The position numbers and the translations under genes are program-made. Positions 1 to 64,000 of a DNA stretch of 64,000 nt are shown piece by piece. Below the pieces are notes generated by a model. That model was not told where the DNA came from. It worked only from the letters and a program-made list of their open reading frames with translations, and ran no database searches. The number at the start of each line of letters is the position of its first letter. Position 1 is the first letter of the stretch. The DNA is from Siphonodentalium dalli (taxonomy: Eukaryota; Mollusca; Scaphopoda; Gadilida; Siphonodentaliidae): assembly GCA_032622095.1 (NCBI GenBank), contig CP136063.1, positions 122,284,723 through 122,348,722 of the forward strand. The letters are read 5' to 3'.

Positions 1-1
1 G

Positions 2-215
2 AAACAGCAGGTATTTATCTGGTGGGTCCGCTTTGTAAATTATAACATTTTGCAATAAATATATTTTTGATAATTTTTTTCTGGAATTACATCACTTGAC
101 CTACATATTAATTTGTCAGATTTGAAATATCAATATTGAATATAAAATTCAAAAATAAATACACCCACATCTATACAAGTTCCAATCGGACCTGCCAGAT
201 AAATACCTGTTGTTT
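2..215. repeat. Foldback MITE-like repeat, copy 1
   Basis: Arms at 2-30 and 187-215 are inverted copies (about 26 of 29 positions match) built on the word CAGGTATTTATCTGG. The AT-rich interior, including a GGAATTACATCACTTGACC word at 82-100, recurs at about 34741-34916 without the arms. This is non-coding. The family is not recognised. Confidence 0.6.
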
Positions 216-918
216 TCAATACCACATCAAGTCACACTCAGAAGTATGCGCAACTCTAGTTAACTTCAGTCATGTACGTAGTGCGTATCCTTCCTTGCTG
301 GAAGCAGCAATCTGCGAAAGCGGTCATGTTGACTTAAAGAACAAATACAGACGAGATGATGGATCAGTCACAAGCATGCTGTTTGAGGTAAAGCTACCAC
401 CCCTCGAAGAATGAAGGAAAGAACAGTGACTGGTTCAATACCACAAAATAGTCAAGGGGTTGGTTTCAGCCCTGCCTAAAGCCTGATTTATCTAGAACAC
501 GAGAAGAAAGACAAAAGGGAAATACAGCCAACAAAATTTTAGGACTGTGTCAGTCAAAATCCGGTGGAGAAGGAGGTGTGTAACAACACAGAATCGTTCC
601 AACTTCTGCGTACCAGCAGCTCACAATACGAACACTCCTTCTTTGTTAAAACAACTGTGGAATTGAACTACCTGGAACAGTCGGTTGTTGATGTCGGTGA
701 TATTGACGGTTTTCTATCTGCTCTGCGAGGGGAACAACAGTATGGAGTGTTTTCAACAATGCTAACAAGGAGCTATTGCTTAAATATTTAAAAATTATGC
801 TTGTTTATCATATATAATAAATTATTTTTCAATTATTTCGCTTGCTGCTTATATTTATACTCCAAAATAATTTTGGATGGCTCAAACAACAACATTATCA
901 TTGCATATATTAAGTACT
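216..918. other. No recognisable feature
   Basis: Short open frames at 136-414 and 564-791 have no recognisable protein similarity, and neither is longer than expected by chance in AT-rich DNA. I see no RNA gene or repeat here. Confidence 0.5.
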
Positions 919-1341
919 ATATGGGAGATTAATCTAACATTTAATGGCTGATTACCCTTAAACGTAACTCCATTACGCTTAAGCATAATTGGTTTGTATT
1001 GCCTTGCAACGTTTTATGTAATGGTAGGCCTCCATGTATCTAACTTAGTAAGGTTTAATGTTCTGGGCGGATGGTAAGATTACTAGCATCGTAATTGACT
1101 GCATCAATTTCAGCTTCAGTGGAGTTTTTTTAATTCTATTACGCTTTACTTTAGCGTAAATGCATTATGTGTGATCGTAAATGAATTACGCATAAGCATA
1201 ATGTAATACGCTTAAAGTATGGTAAAATGGAAATCTAAATTACACTTAGGCATTGCGCATTAAGCTTAAATTTATGCTTAAGCATAATGAATTACACTTA
1301 AGCGTGATTAGCAATTAAATGTGAATTTGGCCTCCCATATG
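919..1341. repeat. Foldback element rich in CTTAAG words (copy E1)
   Basis: The left end reads ATATGGGAG and the right end is its inverse, CTCCCATAT. The arms continue inward for about 40 bp with indels (shared inverted word ACATTTAAT). The interior holds many degenerate copies of a 10-12 bp word of the type ACGCTTAAGCATAAT on both strands. The same arms and word family occur at 6505-7787. Non-coding, unclassified. Confidence 0.6.
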
Positions 1342-1483
1342 TGTACTATTGTTGTTTCGTACACTTTGCCCCACGTGTTTGGTTGTTTCGCACCATATAT
1401 TTGGCCATTTCTCACCACATGTTTTGTCGTTTCCCACAACTGTCATGCGTTGCTTTTGAAAAAATACTTTGAAAAAGAACATA

Positions 1484-1695
1484 CAGTAATACCCAAAGTA
1501 ATTGACCCCTTAACGACACCAGGATTATGGAAAATAATTCAGGATTTAGTTGGAAATATGGCTTGTTGCTATTCGTTGGAAAGCTCTCGTCGAGAGCTTT
1601 CCGATGAATGGCAACAAGCCATATTTCCAACTAAATCCTGAAAAATTACCCATAATTCTGCTGTGGTTAAGTGTCAATTACTTTGGGCATTACTG
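1484..1695. mobile_element. TA-flanked palindromic MITE (family D, copy 1)
   Basis: The element begins CAGTAATACCC and ends GGGCATTACTG, with TA on both sides (1482-1483 and 1696-1697). It is close to one long palindrome: the two halves match over almost 100 bp each around a perfect centre, AAGCTCTCGTCGAGAGCTTT, at about 1580-1600. TA flanks and short CAGT termini are typical of Tc1/mariner-derived MITEs; that class is an inference. The open frames over it are palindrome artefacts. Confidence 0.7.
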
Positions 1696-1699
1696 TATT

Positions 1700-2378
1700 A
1701 AGTTATCTGATGACAACGCGCCAATTGGACACATTTTTTTTTTTTTTAAATCCCAAATTGTGACAACAAAGTTAACGTTATTTAAAAAAAAACATATCAA
1801 TAGACCCAGTCTAAATCAAATTAGACCATGTTTCATTTCTTTCTTACGAGTCTGGATATCTATCAGACTGCAATATACCTTATACTAAATGATACGATTC
1901 ATCCAGATTATACCGGTATGAAACTGGCCACTTGGAAGGAAACATTTATGGGGGGGGGGAGAGACAACCCCACTGTGACATCGTCGCCACCTCCCTGACA
2001 GTCTGAAGTTAAAATGAACCTGGTTTCTCTATGGATGAGTGATTCACTGATAATTGTTACGTTTGGCCTCTCATAACAAAATGCATATATACACAAGCGT
2101 ATGGTAATAGCGTATATGAAGACTGGAGAAAATTTCATACTAAAATAGGTTATCAGTACATACATGTGTACATGTATATACCAATCACATGTATATTGAG
2201 TTTAAAAAAAAAGTTTCTGAACCCCTTCGGTTGTAAATAGAATGCACTCAGTGATTCTGACTTCAAACTTGTGCCTCCTAATTATATAGGTTGATTGAGT
2301 TGAAAGGTTAGAAAATCAGTGCCCTCTCTTGAAATTATTTCTTAAGGAATAATCTCTGTTTCATATTTTGATTACAGT
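1700..2378. other. No recognisable feature
   Basis: AT-rich, with short poly-T (1732-1747) and poly-G (1952-1960) runs. An open frame on the minus strand at 1908-2165 has no recognisable similarity. Confidence 0.5.
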
Positions 2379-2382
2379 TTAA

Positions 2383-2724
2383 AGATGGTCTATATATTCT
2401 TATTACAAGTTTTATATATTTTCCTGGGTATAAAATAATGTCCGGAAATGCTTCTATCAATTACTGTTCATTCTATTTTGAATTTTCTGGTATATATACT
2501 AGTATACCTACAAATAATTTGAGACATTTTACTGCTTGAGGAAACGTTCGGAGCATAGCAAGCAGGAAAATAGTAAAAAAAGATTGTCCCAACTGATTAT
2601 CAATCAGTTGTAATATTAAATGATAGAAGCATTTCTGGACTGGTGTCTTTGACAACTTGACTTATCATTATTATTTTATACCCTAGAAATTATAGAAAAC
2701 AATTTAGGAACAGATGATCCATCT
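2383..2724. mobile_element. TTAA-flanked MITE, family A, copy 1
   Basis: Flanked by TTAA at 2379-2382 and 2725-2728. The ends are inverted copies (AGATGGTCTA... and ...GATGATCCATCT). The subterminal word GGAAATGCTTCTATCAATTA (2447-2466) appears inverted near 2616-2640. Related arms occur at 4489-4716, 13060-13182 and 41950-42469. TTAA target duplication is the hallmark of piggyBac-superfamily transposition. The element has no transposase, so it would be non-autonomous. Confidence 0.65.
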
Positions 2725-2728
2725 TTAA

Positions 2729-3194
2729 AGGTAGTACTCAATCCGATAAAACTCCTCTCAATTACTATTTCAATGGCTTCGGGGGTCAAAAATATTTGAT
2801 TCGAGTCGAGGAAGTCACCCATCAAAGCTCAGATTTGTTAGATATCAATTTTAGAAATCTATTATTTTTCATTATCGGGAATACTTTCTGGCCCAGAACT
2901 CAGTCAAAATTGCGTTATTATTACCACTTGATTTTAGAGTTATCCATCCTTGTCTGTTTGAATAGATTTTGGTGTACACATCCCAAGCAGATTACGGCAG
3001 TTGAAGGCAATTATTAGTACTCATCTAGAGTAAATAACAAATTTCAAAAATCAATATCTAATAACTCTGAGCTTTGTTTGATGGGTTCCTCGACTCGAAT
3101 CAAAGCCATTGAAATAGTAATATAGGACCCTCTAATCGGATTGTTGTTGTTGGAATCTGTTGAGATGGGGACCCTCTGTTCGGATTGAGTACCT
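2729..3194. mobile_element. TTAA-flanked MITE, family C
   Basis: The left terminus is AGGTAGTACTCAATCCGA and the right terminus is TCGGATTGAGTACCT, with TTAA on both sides (2725-2728 and 3195-3198). The arms continue inward: TTCAATGGCTTCGG and CGAGTCGAGGAAGTCACCC on the left have inverted counterparts at about 3070-3120. The left TTAA is shared with the family A element at 2383-2724. Piggyback insertion of a piggyBac-like MITE is inferred from the TTAA sites. Confidence 0.7.
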
Positions 3195-3198
3195 TTAA

Positions 3199-3805
3199 GC
3201 CAATCGAGCAAAGTTGATCTATTTCTCCATGTTCTTCTAATAGGTGATGTTTTTATCGAATATATTTGCACATTTTACCCACTGCCGCACTGCGAGTGCA
3301 TTGGTCCCTTTAATATTTCATGTAAAAGTGGTGAAAACTGTAATATTAAACAAGAACAATAGCTTTAGTTAACACAAAATTCACTGAAATATTTTCACAG
3401 TGGGGTTTCTGTGAGGAAAAAAATAGTTTTTTTCCTAATAGAATCTCCACATATATATTCAGACAGACAGATGGGGAGGGGTGTTGAAAAATGCTTGGGG
3501 GGAAACAGTTGTAAAGAGGGAAAGAAATTGGTTGCGGGGCTGGGTGAATTGCAGAAATGGTCAAAGGTAAAAAAAGTAACATACGTGTCTGAATATATAT
3601 TAACACCCACCCCCCCCCCCCCTCCAGAGCAAATTGAAATAATTTAAATCCATATACCCTGCTTTTCTCATGGCTTTTTTTGGTGTTTTGGTGAATAAAA
3701 TTAACTTATGACTGAGATTAATCCTTCAGTCTTGATACTTTTCCAAAAATGACATTTTTTGGTATTTTTGTCTGTTTAACAAATGTTGGGGCATAAATAG
3801 AAAAA
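3199..3805. other. No recognisable feature
   Basis: Contains a C-run (3609-3622) and AT-rich sequence. Open frames on both strands between 3346 and 3647 overlap each other and look like chance. Confidence 0.5.
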
Positions 3806-3809
3806 AAAC

Positions 3810-4165
3810 AATCAGCAGAGAGTGCACTGGCTTAGAAGTTCAATACAAGTATTGTTAGCTTAATGCATTCTCTTATATATGCAAGGCATCCTATGGGAGA
3901 CTCGCATATATAAGAGAATGCATTGGCACAGGTTTTCAAAAAAATTCATGAAGCTCCAGTTATGGAAGGATTAATCATAACTAATGGTCTCCCATATGGC
4001 ACCTTGTATATATAAAAGAATGCACTGGCTTGCATAGTCAAGATAAATGTTTTTAGGTCAATGAATTCTCTTAAATATGTGAGTCTGCCTATGGGAGACT
4101 GGCATATATAAGAGAATGCATTGGTATAGTGTTTTTGCAAAATTTCAGGAAGCTCCAGTCATGAA
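3810..4165. repeat. Palindrome-bearing tandem repeat, family F, two units
   Basis: Two related units of roughly 160-190 bp each carry ATAAGAGAATGCATTGG-type words. The first contains a perfect 21-bp inverted pair (3862-3882 and 3904-3924) around a 21-nt loop; the second has a degenerate version at about 4063-4120. Each unit ends near GAAGCTCCAGT. A third, diverged copy lies at 4870-5105. Non-coding. Confidence 0.65.
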
Positions 4166-4488
4166 ATGTGCAAAATTATTTTAACTTTCCTCTTAGAACA
4201 CTTTAAATTGTTAAAAGATAGCATCGCAAGGTGTTTGGAAATCCCTTCAGTTTGTAAGTCTAACACACAATTTGTTCAAAAATAGTTTTGTCTTCATCAT
4301 AGACTAATAAAGAAATCATGTTTTGTACACAATCTACATTGTAGTCAGAAAGTTACTAAAACAATGAAAAGGCTGTTAATTTTTTTTTCTAGTTTTTGAA
4401 ATATCTGATCATCATATATTGAATTTGGCTCAGTGTGATACACTCCCATTCTTGAAAACACACAACTTGAAAAATCCTTACTCTTACA

Positions 4489-4716
4489 GATGGATTAATA
4501 ATTATCTCTTTCTGTAACAATTATTTTATAGTTTCCTGTGTATAACATAATAAATATGAATCGAAGACCCTTGCCTGGAAACACTTCTATCAATTAGAAT
4601 TATAATAGTATACAATCAATTTCCAGTATTTTAATGGTATCTCCGGCTTATTTTTATGGTTTTATAACCAGTAAACTATACAACACATGTTAGAGGAAGA
4701 GATAATCCATCTTTAG
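4489..4716. repeat. Family A MITE remnant
   Basis: The left arm starts GATGGATTAATAATTATC and the right arm ends AGAGATAATCCATCTTTA. The subterminal words GAATCGAAGACCCTTG and AACACTTCTATCAATTA match family A at 41950-42469. No clean TTAA is left on the left flank, so the copy is old. Confidence 0.5.
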
Positions 4717-4869
4717 TGAATCCGGAAATTTGTAAATGATTAAATTTCTTCTGTAAAGCCAGGTAAAGCAGGAAAATAAAATCTACAAAACATGCAGTTG
4801 GAAGGACTTGGGAGACTCAAATATATAATATAACCATTTCTTGATGGGAACTGCGCTGGTGGAGCAATG

Positions 4870-5105
4870 AATCATGTGCCAGTGCATTCCCTTTTTTTGC
4901 AGATACCATACTAGGTAGCCTCACATATATAAGAGAATGCACTGGCTTACAAGGTCAAGGTAAATATTGTTAGGCCAATGTAATGTATTCTCTTACATAT
5001 TCTAGGATCCCTACTGGAAACTACCATATATAAGAGAATGCATTAGCACATGGTTTTTTTGCAATATTTCCAATGCTCCAATCATGGAAGGGTGAATGCT
5101 GCTCC
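4870..5105. repeat. Family F repeat, third unit
   Basis: Has the same CATATATAAGAGAATGCA words and the same downstream GCTCCAATCATGGAAGG word as the units at 3810-4165, with the inverted word TGTATTCTCTTACATAT at about 4984-5000. Confidence 0.55.
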
Positions 5106-5214
5106 CATAATGAAAGGGTTAATTGATTTTATTCCAAATAGACATTTTTTGTTGTAATTAGTTTTAGTTCAGACCCTCCAGGTTTGGTATTTTGTCTCAT
5201 AAATGAACCACATA

Positions 5215-5392
5215 CAGTAATGCCCTAATTAATCGACTGCTTAACCACAGCAGAATTATGGGTAACTTTTCAGGATTTAGTTGGAAATATGGCTTGTTGC
5301 CATTCATCGGAAAGCCATATTTTCGACTAAATGCTGAAAAGTTACCCATAATTCTGTTGTGGTTAAGGAGTCAATTATTTAGGGCATTACTG
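5215..5392. mobile_element. TA-flanked palindromic MITE (family D, copy 2)
   Basis: Begins CAGTAATGCCC and ends GGGCATTACTG, with TA on both sides (5213-5214, 5393-5394). The whole 178 bp folds on itself. The internal words GAAATATGGCTTGTTGCC and TTTCAGGATTTAGT match the copy at 1484-1695. Confidence 0.7.
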
Positions 5393-5487
5393 TACTATGA
5401 TGGTGGTGGTTCTGCTGAGTTTAGTAAGGCCAAATCAAATTAATGTTCTGTTTCTGAGACACTGCCACTTCATTATTATATGGGAGA

Positions 5488-5588
5488 GATTTCCGATGAA
5501 TGGCAACAAGCCATATTTCCGACTAAATCCTGGAAAGTTATCCATAATTCTGCTGTGGTTATGGAGTCGACTAATTAGGGCATTACTG
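5488..5588. repeat. Half copy of the family D MITE
   Basis: Only the right half of the palindrome is present, from TTTCCGATGAATGGC to GGGCATTACTG, followed by TA at 5589-5590. It lies 100 bp from copy 2. Confidence 0.6.
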
Positions 5589-5594
5589 TAGCTT

Positions 5595-6500
5595 TGATTA
5601 CTCTGACTACTGATGGTATACATGTACTAGCACCTGCCATAAATCATGAATAACAGAGGTGAATCATGAGTACCGGATACAAAAAATATAGGATAGAAGC
5701 CATGGTTTTTTCACACTATTATAAATATGAAAATAATTACATTTTTGCTGCTGAAGTATTGTCCATAACTCCAGCTCATCAAGAAGTATGAGACTGAATT
5801 ATATCAAAATATGTCATTTTGACAAAAAAATCACAATATCACAATTGACTGTCACTAGCTGTGATAGACTTGCAATTGAATTTATTAATTGAGTAATTGG
5901 CAATCATGAATATTTTTGTGGGACAAACCCCAGCTTCTGGCATGATTTAGTCCTTGTTTAAATTATTGTTGAATGTTGGGTCAACAGCCTGGAGCTATCT
6001 AGTTGAAATTGAAGAAACCCCCTCCCCTATATCATGCCATGAATCTTTACTCTGCTTAGCGCCTGTAGAGATCTTATTCCATCAGTACAAAACTTGGGAA
6101 CTTTTTTATGTTTTGATAGGGAACTTTATAACATTGAACAAACAAGACAGGGAACATATTTCTTTGTTTATAATTGTTCCTCGATAATCAACTTCAAAGT
6201 ATGGGTTGGTCCCAGCTCGAAAATGCATGCTGTTTGTGGCTTTAGTGAGCTGATATCACAAAAGCACTGAATTAATTACCGTGGGGAAATTCCATGATTG
6301 TAAGTGAGAATAGCAAATTCACCCATCAAGTCTGTTAAATAATGTCATCTCGAGCTGGCACTTTCGCCTTATGAATAAACTGTTAAGCGACAGGTATTAA
6401 CAAAGAAATATATTCCCGTGTTATTTTTTCAGCTTTATAAGGTTCCCTATCAAAAAGTTCCCAGGTTTTTCACTGGTACAATATGATATCTACAGGCATT
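5595..6500. other. No recognisable feature
   Basis: Contains one short open frame (5954-6187) without recognisable similarity. No repeat structure was noticed. Confidence 0.5.
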
Positions 6501-6504
6501 AGCC

Positions 6505-7787
6505 TCTGGGAGGCCAAATTGCCATTTAGTAATGAAGTGCGCTTAAGCGCAATTAATTGCACTTGAGCGCAATTAATTGCACTTAAGCACAAATAATTAC
6601 ACTTAAGCAGAATTACTTGAACTTATCATTGTTCTTAAGCGCAATCATTGATCTTAAGTGCAGTCGATTGCGCTTAAGCATAGTAATTTCTACTAATTTG
6701 TTCTTGAAAACATAATTATTTGTGCTTAAGCGCAATCAATCTTGCTGTGCGCAATCAATTGGCTAATCTTAAGCGCATTTCATGGTTATATGTAACTATT
6801 ATATAAAACACCCCTGGTGAATAAATAGGTTTATCCATAACTCAACCTTAGTTCTTACTGACATATCACCTCTTGTTTTCATTAGTTTGGATGGGTAGGG
6901 AGCAAGTCTAAGTTCTTTATTGATATGGTAGACTCGCGATAGCATTACCTTCTGTTTTAGTTCAGGCAATTCGTGATAGCATTGACTTCTGTATTAGTTG
7001 GTGCAACTTTGATTTTCGAGTATATACCGGTATACATGTGCACCATATGAGGGAAGCAGGTCCTCAGTGACACCATATTCGCGCTACAGTTTATGACATG
7101 GACATACTATAGATCTGTGCAAGAGACGCTGATTTAATAAAACTACCAGAGCTCGAGGAGTGAGACACCAAAGCTCCCGGAATGAAACACATATTTTTGG
7201 GACAGGGATGCTGATAATATGACAATATTTAGGGTTTTTCACCCGATTTAAGTCAATAAGTACACCATATGAAGTGAGCAAACCCTCATATAATGACACC
7301 ACATTATTGCTATATGACCATAGCTATGGCCCAAATCTGTGCAAAAATTCTTTAAAAAAATTATATTAAAACATACTAGAGGAGACATCCATTTTTTGGA
7401 TATAAGGGATGCTGATAATTATATGACATTATGGATTATCTTTGATTGTTGCACACATACAGTTAGAGGTAACTGTACTAGGCTTATTTAAAAAGGTTAA
7501 AATTAGCACATGCTCTTCTTGTGATGCTAGGCGATACTCCAGGTTATGACAATTAATATTTTATGGGTAGGTTAGATAGTAGTTACAATTAATTGCACTT
7601 GAGCGCAATTAATCATGCTTAAGTGCAACTCATAATGCTTAAGCATGAATGCCCTATTTGTACTTAAGCACAATATTTTATCGCACTTATGCACAATCGT
7701 TTGCCCTTAAGTGCAATAAATTTAGCTTAAGCGCATTCAATTGCTCTTAAGCGCAATTCAATATAAATGTGAATGTGGCCTCTCATA
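6505..7787. repeat. CTTAAG-word clusters at both ends of a candidate foldback element (E2)
   Basis: The left end CTGGGAGGCCAAATTG and the right end TGTGGCCTCTCATAA are inverted-like and resemble the ends of the element at 919-1341. Next to each end is a cluster of about 200 bp (6530-6790 and 7575-7765) of tandem-like degenerate words of the type GCTTAAGCGCAATTAATTG. The 1.28 kb reading as one element is inferred; the two clusters could also be separate insertions. Confidence 0.5.
7035..7440. repeat. Degenerate tandem duplication, about 230 bp period
   Basis: Two copies start near CACCATATGAGGGAAGCAGG (about 7039) and CACCATATGAAGTGAGCAAA (about 7262). They share ATCTGTGCAA, GGATGCTGATAAT and CAGTGACACCA-like words in the same order. 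Non-coding. Confidence 0.5.
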
Positions 7788-7789
7788 AT

Positions 7790-9160
7790 CATATTACCCA
7801 GAGTAGAGATCATTCATGGCATGATCTACACTTTCCCCAACAAAAAAATATATCTAATATTGGGCCACACATTTTGAAATTAGTCATTTTAATACTATAG
7901 GGTCACTGTTGAGACTTGTTGAATTTGAATCTGCAGGGCCTGTATGTAGTCAGTGTAGGCCTAATGCAGCCAGTCCAATCCAAAGCCATACATGCATATA
8001 TAGCTTAGTACATTTCAGTGTAAAATTGCACTTGCTACATGTACATTTGTCTGACGCTATCGACCCACACTGTTTTTTTTTAATCTGCGTGTTTGAACGA
8101 TTGGTTCTCCAACAGGTCCCATTGAGACCCGAGTCACTCGGCTCCTTGGTCATCAGGCTGAGAATTCCCGCTGTTGACAATATTCAATTACAATGTCAAC
8201 AACACACGAACTTATTCGAAACGAGTTTTGACCAGTTTTCCAGGCAATAATCGTTGAATTCATATGTGACGACCCAACATTCCCATTCAACGCACAATAC
8301 ACCGAGTTAAAACTCCGATAATCTAATTCAAATATACGTTCTAACTAGGTTTTAATTAATTTACTTCGTCTTGAGAATGAGAGTGGATTTATTATTCCCA
8401 AGAAGTAAAAACAATCGTATCAAATTGGTGACGAAAGGTCGCCGACCAATCGGATCGCGCGGATTGGAATTGTGGCTAAAAATAGTTATCTGCGGGATTC
8501 CGCCGTATATATATATATTATTGCTTCAGTCAATCGGGGTATATTGGTGAAGATTGTTGTGTCACTTTAATTAAATGTGAATGTTAACATTAACACCTTG
8601 ATCCAAGAAGCTATACATCACAGCATTGATTTCAGTATCATGGGACAGTTAATAATAGCGGTAATCATTAAGAACATTGTTGCCATCACATTAATTCCTA
8701 TTCCTATCAAGACACATTACAGCTTAATTTAATGATAGTGAAATCCCTCAAACCAATTAACCTCCACATAATAACCACTCCAGTATGATGCATGCCTGAA
8801 TTGCAGAATGAAAGACATCTTCGCCTCATTGGCAATTGATCAATGACAAAAGAGCAAATTGAACAGTGCTCCAAAGCATGCAAACTCTCTCCCAAAGGAA
8901 GCCATTTTCATTTTACGAATGCGGTAGCAGATTGAGGAGTAGTCCCTGAATTGCACACTCAGCTAATTACTACTGCCAGGTGTTGGAAGGGTTAAAACAA
9001 ACCAAAAATGTAATATTGTTATATGTATTGAAAATCATAAATAATAAATTCCTTGTTTAGTCAATGAAACTTGTTGAACGCTGAGGACCCTTGGTTTAAG
9101 TTACAGAGGTCCATATTGCTGGATCTCCCAAGGTGGAAGCTGACACTCTGTCATGTGACT
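7790..9160. other. No recognisable feature; slightly less AT-rich part at 8400-8480
   Basis: Overlapping open frames near 7909-8250 lie on opposite strands with no recognisable domain. At 8430-8470 there is a CCAAT word in a more GC-rich patch next to TA-rich sequence. This could be regulatory, but nothing here proves it. Confidence 0.4.
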
Positions 9161-9164
9161 TTAA

Positions 9165-9525
9165 TTACAGACTGAGTGGCAATTAAATCCCACACAATTT
9201 CAAATTATTAGCAGTTGCTTGGAAACATTTGACATTGTCATGTTTGCATCAGGTATAAATTTCCAATAAAGCCAGACAAGTCATGGAAACTGGACCCTGG
9301 TGACCTGTCTATTGATGCATTCTCTATATCTTGGGCACATATTGCAATATTTGCCCTCCTATCAGTCTCATTTCACAAGTGACACGTGATTTGACTGATA
9401 ACACTGAATGCAAATTAACCCCATGCAATTTCAACTTATTAACGATAGTTTTGGTCATTTGACATGTTTGCATTTCTCTCTGCTGGGTAAATTTGCACTG
9501 TCATGTTTTCCCTCCTTTTAGTCTT
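9165..9525. repeat. Diverged tandem duplication, about 215 bp period
   Basis: The segments at about 9173-9270 and 9390-9480 share, in order, ACTGARTG, CAATTTCAAMTTATTA, CATTTGACAT and ATGTTTGCAT words. Non-coding. Confidence 0.5.
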
Positions 9526-9529
9526 TTTA

Positions 9530-10225
9530 CGAATGTAGTGGGCAAAATATTAGCCAACAATACTACAGTGCTTCTAGTGGTTCGTCATTGCACACAAACA
9601 TTATTTGGCTGTCGTTCTGGGGATCCCTTCATCGTCAACATGTTCCACAGGAGGGCCGTGACATAATTGCTGCATCATGGCTAGAAACCATCTAAAAAAT
9701 AATATGTGAATGCAGCACAAAAATGGATCACTTTCGGTCTTGAAGAAATTGTACTACTGTGGTCGACATCCTTTAGTGGTTACCACATCACAAGACCACC
9801 AATGCCTAACAAGAAAACCATAATCAGAAATGGTAACGCCCTCAAGATCATATTATTAGGCATAAATATACATGTAAATTATAATATAAAATATATTGGT
9901 TACATGAATTCCGTTAAAACAACTATTCCTTCAAATTATTACAAAAAACTACGGCTTATTACTGCAGGTTTCTCATTCACCACACCAGAATGCCTCTAAA
10001 TCCAGATAAAAAATTGGAGCCATTGTGTTCCCGCCATAAAATCTTCAAGAGTGGCCCAGCCATTGTTTATACATAAACATCGAAAGCAATCAACGCGGTC
10101 ATAATAGTTATATACTGCAACTATCAGACATCCAGCGAATACACACCCCATGAAAACCTGAAATGTGTAGTCTTGCGAGATATCCCATCGCTATGGCTCA
10201 ATTTGACATGGCCAGATTGGCCTTC
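9530..10225. other. No recognisable feature
   Basis: An open frame at 9706-9999 (97 codons) has no recognisable similarity. The region just upstream of 10231 may be decayed LINE sequence, but I could not read it as such. Confidence 0.4.
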
Positions 10226-10230
10226 CTACA

Positions 10231-10762
10231 ATATCAGATAACAATAAAGCTTCTAAAATCATCGGCATAGTCAATGGAACTTTCACAAACTTGGACAGCG
10301 ACACATTCCGATCGCTCTACATAAGCATGGTCAGACATATCATCGAATACTGTAACTCTGCATGGAACCCACATCATAAATATAAAAGCATTGTGTTAGA
10401 GAAAATACAAAGAAAAGCAATGAAACTAGTTCGTCAAATCAAAACTCTATGCTACCGAGACCGAATGATAAGACTCAATCTGATGTCGAAGATTTAGAGG
10501 AGATCTAATCGAGGTATAGAAACTGTGGTAAGGTCATCATTACAATATCAATGCCTGTGACCTATTAGAAAGAAATTCACCAGGAAGAACAAGAGGACAT
10601 AATACAAAGCTATAGATGCGCACTGTTAACAAGGACATAGGAAAATATTTCTTCATGCAAAGGGTGGTAAATAGCTGGAACTCTCTGCAAGACTTCGCTG
10701 TTGAGGCTCCAATACTTGATCAATTCAAAATATACATAGACTCATTCTTCTATTATATAAAA
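10231..10762 (+). pseudogene. 3' fragment of a CR1/Jockey-like LINE reverse transcriptase ORF
   Basis: The frame through 10231-10497 reads NKASKIIGIVNGTF, then LYISMVRHIIEYCNSAWNPH, then LEKIQRKAMKLV. This is the conserved 'thumb' and C-terminal region of CR1/Jockey-group reverse transcriptases, in which a residue pattern like R-x-x-L/I-E-Y-x-x-x-x-W-N-P precedes an alpha helix ending in Q-R-x-A. After a stop at 10495 the similarity continues in other frames: RKKFTRKNKRT, and a motif like V-N-x-W-N-S-L at about 10665-10685, normally near the end of the protein. The palm and catalytic domain are absent. It is a dead 5'-truncated copy. The exact clade is not determined. Its 3' end is interrupted by the Helitron at 10763-11326. 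Confidence 0.75.
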
Positions 10763-11326
10763 CTAGCAGGTGACCCGACATCATCCGGGCTTTGATCTTG
10801 AATTGACCATTTTGAAGGTCAAGGTCAGGTTAGAGGCGCGATTTGACCCGTCCAAAACACTCCCCGGACAAAAGTACCCAAGGTATCAAATTTCGTCGAA
10901 ATCCGTCAGTTTTACCCGATTTGACCTTTAATTGAATTCAAGGTGAAGGTCACCTCGGGCGGAAAAACTGACCCGATGAAAATCTCCCCCATTCCTAGGA
11001 ACCCCTAAGTACGAACACAGACATAAGGATCACACAACACGCTCATGTCTGGACACAGACACAACACGCTCATGTCTGGACACAGACACGCTCTTTATCA
11101 ACAACACTGCAGATACGAACGCTCTTTAACTATCACGCGATTAACCCCACAATTCCAAGACGGCAGCAGTGGGAATGGAGAATGAGTGCTCGGAGCTTCT
11201 CAAAAGCAATGCGACGACACTTCATCTGGGTTCTTACCCTTAGATAGGAAGTTTGGTCGAAATCCGTCCAGCAGTTTTCCCGGCCATAGCTAACAGACAA
11301 ACAGAAGTCCCAAAATATATATTAGA
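10763..11326 (-). mobile_element. Solitary non-autonomous Helitron
   Basis: Read on the minus strand it begins TCTAATATATATTTTGGG and ends with the hairpin CCCGGATGATGTCGGG, a short spacer and CTAG. It sits between A (10762) and T (11327), the canonical Helitron A^T target. The interior (for example CCATTCCTAGGAAC, GCTCTTTATCAACAACACTG) matches the array units at 37.5-48.8 kb, especially H1 and H6. No Rep/helicase coding is present. It lies inside the LINE 3' end. Confidence 0.8.
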
Positions 11327-11490
11327 TACGAGTTCGACAACAAGTAATATGTTCAAGTGACTAACAAGAAAATATCGAATGACGATACATATATTTGTAA
11401 ACAAACATTGCAAATAATGTTATTGGGACAAAAATTCGCAAGACTTGTTCCGTATTATGATGATGATGATTATGGTGGTGGTGATAATAT
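11327..11490 (+). repeat. Likely LINE 3' tail beyond the Helitron
   Basis: Continues the LINE flank after the Helitron and ends in a short triplet microsatellite (ATGATGATGATTATGG at about 11459-11474), as many CR1/L2-type LINEs do. Assignment to the LINE at 10231-10762 is inferred from position only. Confidence 0.35.
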
Positions 11491-11537
11491 AATTGATAGA
11501 ACAAACCACTAGTATGATGATCGTGTCGTTATTTGAT

Positions 11538-11965
11538 TAAAATACGTATCAATTGACATATACGCACCCGTTCCCTCATTAAAGTCAACATATTTCTACC
11601 ATTTTAGGGGACCTCCGCGAATTCGGGGATCTCAGCAAATGGACCTCCGCAAATAGGGACGTACTGCTAATTGTCACACCGATCAGCACCTAGTTAAAAG
11701 GAACTGGTGGCTGACTTGGCTGTATCCGACTAACCTCTTTAAAAATACGTATCAATTAAGATATACGCACCCGTTCCCTCATTAAAATCAACATATTTCG
11801 ACCATTTTAGGGGACCTCCGCGAATTCGGGATCTACGCAAATGGACCTCTGCAAATAGGAGACCTACTCCAAATTGTCACACCGATCAGCACCTAATTAT
11901 CGAACCGGTGTCTGACTCGGCTGTCTCTGACTACACTCATTAAAATAAGTATCAAATGACATATA
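11538..11965. repeat. Tandem repeat, about 204 bp period, about 2.1 copies
   Basis: AAATACGTATCAATT recurs at about 11538 and 11743, followed each time by ATACGCACCCGTTCCCTCAT, GGGGACCTCCGCGAATTCGG and CACACCGATCAGCACCTA. A third partial start occurs at about 11941. Non-coding. Confidence 0.75.
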
Positions 11966-12057
11966 CGCATTTTACAAAGTATCTTTTTCATTTCTTCTAT
12001 ATGTAATTGGCATAGCTTATATCACAAACCAAAATGACATAACAACTACACCTTTTA

Positions 12058-12147
12058 CCGGACTCGGGGTCGCACTACAACTTTTAATGCATCCCAAAAC
12101 AACCGGATTCGGGGTCGCACTTCAAATTTTAATGCGTCCCAAAAAAA
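12058..12147. repeat. 45-bp tandem duplication
   Basis: Two adjacent 45-bp units (12058-12102, 12103-12147), each beginning CCGGAYTCGGGGTCGCACT and ending TCCCAAAAMAA. Confidence 0.75.
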
Positions 12148-12221
12148 CATAATCTATAAATAAAACGCCCAGCGAACCATAGGTATCTAGAATTTGTACA
12201 TTAGTATACACCCGAGGGCAT

Positions 12222-12930
12222 AATGAAAGTGTCAATGACACTGTAGCTCAACTTGTATGGGGGGATAATTTCATGTGTTACAGTCAATGGAGCGATTAGG
12301 AATGCGGAAAGTTGAAATGTCTAAGTAATACTAGATATCAACATGAAGATATATATATATATATAAAATATATATAAGTAAAATCCATGATGGCTGCTGG
12401 CAGTCATGTTTTCCAATGAAATTAAAAAAAGTTTCATAGCTCCCATCTAGTGGTCACCCCGAAGATCAATATAAAGTTTGGTGATGATTGGATGATGGAT
12501 GCGGTCTCTAGAGTGTGCCAAAGGATTTAGTCATGCAAAGAATAAATACAAAATGGCTGCCGGTGGCCATGTTTTTTTAATGAAATTCGGAAAAATTTGA
12601 TGACTCCCATCTAGTATCTAGTAGTCATTCAAAAGATCCATATGAAGCTTAGTGATGTTCGGACATGTGATGTCGTTTGCAGGGTTGTGCCAAATTTAAG
12701 TAAGTCATACAATGAGTAAAATATGAGATGGCCACTGGCGGCCATGTTTTTTAGCGAAATTCATAAAAATTTAATGGCTCCCATCCAGTGGTAATTCAAA
12801 AGATTCATATGTTTGGTGATGATCAGATGAAGGATTTAGTCATGCAAATTGCAAAGAGTAAAATACAAGATGAGGGAGGTGGCCTGTAGGGTGTGCAGAA
12901 GGATTTAGTCATGGTACTTGCAGGAAGGAA
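12222..12930. repeat. Diverged copy of the 28-31 kb core-repeat element (head and about three units)
   Basis: Starts with the head word AGTGTCAATGACACTGTAGC, followed by TTACAGTCAATGGAGCGATT, as at 27752. Then come about three units of about 165 bp, each with ATGGCYRCYGG, GGCCATGTTTT, GCTCCCATC and GGATTTAGTCATGCAA words (ATGGC at about 12388, 12551 and 12726). The GGAC run and terminal hairpin are missing. Confidence 0.65.
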
Positions 12931-13059
12931 AAAAACTGGAACAATGTAAAAGAAAACGAACGACATGAATCTGCCGTAATCCACCCTCAGCGAGAGGGAC
13001 TTGCTGCATTTCCAGGGACTTCCATTATTGAACGACACAAAGATATTTTATACAAAAAA

Positions 13060-13182
13060 ATGTTCCATATAAAATCAATATTAATTGATAGATGCATTTC
13101 CGGACAGGGGTCTTCGATTTGTATTTATTATTTCCTACCCAGGAAAACTATATAGATCATGTTACAGAAGAGATAATCCCCT
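13060..13182. repeat. Solo right arm of family A TTAA MITE
   Basis: AATCAATATTAATTGATAG, then GCATTTCCGGACAGGGGTCT, then AGAAGAGATAATCCCCT matches the right arm of 41950-42469 and is followed by TTAA (13183-13186). No left arm is present. The DIRS remnant begins immediately after. Confidence 0.55.
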
Positions 13183-13186
13183 TTAA

Positions 13187-13607
13187 CATGGGCAAATTTC
13201 ACATCTGGCATCTAGATCATGATAAAAATTGTTGTTTACGGGCGCACAACAATGATTATGATCACCGTATGAAACTTTCTCTGTTGACAAAAACTGACAT
13301 TCAGTGGCGGATCACCAATATCAGAACTCAGAATGGTTCATTGCTTCACTTAAGACCCATTTCCCGAATCATTACAACTGATTCATCACTAATTGGTTAG
13401 GGCGCAACTAGAGAGGGTTTTATAATGGCAAGCGATGTTTGGACACAGACTGATAAGTCATATCACATTAATTCCCTAGAATTAAAGGCCATCTTCTTGG
13501 GTCTTTCAGCGTTAAGTGCTGACCTAAGATGATAACACAACGGAATGGACTCTCCATCCTGATATTTTCCAACAACTAATCTCTCTCAGGATGGACTGGG
13601 TACCAAG
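13187..13607 (+). pseudogene. DIRS-type retrotransposon, piece 1: end of RT and RNase H
   Basis: Frames read NDYDHRMKLSLLTKTDIQW, ITTDSSLIG (a stop replaces the usual Trp), then YHINSLELKAIFLGLSAL. This order is characteristic of the RT-RNase H junction and RNase H domain of DIRS/Ngaro-type elements: the first catalytic Asp is in TTDSS and the Glu in LELKA. At 13528-13545 a DDNTT word is fused directly to EWTLHPDIFQQL, so about 60-70 codons that normally lie between them seem deleted. The upstream RT palm and gag are missing. Several stops and frameshifts make it a pseudogene. It is interrupted at 13607 by the next element. Confidence 0.7.
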
Positions 13608-14451
13608 CAGAGCTGTTAAGTTTCATGGATTGTCTGTGAGACTCCCCGATTGTCATAGGTAAAACCTCGAAAATACGGAAGAGCACCGATTTCTCCCGCA
13701 TTTGCAGATGTTGTAACATCAAGAGTAATTTCATATTCATCATCATTCAGTACTATCAGCAATGAGTCCATTGAGACTAATTAATTTTCACACTCTTTGT
13801 AACCATGCAAGCTGTTGTTATAGTATAGACATTAGATTTAACAACACGACTTATGATTACATAGGCAAGCGTGCATGACAATGTCTGAGGTAAATCTTTG
13901 AGATGAGTATTGTTGAAACGATCATTAAATTAGTCGGTCCCAAGATCTGATAGTCTGTTAATCGGGAAAAAATATTGGAGTAATGATGCAACAAAATAGC
14001 TTAAAAAATATACGAAACGAAAGTCGCGACAAGGTGAGATGGTAAAGCCAGCTCAGTAATTTAATAGCATGCAATAAACCCTCCCGGGCACATCCGACAT
14101 TTCGTTAGCGAGACTTATGAACGAGACTTGCCTGTAATATTTCCTTGTTACCAGCGACAATATTTTAAAAATAAAATGTTTTTATTACCTGCTTTTCCCC
14201 AAACCATGAGATTTTATGGAGCACAAACTTTAAGGCATAACATTGGGAGACTCACAGACAAAACGGGAGATTATACAGGTCTCATGTTTTCCATTTGAAT
14301 GTTCTGAAACAAAAAGTTGGATACTCAAAACTGTGATGCCACAGGGCTCATTTTATGTACAAATTTCTTTTGGAACATGAGCATATTTGGGCATAGGCCT
14401 ACCTCCCGCAAAAATCTCCATGATTGCCATTTTGAAAACTAAACCGGTCTG
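13608..14451. mobile_element. hAT-like non-autonomous insertion in the DIRS element
   Basis: Termini CAGAGCTGTTAAGTTT and, on the other strand, CAGACCGGTTTAGTTTT are imperfect inverted repeats with the CAG start typical of hAT elements. The flanks GTACCAAG (13600-13607) and GTACCAAC (14452-14459) are an 8-bp target duplication with one mismatch. Inside, GTCTGTGAGACTCCCC (13635-13650) has an inverted copy near 14255-14270. No transposase ORF is present. Removing the insert plus one target copy makes the DIRS frame continuous (RMDWVP joined to TVDLFASRDN), which supports the boundaries. Confidence 0.8.
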
Positions 14452-15116
14452 GTACCAACAGTTGATCTCTTTGCCTCCAGAGATAATACTAAACTACCTC
14501 TTTTTATTTCTTGGCATTTTGATCCCAACACAATGGCTTGTGATGCTTTGACTTGTTGTTGGTTTGTACTGCAACCTTGTATCTTTCCTCCTTTGAGAGT
14601 GATTACGAAAGCACTACAGAAGATTACAGAGGACAAGGTAGAGTTAGCTCTCATTACTATCCAATGGCGGACCACTCAGCCCTCGTTTCCGACTCTTCTT
14701 CAGATGCTTCTAGCAGAACCTGTTCAATTACATCGCCACCCCCGACTTCTCAGTTTGCCTCGTGGGAACAAAGCACACCCATTGTTGCCCAAAATGCAGC
14801 TGATCACATGTCATGCATCAGGGCTTCCTGCAACTCAAATCAGTTATCAAAAGATGCTACGGCCTATATCTCAAAATCGTGGAAACCTTCCACAAACAAG
14901 CAGTATGCTCTGGCATGGAAGTCCTGGGGTTTGTGGTGTTCTCAATTAATTTCAACCCACAGAAGCTGAGGTGGCCAACTACCTGGGACACTTAGTTCAG
15001 CAGGGCAGATCACATGGTATCATTAATACGCATCGCTCTGCAATTGGTCAGATCATTGGGCTTATATTTTTGGACATGCTTTCTCAGACTCAATCATCAT
15101 TAAACAGGTTATGAAG
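14452..15116 (+). pseudogene. DIRS-type retrotransposon, piece 2: RNase H tail and recombinase N-terminus
   Basis: The frame from 14455 reads TVDLFASRDNTKLP, then SWHFDPNTMACDAL, the conserved segment at the end of DIRS RNase H (usual form V-D-L-F-A-S-R). It is followed by FPPLRVITKALQKI and WRTTQPSFPTLLQMLL. After a frame change, 14830-14960 reads ATAYISKSWKPSTNKQYALA and WKSWGLWC, the SAM-like N-terminal core-binding domain of a tyrosine recombinase. Then come EVANYLGHLVQQGRS and HRSAIGQIIG (14967-15060) and GHAFSDSIIIKQVMK (15073-15116) in shifted frames. There are at least three frameshifts, so it is not functional. Confidence 0.8.
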
Positions 15117-16469
15117 CAGGGGGGGGTCGGAAAAAAGTGACATGACATTAGGCTGAAAAAACTTTTTTCCGGCTCTTGGGTACCCACCACCCCCCTATTT
15201 GAAGGAAAAAATATTTTTTCCAATTTCATGCGGGGTACCCACCCCCTTTTTACCTCCAAATCTGTAATATCACACCATTTAAGCTTGATGGTCAATATTA
15301 CAGTTACCCTATTTCCATTTCTGGTTCTTCTAAGTCATTCCAACTTTTGTAACAACACGAAACAGGTTCTAAAAAAATACCTGGAAAAACCCAAAATAAC
15401 ACACAGAATACATGTGCTGATCAGTAAATTATTGATTGATTCTTCCCCAAATATTGTCTAAGGTAGCTCATAATGCTCATTATACATGTAAACAAATATA
15501 AAAGCATTAGTGTACCTTCTTTTCATCACAGAAAGTGTAACTTTAGATGTGTCCCATAGTATCACATGAATTTATGTCAATTATGATTTTTGAAAAAATT
15601 ATTAGGGCAACACCACCTGGCAATTAACTCTCCAACAATACAGGTATTCAGCTGAAATCCACTATGTATCACAAAACTATTTTTCATTTCCATGCGCTGA
15701 GTTCTTGGGCTAGGTGGGGTTGAATTTGTTGATGCTATGCCGGGTAGTATCGCCAAATTCGCCCTCTGCAGACTTCGATCATTTTGCTGATGACCAGCAC
15801 ATTATTTTTAGACTTGCATATTATATTAAGTTATATTATATTTTCTTTCCCTTCTTTTCACTCATCTGTTCTGATTTTGTTTATTCCACTTAGCAGCCTT
15901 CTCCATATATACACATTCAAGGTCTATGTATGCTCGCCCAATCTTTTATCTGGGTCCCACCATCTCAAGATTATTATCTCAGTGATATGCGTTGTTGCAG
16001 TCTACAGTCCCATGCCAAGTTCCGATACAATTTTGACTGAGTCATCTGGTCTGATCAGGTATAATGAGTAAATATTAAAGAGATAAATGAATAGCTTTTT
16101 TCATTTTATTTATATTAAAGTTTATTCATGTGCTACATAACTGTCCATTTTCATCTGGAACCAGTAGCATTGGTACATGGCAATGTGATCGGATGTAAAA
16201 GGCGAATTCCTGAGAGTTGGTTCGTAATCTGGATTTCTGAGAAGCATCATGCCCATATCCACACTAACTACCCCCCTAAGCACTGCCCTAAGTGGCATAC
16301 ACACCTTAACAATGATGCTGAACACTTTGAGGCATTTATATTGAAGAAATGTTGCGAAAAATTGGAAAAAATTGCGACCACTCAGGAAAAAAGTGACTTT
16401 TTCGCAGCTGAACCACCCACCCACCCCGGCCTACTGTATGGAAAAAAGTGGATGACCCCCCCCCCCCTG
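15117..16469. mobile_element. Second hAT-like insertion in the DIRS element
   Basis: The left end is CAGGGGGGGGTCGG and the right end on the other strand is CAGGGGGGG..., an inverted CAGGG terminus as in hAT elements. The flank TATGAAG is duplicated (15110-15116 and 16470-16476). This 7-bp repeat could be 8 bp with one slip. Both termini are G/C-run rich with AAAAAAGTG words nearby. Interior open frames (15784-16071, 16128-16532) have no recognisable similarity. Excision with one target copy joins KQVMK directly to GIFLSTRPQP in frame, the expected recombinase order. Confidence 0.75.
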
Positions 16470-16768
16470 TATGAAGGGCATTTTTCTATCGACTCGACCT
16501 CAGCCTTGATACACATATCATTGGGACGTTAAAATCCTACTTTTTTTATAAATGCATGCCAAGTCATGTTTCCCTTGGCTTCTTTGTCTTTACGAGATCT
16601 AACACTTACATGTAAGTAGACTGCACTGTTGGCCTTGACATCCACGCAGGATACCAAACCATTGCTGAGTTACATCTTGATCACATCAAATGGAGTCCCA
16701 GCGGATTTTTGTACCATATTCCTGTTCACTTGAAAAGGTCTCGACCTTCGAACCCATAACAATTATTA
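16470..16768 (+). pseudogene. DIRS-type retrotransposon, piece 3: recombinase middle
   Basis: Reads KGIFLSTRPQP, stop, YTYHWDVKILLF (16474-16545), then LLALTSTQ, a frameshift, and TIAELHLDHIKWSPSG and HLKRSRPSNP (16626-16758). These match the catalytic-domain start of DIRS tyrosine recombinases, where the first catalytic Arg normally sits just after the A-L-T-T/S-x-x motif. Here the frameshift falls at that residue (about 16650), so the catalytic Arg is lost. The sequence that normally follows, about 60 residues, is absent. Confidence 0.75.
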
Positions 16769-17527
16769 AATCCCCAAAAAAAGAAAGTCCCCCCCTAATA
16801 TATTCGGTAATATTTTATGAGATATTGGATGGATTTTGACGAAACTTTACGCAAATGTTAGTGGTATCTCAGACTATAACCTGTGCGAGGCCCCGTCCTG
16901 TGAATTATGTTATGGCCGGCTGAGCACTAATTGAATGGAAGAGGGGTGCTTTTCAAAAGTAGCAAATCACTGGCATAGAGTGGACATTCACTCCAGTGTT
17001 CCATTGTTCTGACTCACAAGTTGTTACTGGCTGTAAATGTGGTCCAAAAGTGACACTGTGAGTCCACAATAACATGTGTGTCATCTTCGGGACACAATGT
17101 GCCTGTTGCATGCCCAGACCATTCAGTCTAACCACATTCGGTCCTTTGGAATGATACCTTGAAGTTTCATGCCGTGAGCAACAGAGAGTTATTGAAATCA
17201 GTCTCTTTGAAGCCATTTTTCAGAAAACCATGTTTCCCACCATGTGGGCCATTGAGGTACCAACAGATAAGAATGTTCCAAACCCGTGCGAGAAGTGGGG
17301 GACCAATGACTGATCACTCCACCTGTGTTTTTGCAACATTTGAAAAGTGCCCCTCTTCCATTCAATTCGTGCTCACTCATCCATATCTCACCTCACAGCA
17401 CAGTGATCAGCACACTTGATGTCTCTGGTACCACAAATCATTTGTGGAAAGTTTTATCAAAATCCAATTAAATATCTCCAAAATATTAGAGAATATATTA
17501 GGGGGGACTTTCTTTTTTTGAGGTGTT
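16769..17527. mobile_element. TA-flanked foldback element with about 185-bp arms in the DIRS element
   Basis: Arms at 16769-16955 and 17337-17527 are inverted copies. Outer words CAAAAAAAGAAAGTCC and CTAATATATTC and inner word AATTGAATGGAAGAGGGG occur on both sides, with the middle of the arms more diverged. TA stands at 16767-16768 and 17528-17529. Collapsing the TA copies restores one reading frame across the DIRS pieces (QLL-DYFIITEAG). Open frames inside have no recognisable similarity. Tc1/mariner relation is inferred from TA only. Confidence 0.75.
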
Positions 17528-17763
17528 TAGATTATTTCATTATTACTGAGGCGGGAGTTGATACTTATCAATTTAAGGCACATTCACTTCATGGGGTAGC
17601 CACTTCCACTGCTTTTCATGGTGGTGTTTCACTTTGCACCATCCTGCATACAGTGAATTGGACTTCTTCCAACACATTTTATGCATTCTATTTCAGAGGA
17701 CAGCACCCTCCACAAGCACAAGAGGACTTAACGACTGATGTCCTGGGGGAGCTGAGAAGCTAA
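17528..17763 (+). pseudogene. DIRS-type retrotransposon, piece 4: recombinase C-terminus
   Basis: The frame reads ITEAGVDTYQFKAHSLHGVA, TSTAFHGGVSLCTILHTVNW and TSSNTFYAFYFRG, then stops at 17761-17763. This is the end of a DIRS-type tyrosine recombinase: the H-x-x-R box (here H-S-L-H, so the Arg codon has become CAT) and the Tyr nucleophile box W-x-x-x-x-T-F-x-x-F-Y. The Tyr is kept. In such enzymes this domain joins circular cDNA to the chromosome. With both conserved Arg positions hit, the protein would not be active. Confidence 0.85.
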
Positions 17764-17930
17764 GTGTAGTGGAATCTAGTGATTCTTTGACTAGTTGATT
17801 CTGATGCTGAATAAATTATGTGGGCTGAATCTATGCCATTCTTACTTAGCCTTCTTTCCGATCATTATTTGCCCAATTTTTCTTTAAACTGTGCTAATTC
17901 ATCCTGAACATATGAACTTAAAAGAATAGA

Positions 17931-18261
17931 ATTTCCCCCCTCATCCAAGACTACATTGAAGGATGAATGGAATTCTATGAATATAAATGAGTATGAGAGG
18001 GATAACATGGAGGGAAATAATTGGGTACATTATCTTTAAAAATGATGGGCTTGGGCCAGCTCGCATTAACGGACCACTGACTGCTCTGGCACAGACTTTA
18101 CCTCCTTTTTTGCTCGACTGTGCGGAACACTTTTATCGACCTACTTTGAACAGATATATCATTTAACCCTGTCTTCCGACAATATGCTGACTCATCCCTC
18201 TCATACTCACTTATTTTCATAGAATTCCCCTCATCCTTCATAGTAGTCTTGGATGAGGGAA
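17931..18261. repeat. Inverted repeat after the recombinase, possible DIRS ITR/ICR
   Basis: Arms at about 17931-18003 and 18193-18261 are inverted (AGAATTYCCC, CTCATCCAAGACTAC/GTAGTCTTGGATGAG, GAGTATGAGAGGGAT). DIRS elements carry inverted terminal repeats and an internal complementary region just after the recombinase gene. Position suggests that role here, but it could also be an unrelated foldback. Confidence 0.5.
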
Positions 18262-18269
18262 AAATTATC

Positions 18270-21200
18270 CATACGATGTCTATTGTGCATATTTGTGAAA
18301 TTGGAAGGGTGTCCCTGGTCTAGGATGTGAAACTCTGTGAACACAGCCATGACCGGTTGTCTATATTTATTGTCTATGGATGGACCTGATGCAAGTAGAC
18401 AATATTATGATAATACAGGGTCAAGGTCGTTGCATTCTGTGAGGTCAGTCAGTACAGCCAGAATAATGCACAAATATTTGTACTTGGTATAAGTTATGTT
18501 ATTGATCAAATCGATTGAGTTCTACAGTATATTTGAGTGGTATTTGCTGTAATAGGATAAAGGGATGATATCCAGATAAGACTGGCAAGGGTGTATCTAG
18601 TTATATAACAATGTGTAGCTAGGGGAGATATGAGGGTTTATGATTACTCCAAATACTGGAAAATGATATCTGGGGTAGATAGTTATTAAAGTCATATCAT
18701 TTCAAACAAGCTTAATTCTTTGGTTGTGGTATTTAAATACTCTGTATCCGGCTGTGCTAATAAATTCCCAACACATATCATCAAGATTGAAACAACACAC
18801 AAAAGCTATTAAATGCATACAATATTTACATTGGCCAACTGCTCCAATGTAAGCCTGAATATATCTGAAATGCAGACATGCTGGTGCAAATTCAAGATGT
18901 CTGCAAAGACCATGAGAACTCTATGGGTGCATGGTCAAGGTGGCTAATTAAAACCATGGGGTATGGACACCTGCAAATACTAGTAACACCAGGACATGTA
19001 TGATACGAAAAATAAAATACATCATCCCTGCATAAATCCACATAAATTCAAACATATATATACCAGATGGTCCAGGTGGTTATATAGAGGTGGAGACCTT
19101 TCGCAAAATCACTATTACGATTACGGATAGGTTGTATTGTCCTGGTAAGGTGGACACCATCACAATTAACTTACATACCAAGGTTAATTGGTGATATGGC
19201 AATGACCCACTATATTCAGTTATACACATATATTTGATGGAAAAAGTATTGTGTGTCTCAGTCAGATCCCATGTTCTTATCATGTATAACGTTAAAGCGT
19301 CCCAAAGCAGGACTGGTGGCACATTCTTGACACATCTGCACAAAATTAAACTGTGTGCGGTGCATTTCGTCTCACATAAGAACCCCCATGCATAAATATA
19401 TAATTTTTTGCCATGTACTTGCAGGTTATTGTCAATATCCGTAATCATAATGGTGATTTGCGAAAGGTCTCTAATATCTTCCTGTGCACCCCTCAATATA
19501 CCTGAAATACAGTCATACAAGTATAAAACCAAGATAGCTACCAAGGTCATGTGACCTCTATATGGTGGCCAAACCATATGTCCTCCACTGACATGTGAAG
19601 TTTGAACAAATTATACCGAAGGATATATGAGATACAACATATTAACCATACACACTCACAATCATGTATAGATGTGGGTTTTGTATGTGGAGCTGCGTGG
19701 CATCATAAGAGTTAAAAGCCAATATATATATCCCCAAGCGAGTGACAACATAGTTACATATATCATGATTTACCCTGTCTGTAACTCCTATTGTGGAACG
19801 CAGTAGGAATAAAAGGATTTCTTAATGCATGACACACAACTATGTATGGAATTGCCATCAGATGAAGGCATGAATCGGACTCATAATAGGAGCAAACTAT
19901 TTAGTCAGAAATGTCACATAATATGACCGAATACAGTCATGGATGATGTAGAGTTCCTTTTTATTTATTGCTATGGAGTATTGCTAAAATGCTGCTATTT
20001 CCCAGGTTTTTTAAATATTACAGTACCAAGGCTGGCATACTGGTTAGAAGGCACTAAATAGAATAGATGAAGATATCAATGTGAGGCGGTTTGCCTCTTA
20101 AAGGAACACACCAGATACAGAATGATGGAATAATACGTGAAAACTCACTGAGGTCATTAGGTACAAATACTTTCCACTTCGTGAAAAAAGTCCATAAAAT
20201 ACAAATTCTGCTGTAGTGTAATATCTAAATGTATAACTCACAAATCAAATGATCTCGGTAATATATGAACATTCAGAAGGGCAAGGGCATTTTATTTAAT
20301 ACCAATATAATATCACGGTGTGCTTCTGAGCATACATTTAGCAGAATCGACGCAAAGTACAGAGGTGTCCGATTGATGCATGGTTTGGATGATAACAATT
20401 GTTTTTCCTACATGGGGAATTCCCAGGTTTTCTAGAAAAATGCTGGATCCCTTTGATGAGCTTTTGATCACTCATATACAGTCCTAATATTTGTTTTCAC
20501 TATTTAGCTGTTTTCAATAGACCCCAAAGGCCAACTCCGCTGTGGAAACAGAAACGGAGGTGGCAAAAGCACATTAGTACTCTGTATATAGCTATAATAA
20601 AGGACAAATGTACTATTAATGTATACTGCCACCTGATATACTAACAAGAATCCACAAATCTAATCTTGATATATATAACAATCAGAATCACTTTAAGCAA
20701 GATACTCATTCGGTGTGAGTACAAAATCAATCAGAAGTATTAAGGCAAATTCCGATATACGCATGCAATCAACAATACAAGATAGAAATCTCATCATCAT
20801 GATGCATGTCATGAAACCAGAACATATTATATTCCATCTGCCTGCAAACATCATAAAACGGAAGTAATGAATAATGAGCGAGGACAGCTTTATGAGGACT
20901 AAAGATTGAGCCAGAACCATATTGACATTGGGACAGCAAAATGAAAGCAATAAACACTCACTACTGTATCTTAGACCAGCTACACATGGAGATGTGAGAT
21001 GGTTTAATGTCAACAAACAAAAGCATGGCAAACAGAGTGAACATAGTCTTTAAAATTCTCCTTGTCCATCACTTTAAATAGAACATTATTGTCCGTATAT
21101 AGGAAATACCTGCAATAATTTGCACCAAACAATGTATGTTGCATTTTCCAACATGTAATAATACAGCAAGCCCACCACTTTACTACATCTGCATCCATCT

Positions 21201-22490
21201 TTATATAACTGGTTTGTGAGTGTGTTTCTGTCTTCATCCACAATTGAACAAATCTGAATCCTGGTCACTGAAAGACCAGCCACACAAAGTATCATATGTG
21301 CCAATCACATTTTGTCTGTCTTAAAAATATGGTCAAATAATTTTTGACAGAGATGTATGGGTTAGATGGATGCTAGAGATATTGCCCAAGAATAGTTCAC
21401 ACCCATCTAACTTTAATATGTTAAGGCACTAGGGACAGACAGCTGTCCCAATCATGCCCCATGTACCAAATGCTGCTCCCTACCCCTGTCAAAATCCCAA
21501 TCAATATTGTAACGGATTAATTCTGTCATCCATATAGCAATTGGTTCTGCTATCAGAGGCCTCAAATCACCTTTATATATCTTCAGATCATATAATTAAC
21601 TTCTTTATAGAAAATCTAGATATAGCCCCAAGGTAATAGATATCAATGGTATTATATGCTGAATATACAGTCCCTGGGAACGATTTCTGCCATGTAATAT
21701 CACTCATTGTATTTAAACATGAATTGCTCAGCTGTCTATGCGCAACAAATTGAATACATGTCAGAAAGAAGCCCACAAAGTGGTAATGAAAGCCTATATG
21801 TATTCAACGTTCCAGCCCAAATTTGACATCGATTTTGCTTATTATTTGAATTCTCGTTCTGATTATATTTGATGTTGATATTACTAAAACAACATGCCTG
21901 ACCATTTGGAAGACTGGAAGCAGGTTCTCAGTCCATGAGAAATATAGCGCATTTATCGGCAGCCATGAGCCAAAACAATAATAAAACCAAAACCAACCAA
22001 TCTTGTTGCTAACATAAATGGAGGTCTAGAACGTTGCATACATACCGGAATATGGTTAATTGTTAGATTGTCATATCACCACCAAAAATATTTGTAACAC
22101 CATTCAAGCAGGGCACTTGATACAATGAAAATGTAAAACTGCCATCACAAGTTTGATAGAATTCGATAGTCTCAAACTGGATGAGATTTGAATTATATAC
22201 ACCTCCTAATGGGCAAGCTACTATTTTAACCAGGATGAATATAAATGAAGTTGAGCCTCCACAGTATTAGACCACGGGATGAAAATCCAAGGAAGCTTAG
22301 AAAAAAGTTTGCCTTCAACTTTTTCGGTACCACAATAACTTTATATTTTCAATGTAAAATGTTCTGGTTTCAGGAGTTGCACATTCATGTTTTTGTAAGC
22401 CGTTTTTGTGTACAACCTCATTTTTTAAATTCTGTTTATCATTACAAGTTAAATCGAATGCGAAAAAACACAAACAGAATGACAATTAAG
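18270..22490. other. Long stretch with no recognisable feature
   Basis: About 4.2 kb of AT-rich, apparently non-repetitive DNA. The longest frame is 165 codons on the minus strand (19080-19577). It is hydrophobic, has no domain I recognise, and a frame of this length is expected about by chance in this window. It could be intronic or intergenic. No RNA gene was seen. Confidence 0.45.
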
Positions 22491-22802
22491 CTCAAAATAA
22501 CATTTTTACTTCATAACTTCCTTAATAATATTTCGGAACCATCCAATCAGATTAAAGCAATTTAATCGTCCCACAGCTTGTGAGTGGACCACTCCACTAT
22601 TCTCACTTTCTTATTCTGGCGCTATAAGACGCACGCATGTTATTTTATTTTGATTTCGTAACAGATTTAATAGTTTGGTTTTCTACGAAGATTTTTCGAC
22701 GCCATGGCATCGAAAGGATTTACATTCAGTGCTTTCGACTTGTGTGAAAGCAAACAGAACATGTTCGATATTTATATTGAATGTCTATAGACACCTAGCC
22801 TA

Positions 22803-23090
22803 TAGAGACATACAGCAATGTTAGGCTGTTATAATGTTGAACTCTCCTATTCGGAAACTGAATAATGGCCGAGGGAGATATACACCATATATATAGCAGC
22901 ATGCAAGGCCGGCGTTTTATATGATGGTATAAACATAATCATCTCTCAAGAGACATACAGCTAATATGGTAGGCTGTTAATGTGTCACATACTCCTTTTC
23001 GGACATTGAATAATATAACCATAGCGGCATGCAAAGCAGACAAATTATATGGTGAACAAAATCGTCTTCCGAGACAAACAACAACAATCT
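22803..23090. repeat. Two diverged tandem units of about 145 bp
   Basis: Units starting GAGACATACAGCAATG (22804) and GAGACATACAGCTAATATGG (about 22950) share TTAGGCTGTTA/GTAGGCTGTTA, TTCGGA-ACTGAATAAT and GCATGCAA words in order. No protein is recognisable. Confidence 0.5.
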
Positions 23091-23589
23091 TAGACACCCA
23101 GTCTAAAGACAATCAGCCAATTGTGAAGGCTGAACACATTGTATTCGTAAAAACACACGGGTGTGTCATGAAGGTAAGTATTCAGGCACGAGAACAGAGA
23201 TTGCGAAGACGACTCTGCGAAGACATAATTCAGGTCACAATGTCCAATGGGACCGACCGAGATTTTATGGACTCGTATCATAAACCAATCATACGTCATC
23301 CTGTAAAGCCAACATGTGAATTAAATTGTCTATAGGCCCATGCTTGAAGGAATTCTCTCAATATGGAATGTTTGTCATACCCAATTGCAATTGCATATTT
23401 GGGACAGGATAGGGTCACATGTATATTGATGGTGTTGATTCTGAGAGTAATATATGCAGGACTGATGTGACAATGGGGCTTTCTTATGAAATAGATTGCC
23501 ACACCCCATATTGTATATATCTGTATAAACCAAAGTTTGGTCTCACTTTCTCATGCTATTTTGAGTAGGTGATACCCTGTCATGGGAGT

Positions 23590-23810
23590 GGCTAAATAAC
23601 TCATTCCCATCTACGTGTCAATGTACACAGCAAATTTCAAACAGATTGGATGAAAATGTGGGCTGCAGTCCGTGCTAAAGGATTTAAGAGCAAAATCCTA
23701 GATGGCCACCAGTGGCTATGTTTTTTTTTTAAATGGGCATGACCAAAATCACTCGTTCCCATCTACGTGTCAATGTACTGAGCAAATGTCATGAATATTG
23801 AGTGACCCGT
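23590..23810. repeat. Diverged fragment of the 28-31 kb core repeat
   Basis: About 1.5 units: CTCATTCCCATCTACGTGTC (about 23600), GTGCTAAAGGATTTAAGAGC, CCTAGATGGCCACCAGTGGC, then CTCGTTCCCATCTACGTGTC (about 23752). Confidence 0.6.
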
Positions 23811-24883
23811 TCCCGTATTAATCTAAGTATTTTGTTTGCATTAGGCCTAAATTTCTGCAGTAATATATAAAGAAAAGAAATGAGGTGCCCCATTTGCAGA
23901 AATACTTTTACCAACACATTTTTTAGCTTTAATTTCTCCCCACCATGAAAACGCATCCACTGAAAAAGTGTGAAAAATAATTGGTTGTTTTCGGGACAAA
24001 AGTCACAAAACATGTCACAAATTCGTTTTAATACAATGAAGAGATACATACACGTTTGTATGTCGGGTTTATCAATGGGACATTTAATTTCTACCCTTGA
24101 TTTCTTTAACAAACAAGCTGCTGCTTGTATAAATGTCAACGATGAACGATTTTGGATTCCTGGGTTTGGAAGGGAGGTAACTCACTATTAAATAAACGGG
24201 TATATAAAAACACGCACTGGAACATTTCCCCGGATTGTTTCATTCGACAAATTGGAAAGGATGGGAGGCTGTCACTGGGGAGGGGTTGTACAAATATAAT
24301 TTTGACAATCAATATGCGATTTATTCATTCAATATTCGACCCAAATATGTGGGTCGCCGGAAAATATAAAAAAAAAAAAATGTTTAGGTCGGGGGGTTTT
24401 CCACTCGGTCGGCAGATCCGTAAACCACAAAATCAAAAAAACGTGGCCTTACTTTCCCACCTCCTTGTTAGGACTTTGGAATCTGTAATATTTCTGACCG
24501 AAATATTATTAAGGAAGTTATGAAGTAAAAATGAAAAATTGAAAACTCAAATTTAAGTTTTACAAATAACTGATATTAATAATATTTCGGGCCCACCCAT
24601 CCTCCCTGCTGGGAGTCAATAATACTTTCCAGAATGGCGGCTTCTAATAGCGCCAGAATAAGAAAGTGAGAATAGTGGAGTGGTCCACTCACAAGCTGTG
24701 GGGCAATTAAATTGCTTTAATCTGATTGGATGGTTTCGCTACGCTCCAACACAGGCGAGTTTATTATGCTAGAAGTGGATAATTCTGACCGAAATATTAT
24801 TAATATCAGTTATTCGTAAAACTTATTTAATTTGAATTTGAATTTTTCATTTTGAATATTAAATTTCCCCAAATGAATAGTCA

Positions 24884-24960
24884 TTAAAACTTGAGGGACA
24901 TAATAAGGAAGAAATATGTGGGGTGAAGTTGAGTCCTGGGGGGGGGGGTGCAGGGGTACC
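24884..24960. repeat. Dispersed repeat, inverted copy at about 58898-58960
   Basis: AATAAGGAAGAAATATGTGG then GAAGTTGAGTCCTGGGGGGG matches the reverse complement of the 58.9 kb segment (AGGACTCAACTTCACCCCAC, TTTTCTTCCTTAA). Just upstream, 24535-24600 and 24784-24860 form another inverted pair (ATATTATTAATATCAGTTAT). Confidence 0.5.
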
Positions 24961-24964
24961 CTAT

Positions 24965-25950
24965 TGGCTCTCAGACTATATGGTTGTTTGTGAACCTTAT
25001 CGACCCTTCAAATGAATGGATGATTATGCACAGATCAATGTAAGCTGCACAGCAGACTGTTTTGTTGGGAAATTTGGATTAGAAAGAATTTAAATGAATC
25101 AAACGAGAAATAGTGTCTTGGCATTAAATTATTATTGCATGGAATGAGCAGATCAGAAAAGTGCTGTCTTCTCCCTATTCACACTAACTGAATTTTGTTG
25201 TCAGGCAAAGCAGTAATTGCCCAGAACATTCCAAAATTACAATCAGCAGCTATTACAGTTGGCCATATCAGATTTAATAATGGAGGCAGACTGAGCAGAG
25301 AGTAGGTTTGATGTAGCATTTTCTCCTCATATCACACCATTGAGGGTTTAGTGAAATCCAATTAATATTGATATTAACATAATGCTGACAGTTCGACTGG
25401 GAGTCTGTATGACAGTGTAATTTATCCCTATATTTGTGTAGACAAATATTAGTAATAGATAGTAAGCATTTATGTATAAAATTACAATTATCTTTAACTA
25501 TGTTTGGTTTCTGGAAAAGTTATGAAATCCAGTGACATTCATTGGCATATCCAATATAATGCTATTTTTTCAACGCTAAAGTGTATTAGAAGGAAAGTTT
25601 AAATCATTTTATACATTAAATTCTCATTGTTTTGAACTATTTATGAATGAAAACTTTAAAAATGGACAAAAAACGCCCCAAAATGGCATTTTAGGAAAAG
25701 TGTCAATACTAAGGATTTTCTTCACTATTTTTGGAGAAATCCCTCAGTGTATTTAACCATGTATACTTATGTGATCATGAGAAAAGCAGGGCATATGGAT
25801 ATCAATTTATTGAGTTATATGACCTCAAATATGGTATTTTATCACACGCAAGTTCTGGTTCACAGGCAAATTTGGAAAAGTCCATTACAATGGCTATAAA
25901 ATGGAAGGACCATGGGGAGCTTGTAGAAAATATATTTAAAAATATACCTT
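24965..25950. other. No recognisable feature
   Basis: AT-rich; one short open frame (25731-25961) without recognisable similarity. Confidence 0.45.
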
Positions 25951-25954
25951 TATA

Positions 25955-26240
25955 TATATAAACCTAAGGGGATGACAATATTTGGTATGGAATAGCATGG
26001 TACAGCCGGCACCATTGAATTTCTGACTCACTGCAACGATTATGGTCGGGTAAATGGTAATCCCGCATATATTTCTGCTTCTAAAAGTGATAGAAACCCT
26101 CCTTACCATGTACAATGCAGTGAAATGTTGATATAAACCTTGTATACTTTGAAGTGATAGAAATCTTTTGCAGCGAACCATCGACGTGACCTCAAATCGC
26201 ATCATTGTTTGCATCCATCTTATCAACTGAGGATTCACAT
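25955..26240 (-). repeat. Left member of an inverted pair flanking a core-repeat element
   Basis: The reverse complement of this segment matches 27450-27680 over words such as TCACTTCAAAGTATACAA, TTCGCTGCAAA and GCAGTRAGTCAGAAAT, with roughly 60-70% overall similarity by eye. The reading frame is not conserved between the copies, so there is no evidence of coding. Confidence 0.5.
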
Positions 26241-26294
26241 GGCTTTGTTTACAAAAACCCGGTTAGAAAAAACTAGAGATGGGCCTGTCCCCGA

Positions 26295-27433
26295 TGGGAC
26301 TGAGGTATACCCCCCATATTCAACATGTTATTTGAATGTAGTAGCCATTACTGTATATTGGGCACTGAAATTATGTGAACAGGTAACCGTAAATCCCCTA
26401 AGCCCTAGCACTAATCTTGAACCTCTTCACCCTTAATCCTAATCCTAAAACCTATTGACTGAAAAATGTAGGAATAAAAGCTCGGACAAAATTATGCATT
26501 TTGAGAAGATTTTGTAAGTTGAAAAAGGGGGCTAACTCCACTAAAAATAAAAGCTCGGACAAAATTATGCATGTTGCAAAAATGTTCTAAGTCGAAAAAG
26601 GGAAATAACTCCACACACAAAAAGTCGGACAGACGTCATAATCGCAGGTGCACAGGTTCCCATGGTACTAAATATCAGTGCCATTATTAAAAAACATTGA
26701 CCTAAAAATGTAGGAATAATAGCTGGGACAAAATTATGCATGTTGCAAAAAAATGTCTAAGTCGAAAAAATAAGGGGTAACTCCACCAAAAAATGTCGGA
26801 CAGACGTCATAATCGCAGGTGCACAGGTTCCCATGGTACTAAATATCTGTGCCAAGTTTTTAAAAAATTGACCTAAAAATGTAGGAATAAAAGCTCGGAC
26901 AAAATTATACATGTTGCGAAAAATTTCTAAGTCGAAAAAGGGGGATAACTCCACCAAAAAAGTCCGACAGACGTCATAATAACAGGTGCACAGGTTCCCA
27001 TGGTGGTTGATGTCTGTAGTCTAAGTCGAAAAAATAAGGGGTAACTCCACCAAAAAATGTCGGACAGACGTCATAATCGCAGGTGCACAGGTTCCCATGG
27101 TACTAAATATCTGTGCCAAGTTTTAAAAAAATTGACCTAAAAATGTAGGAATAAAAGCTCGGACAAAATTATACATGTTGCGAAAAATTTCTAAGTCGAA
27201 AAAGGGGGATAACTCCACCAAAAAAGTCCGACAGACGTCATAATAACAGGTGCACAGATTCCCATGGTGGTTGATGTCTGTGCCAAGTTTCACGGAAAAT
27301 TATCATAAAACGACTGAGAAAAACTCCGGACAAATTTGTGTCCACGGACGGACGGATGGACGGACAAGCTGATTCCAGTATACCCCCCCCCCAGTATAAC
27401 TCGTTGCGGGGGGGGGGGGGGGGGGGGAGGTAT
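26295..27433. repeat. Core-repeat element I: about 170-bp units, GGAC run, C/G-run hairpin
   Basis: Head GAGGTATACCCCCC (26302-26315). The core at 26455-27330 is made of units with CTAAAAATGTAGGAATAAAA, GCTCGGACAAAATTAT, CTAAGTCGAAAAA and AGGTGCACAGGTTCCCATGG. Then CGGACGGACGGATGGACGGA at 27345-27364. The tail hairpin has a run of 10 C (27383-27392) and 20 G (27408-27427) and ends GGAGGTATA, the inverse of the head. No coding. Confidence 0.65.
26756..27282. repeat. Near-identical 263-bp tandem duplication inside element I
   Basis: Segments 26756-27018 and 27019-27282 match almost base for base, both starting CTAAGTCGAAAAAATAAGG and ending GGTTGATGTCTGT. This is the youngest duplication seen in this element. 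Confidence 0.75.
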
Positions 27434-27449
27434 AAAGAACATTATGTAT

Positions 27450-27680
27450 ATTAAATTATCGACGAATGAGAAGGAGGGTCACATTTGCTCCCAATTAATA
27501 GCTGGTCATGTCGATAGTTCGCTGCAAAGCAATTTTATCACTTCAAAGTATACAAAAGGTTTTTATGGACATTCTGCTGAATTTGACAGTGCAAAGAGGT
27601 TTTTTATCACTTTTGGAGGAAGAAAAACAAGAGACAATGCCGTGTACGCAACCAAAATCGCTGCAGTAAGTCAGAAATAC
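27450..27680 (+). repeat. Right member of the inverted pair around core-repeat element I
   Basis: Matches the reverse complement of 25955-26240. The overlapping 163-codon open frame (27336-27827) runs through the GGAC run and poly-G tract and is not credible as a gene. Confidence 0.5.
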
Positions 27681-27751
27681 AAAAAATCGGAATGGGAAAC
27701 AGGAAGATTTCAGGCCTTTACTATAGCTGAAGGGGTCACTCTCACCAAAAT

Positions 27752-30700
27752 GAAAGTGTCAATGACACTGTATAGCTCAACTTGGAAAGGGAATAATTTA
27801 ATGTATTACAGTCAATGGAGTGATTAGGAATGTGGAAAGTTGATTGTCTAATACTAGTTTATAGACATGAAGAGAAAAGTAAAATCCAAGATGGCTGCTG
27901 GCGGCCATGTTTTCGGCCGAATGACCCCAAAATGAGTTGTTCCCATCGAACTGTCATCATTAACATCCATGACAAATTTTATGACGATCAGACTAAAGGT
28001 ACGACCTGTAGCCCATGCTAAAGAATTTAGTCATACAAAGAGTAAAATCCAAGATGGCTGCTGGCGGCCATGTATTTTGACCGAATGACCCCAAAATGAC
28101 TCGTTCCCATCTACATTCCAATTTCAACAGCCATGACAAATTTTATGATGATCAGACTAAAGGTACGACATGTAGCCCGTGCTAAAGGATTTAGTCATAC
28201 AAAGAGTAAAATCCAAGATGGCTGCTGGCGGCCATGTTTTTTGGCCGAATTACCCCAAAATGACTCGTTCCCATCTACATGTCATTATTAACATTCTTGA
28301 CAAATTTTATGATGATCAGACTAAAAGTAGGACCTGTAGCCCGTGCTAAAGGATTTAGTCATACAAAGAGTAAAATCCAAGATGGCTGCTGGCGACCATC
28401 TTTTTTGGCCGATTGACCCCAAAATTACTCGTTCCCATCTACATGTCATTGTTAATATCCATGACAAATTTTATGATGATCAGACTAAAGGTACGACCTG
28501 CAGCCCGTGCTAAAGAATTTAGTCATACAAAGAGTAAAATTCAAGATGGCTGCTGGCAGCCATGTTTTTTGGCCGAATGACCCCAAAATTACTCGTTCCC
28601 ATTTACGTGTCAATATTATCATCCATGACAAACTTCATGATGATCAGACGAACAGTACGACCTGTGGCCCGTGCTAATGGATTAAATTTTGAAATCCATG
28701 ATGGCCACTGGCGGCCATGTTTTTTGTCCGAATAACCCCAAAATGACTCGTTCCCATCTACATTCCAATTTCAACAGCCATGACAAATTTTATGATGATC
28801 AGACTAAAGGTACGACATGTAGCCCGTGCTAAAGGATTTAGTCATACAAAGAGCAAAATCCAAGATGGCTGCTGGCGGCCATGTTATTTGACCGAATGAC
28901 CCCAAAATGACTCGTTCCCATCTACATGTCATTATTAACATTCTTGACAAATTTTATGATGATCAGACTAAAAGTAGGACCTGTAGCCCGTGCTAAAGGA
29001 TTTAGTCATACAAAGAGTAAAATCCAAGATGGCTGCTGGTGACTTTTTTTTTTGGCCGAATGACCCCAAAATAACTCGTTCCCATCTACATGTCATTGAT
29101 AATATCCATGATAAATTTTATGATGATCAGACTAAAAGTACGACCTGCAGCCCGTGCTAAAGAATTTAGTCATACAAAGAGTAAAATTCAAGATGGCTGC
29201 TGGTGGCCATGTTTTTTGGCCGAATGACCCCAAAATTACTCGTTTCCCATCTACATGTCAATATTATCATCCATGACAAATTTCATGATGATCAGACAAA
29301 CAGTACGACCTGTGGCCCGTGCTAATGGATTAAATTTTGAAATCCAAGATGGCCGCTTGCGGCCATGTTTTTTGTCCAAATGACCCCAAAATGACTCGTT
29401 CCCATCTACATTCCAATTTCAACAGCCATTACAAATTTTATGATGATCAGACTAAAGGTACGACCTGTAGCCCGTGCTAAAGGATTTAGTCATACAAAGA
29501 GTAAAATCCAAGATGGCTGCTGGTGGCCATGTTTTTTTGGCCGAATGACCCCAAAATGACTCGTTCCCATCTACATGTCATTATTAACATTCTTGACAAA
29601 TTTTATGATGAGACTAAAAGTAGGACCTGTAGCCCGTGCTAAAGGATTTAGTCATACAAAGAGAAAAATCCAAGATGGCTGCTGGCGGCCATGTTTTTTG
29701 GCCAAATGACCCCAAAATTACTCGTTCCCATGTACATGTCAATATTATCATCCATGACAAATTTCATGATGATCAGACGAACAGTACGACCTGTGGCCCG
29801 TGCTAATGGATTAAATTTTGAAATCCAAGATGGCTGGCCATGTTTTTTGTCCGAATGACCCCAAAATGACTCGTTCCCATCTACATTCCAATTTCAACAG
29901 CCATGACAAATTTCATGATGATCAGACTAAAGGTACGACCTGTAGCCCGTGCTAAAGGATTTAGTCATACAAAGAGTAAAATCCAAGATGGCTGCTGGTG
30001 GCCATGTTTTTTGGCCGAATGACCCCAAAATTACTCGTTCCCATCTACATATCAATATTATCATCCATGACAAATTTCATGATGATCAGACGAACAGTAC
30101 GACCTGTGGCCTGTGTTAATGGATTAAATTTTGAAATCCAAGATGGCCGCTGGCGGCCATGTTTTTTTGCCGAATGACCCCAAAATGACTCGTTCCCATC
30201 TACATTCCAATTTCAACAGCCATGATAAATTTCATGATGATCAGACTAAAGGTACGACCTGTATCCCGTGCTAAAGGATTTAGTCATACAAAGAGTAAAA
30301 TCCAAGATGGCTGCTGGTGGCCATGTTTTTTGGCCGAATGACCCCAAAATTACTCGTTCCCATCTACATGTCAATATTATCATCCATGACAAATTTCATG
30401 ATGATCAGACGAACAGTACGACCTGTGGCCCGTGCTAATGGATTAAATTTTGAAATCCAAAATGGCCGCTGGCAACCATGTTTTTTGTCCGAATGACCCC
30501 AAAATGACTTGTTCCCATCTACATTCCAATTTCAACAGCCATAACAAATTTCATGATGATCAGACTAAAGGTACGACCTGTATCCCGTGCTAGTCATACA
30601 AAGAGTAAAATCCAAATGGCTGCTGGCGGCCATGTTTTTTTGCCGAATGACCCCAAAATGACTCGTTCCCATCTACATGTCATTGTTAACATCCATGAAA

Positions 30701-31172
30701 AAATTTATCATAATCCGACCAAAGGTACGACCTGTAGGCTGTGCCAAAGAATTTAGTCATGCAAAGAGTAAAATCTAAGATGGCTGCCGGTGGCCATGTT
30801 TTTTGGCCGAACAACCCCAAAATTACTCGTTCCCGTCTACATGTCAATATTAACATTCATGACAAATTTCATGATGATCAGACGAACAGTACGACCTGTA
30901 GCCCGTGCTAATGGATTGAATATTGAAATCCAAGATGGCCACTGGCGGCCATGTTTTTTTCCTGAATGAACCCAAAATGACTCGTTCCCATCTACATGTC
31001 AATGTCAACAGCCATGACAAATTTTATAATGATCCGACCAAAGGTACGACCTGTAGCCTGTGCTAAAGGAAATTGTTGACGCATCACACACGGACACACA
31101 CACACACGCACACACGGACGACGGATACCAAGCCATGGCAATAGCTCAAACTTTACAAGGTAAAGTTGAGCT
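27752..31172. repeat. Core-repeat element II: satellite-like array of about 20 units
   Basis: Head: AGTGTCAATGACACTG and TATAGCTCAACTTGG (27757-27785). About 20 units of 155-170 bp follow from 27868 to 31075. Each has CCAAGATGGCTGCTGGCGGC (or GATGGCCGCTGG), GAATGACCCCAAAAT, ACTCGTTCCCATCTACAT and TTATGATGATCAGACTAAAG words. A variant unit (GAACAGTACGACCTG, GATTAAATTTTGAAATCC) recurs every two to four units, at about 28683, 29331, 29813, 30125, 30440 and 30908. Then CA/GGAC-type simple repeat (31080-31125) and a tail hairpin TAGCTCAAACTTTAC / GTAAAGTTGAGCTA (31141-31172). The tail inverts the head. The open frames here are repeat artefacts. Confidence 0.85.
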
Positions 31173-31175
31173 AAA

Positions 31176-31447
31176 AAGTACTGAAGGGTACACAGGATTT
31201 GAAAATGTGATGAAGGGTACACAGGGTTTGAAATGTCATTCTAAATGACGTTTAGTTTTTGTATCTGCCATGATTTCTCTTAGAGAATAATTGTTTACAT
31301 TCCAATGAACATTAAAATGAACTGAAAAAAAACTGCTAATGGGCACCAGACTTTCAGAAACACAGTTTAAGTAACGGTGTTAGTGGCGATCACAAACCCT
31401 GTGTACCCTTCAGCACATTTTCAAATCCTGTGTACCCTTCAGCACTT
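31176..31447. repeat. Foldback with 55-bp arms
   Basis: Arms 31176-31230 and 31393-31447 are inverted copies with about 2 mismatches in 55. Each arm is itself two copies of a 27-bp word (TGAAGGGTACACAGGRTTTG). It begins 4 bases after the tail of element II. The next 30 bases (GTGAGAGTGACCCCTTCA) are inverted at about 27731-27750, just outside the head of element II. Confidence 0.8.
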
Positions 31448-31479
31448 TTTTTGGTGAGAGTGACCCCTTCAACTTTACT

Positions 31480-32740
31480 ATATATTAATTTTATGTAAAC
31501 ATTGTTTTCTACAAAGGACTTGTGAAGCGAAGTTTTTTTTATAAGCATCATTGAAAAGCCATAAATTGATTATTTTACCTAATTTTGACAAATTTATTTC
31601 ACAAAATCCACGGAATTCATCTCTGTTGATCCTTTTGATTTTTAGTATGTTGTTTATTTAAGAGATAAACGTACTCTGCTGAGTTGGATATTACGGGATT
31701 CGAGCATGAAAACACATTTTGTGAACTTGCCAGATTTCCGGTGAGTTCACTAAATTTTTTCAAACTCAATTCTCTGAATGTCCAACGAGACAGGGTATGT
31801 TTATCTCCATTGTAATTCAATTCATCAAGAAATTTATAAGAAACTGCAGGAAAAAAACTTTTTATCGACAGTTCATGCTTTGAAGTGAGATACCCTTTTT
31901 CCACTGATCAAATATATGGATACGTTCCATGTGGTTACTTGTAACAGCACCAGAACAACTTCCTGTTAATAACTGTGTCTATAGAAAACAAATTTGATTT
32001 GGTGGGTGTCCGGTGAAAATCAAACCCATCAAGAGCGAAACTGGAACATATTTGTGTAATATCTGCGCATATAATAGAGGTAATAAACTGATGTTTGGGA
32101 TTGTATCTACCAATTATGTTAAGATATATGGCATAGCAGTGTTTTTCTTTGAACATGATCATGTATAATGTACTATGTTTTGTCCATTTATCAGCCTATG
32201 TGTAGTATCGACTCGGATAATAAAGATCAATAATAACTTTAACCCAACCATCCCCAGATATAATCCATGTATTATAACCCTTGCAATCTTACATGTGTAT
32301 GTACACTCAAACTTGTTATCTTATTATGGGGTATATAATATATTGAATTGAACGACAGTCAGTCACTCATGGCATATAGCCCATTTTCACTGGATCTATA
32401 TATAAGAAAATGGATCTATATACATGTTGAAAATGGTATGTAAATCTTGGAATGTATTGCATATTTATTTTCCTATAATATATACATGGACAAACTTGCA
32501 ATCTGAATTTGATTTATTTTGTTTCTATAATCCTGACCTATATTGCATGCCAACTGTTGAGAATTTAGCGCAAAGTTGGGGTAAACCTGCAAATCCCCTG
32601 TTGCCACATCCCGCTAATGAACTATTGTAACCTCGGACTATTGAACCCTCGGAGTGGTTCGGACTAGCGTACTGTACCCCAGCCGCTAATCGAACCCTCG
32701 GACTAACATACTGTTCCCACAATGGGGCTATCGGATCTTT
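31480..32740. other. No recognisable feature
   Basis: AT-rich. Short open frames on the minus strand (31617-31904, 31935-32162) have no recognisable similarity. A short CCTCGGACTA word repeats at 32631-32710. Confidence 0.45.
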
Positions 32741-32742
32741 CA

Positions 32743-32890
32743 AACAGTTACTGGACATATAACGTCCCAAAAAACAAGGTTTTAATTGACATCCCACCCA
32801 ACAACTAATAATGTGGTCTTTATTGGATGATGGGAGTGGGACTTCAATTAAAACCATGTTTTTTTAGGGGGACTTATGTCCAGAAACTGT
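32743..32890. repeat. Foldback MITE, family J, copy 1
   Basis: Arms 32743-32797 and 32836-32890 are inverted (ACAGTTACTGGACAT / ATGTCCAGAAACTGT; GGTTTTAATTGA / TCAATTAAAACC). The same termini occur at 58048-58180. Confidence 0.7.
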
Positions 32891-33631
32891 GTCGTGACAC
32901 AACTTGACACACAAAAAAGTTTTCGGCAACAACTGAATTTTGAACAACACACTGTATGAACCTTATAGTGTATCCTCCATACATGTAGTGTTTGCATACA
33001 CTGTCTATTCGTTCATAATTGACGACCACTGTGAAAATAAGTTTTACACAGACTCATACAGCATCACTTTAGTTGAAAGTGAACACAATAATAACGTAGC
33101 ATACCCAATTCAGATATGATGTCATGTCATGGGACTATTGATTTTATTCATATTAAAATCAAATTTTGCACGGGCTTACATGTGTGTGCGGATTTCACTT
33201 AAACATACAGACCTCAAGTTTAATGTTAAATAATCCAGTATTGGCCAATCATGCTTTTGCCGATTGCTTAAGTGCCCTCATTGCCTGACTTCCAGGGTTT
33301 GACGTTTGTTGGCTCGGGCAACTTCGGGGGTTCATTAACATAAGCAGGAGGCAGGGTTTCCATTAGTATGGCTCAGCGTCCGTAGGACGGCCTCATTCCC
33401 CTCGCAGATGATTTGTTTGATTCATACATGTACCAAATATGCCGGCTGCAACGGGAGTTCGGGGGTTAACAGAATACTGGTGAAAAAGTGGGTCAATTGC
33501 ACACAGTGTGTTACCGGTACAGGTATAACCCTTTGAAATAAAAGTGCCAAAACTACAACGTAATGGTTGGTGTGCATTGAAATAGCGATGTTATATACAT
33601 GTTCACAGCGTAATACATGTCGTGGTGACAT

Positions 33632-33847
33632 CAAAGAATGTCGGAGTGCTGAGTACGGATATTTTTGTGCATGGGATTTCCGTGGACGAAAATACTCACG
33701 CTCGGAGATCCCTTGCTATACCGTAGTACGATTACATAATTTGATCAAAGAATGTCAAACTTCTGAGTCGGGAGATTTTTGTGCACGGTATTTCATGGAT
33801 GAAACTATTGATGCTCCGAGATCCCGTGCTATGGTACTATATAATTA
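33632..33847 (+). repeat. 114-bp tandem duplication with an open frame
   Basis: Two diverged units start CAAAGAATGTC at about 33632 and 33746. The 114-bp period is a multiple of three, and the 93-codon frame 33567-33848 reads both units in the same frame (IKECRSAEYGYFCAW and IKECQTSESGDFCAR). No known domain is recognised. A coding origin is possible but unproven. Confidence 0.45.
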
Positions 33848-34740
33848 ATGGGTCCCTCTACGGAGTTCATATTCTGCAATTCATTTTGATTTTACAATTT
33901 AACAATGACGCACATGTTCACATTTTCCGCCAAAACTCAATTATATTTTATAACACGTTGGCTAAAACTCTGTTCTATAGCAGCGGTCGTCACGATAGTT
34001 GTTGGACTAATGCAGATTGAAGACTATTGAACAAGCTACGCATTCCGATTTTGTTTGAAAGATTTTGCTACCATTCACATTACGCCGCTATAAATATCCC
34101 CTGTAGATAAAACCTGCAGTATGCTGTCACAGCGCACAAATAATTTATTACAGTTTCTTTTTCACAGAAGGTACTTGAAATTCTAGGAAATACTTAATTC
34201 AATTCTCTTAGCTAGGTATTATTGGTCAATGCGTAGACGCATTTTAGTGTTTAGTACAGTTATACCTCTCGGAATCTTATTGTAAGTTATAAATTTGTAA
34301 ACACTGTAACTAGTAGCTTGTTCATTTATTTAGTCTTCACTCAGACAGCAGTCTTACATGCGTAATTACATGATTAATGATCTGGATACCATCAACACAA
34401 TTAATGCACCCACGGAAATGATCGACTTGCGTAACATACTATTAAGTTTTGGATTGCTTTGTGATTATCTCAGGTGCAGGAAATGGCTACTTTACTTGTG
34501 ACAAATAAAATTGTTTTCGCCTAACGGGACAAACCATGGTCTTCGAGTTATATGTTTCCCCAATACGGACTCATTAAAATCCCCCTGGCGGAAACCCTGC
34601 AAGAGGTCAAGTGAACAATTTTGAATGGGGATTTCCATGCAAATCTTCAGAGCAAAAGTTATGTATGAAGCAGTTGTCCGGAAACCAAAGCAGGCATATG
34701 ATTGAACAGTCATAATATTTAACTGGGCAAATTATAAAAT

Positions 34741-34916
34741 GATGCAATACATAAATTTTTGAGAATTGTTTTTTGGAATTACATCACATGACCTACATTT
34801 GAAAAATAAATATGAAATTTAAAAAATAAATACACTGGCATTATAATGGAACATGTTCCAAGCGGATCCGATACCACATCAAGTCACACTCAGAAATATG
34901 TGCAACTCTAAATTTT
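34741..34916. repeat. Second copy of the repeat at the window start
   Basis: Shares TTTTTTGGAATTACATCAC, TGACCTACATTTGAAAAATA and ACCACATCAAGTCACACTC words with 70-260. The 29-bp arms of the first copy are not present. Confidence 0.6.
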
Positions 34917-35046
34917 GCTCCGCAGATTGATTTGCATGGAAATCCCCATTCAAAATTTGTCACTTGACCTCTCCCTTAACGAACCACCGAAGTTGCCCGA
35001 GCAACGACATGTCGAACTCTGGAAGTCAGGCAATGAGGGCACTATT

Positions 35047-37215
35047 TTCAAGGGCAGATTAAACTTGAATCGATCCCATCTAGTGCCAAGAAAGGAGTTA
35101 TGGTTCCCCTTTTTAAAGGAGGTACGAAATCCAGATATAAATTCGATAACTATAGAGCCATCACAATCCTCCCTATCGTTTACAAGATCTTCGAAAGATT
35201 ACTACTCAACAGACTTGAAATTGCCATGTAAATGCGCTACAACACGGTTTCCAGAAGGGCATGAGTTCCATCTCGACTTCGTACCTTTTGCAAGAGTGTA
35301 TCTCCTATACAAAACAGCAATCAAGCAAATTATATTCATGTTTCCTTGACACTCAAAAAGCTTTTGATACAGGGTCTGAAAGGTAAAGCTTGGCGTGTAT
35401 TCTCAAACGTCTTAACAGGAATTTCGTGCTGTGTTAGATACAACGGAGTGTTCTTAAACTGGTTCGACGTCAAGCAGGGCACCAGGCAAGGTAGCATAAT
35501 TTCTCCGCTCATGTTATATATTGATGAACTCATAGCCCTGCTCTCATCTTCCGGGAATGGTCTGTCCATCTCGTCTCTGAACTGCTCGTCCCCAACTCAG
35601 GCAGACGACATGGCTCTCCTTTCACTTACTAGTCCCGGACTGCAGTCTATGTGTGATATCTGTACCGACTACAGCAGAAAATGGAGGTTCAAATATAATC
35701 CGACAAAATCTGTCTGCATTGTATTTAATGAATTCCACACAGATTATAACCGTGCTATCCGCTCATGGTCTCTATGCGACCACCGTATTCAAGAATCCGA
35801 CCACGCAATTAATTTGGGCATCCCAATCCACAAGTTCTCTCAACAAACTGTAATCATAGAAAACATATGCAATAAATTGCTGTCCACATATTTCATGTTA
35901 TCAAATGCTGGGTTATATGCTGGTGGCATAACCCCGTCCAGCTGCGTTAAAATCTATAAATCGGTCGTTCTTCCCAGAGCACTTTATGGGTCAGAACTTC
36001 TTTTCAACCTATCACAGTCAAATATATTACAGCTTGAGAAAGCACATCGTTGTTGCGTGAAGAATATCCAGGATTTACCCACAAGAGTTCGTACCCTACT
36101 TGCAGAGGGTCTTTGTGGCATCACTTCTCTGTACAACGTCATCGAACGACGCAAACTGTCATTTATTGCTACGCTATGTAGGACTAGTATTGAGAAAACA
36201 TCCGCTAGGGTGTTCATTCTCAGACTTAATGAATCCATTTTATTGGGTGAACAGAGTCATCTTATCGAGAACTTCCACCAAACGTTGTTAAAGTACAATC
36301 TACTCATCTCGTGCACTTCTCGAATACCGGTCAATTTCCAACTAAATTTCTTTGGAAGAGATTGATTCGCGATAACGTTGACACTGTTCACTTCATGAAA
36401 TGGGAATATGACGTTCAAGCAGATAATGCTCTTTCGATATTCAAATTAATCCACCCTCGCCTGGAGACGAGCCTTCTTTGGTTAGCCTGCAAAAAGTACC
36501 CTAGAGATAAAGCTTCCTTCCTAACTGTAGGAAGACTCGTCTCTCGTACCACATACGAAGATGGAGGGAAATGTCTACTTTGTAGATCCGAGTATCTCAA
36601 TCCTGTGTGGCATGTCATCTTGTATTGCCCTACCTTCAACAGTATCCGTAACACATTCTGGTATGACTTCATAACACATTTTGGCATTCCATGTTATTTA
36701 AAGCTTGAGGCTCTAAACTCGGACAAATTACTTGCTGTCTTCCTGAGTTCCCTGCCAATTGATTTGTCTGATGAAGTAGCGGATATTTCTGAATTTACAC
36801 GCACATTTGTGTTGCATACAGCAAAACTTTGGAGGCTATATGAATCATGCTCTCAAACGCCTTGTCGACATTGAGCCGTTATCTGAATGAACGATTTAAT
36901 GATATTTGTTATGCAAATCGTGTATCTCTTGATTTATTCACACATTATTATGCATTTATATATTATTCGTATACAATGTATCGCCTGTCCATACAGTCAA
37001 AGGCGCCCCCTCGTTATTGCATTTAAAATGATAATTTTGCAGCAACGTGTTCGTGATGAGGCATTTTTCCATGGTCGTCGATTTTTCAATATTCGGCCTC
37101 AACCTGATTCCGGCTTTCGATTTCTCTGTATATAACACGCGGTAATTACCATCTTTGGACTCCGTGAGCAAATTCTTTTCATATCGATTCAATTTGTTGT
37201 CCAATAAACGCTATT
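35047..37215 (+). pseudogene. Frameshifted CR1/Jockey-like LINE: reverse transcriptase, C-terminal zinc-knuckle region and 3' UTR
   Basis: Reading through several frames gives the ordered blocks of a non-LTR reverse transcriptase: GVMVPLFKGGTK and FDNYRAITILPIVYKIFERL (35095-35205), then GFQKGMSS and FLDTQKAFDT in another frame (35245-35370), then NWFDVKQGTRQGSIISPLM (35458-35514) and the catalytic block QADDMALLS (35600-35626). After that come thumb sequences such as VVLPRALYGSELLF. Near 36310 the frame shifts, and 36311-36874 carries a C-terminal cysteine/histidine motif, C-L-L-C ... H ... C (about 36571-36630). A stop at 36872, an AT-rich 3' UTR and an AATAAA at 37203 follow. The protein copies LINE RNA at the target site. 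This copy has at least one internal stop (35229) and three frameshifts, and the endonuclease is missing. The 339-codon frame at 35346-36365 is the longest in the window. Confidence 0.85.
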
Positions 37216-37496
37216 GTACAGCTTCTTATCCCATTGACACTTTGGTTCCTTTGACGGTATCAACGGTCTGGTATGAAACTCTTAGTCATTGATTTACAGA
37301 TGGAAAACTAACCCCAATAGTCCGGATTTTTTGGCTGACTATATATTCTAATTCAAGGAAACATCATTCGTGAAAGACTGTGGGGTTGATGTCTATAATG
37401 GTGGCTCAATGTCTAACGGTTTCCATGTGAGTTGATCGGAGTTGTGTATGACGTCACCTTGATGACTTCATTTGACATAATGTTGCATATAAATTA
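37216..37496. other. Short spacer before the Helitron array
   Basis: No repeat or coding signal seen. The last base, A at 37496, is the left half of the A^T target of the array. Confidence 0.5.
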
Positions 37497-38613
37497 CTAG
37501 CAGGTTAGCCCGCCACTGGCGGCAATCGTCAGAAACATGACAATTTTTTAATTGTTTAATTAATTTTTTAATTGAATTTTTTGTTTTTCAATGAGTTAAT
37601 TGTGCCTTTTTAATTTAATTTTTTGTTTTTCAATTTTAACCGATTTTTTTGGTTTTTTTTAATTTAATTTTTTGTTTTTCAATTTGACCAGATTTGACCT
37701 TGAATTGATCATTTTCAAGGTCAAGGTCAGGTCGGGGTCACAATTTAACCCGTCCATGACACTTCCCGTAGGTAGCAAGTTTGAGCTCAATCGGTTCGAG
37801 TCTATAAAGGACACACACATATATATGACACTTCCCGTAGGTAGCAAAGTTTGAGCTCAATCGGCATTCCCTGGAATTTCCCAGAAGATATTCATGGGGA
37901 GGTCAAGTGACCAATTTTGAAATTTGCTGGTCGCATTCGTCTGTAGGTCTGAGGAATTCTCGGCTAGATATTGTTACCAACATGACATATTTAAATTAAT
38001 CCCGCCATGCACCCTATCACCAACGCGACGTAATTTTGGTACCATGTGTTGCGTTCTAAAAATAGGTCGATTTCAGTGGATTCGTAGATGACAAATATGA
38101 GTGCGACAGAGAATATTGTTTGATCGAAAGCATTTGAATTAATACGTCACAAGACTCGCCTTGATGCTGGCTAATAGATATTTGTCCCTGCTAGGTGATG
38201 GGAATGTGAATTAAAATTGCCGTGGGGATGCCGTGAGGGTCTAATCCGATGAAAATGTCCCCGTTCCTAGGAAGCGAGTTCCAGATAACGTAAACAAACG
38301 CCGTCCCCCGTTCAGTATGCGAAAGCCAAAGGGAATAAAGAGCGTTAACCGGTTAACGAACCCAAATATGGAATATCTTTATCAACGACACTGCAGATAG
38401 GAACACTCTTTAACTATCAACGCTATTAACCCCGAAGTGCCATTTTTGTGACTGAGAGTGGAGAATGGGTGCTCTGAGCTTCTCCAAAACGCCGCGACGA
38501 CCATTCCCGTGGGTTTTTACCCTTATATAGGAAGTTTGGTCTCGATGGGTCCAGCCGTTTTCGATTCTATAAAGTACACACATATATACGGAGTTCTCAA
38601 AATATATAGTAGA
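37497..38613 (-). mobile_element. Helitron array unit H1
   Basis: On the minus strand the 3' end is the hairpin CCGCCAGTGGCGG, spacer GCTAACCTG and CTAG. The 5' end is TCTACTATATATTTTGAG. The right end joins H2 exactly (GA then CTAG). The interior has GCTCAATCGGTTCGAGTC words and the CATTCCTGG word of H4-H6. No Rep/Hel coding. Confidence 0.85.
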
Positions 38614-39421
38614 CTAGCAGGTTAGCCCGCCACCGGCGGCTTGTCCGAAACATGACATTTTTATATCTATTTTTTAAATTGTTAGCTCCACGCGTTTCAA
38701 TAAGTAAAATTTGTACCCGGTAGCTCCACCAGTTTTCGAGATCTGGTCTGTGCATGAAAATTTGTACCCGGCGCAAGATACATTCACATGCCAAATTTCA
38801 AGTCGATAGCTCCACCCGTTTCCGAGATCTCGTCTGCGCATGCGCTGCACGGGCGTCGCACGGGCTCGGCGACCAGATAAAATTTGTACCCGGCGCAAGA
38901 TACATTCACATAGCAAATTTCAAGTCGATAGCTCCAACCGTTTCCGAGATTTCATCTGCGCATGGCTGCACGGGCGTCGCACGGGCTCGGCGACCCGATA
39001 AAATTTGTACCCGGCGCAAGATACATTCACATAGCAAATTTCAAGTCGATAGCTCCACCCGTTTCCGAGATCTCGTCTGCGCATGCGCTGCACGGGCGTC
39101 GCACGGGCTCGCCAATACGACAACGACCACCGCCTGGTCAAACTACACACACGTACCAAGTTTCGTCCCGATCGGTCGAGAATCGTAGATTTGTATGAAG
39201 TACAACACACACACAACCATAAATATATAAGAGAGATATGTAAATTAGATAGATTGTATTAAAATATATAGGAGAGATATGTAAATGATCTACACACCAT
39301 TACTGGTGTTTGTCAAAGTTTAATGGGGTATGTCAATACTCGTTCACGATCATATCATTGAGGTCCGGAGGGTGTGGGCTATCTCTCGAATACAAGGAGT
39401 TCTCAAAATATATAGAAGAGA
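38614..39421 (-). mobile_element. Helitron array unit H2 with 122-bp core repeats
   Basis: 3' hairpin CCGCCGGTGGCGG then GCTAACCTG and CTAG. The interior at 38720-39130 is about three and a half units of a roughly 122-bp core, with the words TTCAAGTCGATAGCTCCA, TCTGCGCATGCGC and AAGATACATTCACATA. Open frames across it arise because 122 is not a multiple of three, so every frame stays similar. Confidence 0.85.
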
Positions 39422-40737
39422 CTAGCAGGTTAGCCCGCCACCGGCGGCTTGTCCGAAACATGAGATTTTTTAAGTATTTTTTTTTAATTTTTAGCTCCAC
39501 GCGTTTCAATAAGAAAAATTTGTACCCGGTAGCTCCACCCGTTTCCGAGATCTGGTCTGCGCATGCGCGAAGCTGGCGTCGCACGGACTCGGCGACCCGA
39601 TAAAATTTGTACCCGGCGCAAGATACATTCACATAGCAAATTTCAAGTCGATAGCTCCACCCGTTTCCGAGATCTCGTCTGCGCATGCGCTGCACGGGCG
39701 TCGCACGTGCTCGGCGACCCGATAAAATTTGTACCCGGCGCAAGATACATTCACAAACCAAATTTCAAGTCGATAGCTCCACCCGTTTCCGATATCTCGT
39801 CTGCGCATGCGCTGCACGGGCGTCGCACGGGCTCGCCAATACGACAGCGACGACCACCTGGTCAAACTACACTCACGTACCAAGTTTCGTCCCGATCGGT
39901 CGAGGTGTTGGTATCTGATGCAAAAGACGAAATTGTGAGTGTTGGTCAATAGTCCCCGCCGTGAACCTCATCGTCGCAAAGAGCGGACAGTCAATTAACC
40001 CCGTTGTGAACCTCAATCACCAACGCGACGTAAACATGTGTTGCGTTCTAAAAATAGGAAAGCACTTTCTGTCTGCATAATTCTGCAGATGCTAACAACG
40101 TTGCTCCCCGTAGGTAGCAATATCGTTGTTGTTGATATTTACGGCTTGGGGGCTATTTTCTTATTTAGCAAGTTTGAGCTCAATCGGTTCGAGTCTATAA
40201 AGGACACACTCATATATATGACACTTCCCGTGGGTAGCAAGTTTGAGCTCAATCGGCATTCCCTGGAATTTCCCGTAGATTGGCAGATTCCAGTAGCTAT
40301 ATCTGGGGAGAAATCTGATGCTATATTCGTGATTATCTGGGATGATTTCGGTATATAACTATATACTGTAAAAACAAAGCGCGCCATCCGTGCTCGCAGG
40401 GTTGGTCAGAAACAAATGTTTTTTTAATTTAATGTATGTTCCGTATATCTCTCTGCAGATGCAAATAACGTTGAATGGCAAACAGACGCTCTTTATAGAG
40501 ATGCGTCAAAAACAAACGCTCATTAAATAATCACTTGATTAACCCACGCCGTGCCTTTGCGGTGATTTGAGATTGGAGAACGGGTGCTCTGAGCTTTTCT
40601 AAACTGCGACCACGGTCGTGTCGGTGGGATTTGACACTTCCATAGGAAGTTTGAGCTCAATCTTTACACGCGTTTTGGATTCTATGAAGTACATACATAC
40701 ATATATATATACGAAGTCTCAAAATATATAGTATAGA
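39422..40737 (-). mobile_element. Helitron array unit H3, chimeric
   Basis: The first half (to about 39900) is like H2, with the GGCGGCTTGTCCGAAACAT start and three 122-bp core units. From about 40020 it is like H4/H5 (GATATTTACGGCTTGGGGGC, AAACGCTCATTAAATAATC, GAAGTCTCAAAATATATAGT). Ends are intact GA|CTAG junctions. Confidence 0.8.
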
Positions 40738-41752
40738 CTAGCAGGTTAGCCCGCCACTGGCGGCATTCGTCCCATGGCTTTGTTTCAGAAACATGACATT
40801 TTTGTAATTATTTTGTTTTTATTTATTTTTGTTTTTTTATTTTTGAATATGAATTTAATGTTTTTTAAATTTAATATATTTTGTTTCTGAATTGTTTTTT
40901 TATTGTAAATTGTTTTATTTTATTTTTTTTTTTCTGGCGGAAAAATTTACCCGTAGAAATCCCCCCCTTCCTAGGAACGACAGATAATTTAACGCATTCT
41001 TTGTTTCGCAAAATCTCTCTACGATAACATTGCATTGAATTTAAAACAAACGCTTCCTGTCGGGAAATCTGTCTTCGGGTCGTTGTTGTTGGCATCACGG
41101 CTCCCCGAAAACTCTCACATTGCCGAAAACGTGTATTTAGTAAAATCGTTGTTGTTGATATTTACGGCTTGGGGGCTATTTTCTTATTTAGCAAGTTTGA
41201 GCTCAATCGGTTAGAGTCTATAAAGGACACACTCATATATATGACACTTCCCGTAGGTAGCAAGTTTGAGCTCAATCGGCATTCCCTGCAATTTCCCGTA
41301 GATTGGCAGATTCCAGTAGCTTTATAACGGTATATCTGGGGAGATATCTGATGCTATATTCGTGATTATCTGGGATGATTTCGGTAAATACCGAACTGTA
41401 AAAACAAAGCGCGCCATCCGTGCTCGCAGGGAATAAATTTTGAGCGATAACGTTTGCGTTCTCGTATAACTCTGCAGATGCGAATAACGTTGAATGGGAA
41501 ACAGACGCTCTTTATAGAGATGCGTCAAAAACAAACGCTCATTAAATAATCACTTGATTAACCCCCGCCGTGCCTTTGCGGTGATTTGAGATTGGAGAAC
41601 GGGTGCTCTGAGCTTCTCTAAACCGCGACCACGGTCGTGTCGGTGGGATTTGACACTTACATAGGAAGTTTGATCTCAATCTGTACACGCGTTTTGGATT
41701 CTATGAAGTACACACACACACATATACGAAGTCTCAAAATATATAGTATAGA
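40738..41752 (-). mobile_element. Helitron array unit H4
   Basis: Standard termini. The interior is nearly the same as H5 except that H5 carries 1.1 kb of extra sequence (two TTAA MITEs), so H4 shows the empty site. Non-coding. Confidence 0.85.
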
Positions 41753-41949
41753 CTAGCAGGTTAGCCCGCCACTGGCGGCATTCGTCCCATGGCTTTGTTT
41801 CAGAAACATGACATTTTTGTAATTATTTTGTTTTTATTTATTTTTGTTTTTTATTTTTGAATATGAATTTAATGTTTTTTAAATTTAATATATTTTGTTT
41901 CTGAATTGTTTTTTTATTGTTAATTTTTTTTTATTTTAAATTGTTTTAA

Positions 41950-42469
41950 AGGTGGATTATCTCTTTGTAAACATGTATTATATAGTTACCGGGGTATAAA
42001 ATATTAGATTTGAATCGAAGACTCCTGTCCGGAAATGCTTCTATCGATTAATATTAATTTTATTTCGAATATTTTCTGGTCTAAAAAGGTGTGTTTGTTC
42101 AGCTAACGAACAATAGTGGTTACTGTTAACAGAGACCAGAAATTATATTGTGCAATTTTGTCACAAATAAACGTTAATTATACTCACTATCGCTTATATC
42201 TGTGGAACAAAACAGTACAAACAACCAATCTGTGACATTTGACATTCGTTGCGTAGCCGTAGGAACAGCCCAGTGCTCTATATCGCAATACGGTCTCATC
42301 CGAATGGTCGGTTCTAAAAATAGTAACATAAATGGGCCCGATTTAATATTCGAAATAAAATCAATATTAATTGATAGAAGCTTTTCCGGACATAGGTCTT
42401 CAGTTCATATCTATTATTTTATACCCACGCAACTATTTAAAATTTGTTATTTAAAGAGATAATCCATCT
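41950..42469. mobile_element. TTAA MITE, family A, fullest copy
   Basis: Flanked by TTAA (41946-41949, 42470-42473). Termini AGGTGGATTATCTCTTT and, inverted, AGATGGATTATCTCTTT. The arms are about 110 bp, with CCGGGGTATAAAATA, GAATCGAAGACTCCTGTCC and GCTTCTATCGATTAATATT inverted on the other side. No coding. piggyBac relation inferred from TTAA. Confidence 0.8.
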
Positions 42470-42473
42470 TTAA

Positions 42474-43071
42474 AGGGGTACTGTACCCAAGATGTTGTTG
42501 TTGGTTTCTATAATCCCCGAGTCGGAGAATAAGGTAACAACTTTTCCATTTTTTGAAAGTCTGTTGAGTACGAAGTACATGTATTGTTACGGATGGCAAA
42601 TTTACCGGAATGCAAAAATACAAATTGTCGTTGTCGAGTAATTTTTGTACAGTTTTCAACCAAATGAATCAAATAAACATTATATTATATGCTTAGTAGT
42701 CCCATATACTCATTTAAGTTAGTGTATGGTCACTAGTCAATGAGTGGCTTGGGTTTTCTCCCCGTATAAGCATAATGTTTCAAAAGATCGTGTGTGCAAT
42801 TGTTTTATTAATCCAGTATCCCTCAATTATAATTTGATTACGTTTTGTACACGGAAATTCCAATTTTAAGAGACGCCATTTTATGGCTGGAGCCATAAAA
42901 TCAATTTATATTAAATTATTAACTTTTAAATTATTAAATTTTAAGATAGCCTATTAACCTGAGCGTTTACAGAATACATCTTCGACTCAAATTACTTATA
43001 TTTCTATATAGTATCGATACTAGATCGTTGTTATCACCGGGAATTTATTGAAAATGGCGTACAGTACCCCT
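42474..43071. mobile_element. TTAA MITE, family B, copy 1
   Basis: Termini AGGGGTACTGTAC and GTACAGTACCCCT, a perfect 13-bp inverted pair, with TTAA at 42470-42473 and 43072-43075. The left TTAA is shared with the family A element. The same element lies in opposite orientation at 57291-57876 (shared words TTCTCCGACTCGG, GACAACGACAATTTGTAT). No coding. Confidence 0.85.
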
Positions 43072-43851
43072 TTAATTAATTTTTTTGTTTCTGGCGGAAA
43101 AATTTACCCGTAGAAATCCCCCCTTCCTAGGAACGACAGACAACGCATTCTTTGTTTCGTGAAATCTCTCTACGATAACATTGCATTGAATTTAAAACAA
43201 ACGCTTCCCGTCGGGAAATCTGTCTTCGGGTCGTTGTTGTTGGCATCACGGCTCCCCGAAAACTCTCACATTGCCGAAAACGTGTATTTAGTAATATCGT
43301 TGTTGTTGATATTTACGGCTTGGGGGCTATTTTCTTATTTAGCAAGTTTGAGCTCAATCGGTTAGAGTCTATAAAGGACACACTCATATATATGACACTT
43401 CCCGTAGGTAGCAAGTTTGAGCTCAATCGGCATTCCCTGGAATTTCCCGTAGATTGGCAGATTCTAGTAGCTTTATAACGAAGGTATATACTGTAAAAAC
43501 AAAGCGCGCCATCCGTGCTCGCAGGGAATAAATTTTGAGCGATAACGTTTGCGTTCCCGTATAACTCTGCAGATGCGAATAACGTTGAATGGGAAACAGA
43601 CGCTCTTTATAGAGATGCGTCAAAAACAAACGCTCATTAAATAATCACTTGATTAACCCCCGCCGTGCCTTTGCGGTGATTTGAGATTGGAGAACGGGTG
43701 CTCTGAGCTTCTCTAAACCGCGACCACGGTCGTGTCGGTGGGATTTTACACTTACATACGAAATTTGATCTCAATCTGTACACGCGTTTTGGATTCTATG
43801 AAGTACACACACACACACATATATACGAAGTCTCAAAATATATAGTATAGA

Positions 43852-44656
43852 CTAGCAGGTTAGCCCGCCACTGGCGGTAATCGTCAGAAATATGACAATT
43901 TTTTATTTTTTTAATTAATTTTTTTATTTAATTTTTTTTTTCAATGAGTTAATTGTGCCTTTTTAATTTAATTTTTTTAATTAATTTTTGTAATTAATTT
44001 AATTTAATTTATTTTTTTTCAATGAGTTAATTGTGCCTTTTTAATTTACTGGCTTTTTTAATTAATTTTTGTAATTAATTTTTTAATTTAAATTTTTTTT
44101 TTCAATTTGACCCGATTTGACCTTGAATTGATCATTTTCAAGGTCAAGGTCAGGTCACAATTTAACCCGTCCATAACACTTCCCGTAGGTAGCAAGTTTG
44201 AGCTCAATCGGTTTGAGTCTATAAAGGATACACACATATATATCAATTGTGGGTACCTGTTTCAAGGTGAAGATCACCTCGGGCGGAAAAACTGACCCGA
44301 TGAAAATCTCCCCCATTCCTAGGAAGCCCCAAGTACGTCACACAACACGCTCATGTCTGAATACAGTCTTACACGCACACGCCTAGACCCATACGTAAGA
44401 ATCACATTACACACATACGCTCTTTATCAATGACACTGCGGATACGAACGCTCTTTAACTATCAACGCGATTAACCCCACAGTGCCGTTTTTTGTGACTG
44501 GGTGTGGAGAATGGATGCTGGGAGCTTCTCCAAAACGCCGTGGATTTTTACCCTTAGATAGGAAGTTTGGTCTCAATCGGTACAGTCGTTTTCGAGTCTA
44601 TAGAGGACAAATATACACATATATTTATATATGTAGTTCTCAAAATATATGGTAGA
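43852..44656 (-). mobile_element. Helitron array unit H6
   Basis: Standard hairpin end and TCTACCATATATTTTGAG start on the minus strand. The left part resembles H1 and the right part resembles the solitary Helitron at 10763 (CCTCGGGCGGAAAAACTGAC, ACACGCTCATGTCTG). Confidence 0.85.
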
Positions 44657-45440
44657 CTAGCAGGTTAGCCCGCCACTGGCGGCATTCGTCCCATGACTTT
44701 GTTCGAAAAAGCAATTGCAACAGGTTCCGAGACACTTGTGCTGCATTTGCACCAAATTTCGTTTGGGCTCAATCGGTTGACCCGTCCCGAGTTGACCATT
44801 TTGCTTCCATAGAATTTTCATGGGACGAATGCGGCCAGTGGCGTAATATTTAAATTTTAACATAGGATTTTGCATTCAAATAGATTTATGTCGATAAAAC
44901 TCTTATTTTTCCAAATTTCAAGCTGAGACTTCGTCTGTCTGCGTGTAATACTTATATGTTCTTAAAATGACACAGTCCAACACGTAATTATGTTTCAGAT
45001 GGAAGAAATTTAATTTTTTCGAAGCTAAATTTTAACATAGGATTTCCCATTAAAATTGATTTATGTCGATAAAACTCTTATTTTTCAAAATTTTAAGCTG
45101 AGACTTGGTGTGTCTGTGTGTAATACTTACATATTCTTAAAATGACAGAGTCCAACACGTAATTATGTTTTTGATGAAAGAAATTAAATTTTTTCGTTGC
45201 TAAATTCGAGCGATAACGTTGCGTTGAATTGTAAACAAACGCTCTTTTATAGCGACGCATCATATACAAACGCTCATTAAATTATCACGTGATTAACCCC
45301 AGCAGTGCCGTTTTTTGTGACAGAGTGGAGAACGGGTGCTCTGAGCTTCTCCAAAATGCCGCGACGACAATTCCCGTGGGTTTTTACCCTTAGATGGGAA
45401 GTTTGAGCCCAATCGGTCCAGCCGTTTTCGAGAGGACAAA

Positions 45441-46116
45441 TCTCATATATATTTTGAAGACCTCTGTCTGTATGTATGTTTGTCTGTCTGTCTGTCTGTC
45501 ATTTATACAAATCTACGATTCTCGACCGATCGGGACGAAACTTGGTAAGTGTGTGCAGTTTGACCGGGCGGTGAACGTTGTCGTATTGGCGAGCCCGTGC
45601 GGCGCCCGCTTCGCGCATGCGCAGACGAGATCTCGGAAACGGGTGCAGCTATCGACTTGAAATTTGCTATGTGAATGTATCTTGCCCCGGATACGAATTT
45701 TATCGGGTCGCCGAGCCCGTGCGACGCCAGCTTCGCGCATGCGCAGACCAGATCTCGGAAACGGGTAGAGCTATCGACTTGAAATTTGCTATGTGAATGT
45801 ATCTTGCCCCGGATACGAATTTTATCGGGTCGCCGAGCCCGTGCGACGCCAGCTTCGCGCATGCGCAGACGAGATCTCGAAAACGGGTGGAGCTATCGAC
45901 TTGAAATTTGCTATGTGAATGTATCTTGCCCCGGATACGAATTTTATCGGGTCGCCGAGCCCGTACGACGCCAGCTTCGCGCATGCGCAGACCAGATCTC
46001 GGAAACGGGTAGAGCTATCGACTTGAAATTTGGTTTTTGAATACCAGGCTGGGTAGAGCTATCGACTTGAAATTTGGTTTTTGAATAGCCCGGACAACGT
46101 CGGGCTCATCGGCTAG
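45441..46116 (+). mobile_element. Nested Helitron P1
   Basis: Plus-strand orientation: 5' TCTCATATATATTTTGAAG, then (GTCT)n, about four 122-bp core units with GCGCATGCGC, 3' hairpin CCCGGACAACGTCGGG, spacer and CTAG. Preceded by A. Joined directly to P2. Confidence 0.85.
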
Positions 46117-46770
46117 TCTCTTATAAATTTTGATACAATCTGTCTGTCTGTTTGTCCTTTATACAAATCTACGATTCTCCACCGATCGGGACTAAACTTG
46201 GTACGTGTGTGTAGTTTGACCAGGCAGTGGTCGTTGTCGTATTGGCGAGCCCGTGCGATGCCCGTGCAGCGCATGCGCAGACGAGATCTCGGAAACGGGT
46301 GGAGCTATCGACTTGAAATTTGCTATGTGAATGTATCTTGCCCCGGATACGAATTTTATCGGGTCGCCGAGCCCGTGCGACGCCAGCTTCGCGCATGCGC
46401 AGATGAGATCTCGGAAACAGGTGGAGCTATCGACTTGAAATTTGCTATGTGAATGTATCTTTCCCCGGATACGAATTTTATCGGGTCGCCGAGCCCGTGC
46501 GATGCCAGCTTCGCGCATGCGCAGACCAGATCTCGGAAACGGGTGGAGCTATCGACTTGAAATTTGGTATGTGAATGTATCTTGCCCCGGATACGAATTT
46601 TATCGGGTCGCCGAGCCCGTGCGATGCCAGCTTCGCGCATGCGCAGACCAGATCTCGGAAAAGGGTAGAGCTATCGACTTGAAATTTGGTTTTTGAATAG
46701 CGCTGGGTAGAGCTATCGACTTGAAATTTGGTTTTTGAATAGCCCGGACAACGTCGGGCTCATCGGCTAG
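46117..46770 (+). mobile_element. Nested Helitron P2
   Basis: 5' TCTCTTATAAATTTTGATAC directly after the CTAG of P1. About four 122-bp core units. 3' hairpin CCCGGACAACGTCGGG then CTCATCGG and CTAG. Very close to P1. Confidence 0.85.
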
Positions 46771-47558
46771 TCTATTATATATTTTGGAAGATCTGTTTGT
46801 TTGTGTGTGTGTGTGTAATCGCGATGAACTCGAAAACGGCCAACCCGATTTCGATGAAACTTGGTATGTGGGGGTATTTTCGGCTGGGGGGTGACATAGG
46901 CCTATTGATTTTCAGATCCGAGGTCAAATTTTCACGTGCCGAGATCAAATCTGTTTTTACGCTGTGTTACGGGACTTTCATTTGAGTTTGGTGCTTACAA
47001 ATCGATTCGAAACAGCGCGAATAATAAAATGCCAGTCATAATAATGACACTGTGAGAATCTTTCATGTTTCCTCTTTCCAACGATATATAATGCGTATGT
47101 ATCCGTTTTAGTTATCTGCCTCAATTATCAAGAAGAAGTGGTACTATCTTCCATCAGGATAAAAACAATGCGTAACTTCTATGACGTCGTTAGAGGTTAT
47201 AACGTTAGATCACGTTAATGCTTAACCGGCCGATGCATTTGACTGTTTCAGACGTCTTGGCGATATCTCGGGCACCGATGGTAATTTATCTTTACGTTGA
47301 AACTTGATAATTAATGAGTGTGTGTATATGAGGCGCGTTTATATACTTGAGTGGAAATCAAATCGGGTTAAACTGGCGGATTTTTACGGACGAAATTTGA
47401 TGCATAGGGTATCTCGGTATCCGCTGGGCCGATTTCCCGGTATCCGCTGGGCCGATTTCCACCATTTTTGGGGTGTTGGTGTTTGACCCCACCTGACCTT
47501 GAACTACAAAATGGTCAATTCAAGGTCAAAGCCCGGACGAAGTCGGGTCACCTTCTAG
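46771..47558 (+). mobile_element. Nested Helitron P3, different subfamily
   Basis: 5' TCTATTATATATTTTGG. The interior lacks the 122-bp core. The 3' hairpin is CCCGGACGAAGTCGGG, followed by TCACCTT and CTAG, then T at 47559. Same termini class as the solitary Helitron at 10763-11326. No coding. Confidence 0.8.
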
Positions 47559-47599
47559 TATATATATATATTTACAGAAGTCTCAAAATATATAGGAGA

Positions 47600-48185
47600 C
47601 TAGCAGGTTAGCCCGCCACTGGCGGCAATCGTCAGAAACATGACGTCCAACACGTAATTATGTTTTAGATGGAAGAAATTAAAAAAATTCTATGCTAATT
47701 TTAACACAGGATTTCCCATTAAAATCGATATATGTCGATAAAACTCTTATTTTTCAAACTTTTAAGCTGAGACTTGGTATGTCTGTGTGTAATACTTACA
47801 TATTCTTAAAATGACAGAGTCCAATACGTAATTATGTTTTTGATGAAAGAAATAAAAAATTTCGATGCTATATTTCGAGCGATAACGTTGCGTTGAATTG
47901 TAAACAAACGCTCTTTTATAGCGACGCGGCATATACAAACGCTCATTAAATTATCACGTGATTAACCCCCGCAGTGACGTTTTTGGTGATTGGGAGTGGA
48001 GAATGAGTGCTCAGAGCTTCTCCAAAACGCCGCGACGATGATTCCCGTGGGTTTTTACCCTTAGATGGGAAGTTTGAGCTCAATCGAGCCAGCCGTTTTC
48101 GATTCTATAGAGGACAAATATACACATATACACATATATATATATATACACATATATTTACGTAGTTCTCAAAATATATAGGAGA
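47600..48185 (-). mobile_element. Helitron array unit H8
   Basis: Hairpin CCGCCAGTGGCGG end. The interior resembles H7 but with one copy of the duplicated segment. The 5' end TCTCCTATATATTTTGAG joins H9. Confidence 0.85.
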
Positions 48186-48849
48186 CTAGCCGATGAGCCC
48201 GACGTTGTCCGGGCTATTCAAAAACTAAATTTCAAGTCGATAGCTCTACCCAGCCCAACGTTGTCCGGGCTATTCAAAAACCAAAGTCGATAGCTCTACC
48301 CGTTTCCGAGATCTGGTCTGCGCATGCGCGAAGCTGGCGTCGCACGGGCTCGGCGACCCGATAAAATTCGTATCCGGGGCAAGATACATTCACATACCAA
48401 ATTTCAAGTCGATAGCTCCACCCGTTTCCGAGATCTCGTCTGCGCATGCGCGAAGCTGGCGTCGCACGGGCTCGGCAACCCGATAAAATTCGTATCCGGG
48501 GCAAGATACATTCACATACCAAATTTCAAGTCGATAGCTCCACCCGTTTCCGAGATCTGGTCTGCGCATGCGCGAAGCTGGCGTCGCACAGGCTCGGCGA
48601 CCCGATAAAATTTGTATCCGGGGCAAGATACATTCACATAGAAAATTTCAAGTCGATAGCTCCACCTGTGTCCGAGATCTCGTCTGCGCATGCGCGAAGC
48701 GGGCGCCGCACGGGCTCGTCAATACGACAACGTCAACCGCCTGGTCAAAAGTTTCGTCCCGATCGGTCGAGAATCGTAGATTTGTATAAATGACATACAT
48801 ACAGACATAGACAGACAGACAGACAGAGGTCTTCAAAATATATATGAGA
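48186..48849 (-). mobile_element. Helitron array unit H9 (last unit)
   Basis: The 3' end on the minus strand is CCCGGACAACGTCGGG, CTCATCGG, CTAG. It has about four 122-bp core units, a (GACA)n run and the 5' end TCTCATATATATTTTGAAG. It is the same subfamily as P1 and P2 in opposite orientation. T at 48850 completes the A^T target of the whole array. Confidence 0.85.
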
Positions 48850-49600
48850 TATACACTGATGTTTACTCTTTGTGTGATGCTGTGTGAGGTCGTGTGCATG
48901 GGCGAGGGTCTATAAATGAGGGTGTGTATTTATTTGTGTGTGTGAGGTTGCGTGTGAGGGTAGGTGTGTTCGTGCGCGACTGAATGCTAGGTGAGGGAGT
49001 GCGCGTGTCTGTTTCTATTGTCAAATCTTAGATTCCCATATCTTTGATGAAACTTACATGCATATGTAGTACGTGTCGGTCAGCTGCATCTGCATGCCTG
49101 TCAGCCGTGTTTCTTCCTGTCTGCACGTTTATCTGTCAGCATGCATGTCTGTCTAGATACTTATGTGACTGTCTGCCTGTCTGTCTGTATGTCAATTTCG
49201 CATATATGCTTGTCTATAAAGTCGTCTAGGCCTAGGTGTGTCTGGACGTGTTTACGTGTATGCTTGTGCGCGGCTGGGTGGTTGTATGTGTCTGAGACTC
49301 AGTGTGTGTGCGTGTAACTGTGTGCGTAATCGCTCTTTATATTGTGTTGTCATATTCTTTAAATGTACATATATTCCACTGTCATTTTTGTATTAGATTT
49401 GTTTGTAACTATGTTACTTAAATATAACTCTCCGATAGTGGAGGCAATAAAGGATATATATAAAAGCAAACTTTATTTTGAGCCTTGGTTACGCATTTCC
49501 CAAAATGGCGTCATTTATTTTCCCATGATGGAAACCATGCAATACAGCCATCATTTAAATAGTCAATTACATTACAAAATAAAGGTCAGCTGATCACAGT
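48850..49600. other. TG- and GTCT-rich simple sequence, no gene seen
   Basis: Low-complexity TGTGTG/GTCTGTCT tracts at 48860-49330, then AT-rich DNA. Open frames at 49044-49229 and 49363-49593 have no recognisable similarity. Confidence 0.5.
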
Positions 49601-50900
49601 GTCCCCCGACAATGTAGCAAGTCGATGCTGCTTTGTTAAAGAATTTTTTTAAAATGTTGAAATGTTCAAAGTCGAAAGGGTTAATAATTCCGTAAAAAAT
49701 AATTTTTCTGTCATCTATATACATCTTGCATATCTCCAATATGTGGGTAACAATACTCTGAAATTTCAAATATCAACGATCAAAACTGTAGGAAGAGTTG
49801 ATTACACCATGAAGGTACCCTCATACAGAAAATTATAAAAAATGTTGAAATTTTATAAGTCGAAAAGTGTTAATAACTCCGTAAAAAAAATTAAAAAATT
49901 CTGTCATCAATATACATGATGCACATCTCCAATATGTGGTAACAATACTCTGAAGTTTCAAATATCTGCAATCAAAACTGTAGGAGGAGTTGATTACACC
50001 ATGAAGGTACCCTCATACAGAAAATTCTAAAAAATATTGAAATTAAGTCGAAAAGGGTTAATAACTCCGTCAAAAAATTATTTTTCCATCATCTATATAC
50101 ATGTTGCACATCTTCAATATATGGGCAACAATATTCTGAAGTTTCAAATCTCTGGGATGAAATCTGTAGGAGGAGATGATTACACCATGAAGGTACTCAA
50201 AAGTGTGACAGACGGACAGAGCCCGTTTCTATAGTCCCCCTTTTCTTTCAGAACGTCGGGGGACAACAATGAGGTTGCAACTCTACTATGTTGAAGGTTA
50301 AAACTCGACCAAGAGAAAATAAAACGAAAAATAGTATAATAAAATGAAAACAAGGCTGTGATAGTGATGTTGTGGTTAATTAAATAAAAGGTCAGCATAC
50401 CACAGTGTCCCCAGAAAAAGTGGCAAGTCGATGCCGCTTTGTTGAAGAAATTTAAAAAAATGTTGAAATATTCTAAATTGAAAAGGGTTAATAACCCCGT
50501 AAAAAATTCCGTCATCTATATACATTTTGCACATCTCCAATATGTGGGTAACAATATTCTGAAGTTTCAAATCTCTAGGATGAAAACTGTAGGAGGAGTT
50601 GATTACACCATGAATGTACCCTCATACAGAAAATTCTAAAAAATGTTGAAATATTCTAAGTCGAAAAGGGTTAATAACTCCGTCAAAAAAAAATATTCCA
50701 TCATCTATATACATGTTGCACATCTTCAATATATGGGCAACAATATTCTGAAGTTTCAAATCTCTGGGATGAAATCTGTAGGAAGAGATGATTACACCAT
50801 GAAGGTACTCAAAAGTGTGACGGATGGACGGAGCAACGGACGGACGGACGGAGCCAGCCCATTTCTATAGTCCCCCAAAAATAAATTATTCGGGGGACAA
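49601..50900. repeat. Core-repeat element III: about 190-bp units, two sub-arrays
   Basis: Head GTGTCCCCCGACAATGTAGC (49601-49620) and again GTGTCCCCAGAAAAAGTGGC (about 50405). Units share AAATGTTGAAATATTC, AAGTCGAAAAGGGTTAATAA, CATCTATATACATGTTGCAC and GGAGTTGATTACACCATGAA. Each sub-array ends in a GGAC-type run (about 50205-50218 and 50820-50858), followed by TATAGTCCCCC...GGGGGAC hairpins (about 50230-50272; 50868-50899). Open frames are repeat artefacts. Confidence 0.75.
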
Positions 50901-50951
50901 AAAGGTAATGAGGAGGAATTATTCGGGGGACAAAAAGGTAATGAGGAGGAA
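50886..50951. repeat. 33-bp tandem duplication
   Basis: ATTATTCGGGGGACAAAAAG then GTAATGAGGAGGA occurs twice back to back (50886-50918, 50919-50951) at the right end of core-repeat element III. Confidence 0.85.
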
Positions 50952-50954
50952 AAA

Positions 50955-53555
50955 TGCAAAAGCTAAATTTCTAGAATCTAAACTAAATTTGGGACATGAA
51001 TTAAATGAATTATTACCTTCTTTAGCTGAAAAGCATCAAAACAGATCTAAAATCAGATTTTCTAAAGAACTCTCACCTTCAGATAAATGAGTTATCTCCT
51101 GACTCCAGATAATATTTGAGGTCTCTCAAGAGTAAGCTGTCCTGTTGAAAATGTCAAATTACCCAACTTATAAGAGAGAAGTTCAGATTTTTGTTTTCCA
51201 TAAACATCCAAGATTAAAGCTCCAGGTATTGAACACATTCATATAATAACTACTGGTATATCCATGTGATTACGAAAAAGATCACGAAATACATGTAGGT
51301 ACAAGTGAAATAAGAACTTCATAAACTTAAATCAATTGATTCTTTCTTCTTTGCTACATAACCTTATCTCAATAGCTTCAATGTCAGTCGATCCTCAAAA
51401 GACACTAGTTAATTCTAAATGATAAAACAAACGTGATTGGTCTATAACCAAATTCACTCAGTATGTTGTGCTGTGAAGTTTTCAATGTCCAATAACAGAT
51501 GAATATATCCCGTCAAAACTGAACTGAATGACAATGAAAAAATGTAGCATTATACCATATATACACATATCAAAAGTTATCACTGTGGAAGGAACAGGTG
51601 AATATATCCAGCCTAAACCTGGCACATGCAAACTGGCTGCAATCCTCGAACATCACAAGGCGCTTGAACACCATATGAAATAACTTTCAGCCATTAAACT
51701 CACAAAGACAAATGTAGCACCACATCAAATATCAATCAGGAATTTAGCACTTGATATTCATGAACCATTTTCTTGTTTCCAGGAATGGGTCAATCAAGCA
51801 GCAAACATGTGCAGTGCTCAGATGTTAAAGTGCAACTCCCCAACATGTAATGCATTCAATGCCTGTCAATTATCAAAACAGTAGAAAGCAGTCCAATGCT
51901 AGAACAGATATCCCATCAATTTGAAACTGACTAATTTCAAATGAAAGCCAATTTGGAAGCCAAGAAAAGCATTGAGTTCAATCATTTGTCAGAGTAAATC
52001 CAGCTTTAGTCAGGTGTGATGGAGTTCATCAACTAATAGTTTATGTTGCTGCACCTCAAAATCAATAAATCACAGGTCGTCCAGGGAGAGAAACAGCTCA
52101 ATCACTCTATAAATTCCTGTTAGAAAACCCTGGAAGGAAAGTGAGGAGAAAAGATAGATAAAAGTGTCAACAAGATCCCATCCAGTGATCAATAGAGACA
52201 GGAAAACAGAAACGGTGACATCAAGCACTGCTGTAATAATCCCGCAGCAGTGCATTTCTGATCAATCTTTATCTCAGTCAAGTGATTGCTTTCACAATGA
52301 ATGGCTGACTTTTGATTGGCTTACAAAGAGTAAAGTCGGAAATATGATGTTCGGTACAGATTCTATAAATGCTTTAGAACATTCCTATTGAATTGCAAGG
52401 ACTTTCTACAGAAATACTGCAATTATCAACGTATGCATATGATAAATTACCATACATGACCATGCATATAATTTATATCATTGTAAAAAAAATGCTACAT
52501 TGTCATTCCCAACCTAACTTTATTGTTGGTCCCCCATCTCATGTTATTTTATTTAGATAATTAACTTATTTAAATAGTCACTCAAATTTGATGAAATTGG
52601 CAATTTAAAAAAATACTTGATATCTTAAAGTGATGTGAAACACTCCAGTAGGGTGATCAAATATAAGTGGAGAATAATCTTGTTCAAAGTAGTAATTTTT
52701 ACAAATATTATATCCAAATTGACAACACATACTGTCATTCTTATATATTAATTAACTGTAAAGACTCGAAATGATTTTCGTTAGATTATCGTCTATAGAT
52801 GCATCCTGAATCGAGTAGTAAATATTTACAATTGAGCGTAGTTCAGATGATGTTCTCTATGGAGTGGTATGGTCGATTTGCTTCAGATTTTTGGCGCTGC
52901 TTAATAGTAGAATGCTACATTCCTCCAGTTGGCATAGCGCCTGGATACCAACTGATCAGTTTCACGTACCCGAACAAATTAATATTCATCCACTGTGAAC
53001 AGAATTAATTATTTGTAAGCATTTTTGTAGTACTGTACTGTAATTTGAGGCTGAGTGTTATTTATACTGCTAGAAAGTGGGCAACAAACAGCTGGTCACT
53101 TGAAAATAATGGACTGTTTTTATTTTAGATGAACATGATTTTTTCCAATAAGAACTGAGTCAAAATTTTAAAACATAAGCATAATGATTGAATCGAAAAA
53201 GTGAGTAGTTTATTAATATACCGGTTTGTCCCCACATCCTGTTGTAACTAGCAATCTGATTGGCTACAACGCCACGTTTAAATCCCCACTTCCCCCATCA
53301 CCCTTGCAGCAGGGTATATTAAAGAGAACATGCACAAAACATTGGGTGTATATGAGCATGTGAAACATCGGGGTATATGAATGACCCTTGAGCTGACAGT
53401 TTTCACCAATCGTGACGTTACTCTTGCACGCATAGTTTGATGTCACCTGACACCAGAACCGTAGGTCGGCTACTGAATTATTCTTATTGGTGTGAGTTAA
53501 TGGGAGAACCTATGAAAAACACACTTAAATTAAGAAGACATGGCTATTGTTGTAG
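50955..53555. other. No recognisable feature
   Basis: AT-rich DNA with only short open frames (for example 52164-52391, 52799-53008) of unknown or no significance. No repeat structure noticed. Confidence 0.45.
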
Positions 53556-53561
53556 GGAGAA

Positions 53562-53708
53562 ATTTTTTATCTCCGGCAACATCATTGGGTACATGGATAT
53601 TTAATACCTCGATGTCTCTTTTTGAACCCCTTGGCTCTGCCTCGGGGTTCAAAATCGACATCCCGGTATTAAACCTCCATGTACCTCTGATGCTCCTGAA
53701 GATAACAA
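53562..53708. repeat. Palindromic MITE, about 147 bp
   Basis: The two halves are inverted almost throughout: TATCTCCGGCAACATCA against TGATGCTCCTGAAGATA at the ends, and TTTTTGAACCCC against GGGGTTCAAAA beside the centre at about 53634. No coding. Confidence 0.7.
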
Positions 53709-54164
53709 ATAATATACCACCAGCACAGATACATAAATAACTAATGTCGGCTCAAACTCTTCATACCTTCTGATGCCATCTTTGTTCACCCTAATTTGGA
53801 TATGCATGCATATTTTCAGTGTTAAATTGGCTGTATTCAAACAACTTTTTTGTAGTTAAATCATAATGTACTGAAGTTTCTATTTGTGCCATGACGCTGA
53901 AAATTTATCCAGGGTTCAGCAAGGTTAAACACTTTTTTTCATTTTGCATGACACTTGTCATAATTTACACAAATAAAAGCAAAAATAATGTATGTTCTCC
54001 AGTGAAACTATATATATAAAAAAGTAGGATATGTCTGTTAGCAATTTTTCTCCCAGACCCCTGGAACGATTTCAACCAAATTTGGTGTGGTGGCTCCTAT
54101 TCCGGGATCAATTTTGAATTAAATGATTGTGCTGGGAATGTTATATACCTTTTTTAAATATAAA

Positions 54165-55530
54165 TTTTCTTCCTATTTTCATTAAAGATCTAATTAATCT
54201 AAATAAATTTCTACTGAATTTAACAAACATATGACACATAGTTTCCACGTTTCGTTAAATTGACAATTAAGCAGATTGAATTCCCCATCCCAGACTTTCG
54301 ATCTGGGGCAATCTCTGTAAACTTGGTAAAGGACACAAGCATTTGGTTCTGTCAAACAAACAGGTGATATCTAAAATAAGTGAAAATCTTATTCCTGTTT
54401 GCTGCTTTCAATTTTAACAATGGGTACATTTGCCCTCAAACATGAAACATATTCCTTCTCAAAATACTCTCAAATCTAGAAAACTGACGAAGTTATATAA
54501 TCCAATGAACATGATTTGATGTAAACTGATTAGAAAATATGCCTTTAATAATTGAGTGTGTTGTGGTGCTAACACAGCCTTGAGACCTTTTTATGGCTAC
54601 AGGGTTACATGATATATATAACAGGCTTCAATGACAAGAAGTTCTTCTAAATTGAATCGCACACTTGACGATCAATAGGAAACGAAATTGGTCATCCTGT
54701 GACGACCTTCTAATAACGTTACTGTACGATTATCTGTCTGTCAGTCCTGCTGCTAGAAATATTTATGTAATTGTCTTTGAGTGAAAGAAAGCAATGCATT
54801 TTTCTATGAATATTCATGTATCAGAATAAGAGTTAAAGATGTATAATAGTGAATTGCAAATTAACATTTTATGCAGTGGTTTAAATAAACAATTTCAAGT
54901 CTCAGCAGCAAAACAAGAAAATTATTTTAGTTAATTTACATCTCAGCTCATGTCCCTCAAAAAGCAGGCTTTTTTTCAGGAGTTGGGAGTCAATTTCTGG
55001 CATTGATTTCAACAAATGACCTTGACTTCAAAAAATCATTTGACAGTGATCATTTTTTAACTTGACAATCATTTTCTCTATTAAATGTGAATCACGTAGT
55101 AAGGTACAGAAACATACACTCAGATTCACAAGGATACGGAGTCTATCGTATTCCCGCCACCTTTTCATTTCTTGGAAAGCTTGCAGTATTCCCCAGAATT
55201 ACATCACATCACATTACGTTAATAATTTCGGTTGGACTCCTTCTTGTTGCTACTAATAGTGAGTTCTGACGCTATACTGATGAGGAATACCGGGGTTGGG
55301 AAAATGAAAACTCTACGAAAGGTCATCAGACCAACTATTTCACTTCAGGGGTTGATAAAATTTATATATGGGTATGTAGTTTACTCCATACTGGGTACTG
55401 TTACACTTCAATCTGCTCAAATGTCAAGTTAACAAAATGTGGAAACTATGTGTCAAATGTTTGTTAAATTCAGTAGAAATTTACTTAAGATTAATCATGC
55501 TTTTCTATTGATCTTTGAATGAAAATAGGT
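54165..55530. repeat. Inverted arms of about 120 bp, 1.1 kb apart
   Basis: Arms at about 54165-54290 and 55405-55530 share inverted words AAATTTCTACTGAATTTAAC, GACACATAGTTTCCAC and GAGCAGATTGAA. The spacer has short open frames (55062-55269) without recognisable domains. Confidence 0.6.
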
Positions 55531-55929
55531 GAGCAAAGTTGGGGATGAGCATTTTCAAAACAGGCCAATAAATAATATTTGTTTGAGATTGGTTTATATT
55601 TGTTTTAGTTCGGGTTTAAAATTTAAATTGCAATGCCAAAAATTTACAATCAAACAACTGAATCAAAGGGTGTTAACTAAGGTTAATGTGAATGACCAGG
55701 CCTACATGTAGTTTGCAAACTCATTTTGGAAACTCTTCTTGTGAACTCATACAATTCAAATCCGTTAATAATTGTTTGAAATAAACCCGGACTACTTTTC
55801 GTGTGTGCTAATAAAAAGCCAAAAAAATTATAAAAAGGGCCGGCCCGTAACACTGGTGAAAATGTACAGCCGGGCTTAGTTTGCGAACTCATTTCAGAAA
55901 CTCCTCTTCAGAAACTTTTCCTGGGTGCT

Positions 55930-56290
55930 ATAAACACCAAACGAATGTGTCAGTGACACTGTAGCTCAACTTGGGAAGGATTTTTTTTTGCTGAACAATG
56001 AATAGAATGATAAAGAAGAAGGAAAGCCAAAAAGTTACAGTAAAGGTCTTATATTGTGTAGATGAAACTATTTTCATATCAGACCTTTCTTTCACCAATA
56101 ACTATGGGCTACGTACAGGGTGTGCAGATGGAATCAAATTTGAATGTTTCATAAGAATTTCGGAAATAATCGATGGCTCCAATCTAGAGGTCACCCTGAA
56201 AATCCATATGAAGTTTGAAGACGATTGGATGAGGGATATGTGGCATGTAGGTTAATTGTGCCAAAGGATTTAGTCATAAAATTTTATGAG
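55930..56290. repeat. Fragment of core-repeat element II (head and one unit)
   Basis: AATGTGTCAGTGACACTG and TAGCTCAACTTGGG (about 55945-55975) are followed by a diverged unit with GATGGCTCCAATCTAGAGG and CCAAAGGATTTAGTCATA (about 56262). Confidence 0.6.
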
Positions 56291-56896
56291 AATTTTGATG
56301 CTGGGTGACTTTTTGCATGCATTTAATTATTGACCCTAATTTGGGACATTCTTAGTGTCAAAATTTTTTGCACATTTGAGAGATCATGTTCATTTTGCAC
56401 GATACCATGCGACAATGACCACTTTAGCCAGACTAGCGGGGTTGTCAAGTACGGTACTTGCACATCGACATCCTCTCCTCCACAACAACTGTATAAACGA
56501 CGTCCCTGACCATCAACGTACCTATTATGATTTATTTATTTATTTTTATTTTGATAAATTCAATCAGCATTTTACAATATATAATTATGTACAGAATACA
56601 TACATTTGATAAAAGTGATAAAGTTGACAGAGCTGAAAATTTTAATGAGAAGGTATTTGTGTTGGCTTATAAGAGGCTGCAAAGATAGTGATGTTAGAGA
56701 GGAGAGTAGGTGGGCAGACTATTAAATAAAAATTAGGATGATAAATGCTGAGGGCTACAAAGGATAAAACAAAAAGTCCCTGAAAGGACTTATTTCCATT
56801 GTGGTCCTATAGGAAGCTCCCACGAGAGTGTTGAAATAATGCCACTGTTTCCAATTGGTCAGTTGAGTTTTGTATTAAAGGCCCACTGAACTGTCA

Positions 56897-57265
56897 ATGC
56901 CCAGAAAACATTATTCCATATTATATACCATTTGGAAGAGGAACCAAAAAATAAATAGTCCACCAGAATACAAAACAGCTGTGGCCTTGGACTGTCCACC
57001 AAGTGATAAGAGTTTCATTGCAGAATGCATCATAATTCAAACTAAGAGATAGAGTTACCCCCCTTCCATTGAGTATAATAGACTTTATAGTACAGTCCTG
57101 GTCAAAATTAAGCACAGGACACACCTTGTTACTTCGACAAAAACAACATGTTCCCAGTTTATTCGATCATGTTCCCAGTTTATTCGATCGGATCAGCTGA
57201 TAATACACTGTTTTGGAACTGCCTCTTTCAAATGGTATATAATATGGAATATGTTGTATATAATA
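56897..57265. repeat. Foldback remnant with an internal 21-bp duplication
   Basis: Arms around 56905-56943 and 57216-57256 are inverted (CATATTATATACCATTTG / CAAATGGTATATAATATG). Inside, ATGTTCCCAGTTTATTCGAT occurs twice in tandem (57149-57190). Confidence 0.6.
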
Positions 57266-57290
57266 TGTGATCTGGTGATTCGAAAATTAA

Positions 57291-57876
57291 AGGGGTACTG
57301 TACGCCATTTTCATTAAATTTCCTGTGATAACAACGATCTAATATCGATAATATATAGAAACATAAGTAATTTGAGTCGAAGATGTATTGTGTAAACGCT
57401 CAGGTTAATAGGCTATCTTAAAATTTAATAATTTAAAAGTTAATAATTTGATATAAATTGAATTTATGACTGGAGCCATAAAATGGCGTCAACTAAATTA
57501 AGAATTTCCGTGTACACGACGTAATCAAATAAAGTAATTGAGGGATACTGGATTGTTAAACCGATCGCACACACGATCGTTTAAACATTATGATGATACG
57601 GGGAGAAAACTCAAGCCACTAACTGACTAGTGACGATACAATAACTCAAATGAGAATATGGGACTAGTATGCATATAATATAACTTTTATTTGGTTTATT
57701 TGGTTAAAAACTGTACAAAAATTACTCGACAACGACAATTTGTATTTTTTCATTCCGGTAAATTTGCCATCCGTAACACTACTTCGTACTCAACAGACTT
57801 TCAAATAATGGAAAAATTGTTACCTTATTCTCCGACTCGGAGAAACCAACAACAACATTTTGGGTACAGTATCCCT
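57291..57876. mobile_element. TTAA MITE, family B, copy 2
   Basis: Termini AGGGGTACTGTAC and GTACAGTATCCCT, with TTAA on both sides (57287-57290, 57877-57880). The interior is the reverse of 42474-43071, including AATTACTCGACAACGACAAT and CTTATTCTCCGACTCGG. The 71-codon frame over its right half is not conserved as coding. Confidence 0.85.
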
Positions 57877-58047
57877 TTAAGTGAGCCTTTAATTAAAATA
57901 GTATGAGACTAGCTACTCTATGACAGGAATTGGGTTTAAAAATATTGGTATTAAATTACTTCATTTAACACTTTCAATTGATAATTGAAAGTAACTAAAA
58001 ATTCTGAGGAGGATATACCCAGATAGTTATAAGAGTAGGGGGATGGG

Positions 58048-58180
58048 GGCACAGTTACTGGACATAAAGTCCCAAAATAAGGGTTTAATCAAGTTTATAA
58101 ATCGGTATCCTAATATAATATACTTAGGATTTATAAACTCGATTAAACCCTTAATTTGGGACTTTGTGTCCAGTAAATGG
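58048..58180. repeat. Foldback MITE, family J, copy 2
   Basis: CAGTTACTGGACATAAAGTC on the left and GACTTTGTGTCCAGTAAATG on the right, with inverted GGTTTAATCAAGTTTATAAA / TTTATAAACTCGATTAAACC inside. Followed by a G-run. Confidence 0.7.
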
Positions 58181-58189
58181 GGGGGGGGG

Positions 58190-58970
58190 GTCATCATTTG
58201 TTTGGTGCAAAAAGGGGTGAGTGAGTGGAGGATAAAATGGACAGTTTATATGTTATAAAGACACTGATTGAGGTCTCTCGGTTCTGCGATGGGTTCAGCA
58301 GGATGGTATGGCGGGAACCAACTTATCACAATTAAGTGAACACTTGCACAATCCAAGACATCAGACATATTAGATCATATCATTATAAACCGATCAAATA
58401 AATATCATTAATATGGCCATACTAATTTTACCTGATAAGTTGTGTACTACTGTCCACTGATAATTCTCCAGCTGCCATTATGCAAAGCAATTAAATTATT
58501 GTTACTAGAATGAAACTAGAACTGAAATCAGTCTTCCATTTTTAATTTCGAGTGAAGACAGAAGCTGTCAGTGCCGGTAAAAACAGTGACCATGTGAGCC
58601 ATTGAGAGCACCACTTCCAGTAAATCGCGCACCTGTTATCAGCACGTGCCGATCGAGGGGTTCCAACGGGGGCGAGATCGTATGGGATGCAAAGTTATTT
58701 TGACAATTTCTACCGCATTCAAGTTCCGAGTTAAATTTTTTGAATGTATAATTGACATTTGAATTATGTTTTATTCGCCTACATTAATTTAGTAGGGAAG
58801 ATAAACACGATGGGTAATCACCACCCCCTGTGAATCGGTCCTGCACAGCGAGGTAGCAGTGGTTTATAAGCTATTTAGTCCAGGAGATATTGGTCGACCT
58901 CTGCACCCCCCCCCAGGACTCAACTTCACCCCACTAATTTTCTTCCTTAAGGTCTGCTATAATTTTTTTC
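58190..58970. other. No gene seen; dispersed repeat at the right end
   Basis: The segment 58898-58960 is the inverted copy of 24884-24960. The rest holds no feature I recognise. Confidence 0.45.
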
Positions 58971-58984
58971 ACTTGTTAACAAGA

Positions 58985-59200
58985 AAAAAAGTGGCCGCAG
59001 AGACTCCAGACAAGATGGCGGCCATTTTATTTTAATGCACCATGTCTCTTTGATCGCCGTTATAGTAAAGATGATATCACATGCGGTCTTGTTTTCTGCT
59101 CTATTCGTTATGCTAATATACAACCCTTACAAATTAGCCAAAAATCAGACACCATAATCCAATATGGCGGCCAAGATGGCCGCAGAAATGTGAAAATATG
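58985..59200. repeat. Units related to the palindrome-arm repeats
   Basis: ACAAGATGGCGGCCATTTTA (about 59011) and AATATGGCGGCCAAGATGGC (about 59160) resemble the unit starts in the arms at 60283-60860, spaced about 150 bp apart. Confidence 0.5.
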
Positions 59201-59427
59201 CTATTTTTCTGACATGTTACCACCTTTCGTTTGTCTCTGTGGGAAAATGTTGGGATCTTTGCGTCATGTTATACATTTATCATATAGAGGAGCCATTTTC
59301 GACCACATGGGGATCATAATATACATTAATTGCGGGATATTTTTGTCCGATATCACGTTTTCCCAAATGCCGGTACAATAGGTCAAAGCCGAATCTACGT
59401 TAATAACGCGATGTAATGTTTCGAATC

Positions 59428-59612
59428 AATATAACAATAACATGATTTTTGAGGGCATTATGGTTTCTTAACGGCCCGATAGGAATGATTAACAGCCAGA
59501 GGGCCTATAAGCGGCCCGAGACGAAGTCGAGGGCCGCTAATAGGCACGAGGGCTGTTAATCATTCCGGGAGGGCCGTTAAGAAACCATAATGCCCGAAAA
59601 ATCATGTTATTA
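59428..59612. repeat. Palindromic MITE, about 185 bp
   Basis: Close to a continuous palindrome: AACATGATTTTTGAGGGCAT on the left mirrors ATGCCCGAAAAATCATGTT on the right. GGAATGATTAACAGCC mirrors GGCTGTTAATCATTCC, and the centre is GACGAAGTC at about 59520. No coding. Confidence 0.8.
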
Positions 59613-59614
59613 CT

Positions 59615-60195
59615 ATTATTTCCACACACTATCATTATGTAAGTGTCGTACCCCGACAAGTTCAAATATTTCACAACATCTCTGAATTAACACAATTTAA
59701 TCAAAATATATAAAAATATATTTTTTTAATTTATACAAATACGCATGGATCGTCTGGGTTGTGTGCAATCAATTATCACGTGATCAAAACAAAAATCATG
59801 CGACCAAAATACATCGAAATTAGGCAAAATATCACCGGCATCTGAGACCAAATAACTCGCGTAATAATGCTTAAATTGAAATAATATATACCTGTGTTTA
59901 CCTTAGGATACCATTTAATTAGGTATGTGTTCTATGTAACACATGGCAATCGGGTATTTCTTCGTTAAAAAGCTTTATTAGAATAAAAAATTCCGAAAAA
60001 GTCATCGACAGTTTGGTCACGTGACGTGTCGGGCCATCTCGTGCTAACGACGAGCATATCCCATTAGCGCCCTAGGGCCATAATGAACTTACATATTCAC
60101 GTAATTTAGTTAGTGTTATGGGGTTTTATCGCAGGATAAAACGTCATTAATATTCTAGAGAATGCCCTTATAGGTGGAAATAATGAATGTTATTG
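59615..60195. other. No gene seen
   Basis: AT-rich. Some words (AACGACGAGC, CCATAATGAAC at 60045-60090) recall the palindrome at 59428, but no clean repeat could be drawn. Confidence 0.4.
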
Positions 60196-60199
60196 CTAT

Positions 60200-63100
60200 T
60201 ATAACAACACCCATGCATATGTATGTGCAGGAGATACTCGAGCTATGATTCCTCTTATACCTGAGTTGAGGAATATTTACCCAAATCCAAGATGGCGGCC
60301 AAAATGGCCACCAGAAATAAAAAATCGCCGATTTTAACATCAGTGAGCATTATTGTCATGAAAACTCCACACCTGCTTACTATTGTGAGTTGGGAACACT
60401 TAGGCGAAGAACTTTCCTTGTACCATATCCAAATAAAAGTATCCCAAATCCAAAATGGCGCCCACAATGGCGGACAGATTTTTTAAAATCACCGAAATTC
60501 CCTCATATTCACATCATTGGGCATTATTGTCGAGACAACTCCATCCATGCGTACAGTTGAGTTGGAAATAACGAGGTGAAGTAATTACCTTACATCTCAA
60601 GCAAGAAATGGTTTTCCAAATCGAACATGGCGGCCAAAATGGCGACCGAAATTTGAAAATACGCCTACATTCCTTTACTTTCTTATGATGGGCGTTATTG
60701 TTTCGCGATTTCTACCCACCATTACATGTTGATATGTATGAATTATTCATTAGGGTTTGGCAAGTGATACTCACAGTCAATATGGCGGCCAAACTGGCGG
60801 CCAGAAATTGAAAAGAAGCCGATATTATCACATACTAATTTCAACTTTTTGTCATAACATCGATTTGTATAGACGAAACGGTACATAATATAAGCCATAT
60901 ATTAGTTCCAATGTAAGTCGTAGCCTTTTGGAATTATGAAAACCCACAATCGCGATGTGGCATTTCAAAATCCATTCTCCACTAAGGGCACATACTGGCC
61001 GTAACCGTATATAGGTGCGCCGAATAGTCATATTATGACTTCCGATAATCAAAACAACAGTACCTGAGCTTATTCTGAATTGCCACATTCAGCATTATCT
61101 AGACCCGTTTCCGTCAGATTAATATATCTCACTCACAACAACAGTTTACTACACTTCTTTGTAGAAGGGTGCCACTAATCGGAATGTTTCAAACAATACA
61201 TATGCCGGTGTCCAGCTCACGTGTTTGTTTCGAAAGCTAGGAATTCTTAGCGAGCTTCATTCGTGGTATAGCTTATGGTATAATTCAGATGCTACATATG
61301 AGGTATAGGCGTCATCTTGTGCGATACACTAAAAAGGTATTCGGTCGATACGAATACTAGCTTTCAGAAGGATCTATCTGCGTATTGTCAGCTTTGGTGA
61401 CCCAATGGGGATAACAACGTGTACACCTGGTGATCTTCCCAAACAGCCACTTCCCAATATATGGTTCATCAATTCGCATACTCATCTAATGCACTGACGT
61501 ACTCGGACAACTTCTGAATATGGCTTCGAATGTTGAAAGCCCGACATTTGACGGATGCATTTCTGCTAAGGCGTAGAAGACCATAATGCATAATATACCC
61601 AAACTCCTTGAACATGATCATAAGAACAAGCTTGTTGGCGTCCAGCAATCGTCTCACCGAACAAATCCAAGCAGATGATAACAATACACACGGTGCTAGT
61701 TTGTGGGTATGTGTCATGATAGTGTAAATGAAATTGGACCATGACTGCACCGCCCCTTATTTTGTTATGTTTTAGATTCAGACAGGATCTCATGTGTGGC
61801 TTTGCTTTCCTTGTATGCTAAGATGGTATGTTCCCATCCGTTTGGAAGCCGTTCTTAAACAGCTGGACCAGGCGTGTGTTATTGGCTACTGTTGTATAAG
61901 CCCCACCAAGACTGGAGTGTAGTCTTAAAGGCGATACCTTTGATTGTTGGTTGATATGTCATACTCACGCTGTGTGGTATGGTTCAAGAAAGTACAAATG
62001 CCCTTGCATTCAGTTCAACAAACGTTGGTACACCAAGTGATTTATTGATAACATCACCATTGCGAACATTTTCCTGCATGAGACATTAACTGCTATATTC
62101 TAAAGTTATATATATAAAGCTATATGACCATAAAGGTCGCGTTTCCCAACGTCCACAGCCATTGCCATCGAGACTGTAAATTGTTCTTTAAATACATAGT
62201 GAAATAAATGCACCACAGTTCCTGACATTTTCTTGAATAATACCGCCAACATACTAACACTAACCCTGAGAGAGGATAACAAAAAAAACGCATACATTCA
62301 TGCTATAAAGACATTATCCTTCAGTCCATCCGACTGTTTTGAGGGAGGCTAGCATAGTATTATCCAGACAAAAATGTACGTCGTTGAATCCGAAAGGCTT
62401 CGAAACGGATGTGGAAATACAATCTTACCACACCAAATAAAACCGACACGCATGACATTCTATATCTCAAACATGCACCAGGTGTAGGGGTGGTGTATAC
62501 CGTGGCCCATTTCATTCCTACTATCATGGCGCATATCCATAAACTAGCACCGCGAGCATTGTTCCTCTCTGCTGTGAGATATTCGACGAGACAAATGCGG
62601 GGCGTCACACAGGTTGCTTCGGATCATGGTCAAGAAGTGTGGGTAGTCTGTACACTATTGTCTTCTCCTTAGCAGATAGACATCTGTCCAAGGAAATGAG
62701 ACAGCTAGCAACATTCGAAACACTGTCGAAGTTGTCCACATATGCCAATACGTTCGCTGGGTTTGTGAGTTGACGAACCATCTATTGAGAAGTGACTAGC
62801 TAACTGGTTCGCCTGATGTACATGTCGTTATCCCCATGGGGTATGAGACACATACATAGAGATGACCTTCTGTGAGCTTGTATACTCATCGGTCATATGC
62901 CTTCATAGTTCAAGATGACGCACAAATATCATATTTAGCAAATATTTAAAATCGTAAGCTAGACACCGGAAAATTAATTGTTTGAAACGTTATGATTAGA
63001 GGGACCCTACTCCCAGGAAGTGGTGAATACTTTGTCGGTGTGAGCTACCTAGATTTACCAGACAAAGAAATGGAAGCTGGTCCAGATAATTATGGACGTG

Positions 63101-64000
63101 ACGTGGCAAATCAGAATCTGTTATCAGGTAATTGTTCTGATATAACTATTCGGCGCACATACGCTTACGGCCATTATCGGCGCTAAGTGGAGAATGGATT
63201 TCGAAATGCCACATCGCGATATTAATTGTGGTTTTCATCTTTCCAGAAGGATATGAGCTATGTTATGCGTTTTGATACCTTCAAGTTGAACTAGTAGATG
63301 GTGTATGTACAGTTTCGTCCATACATACCGATATTATGACAAAAAGTTGAAATTAAGATGTGAAAATATCGATTTCTTTTCAATTTGTAGCCGCCAATGT
63401 AGCAGCGATCTTGGATGTGAGTATCAATTGCCAAACCACAATGAATACTTCATGTCACTATTCCATATCAACATGTAATGGTGGATAGAACTCGCGAAAC
63501 AATAACGCCCATCGTAAGAAAGTAAAGGAATGTAGACGTGTTTTCAAATTTCGGTCGCCATTTTGGCCGCCATCTACGATTTGGAAAACAATTTCTTGCA
63601 TGAGATGTAAGGTAATTACTTCACCTCAGTATTTCCAACTCAACTGTAAGCATGGGTGGAGTTGTCTCGACAATAATGCCCAATGATGTAAATATGAGGG
63701 AATTTCGGTGATTTTTCAAAATCTGTCCGCCATTGTGGGCGCTATTTTGGATTTGGGGTACTTTTATTTGGATATGGTACAAGGAAAGTTCTTCGCCTAA
63801 GTGTTCCCAACTCACAATAGTAAGCAGGTGTGGAGTTTTCATGACAATAATGCTCACTGATGTTAAAATCGGCGATTTTTTATTTCTGGTAACCATTTTG
63901 GCCGCCATCTTGGATTTGGGTAAATATTTCTCAACTCAGGTATAAGAGGAATCATAGCTCGAGTATCTCCTGCACATATATATGCATGTGTGTTGTTATA
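60200..64000. repeat. Very large inverted repeat, cut by the window edge
   Basis: Left arm 60200-61850 and right arm 62397-64000 are inverted copies, with a spacer of about 545 bp. Matching points include 60290-60301 with 63900-63911, 60463-60477 with 63723-63737, 60952-60966 with 63203-63217, 61524-61534 with 62709-62719, and 61835-61850 with 62397-62412. The paired positions sum to a near-constant value, so the arms are collinear. The outer 500 bp look about 95% alike, the inner part much less. Frames in the arms have no recognised domain. Confidence 0.85.
60283..60862. repeat. Tandem units of about 165 bp in the palindrome left arm
   Basis: Four units begin AAATCCAAGATGGCGGCC (60283), CAAATCCAAAATGGCGCCC (60447), AAATCGAACATGGCGGCC (about 60618) and TCAATATGGCGGCC (about 60777). 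Each is followed by a second ATGGC word, CGGACAG/CCAGAAA-type words and a GGGCATTATTGT-like word. The mirrored set is in the right arm (about 63330-63915). Confidence 0.7.

Follow-up and report, generated by a model that had tools for sequence, protein, structure and literature searches.

Helitrons in the genome of Siphonodentalium dalli are joined head to tail at thousands of exactly abutting junctions, and we consider that such arrays probably (at a probability of about 0.58) arose by oriented self-targeting of resident 5′ ends together with local duplication. In the proposed mechanism, insertion would be aimed at an A^T dinucleotide a few bases upstream of TATAWA, with the element 3′ end facing the motif. 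This target layout recurs in the 5′ end of the elements themselves (A^TC N3-5 TATATA), which would probably also be held and nicked by the transposase. Newcomers would consequently land on the 5′ end of a resident, either flush with its first base (offset 0) or 4 nt further in (TCTA^TACTATAT), and would almost always point the same way as the resident, yielding head-to-tail arrays of mixed subfamilies in which unequal exchange or rolling-circle concatemers may then multiply some units. We infer both recognition of the resident 5′ end by the transposase and an origin of this kind for the offset-0 junctions described below. A more far-reaching version, which we put forward tentatively and at slightly less than even odds, is that the left end, as an oriented copy of the target layout (A^T N TATAWA), acts as the element's own programmed landing site, that a newcomer is joined to the resident where the transposase itself nicks, and that arrays would thereby grow upstream as dated stacks, with TCTA scars recording the order.

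Structure of the array and of its units

The window, by which we mean the whole stretch of 64,000 nucleotides analysed, corresponds to C3:122284723-122348722 in a genome of 2,226,750,531 bases and nine contigs. The array runs from 48849 to 37497 and comprises nine minus-strand Helitron units that abut directly, with zero spare bases between them; all eight internal junctions read CTAG|TC, and the outer bases on the plus strand are A37496 and T48850, just as the original prediction had claimed. Its description of nine Helitrons in a row is accurate for the minus-strand CTAG|TC units, although three plus-strand units (P1-P3), a tandem trio sited between A45440 and T47559, break U3 and bring the total to twelve. 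The nine 3′ ends, each a putative hairpin followed by CTAG, have their last bases at 48186, 47600, 44657, 43852, 41753, 40738, 39422, 38614, and 37497, and the first eight run straight into a 5′ end of the form TCT..TATATATTTTGA (TCTACCATATATTTTGA in U4). The components are as follows.

48850-49049, no strand: host flank on the array 5′ side; same dispersed repeat as 37297-37496
48186-48849, minus: U1; 5′ end TCTCATATATATTTTGAAGACC, 3′ end of family B (GTCGGGCTCATCGGCTAG)
47600-48185, minus: U2; 3′ end of family A (GGCGGGCTAACCTGCTAG)
44657-47599, minus: U3; 3′ end of family A, with the nested trio P1-P3 inside
45441-46116, plus: P1, nested in U3; family-B ends
46117-46770, plus: P2, nested in U3; 3′ end of family B, 95% identical to P1 over 635 bp
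46771-47558, plus: P3, nested in U3; 3′ end of family C (GTCGGGTCACCTTCTAG)
43852-44656, minus: U4; 3′ end of family A
41753-43851, minus: U5; family A, sibling of U6 (~97%) with an extra internal insertion of ~1 kb
42066-43082, no strand: insertion in U5 relative to U6; 1,017 bp in the alignment used, borders approximate
40738-41752, minus: U6; family A
39422-40737, minus: U7; family A, with a 122-bp minisatellite
38614-39421, minus: U8; family A, with a 121/122-bp minisatellite
37497-38613, minus: U9; family A, the 3′-most unit, its CTAG followed by host T
37297-37496, no strand: host flank on the array 3′ side; part of a dispersed repeat matched, array-free, at 40 scored places

Subfamilies are thus mixed, the window units carrying three 3′ end families (A, B, and C) and several 5′ end types. 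In a pairwise comparison of the window units, a sibling relationship over the full length was confined to U5 and U6 (blocks of 96.6, 97.8, and 97.4%), and the remaining likeness between neighbours was partial (U2/U3, 91% over 460 bp; U6/U7, 90% over 636 bp; U7/U8, 95% over 376 bp). With a single such pair among its units, the array is not one replication concatemer. More generally, rolling-circle concatemers, formed in one event when 3′ hairpin termination fails or a circle is copied repeatedly, would directly yield both the head-to-tail orientation and the exact CTAG|TC junctions, and termination bypass has been invoked for bat and silkworm arrays (PMC4067079), while plant and bat arrays have been likened to the concatemers of single-stranded viruses (PMC5876387). 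The near-identical neighbours expected from such an event are, however, confined in the window to the U5/U6 pair. They do occur at another locus, L006, where three units are identical over 1,125 bp each, from which it follows that multiplication of units happens. As the principal source of the arrays, concatemers appear unlikely to us. The original prediction had likewise preferred repeated targeting to a concatemer; mixed subfamilies and the TCTA footprints of other arrays (see below) favour that choice, but growth by duplication, or by something resembling concatemers, also occurs, as at L006.

The host site

An empty-site query was constructed by joining the two host flanks of the array by script (400 bases). 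It matched 40 scored places (104 candidates) with 88-96% identity, 39 of them spanning query positions 1-400 and one 2-400, which places the array within a dispersed repeat. Four of the matching places were read; the array was absent from all four, three of which had the sequence GTTGCATATA|TATACACTG and one GTTGCGTATA|TAAACACTG. Because the window copy of the repeat carries five additional bases (AATTA) next to the array 3′ end, the host site is clean but not base-perfect, and the empty A^T site that the original prediction had proposed to look for is represented by these four copies with the exception of that AATTA. A single pattern tried for other Helitrons at this host site of the repeat returned the window only.

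Tandem junctions and their orientation

The 3′ end of family A (18 bases) has 10,907 exact copies genome-wide, about a third of which (3,718, a count that includes local duplications) run exactly into TCTN{0,6}TATATATTTTGA. A reversed-pattern control for the tandem junction gave 0 genome-wide, which excludes chance as its source, and the array in the window is ordinary for this 2.23-Gb genome. In contrast to these 3,718 head-to-tail junctions, head-to-head 5′ ends of any family within 30 bp of each other were found at 42 sites, exactly abutting at one, and the head-to-tail orientation is thus locked. The lock is strong but not absolute, since at some of the 42 sites an element seems to have inserted in the opposite orientation, a few bases into a 5′ end. 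Were the target simply an A^T hotspot, both orientations would be expected, and that explanation is rejected on the same counts. A random pick among TATA-type A^T sites predicts ~5 abutting pairs for the 10,907 copies, or ~98 if 50,000 copies are assumed; compared with the number observed, this means that the resident 5′ end is recognised far better than the average motif, or that duplication has contributed, or both.

The original prediction had explained the arrays by the CTAG|TC junction recreating an A^T-like target, which the sequence contradicts: the junction is G^T. A canonical A^T survives at two positions, namely as A|TC at the outer 5′ end of an array and as TCTA^TA, 4 nt into a resident 5′ end. 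Moreover, A^T alone accounts neither for the locked orientation nor for a TATA motif confined to one side.

TCTA footprints

A second class of junction, CTAG|TACTATATATTTTGAGA, in which the downstream unit is without TCTA, has 1,282 exact copies genome-wide and makes up 30 of the 100 junctions listed among 5,142 counted. Conversely, 5′ ends of the TACTATATATTTTGAGA unit type with an extra TCTA have 982 exact copies genome-wide. Both states were followed in fetched loci, namely consecutive 3′-end clusters of C1 at 1.45-13.76 Mb with one at 19.19 Mb, 14 further loci with recurring 3′ flanks, and four arrays picked for size. TCTA was missing at 29 internal junctions and extra at 30 places, and in 20 of the 29 missing cases an unmatched extra TCTA lay upstream in the same array, compared with 2 of 29 in the mirrored test. 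Twenty pairs were reached by 1 of 5,000 shuffles within arrays and 0 of 5,000 over all arrays, in a count that skips unparsable 5′ ends, includes copied units that are not independent, and carries noise from host TCTA runs (L021) and slippage. The other 9 of the 29 missing TCTAs are unpaired in the fetched sequence; among the arrays concerned, the first 5′ end was not recognised in L006, L046, L053, and L054, and copied units are present in L033 and L028-L032. An extra TCTA without a missing partner occurs in single units at L003, L013, and L038. Truncated 5′ starts as the origin of the TCTA-less junctions were rejected, the missing TCTAs being balanced by extras.

The loss of TCTA downstream and its gain upstream are best read as what insertion at TCTA^TAC within a resident 5′ end would leave, and, since such an insertion leaves this lost/extra pattern, the upstream unit would be the younger one. 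Concatemers alone do not produce TCTA-less junctions accompanied by an extra TCTA upstream. In the window array, every junction is at offset 0 and the TCTA footprint is absent; there, the order of insertion is something that we infer. Where an outer 5′ end was recognised in a sampled locus, it begins with TC, an observation that is weak alone, as both scripts sought TC starts.

A one-sided target motif

The target is one-sided, with a TATA-like motif lying just 3′ of the insertion site. TATAWA begins at +2 to +8 in 30 of 40 distinct host 3′ flanks, as opposed to 0 of 35 5′ flanks read outwards (Fisher p 1e-12), and the background, taken from the A^T sites at window positions 1-36000 and 51001-64000, beyond the array, is 211/10,287. 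The 40 3′ flanks consist of 30 distinct ones from 100 listed rows and those of 21 fetched loci, collapsed on the first 12 bases and omitting repeats and rows that run into an element-like 5′ end. Some of them, namely L020 and two with ATATTTTG, may represent element ends that have decayed; leaving out the two with ATATTTTG, the proportion is 28/38. The 35 5′ flanks include 17 of 22 pattern-found rows, the rest being repeats or preceded by an element end, and the A before TC in those 22 rows was imposed by the pattern that found them.

The elements' own 5′ ends fit the same target, with TATATA at +6 or +8, or at +4 when counted from TCTA^TACTATAT. Three deeper A^T positions in the element 5′ end have no TATAWA downstream, and none of the 100 listed junctions (of 5,142 counted) used them. 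Additionally, L036-L038, which are three copies of another dispersed repeat, share an identical Helitron 3′ junction with differing outer flanks, a matching 5′ flank being found in L036 and L038 only; the common junction may reflect repeated targeting or an old Helitron carried by the repeat.

Order of insertion

Comparisons between related loci bear on the side from which units are added. The single unit of L045 is closer to the downstream unit of L014 (645/672) than to the upstream one (574/639), and the two loci have a common 5′ flank (934/982), so the upstream unit of L014 looks added; the alternative is that it could have been lost from L045 by recombination, three sites near the L045 5′ end matching the upstream unit. 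The single unit of L009, on the other hand, corresponds to the upstream unit of the two-unit L010, which suggests either a gain of the downstream unit at G^T or its loss through recombination within a common end of 20 bp. L039x differs from L040-L042 by two additional units between a common upstream and a common downstream unit, suggesting addition at an internal CTAG|TC junction (G^T), which comes near to the targeting of CTAG|T(C) junctions that the original prediction had envisaged. None of the three comparisons is decisive, as each may also be read as recombination loss or array exchange. In a further pair, L046/L047, the ends are too decayed to use.

The last two comparisons are also what would be expected from insertion on the 3′ side, in which the TC of a newcomer joins the resident CTAG at G^T and the host TATA motif downstream is reused: L009/L010 could have arisen in this manner, L039x and L040-L042 fit insertion after the upstream unit, and a maize case is equally ambiguous (PMC2267711). 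The TCTA footprints, however, put newcomers at the 5′ end, and A precedes TC in 18 of 18 outer 5′ ends taken from fetched loci (a subset leaving out L013, with G before TCTATCTATAC). We regard 3′-side insertion as improbable, to about the same degree as concatemers.

Isolation from relatives offers weak evidence of age. By the nearest-relative score, the 3′-most unit tends to have the poorest relatives, with a mean percentile of 0.26 across the 7 arrays that a script flag marked as closed (p 0.03) and 0.23 in 10 arrays (p 0.006), the latter adding by hand L026, the first array of L053, and L044, where the flag had misread the host flank. The 5′-most unit, with mean percentiles of 0.40 (7 arrays) and 0.38 (10 arrays), is not clearly the youngest or least isolated.

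Oriented self-targeting with local duplication also has to be set against a history in which a few tandem insertions founded the arrays and what followed was mainly unequal crossing-over and ectopic recombination between them. A two-unit block repeated in L033 with a period of 2,307 and periodic spacings at C1:49.03 Mb and 63.81-63.82 Mb are what such exchange would leave, but it accounts neither for how different subfamilies were first joined nor for a target motif confined to one side, and we think it still less likely than the two preceding alternatives. Finally, repeat arrays misassemble easily, but one junction rule repeated thousands of times, coherent footprints, and array-free copies of the host repeat make an assembly artefact most improbable.

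Relation to known Helitrons

Tandem Helitrons are known in kind, and what appears to be new here, judged against the available text of the papers cited, is the TCTA scar together with a motif that lies on one side only and has its counterpart in the element's own end. In maize AF466202, two different Helitrons are joined as CTAG|TC with the same G/T junction; tandem replication is rejected by the authors, who do not settle which element inserted first, and this is one pair, for which the available text describes no order-fixing footprint (PMC2267711). Head-to-tail arrays resembling those described here are reported from Myotis bats, Bombyx, maize, and plant centromeres, where the accessible parts of the reports explain them by termination bypass or circles and give neither an insertion-order footprint nor comparable counts (PMC5876387, PMC4067079, PMC5148889). 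Distantly related Helitrons directly adjoining each other are described in bat and maize (PMC4067079), and the triple Helitron of Metarhizium acridum consists of three in tandem, although it is a single case, left open in that paper, from a different element group (PMC5148889).

Helraiser, the reconstructed bat Helitron, shares the TC/CTAG ends and the A^T target, prefers AT-rich sequence most strongly 3′ of the insertion, and has a left end with an AT-rich stretch. Unlike the elements studied here, it is not described, in the available portion of that paper, as inserting into the ends of residents or at a discrete TATA motif, and local clustering was absent upon its re-transposition (PMC4778049). 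Neither a TCTA-type footprint nor a resident end as an oriented target was found in the literature searched, which mostly excludes subscription papers. The order and origin of abutting Helitrons, left open for the 2008 maize pair in the available text (PMC2267711), are questions on which the footprint and target evidence bear: this genome supplies thousands of junctions and, for one junction class, a built-in scar giving the order. Helitron target choice would thereby be linked to the element's own left end, and satellite-like Helitron arrays could be explained without concatemers.

Classification and a possible autonomous partner

The window elements are best regarded as probable non-autonomous members of the canonical Helitrons (Helitron1). 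All 12 units start with TCT, in agreement with the canonical 5′ TC, and all 12 finish in CTAG, in agreement with the 3′ CTRR. Hairpin stems fold in the one A, one B, and one C 3′ end examined, with unexceptional energies (z against shuffles of -0.97, -1.86, and -0.27, respectively). The insertion is flanked by A and T, and target duplication is absent on comparison with the four array-free copies read, the five extra bases lying beside the 3′ end. The Helentron/HINE group (Helitron2), for which subterminal inverted repeats are a reported trait (PMC4067079), was rejected, as insertion is at A^T with CTAG ends and T-T insertion was not encountered.

A genome search for Helitron_like_N returned 151 matches (457 candidates, 150 scored), compared with zero in 14 control genomes. 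One match falls in a unit ~8.7 kb long that belongs to the array L028-L032 and has family-B ends resembling those of U1 and P1, the 3′ end differing by one base. This unit has an open frame of 1,614 aa, of which the 1,368 aa scanned gave Helitron_like_N, PIF1, and Pif1_2B_dom; a RepHel transposase is thus carried by one family-B-ended unit, in a partner search that covered family-B ends.

Repeats and other features of the window

A minisatellite with a 122-bp period (121 bp in one of the five tracts) recurs within the Helitron array, in three of its minus-strand units (U1, U7 and U8) and in two members of the plus-strand trio that interrupts U3 (P1 and P2):

38757-39111, minisatellite in U8
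39530-39835, minisatellite in U7
45590-46032, minisatellite in P1
46246-46688, minisatellite in P2
48284-48722, minisatellite in U1

Another unit, U5, carries at ~41950-43080 insertions whose sequence, judged by eye, resembles inverted-repeat elements (AAAGGGGTACTGTAC... and AAAGGTGGATTATCTCTTT...). Beyond the array limits, the window contains a 164-bp unit repeated in tandem about 20 times (27878-31070), a solitary family-C-like Helitron 3′ end on the minus strand (10763-10779, GTCGGGTCACCTGCTAG|T), and a 339-aa open frame (35346-36365) whose reverse-transcriptase match is weak and falls under the curated cut-off.

Copies and junctions elsewhere in the genome

At locus L006 (1540-4914), 1,125 bp are identical in each of three Helitron units. 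The locus pairs L007/L008 and L009/L010, separated by 350-410 kb on contig C1, are ~97-99% alike, possibly reflecting segmental duplication or unmerged haplotypes. Junction variants at neither offset 0 nor +4 from the downstream unit's first base, such as CTAG|TCCTATATATTTTGAAGACC, occur in L024 (4863) and L028-L032 (10184 and 12050; oriented, joined coordinates), and possibly represent other insertion offsets. Among the listed sites where two Helitron 5′ ends face each other, the sole exactly abutting pair forms a perfect palindrome (C3:55590014-55590047).
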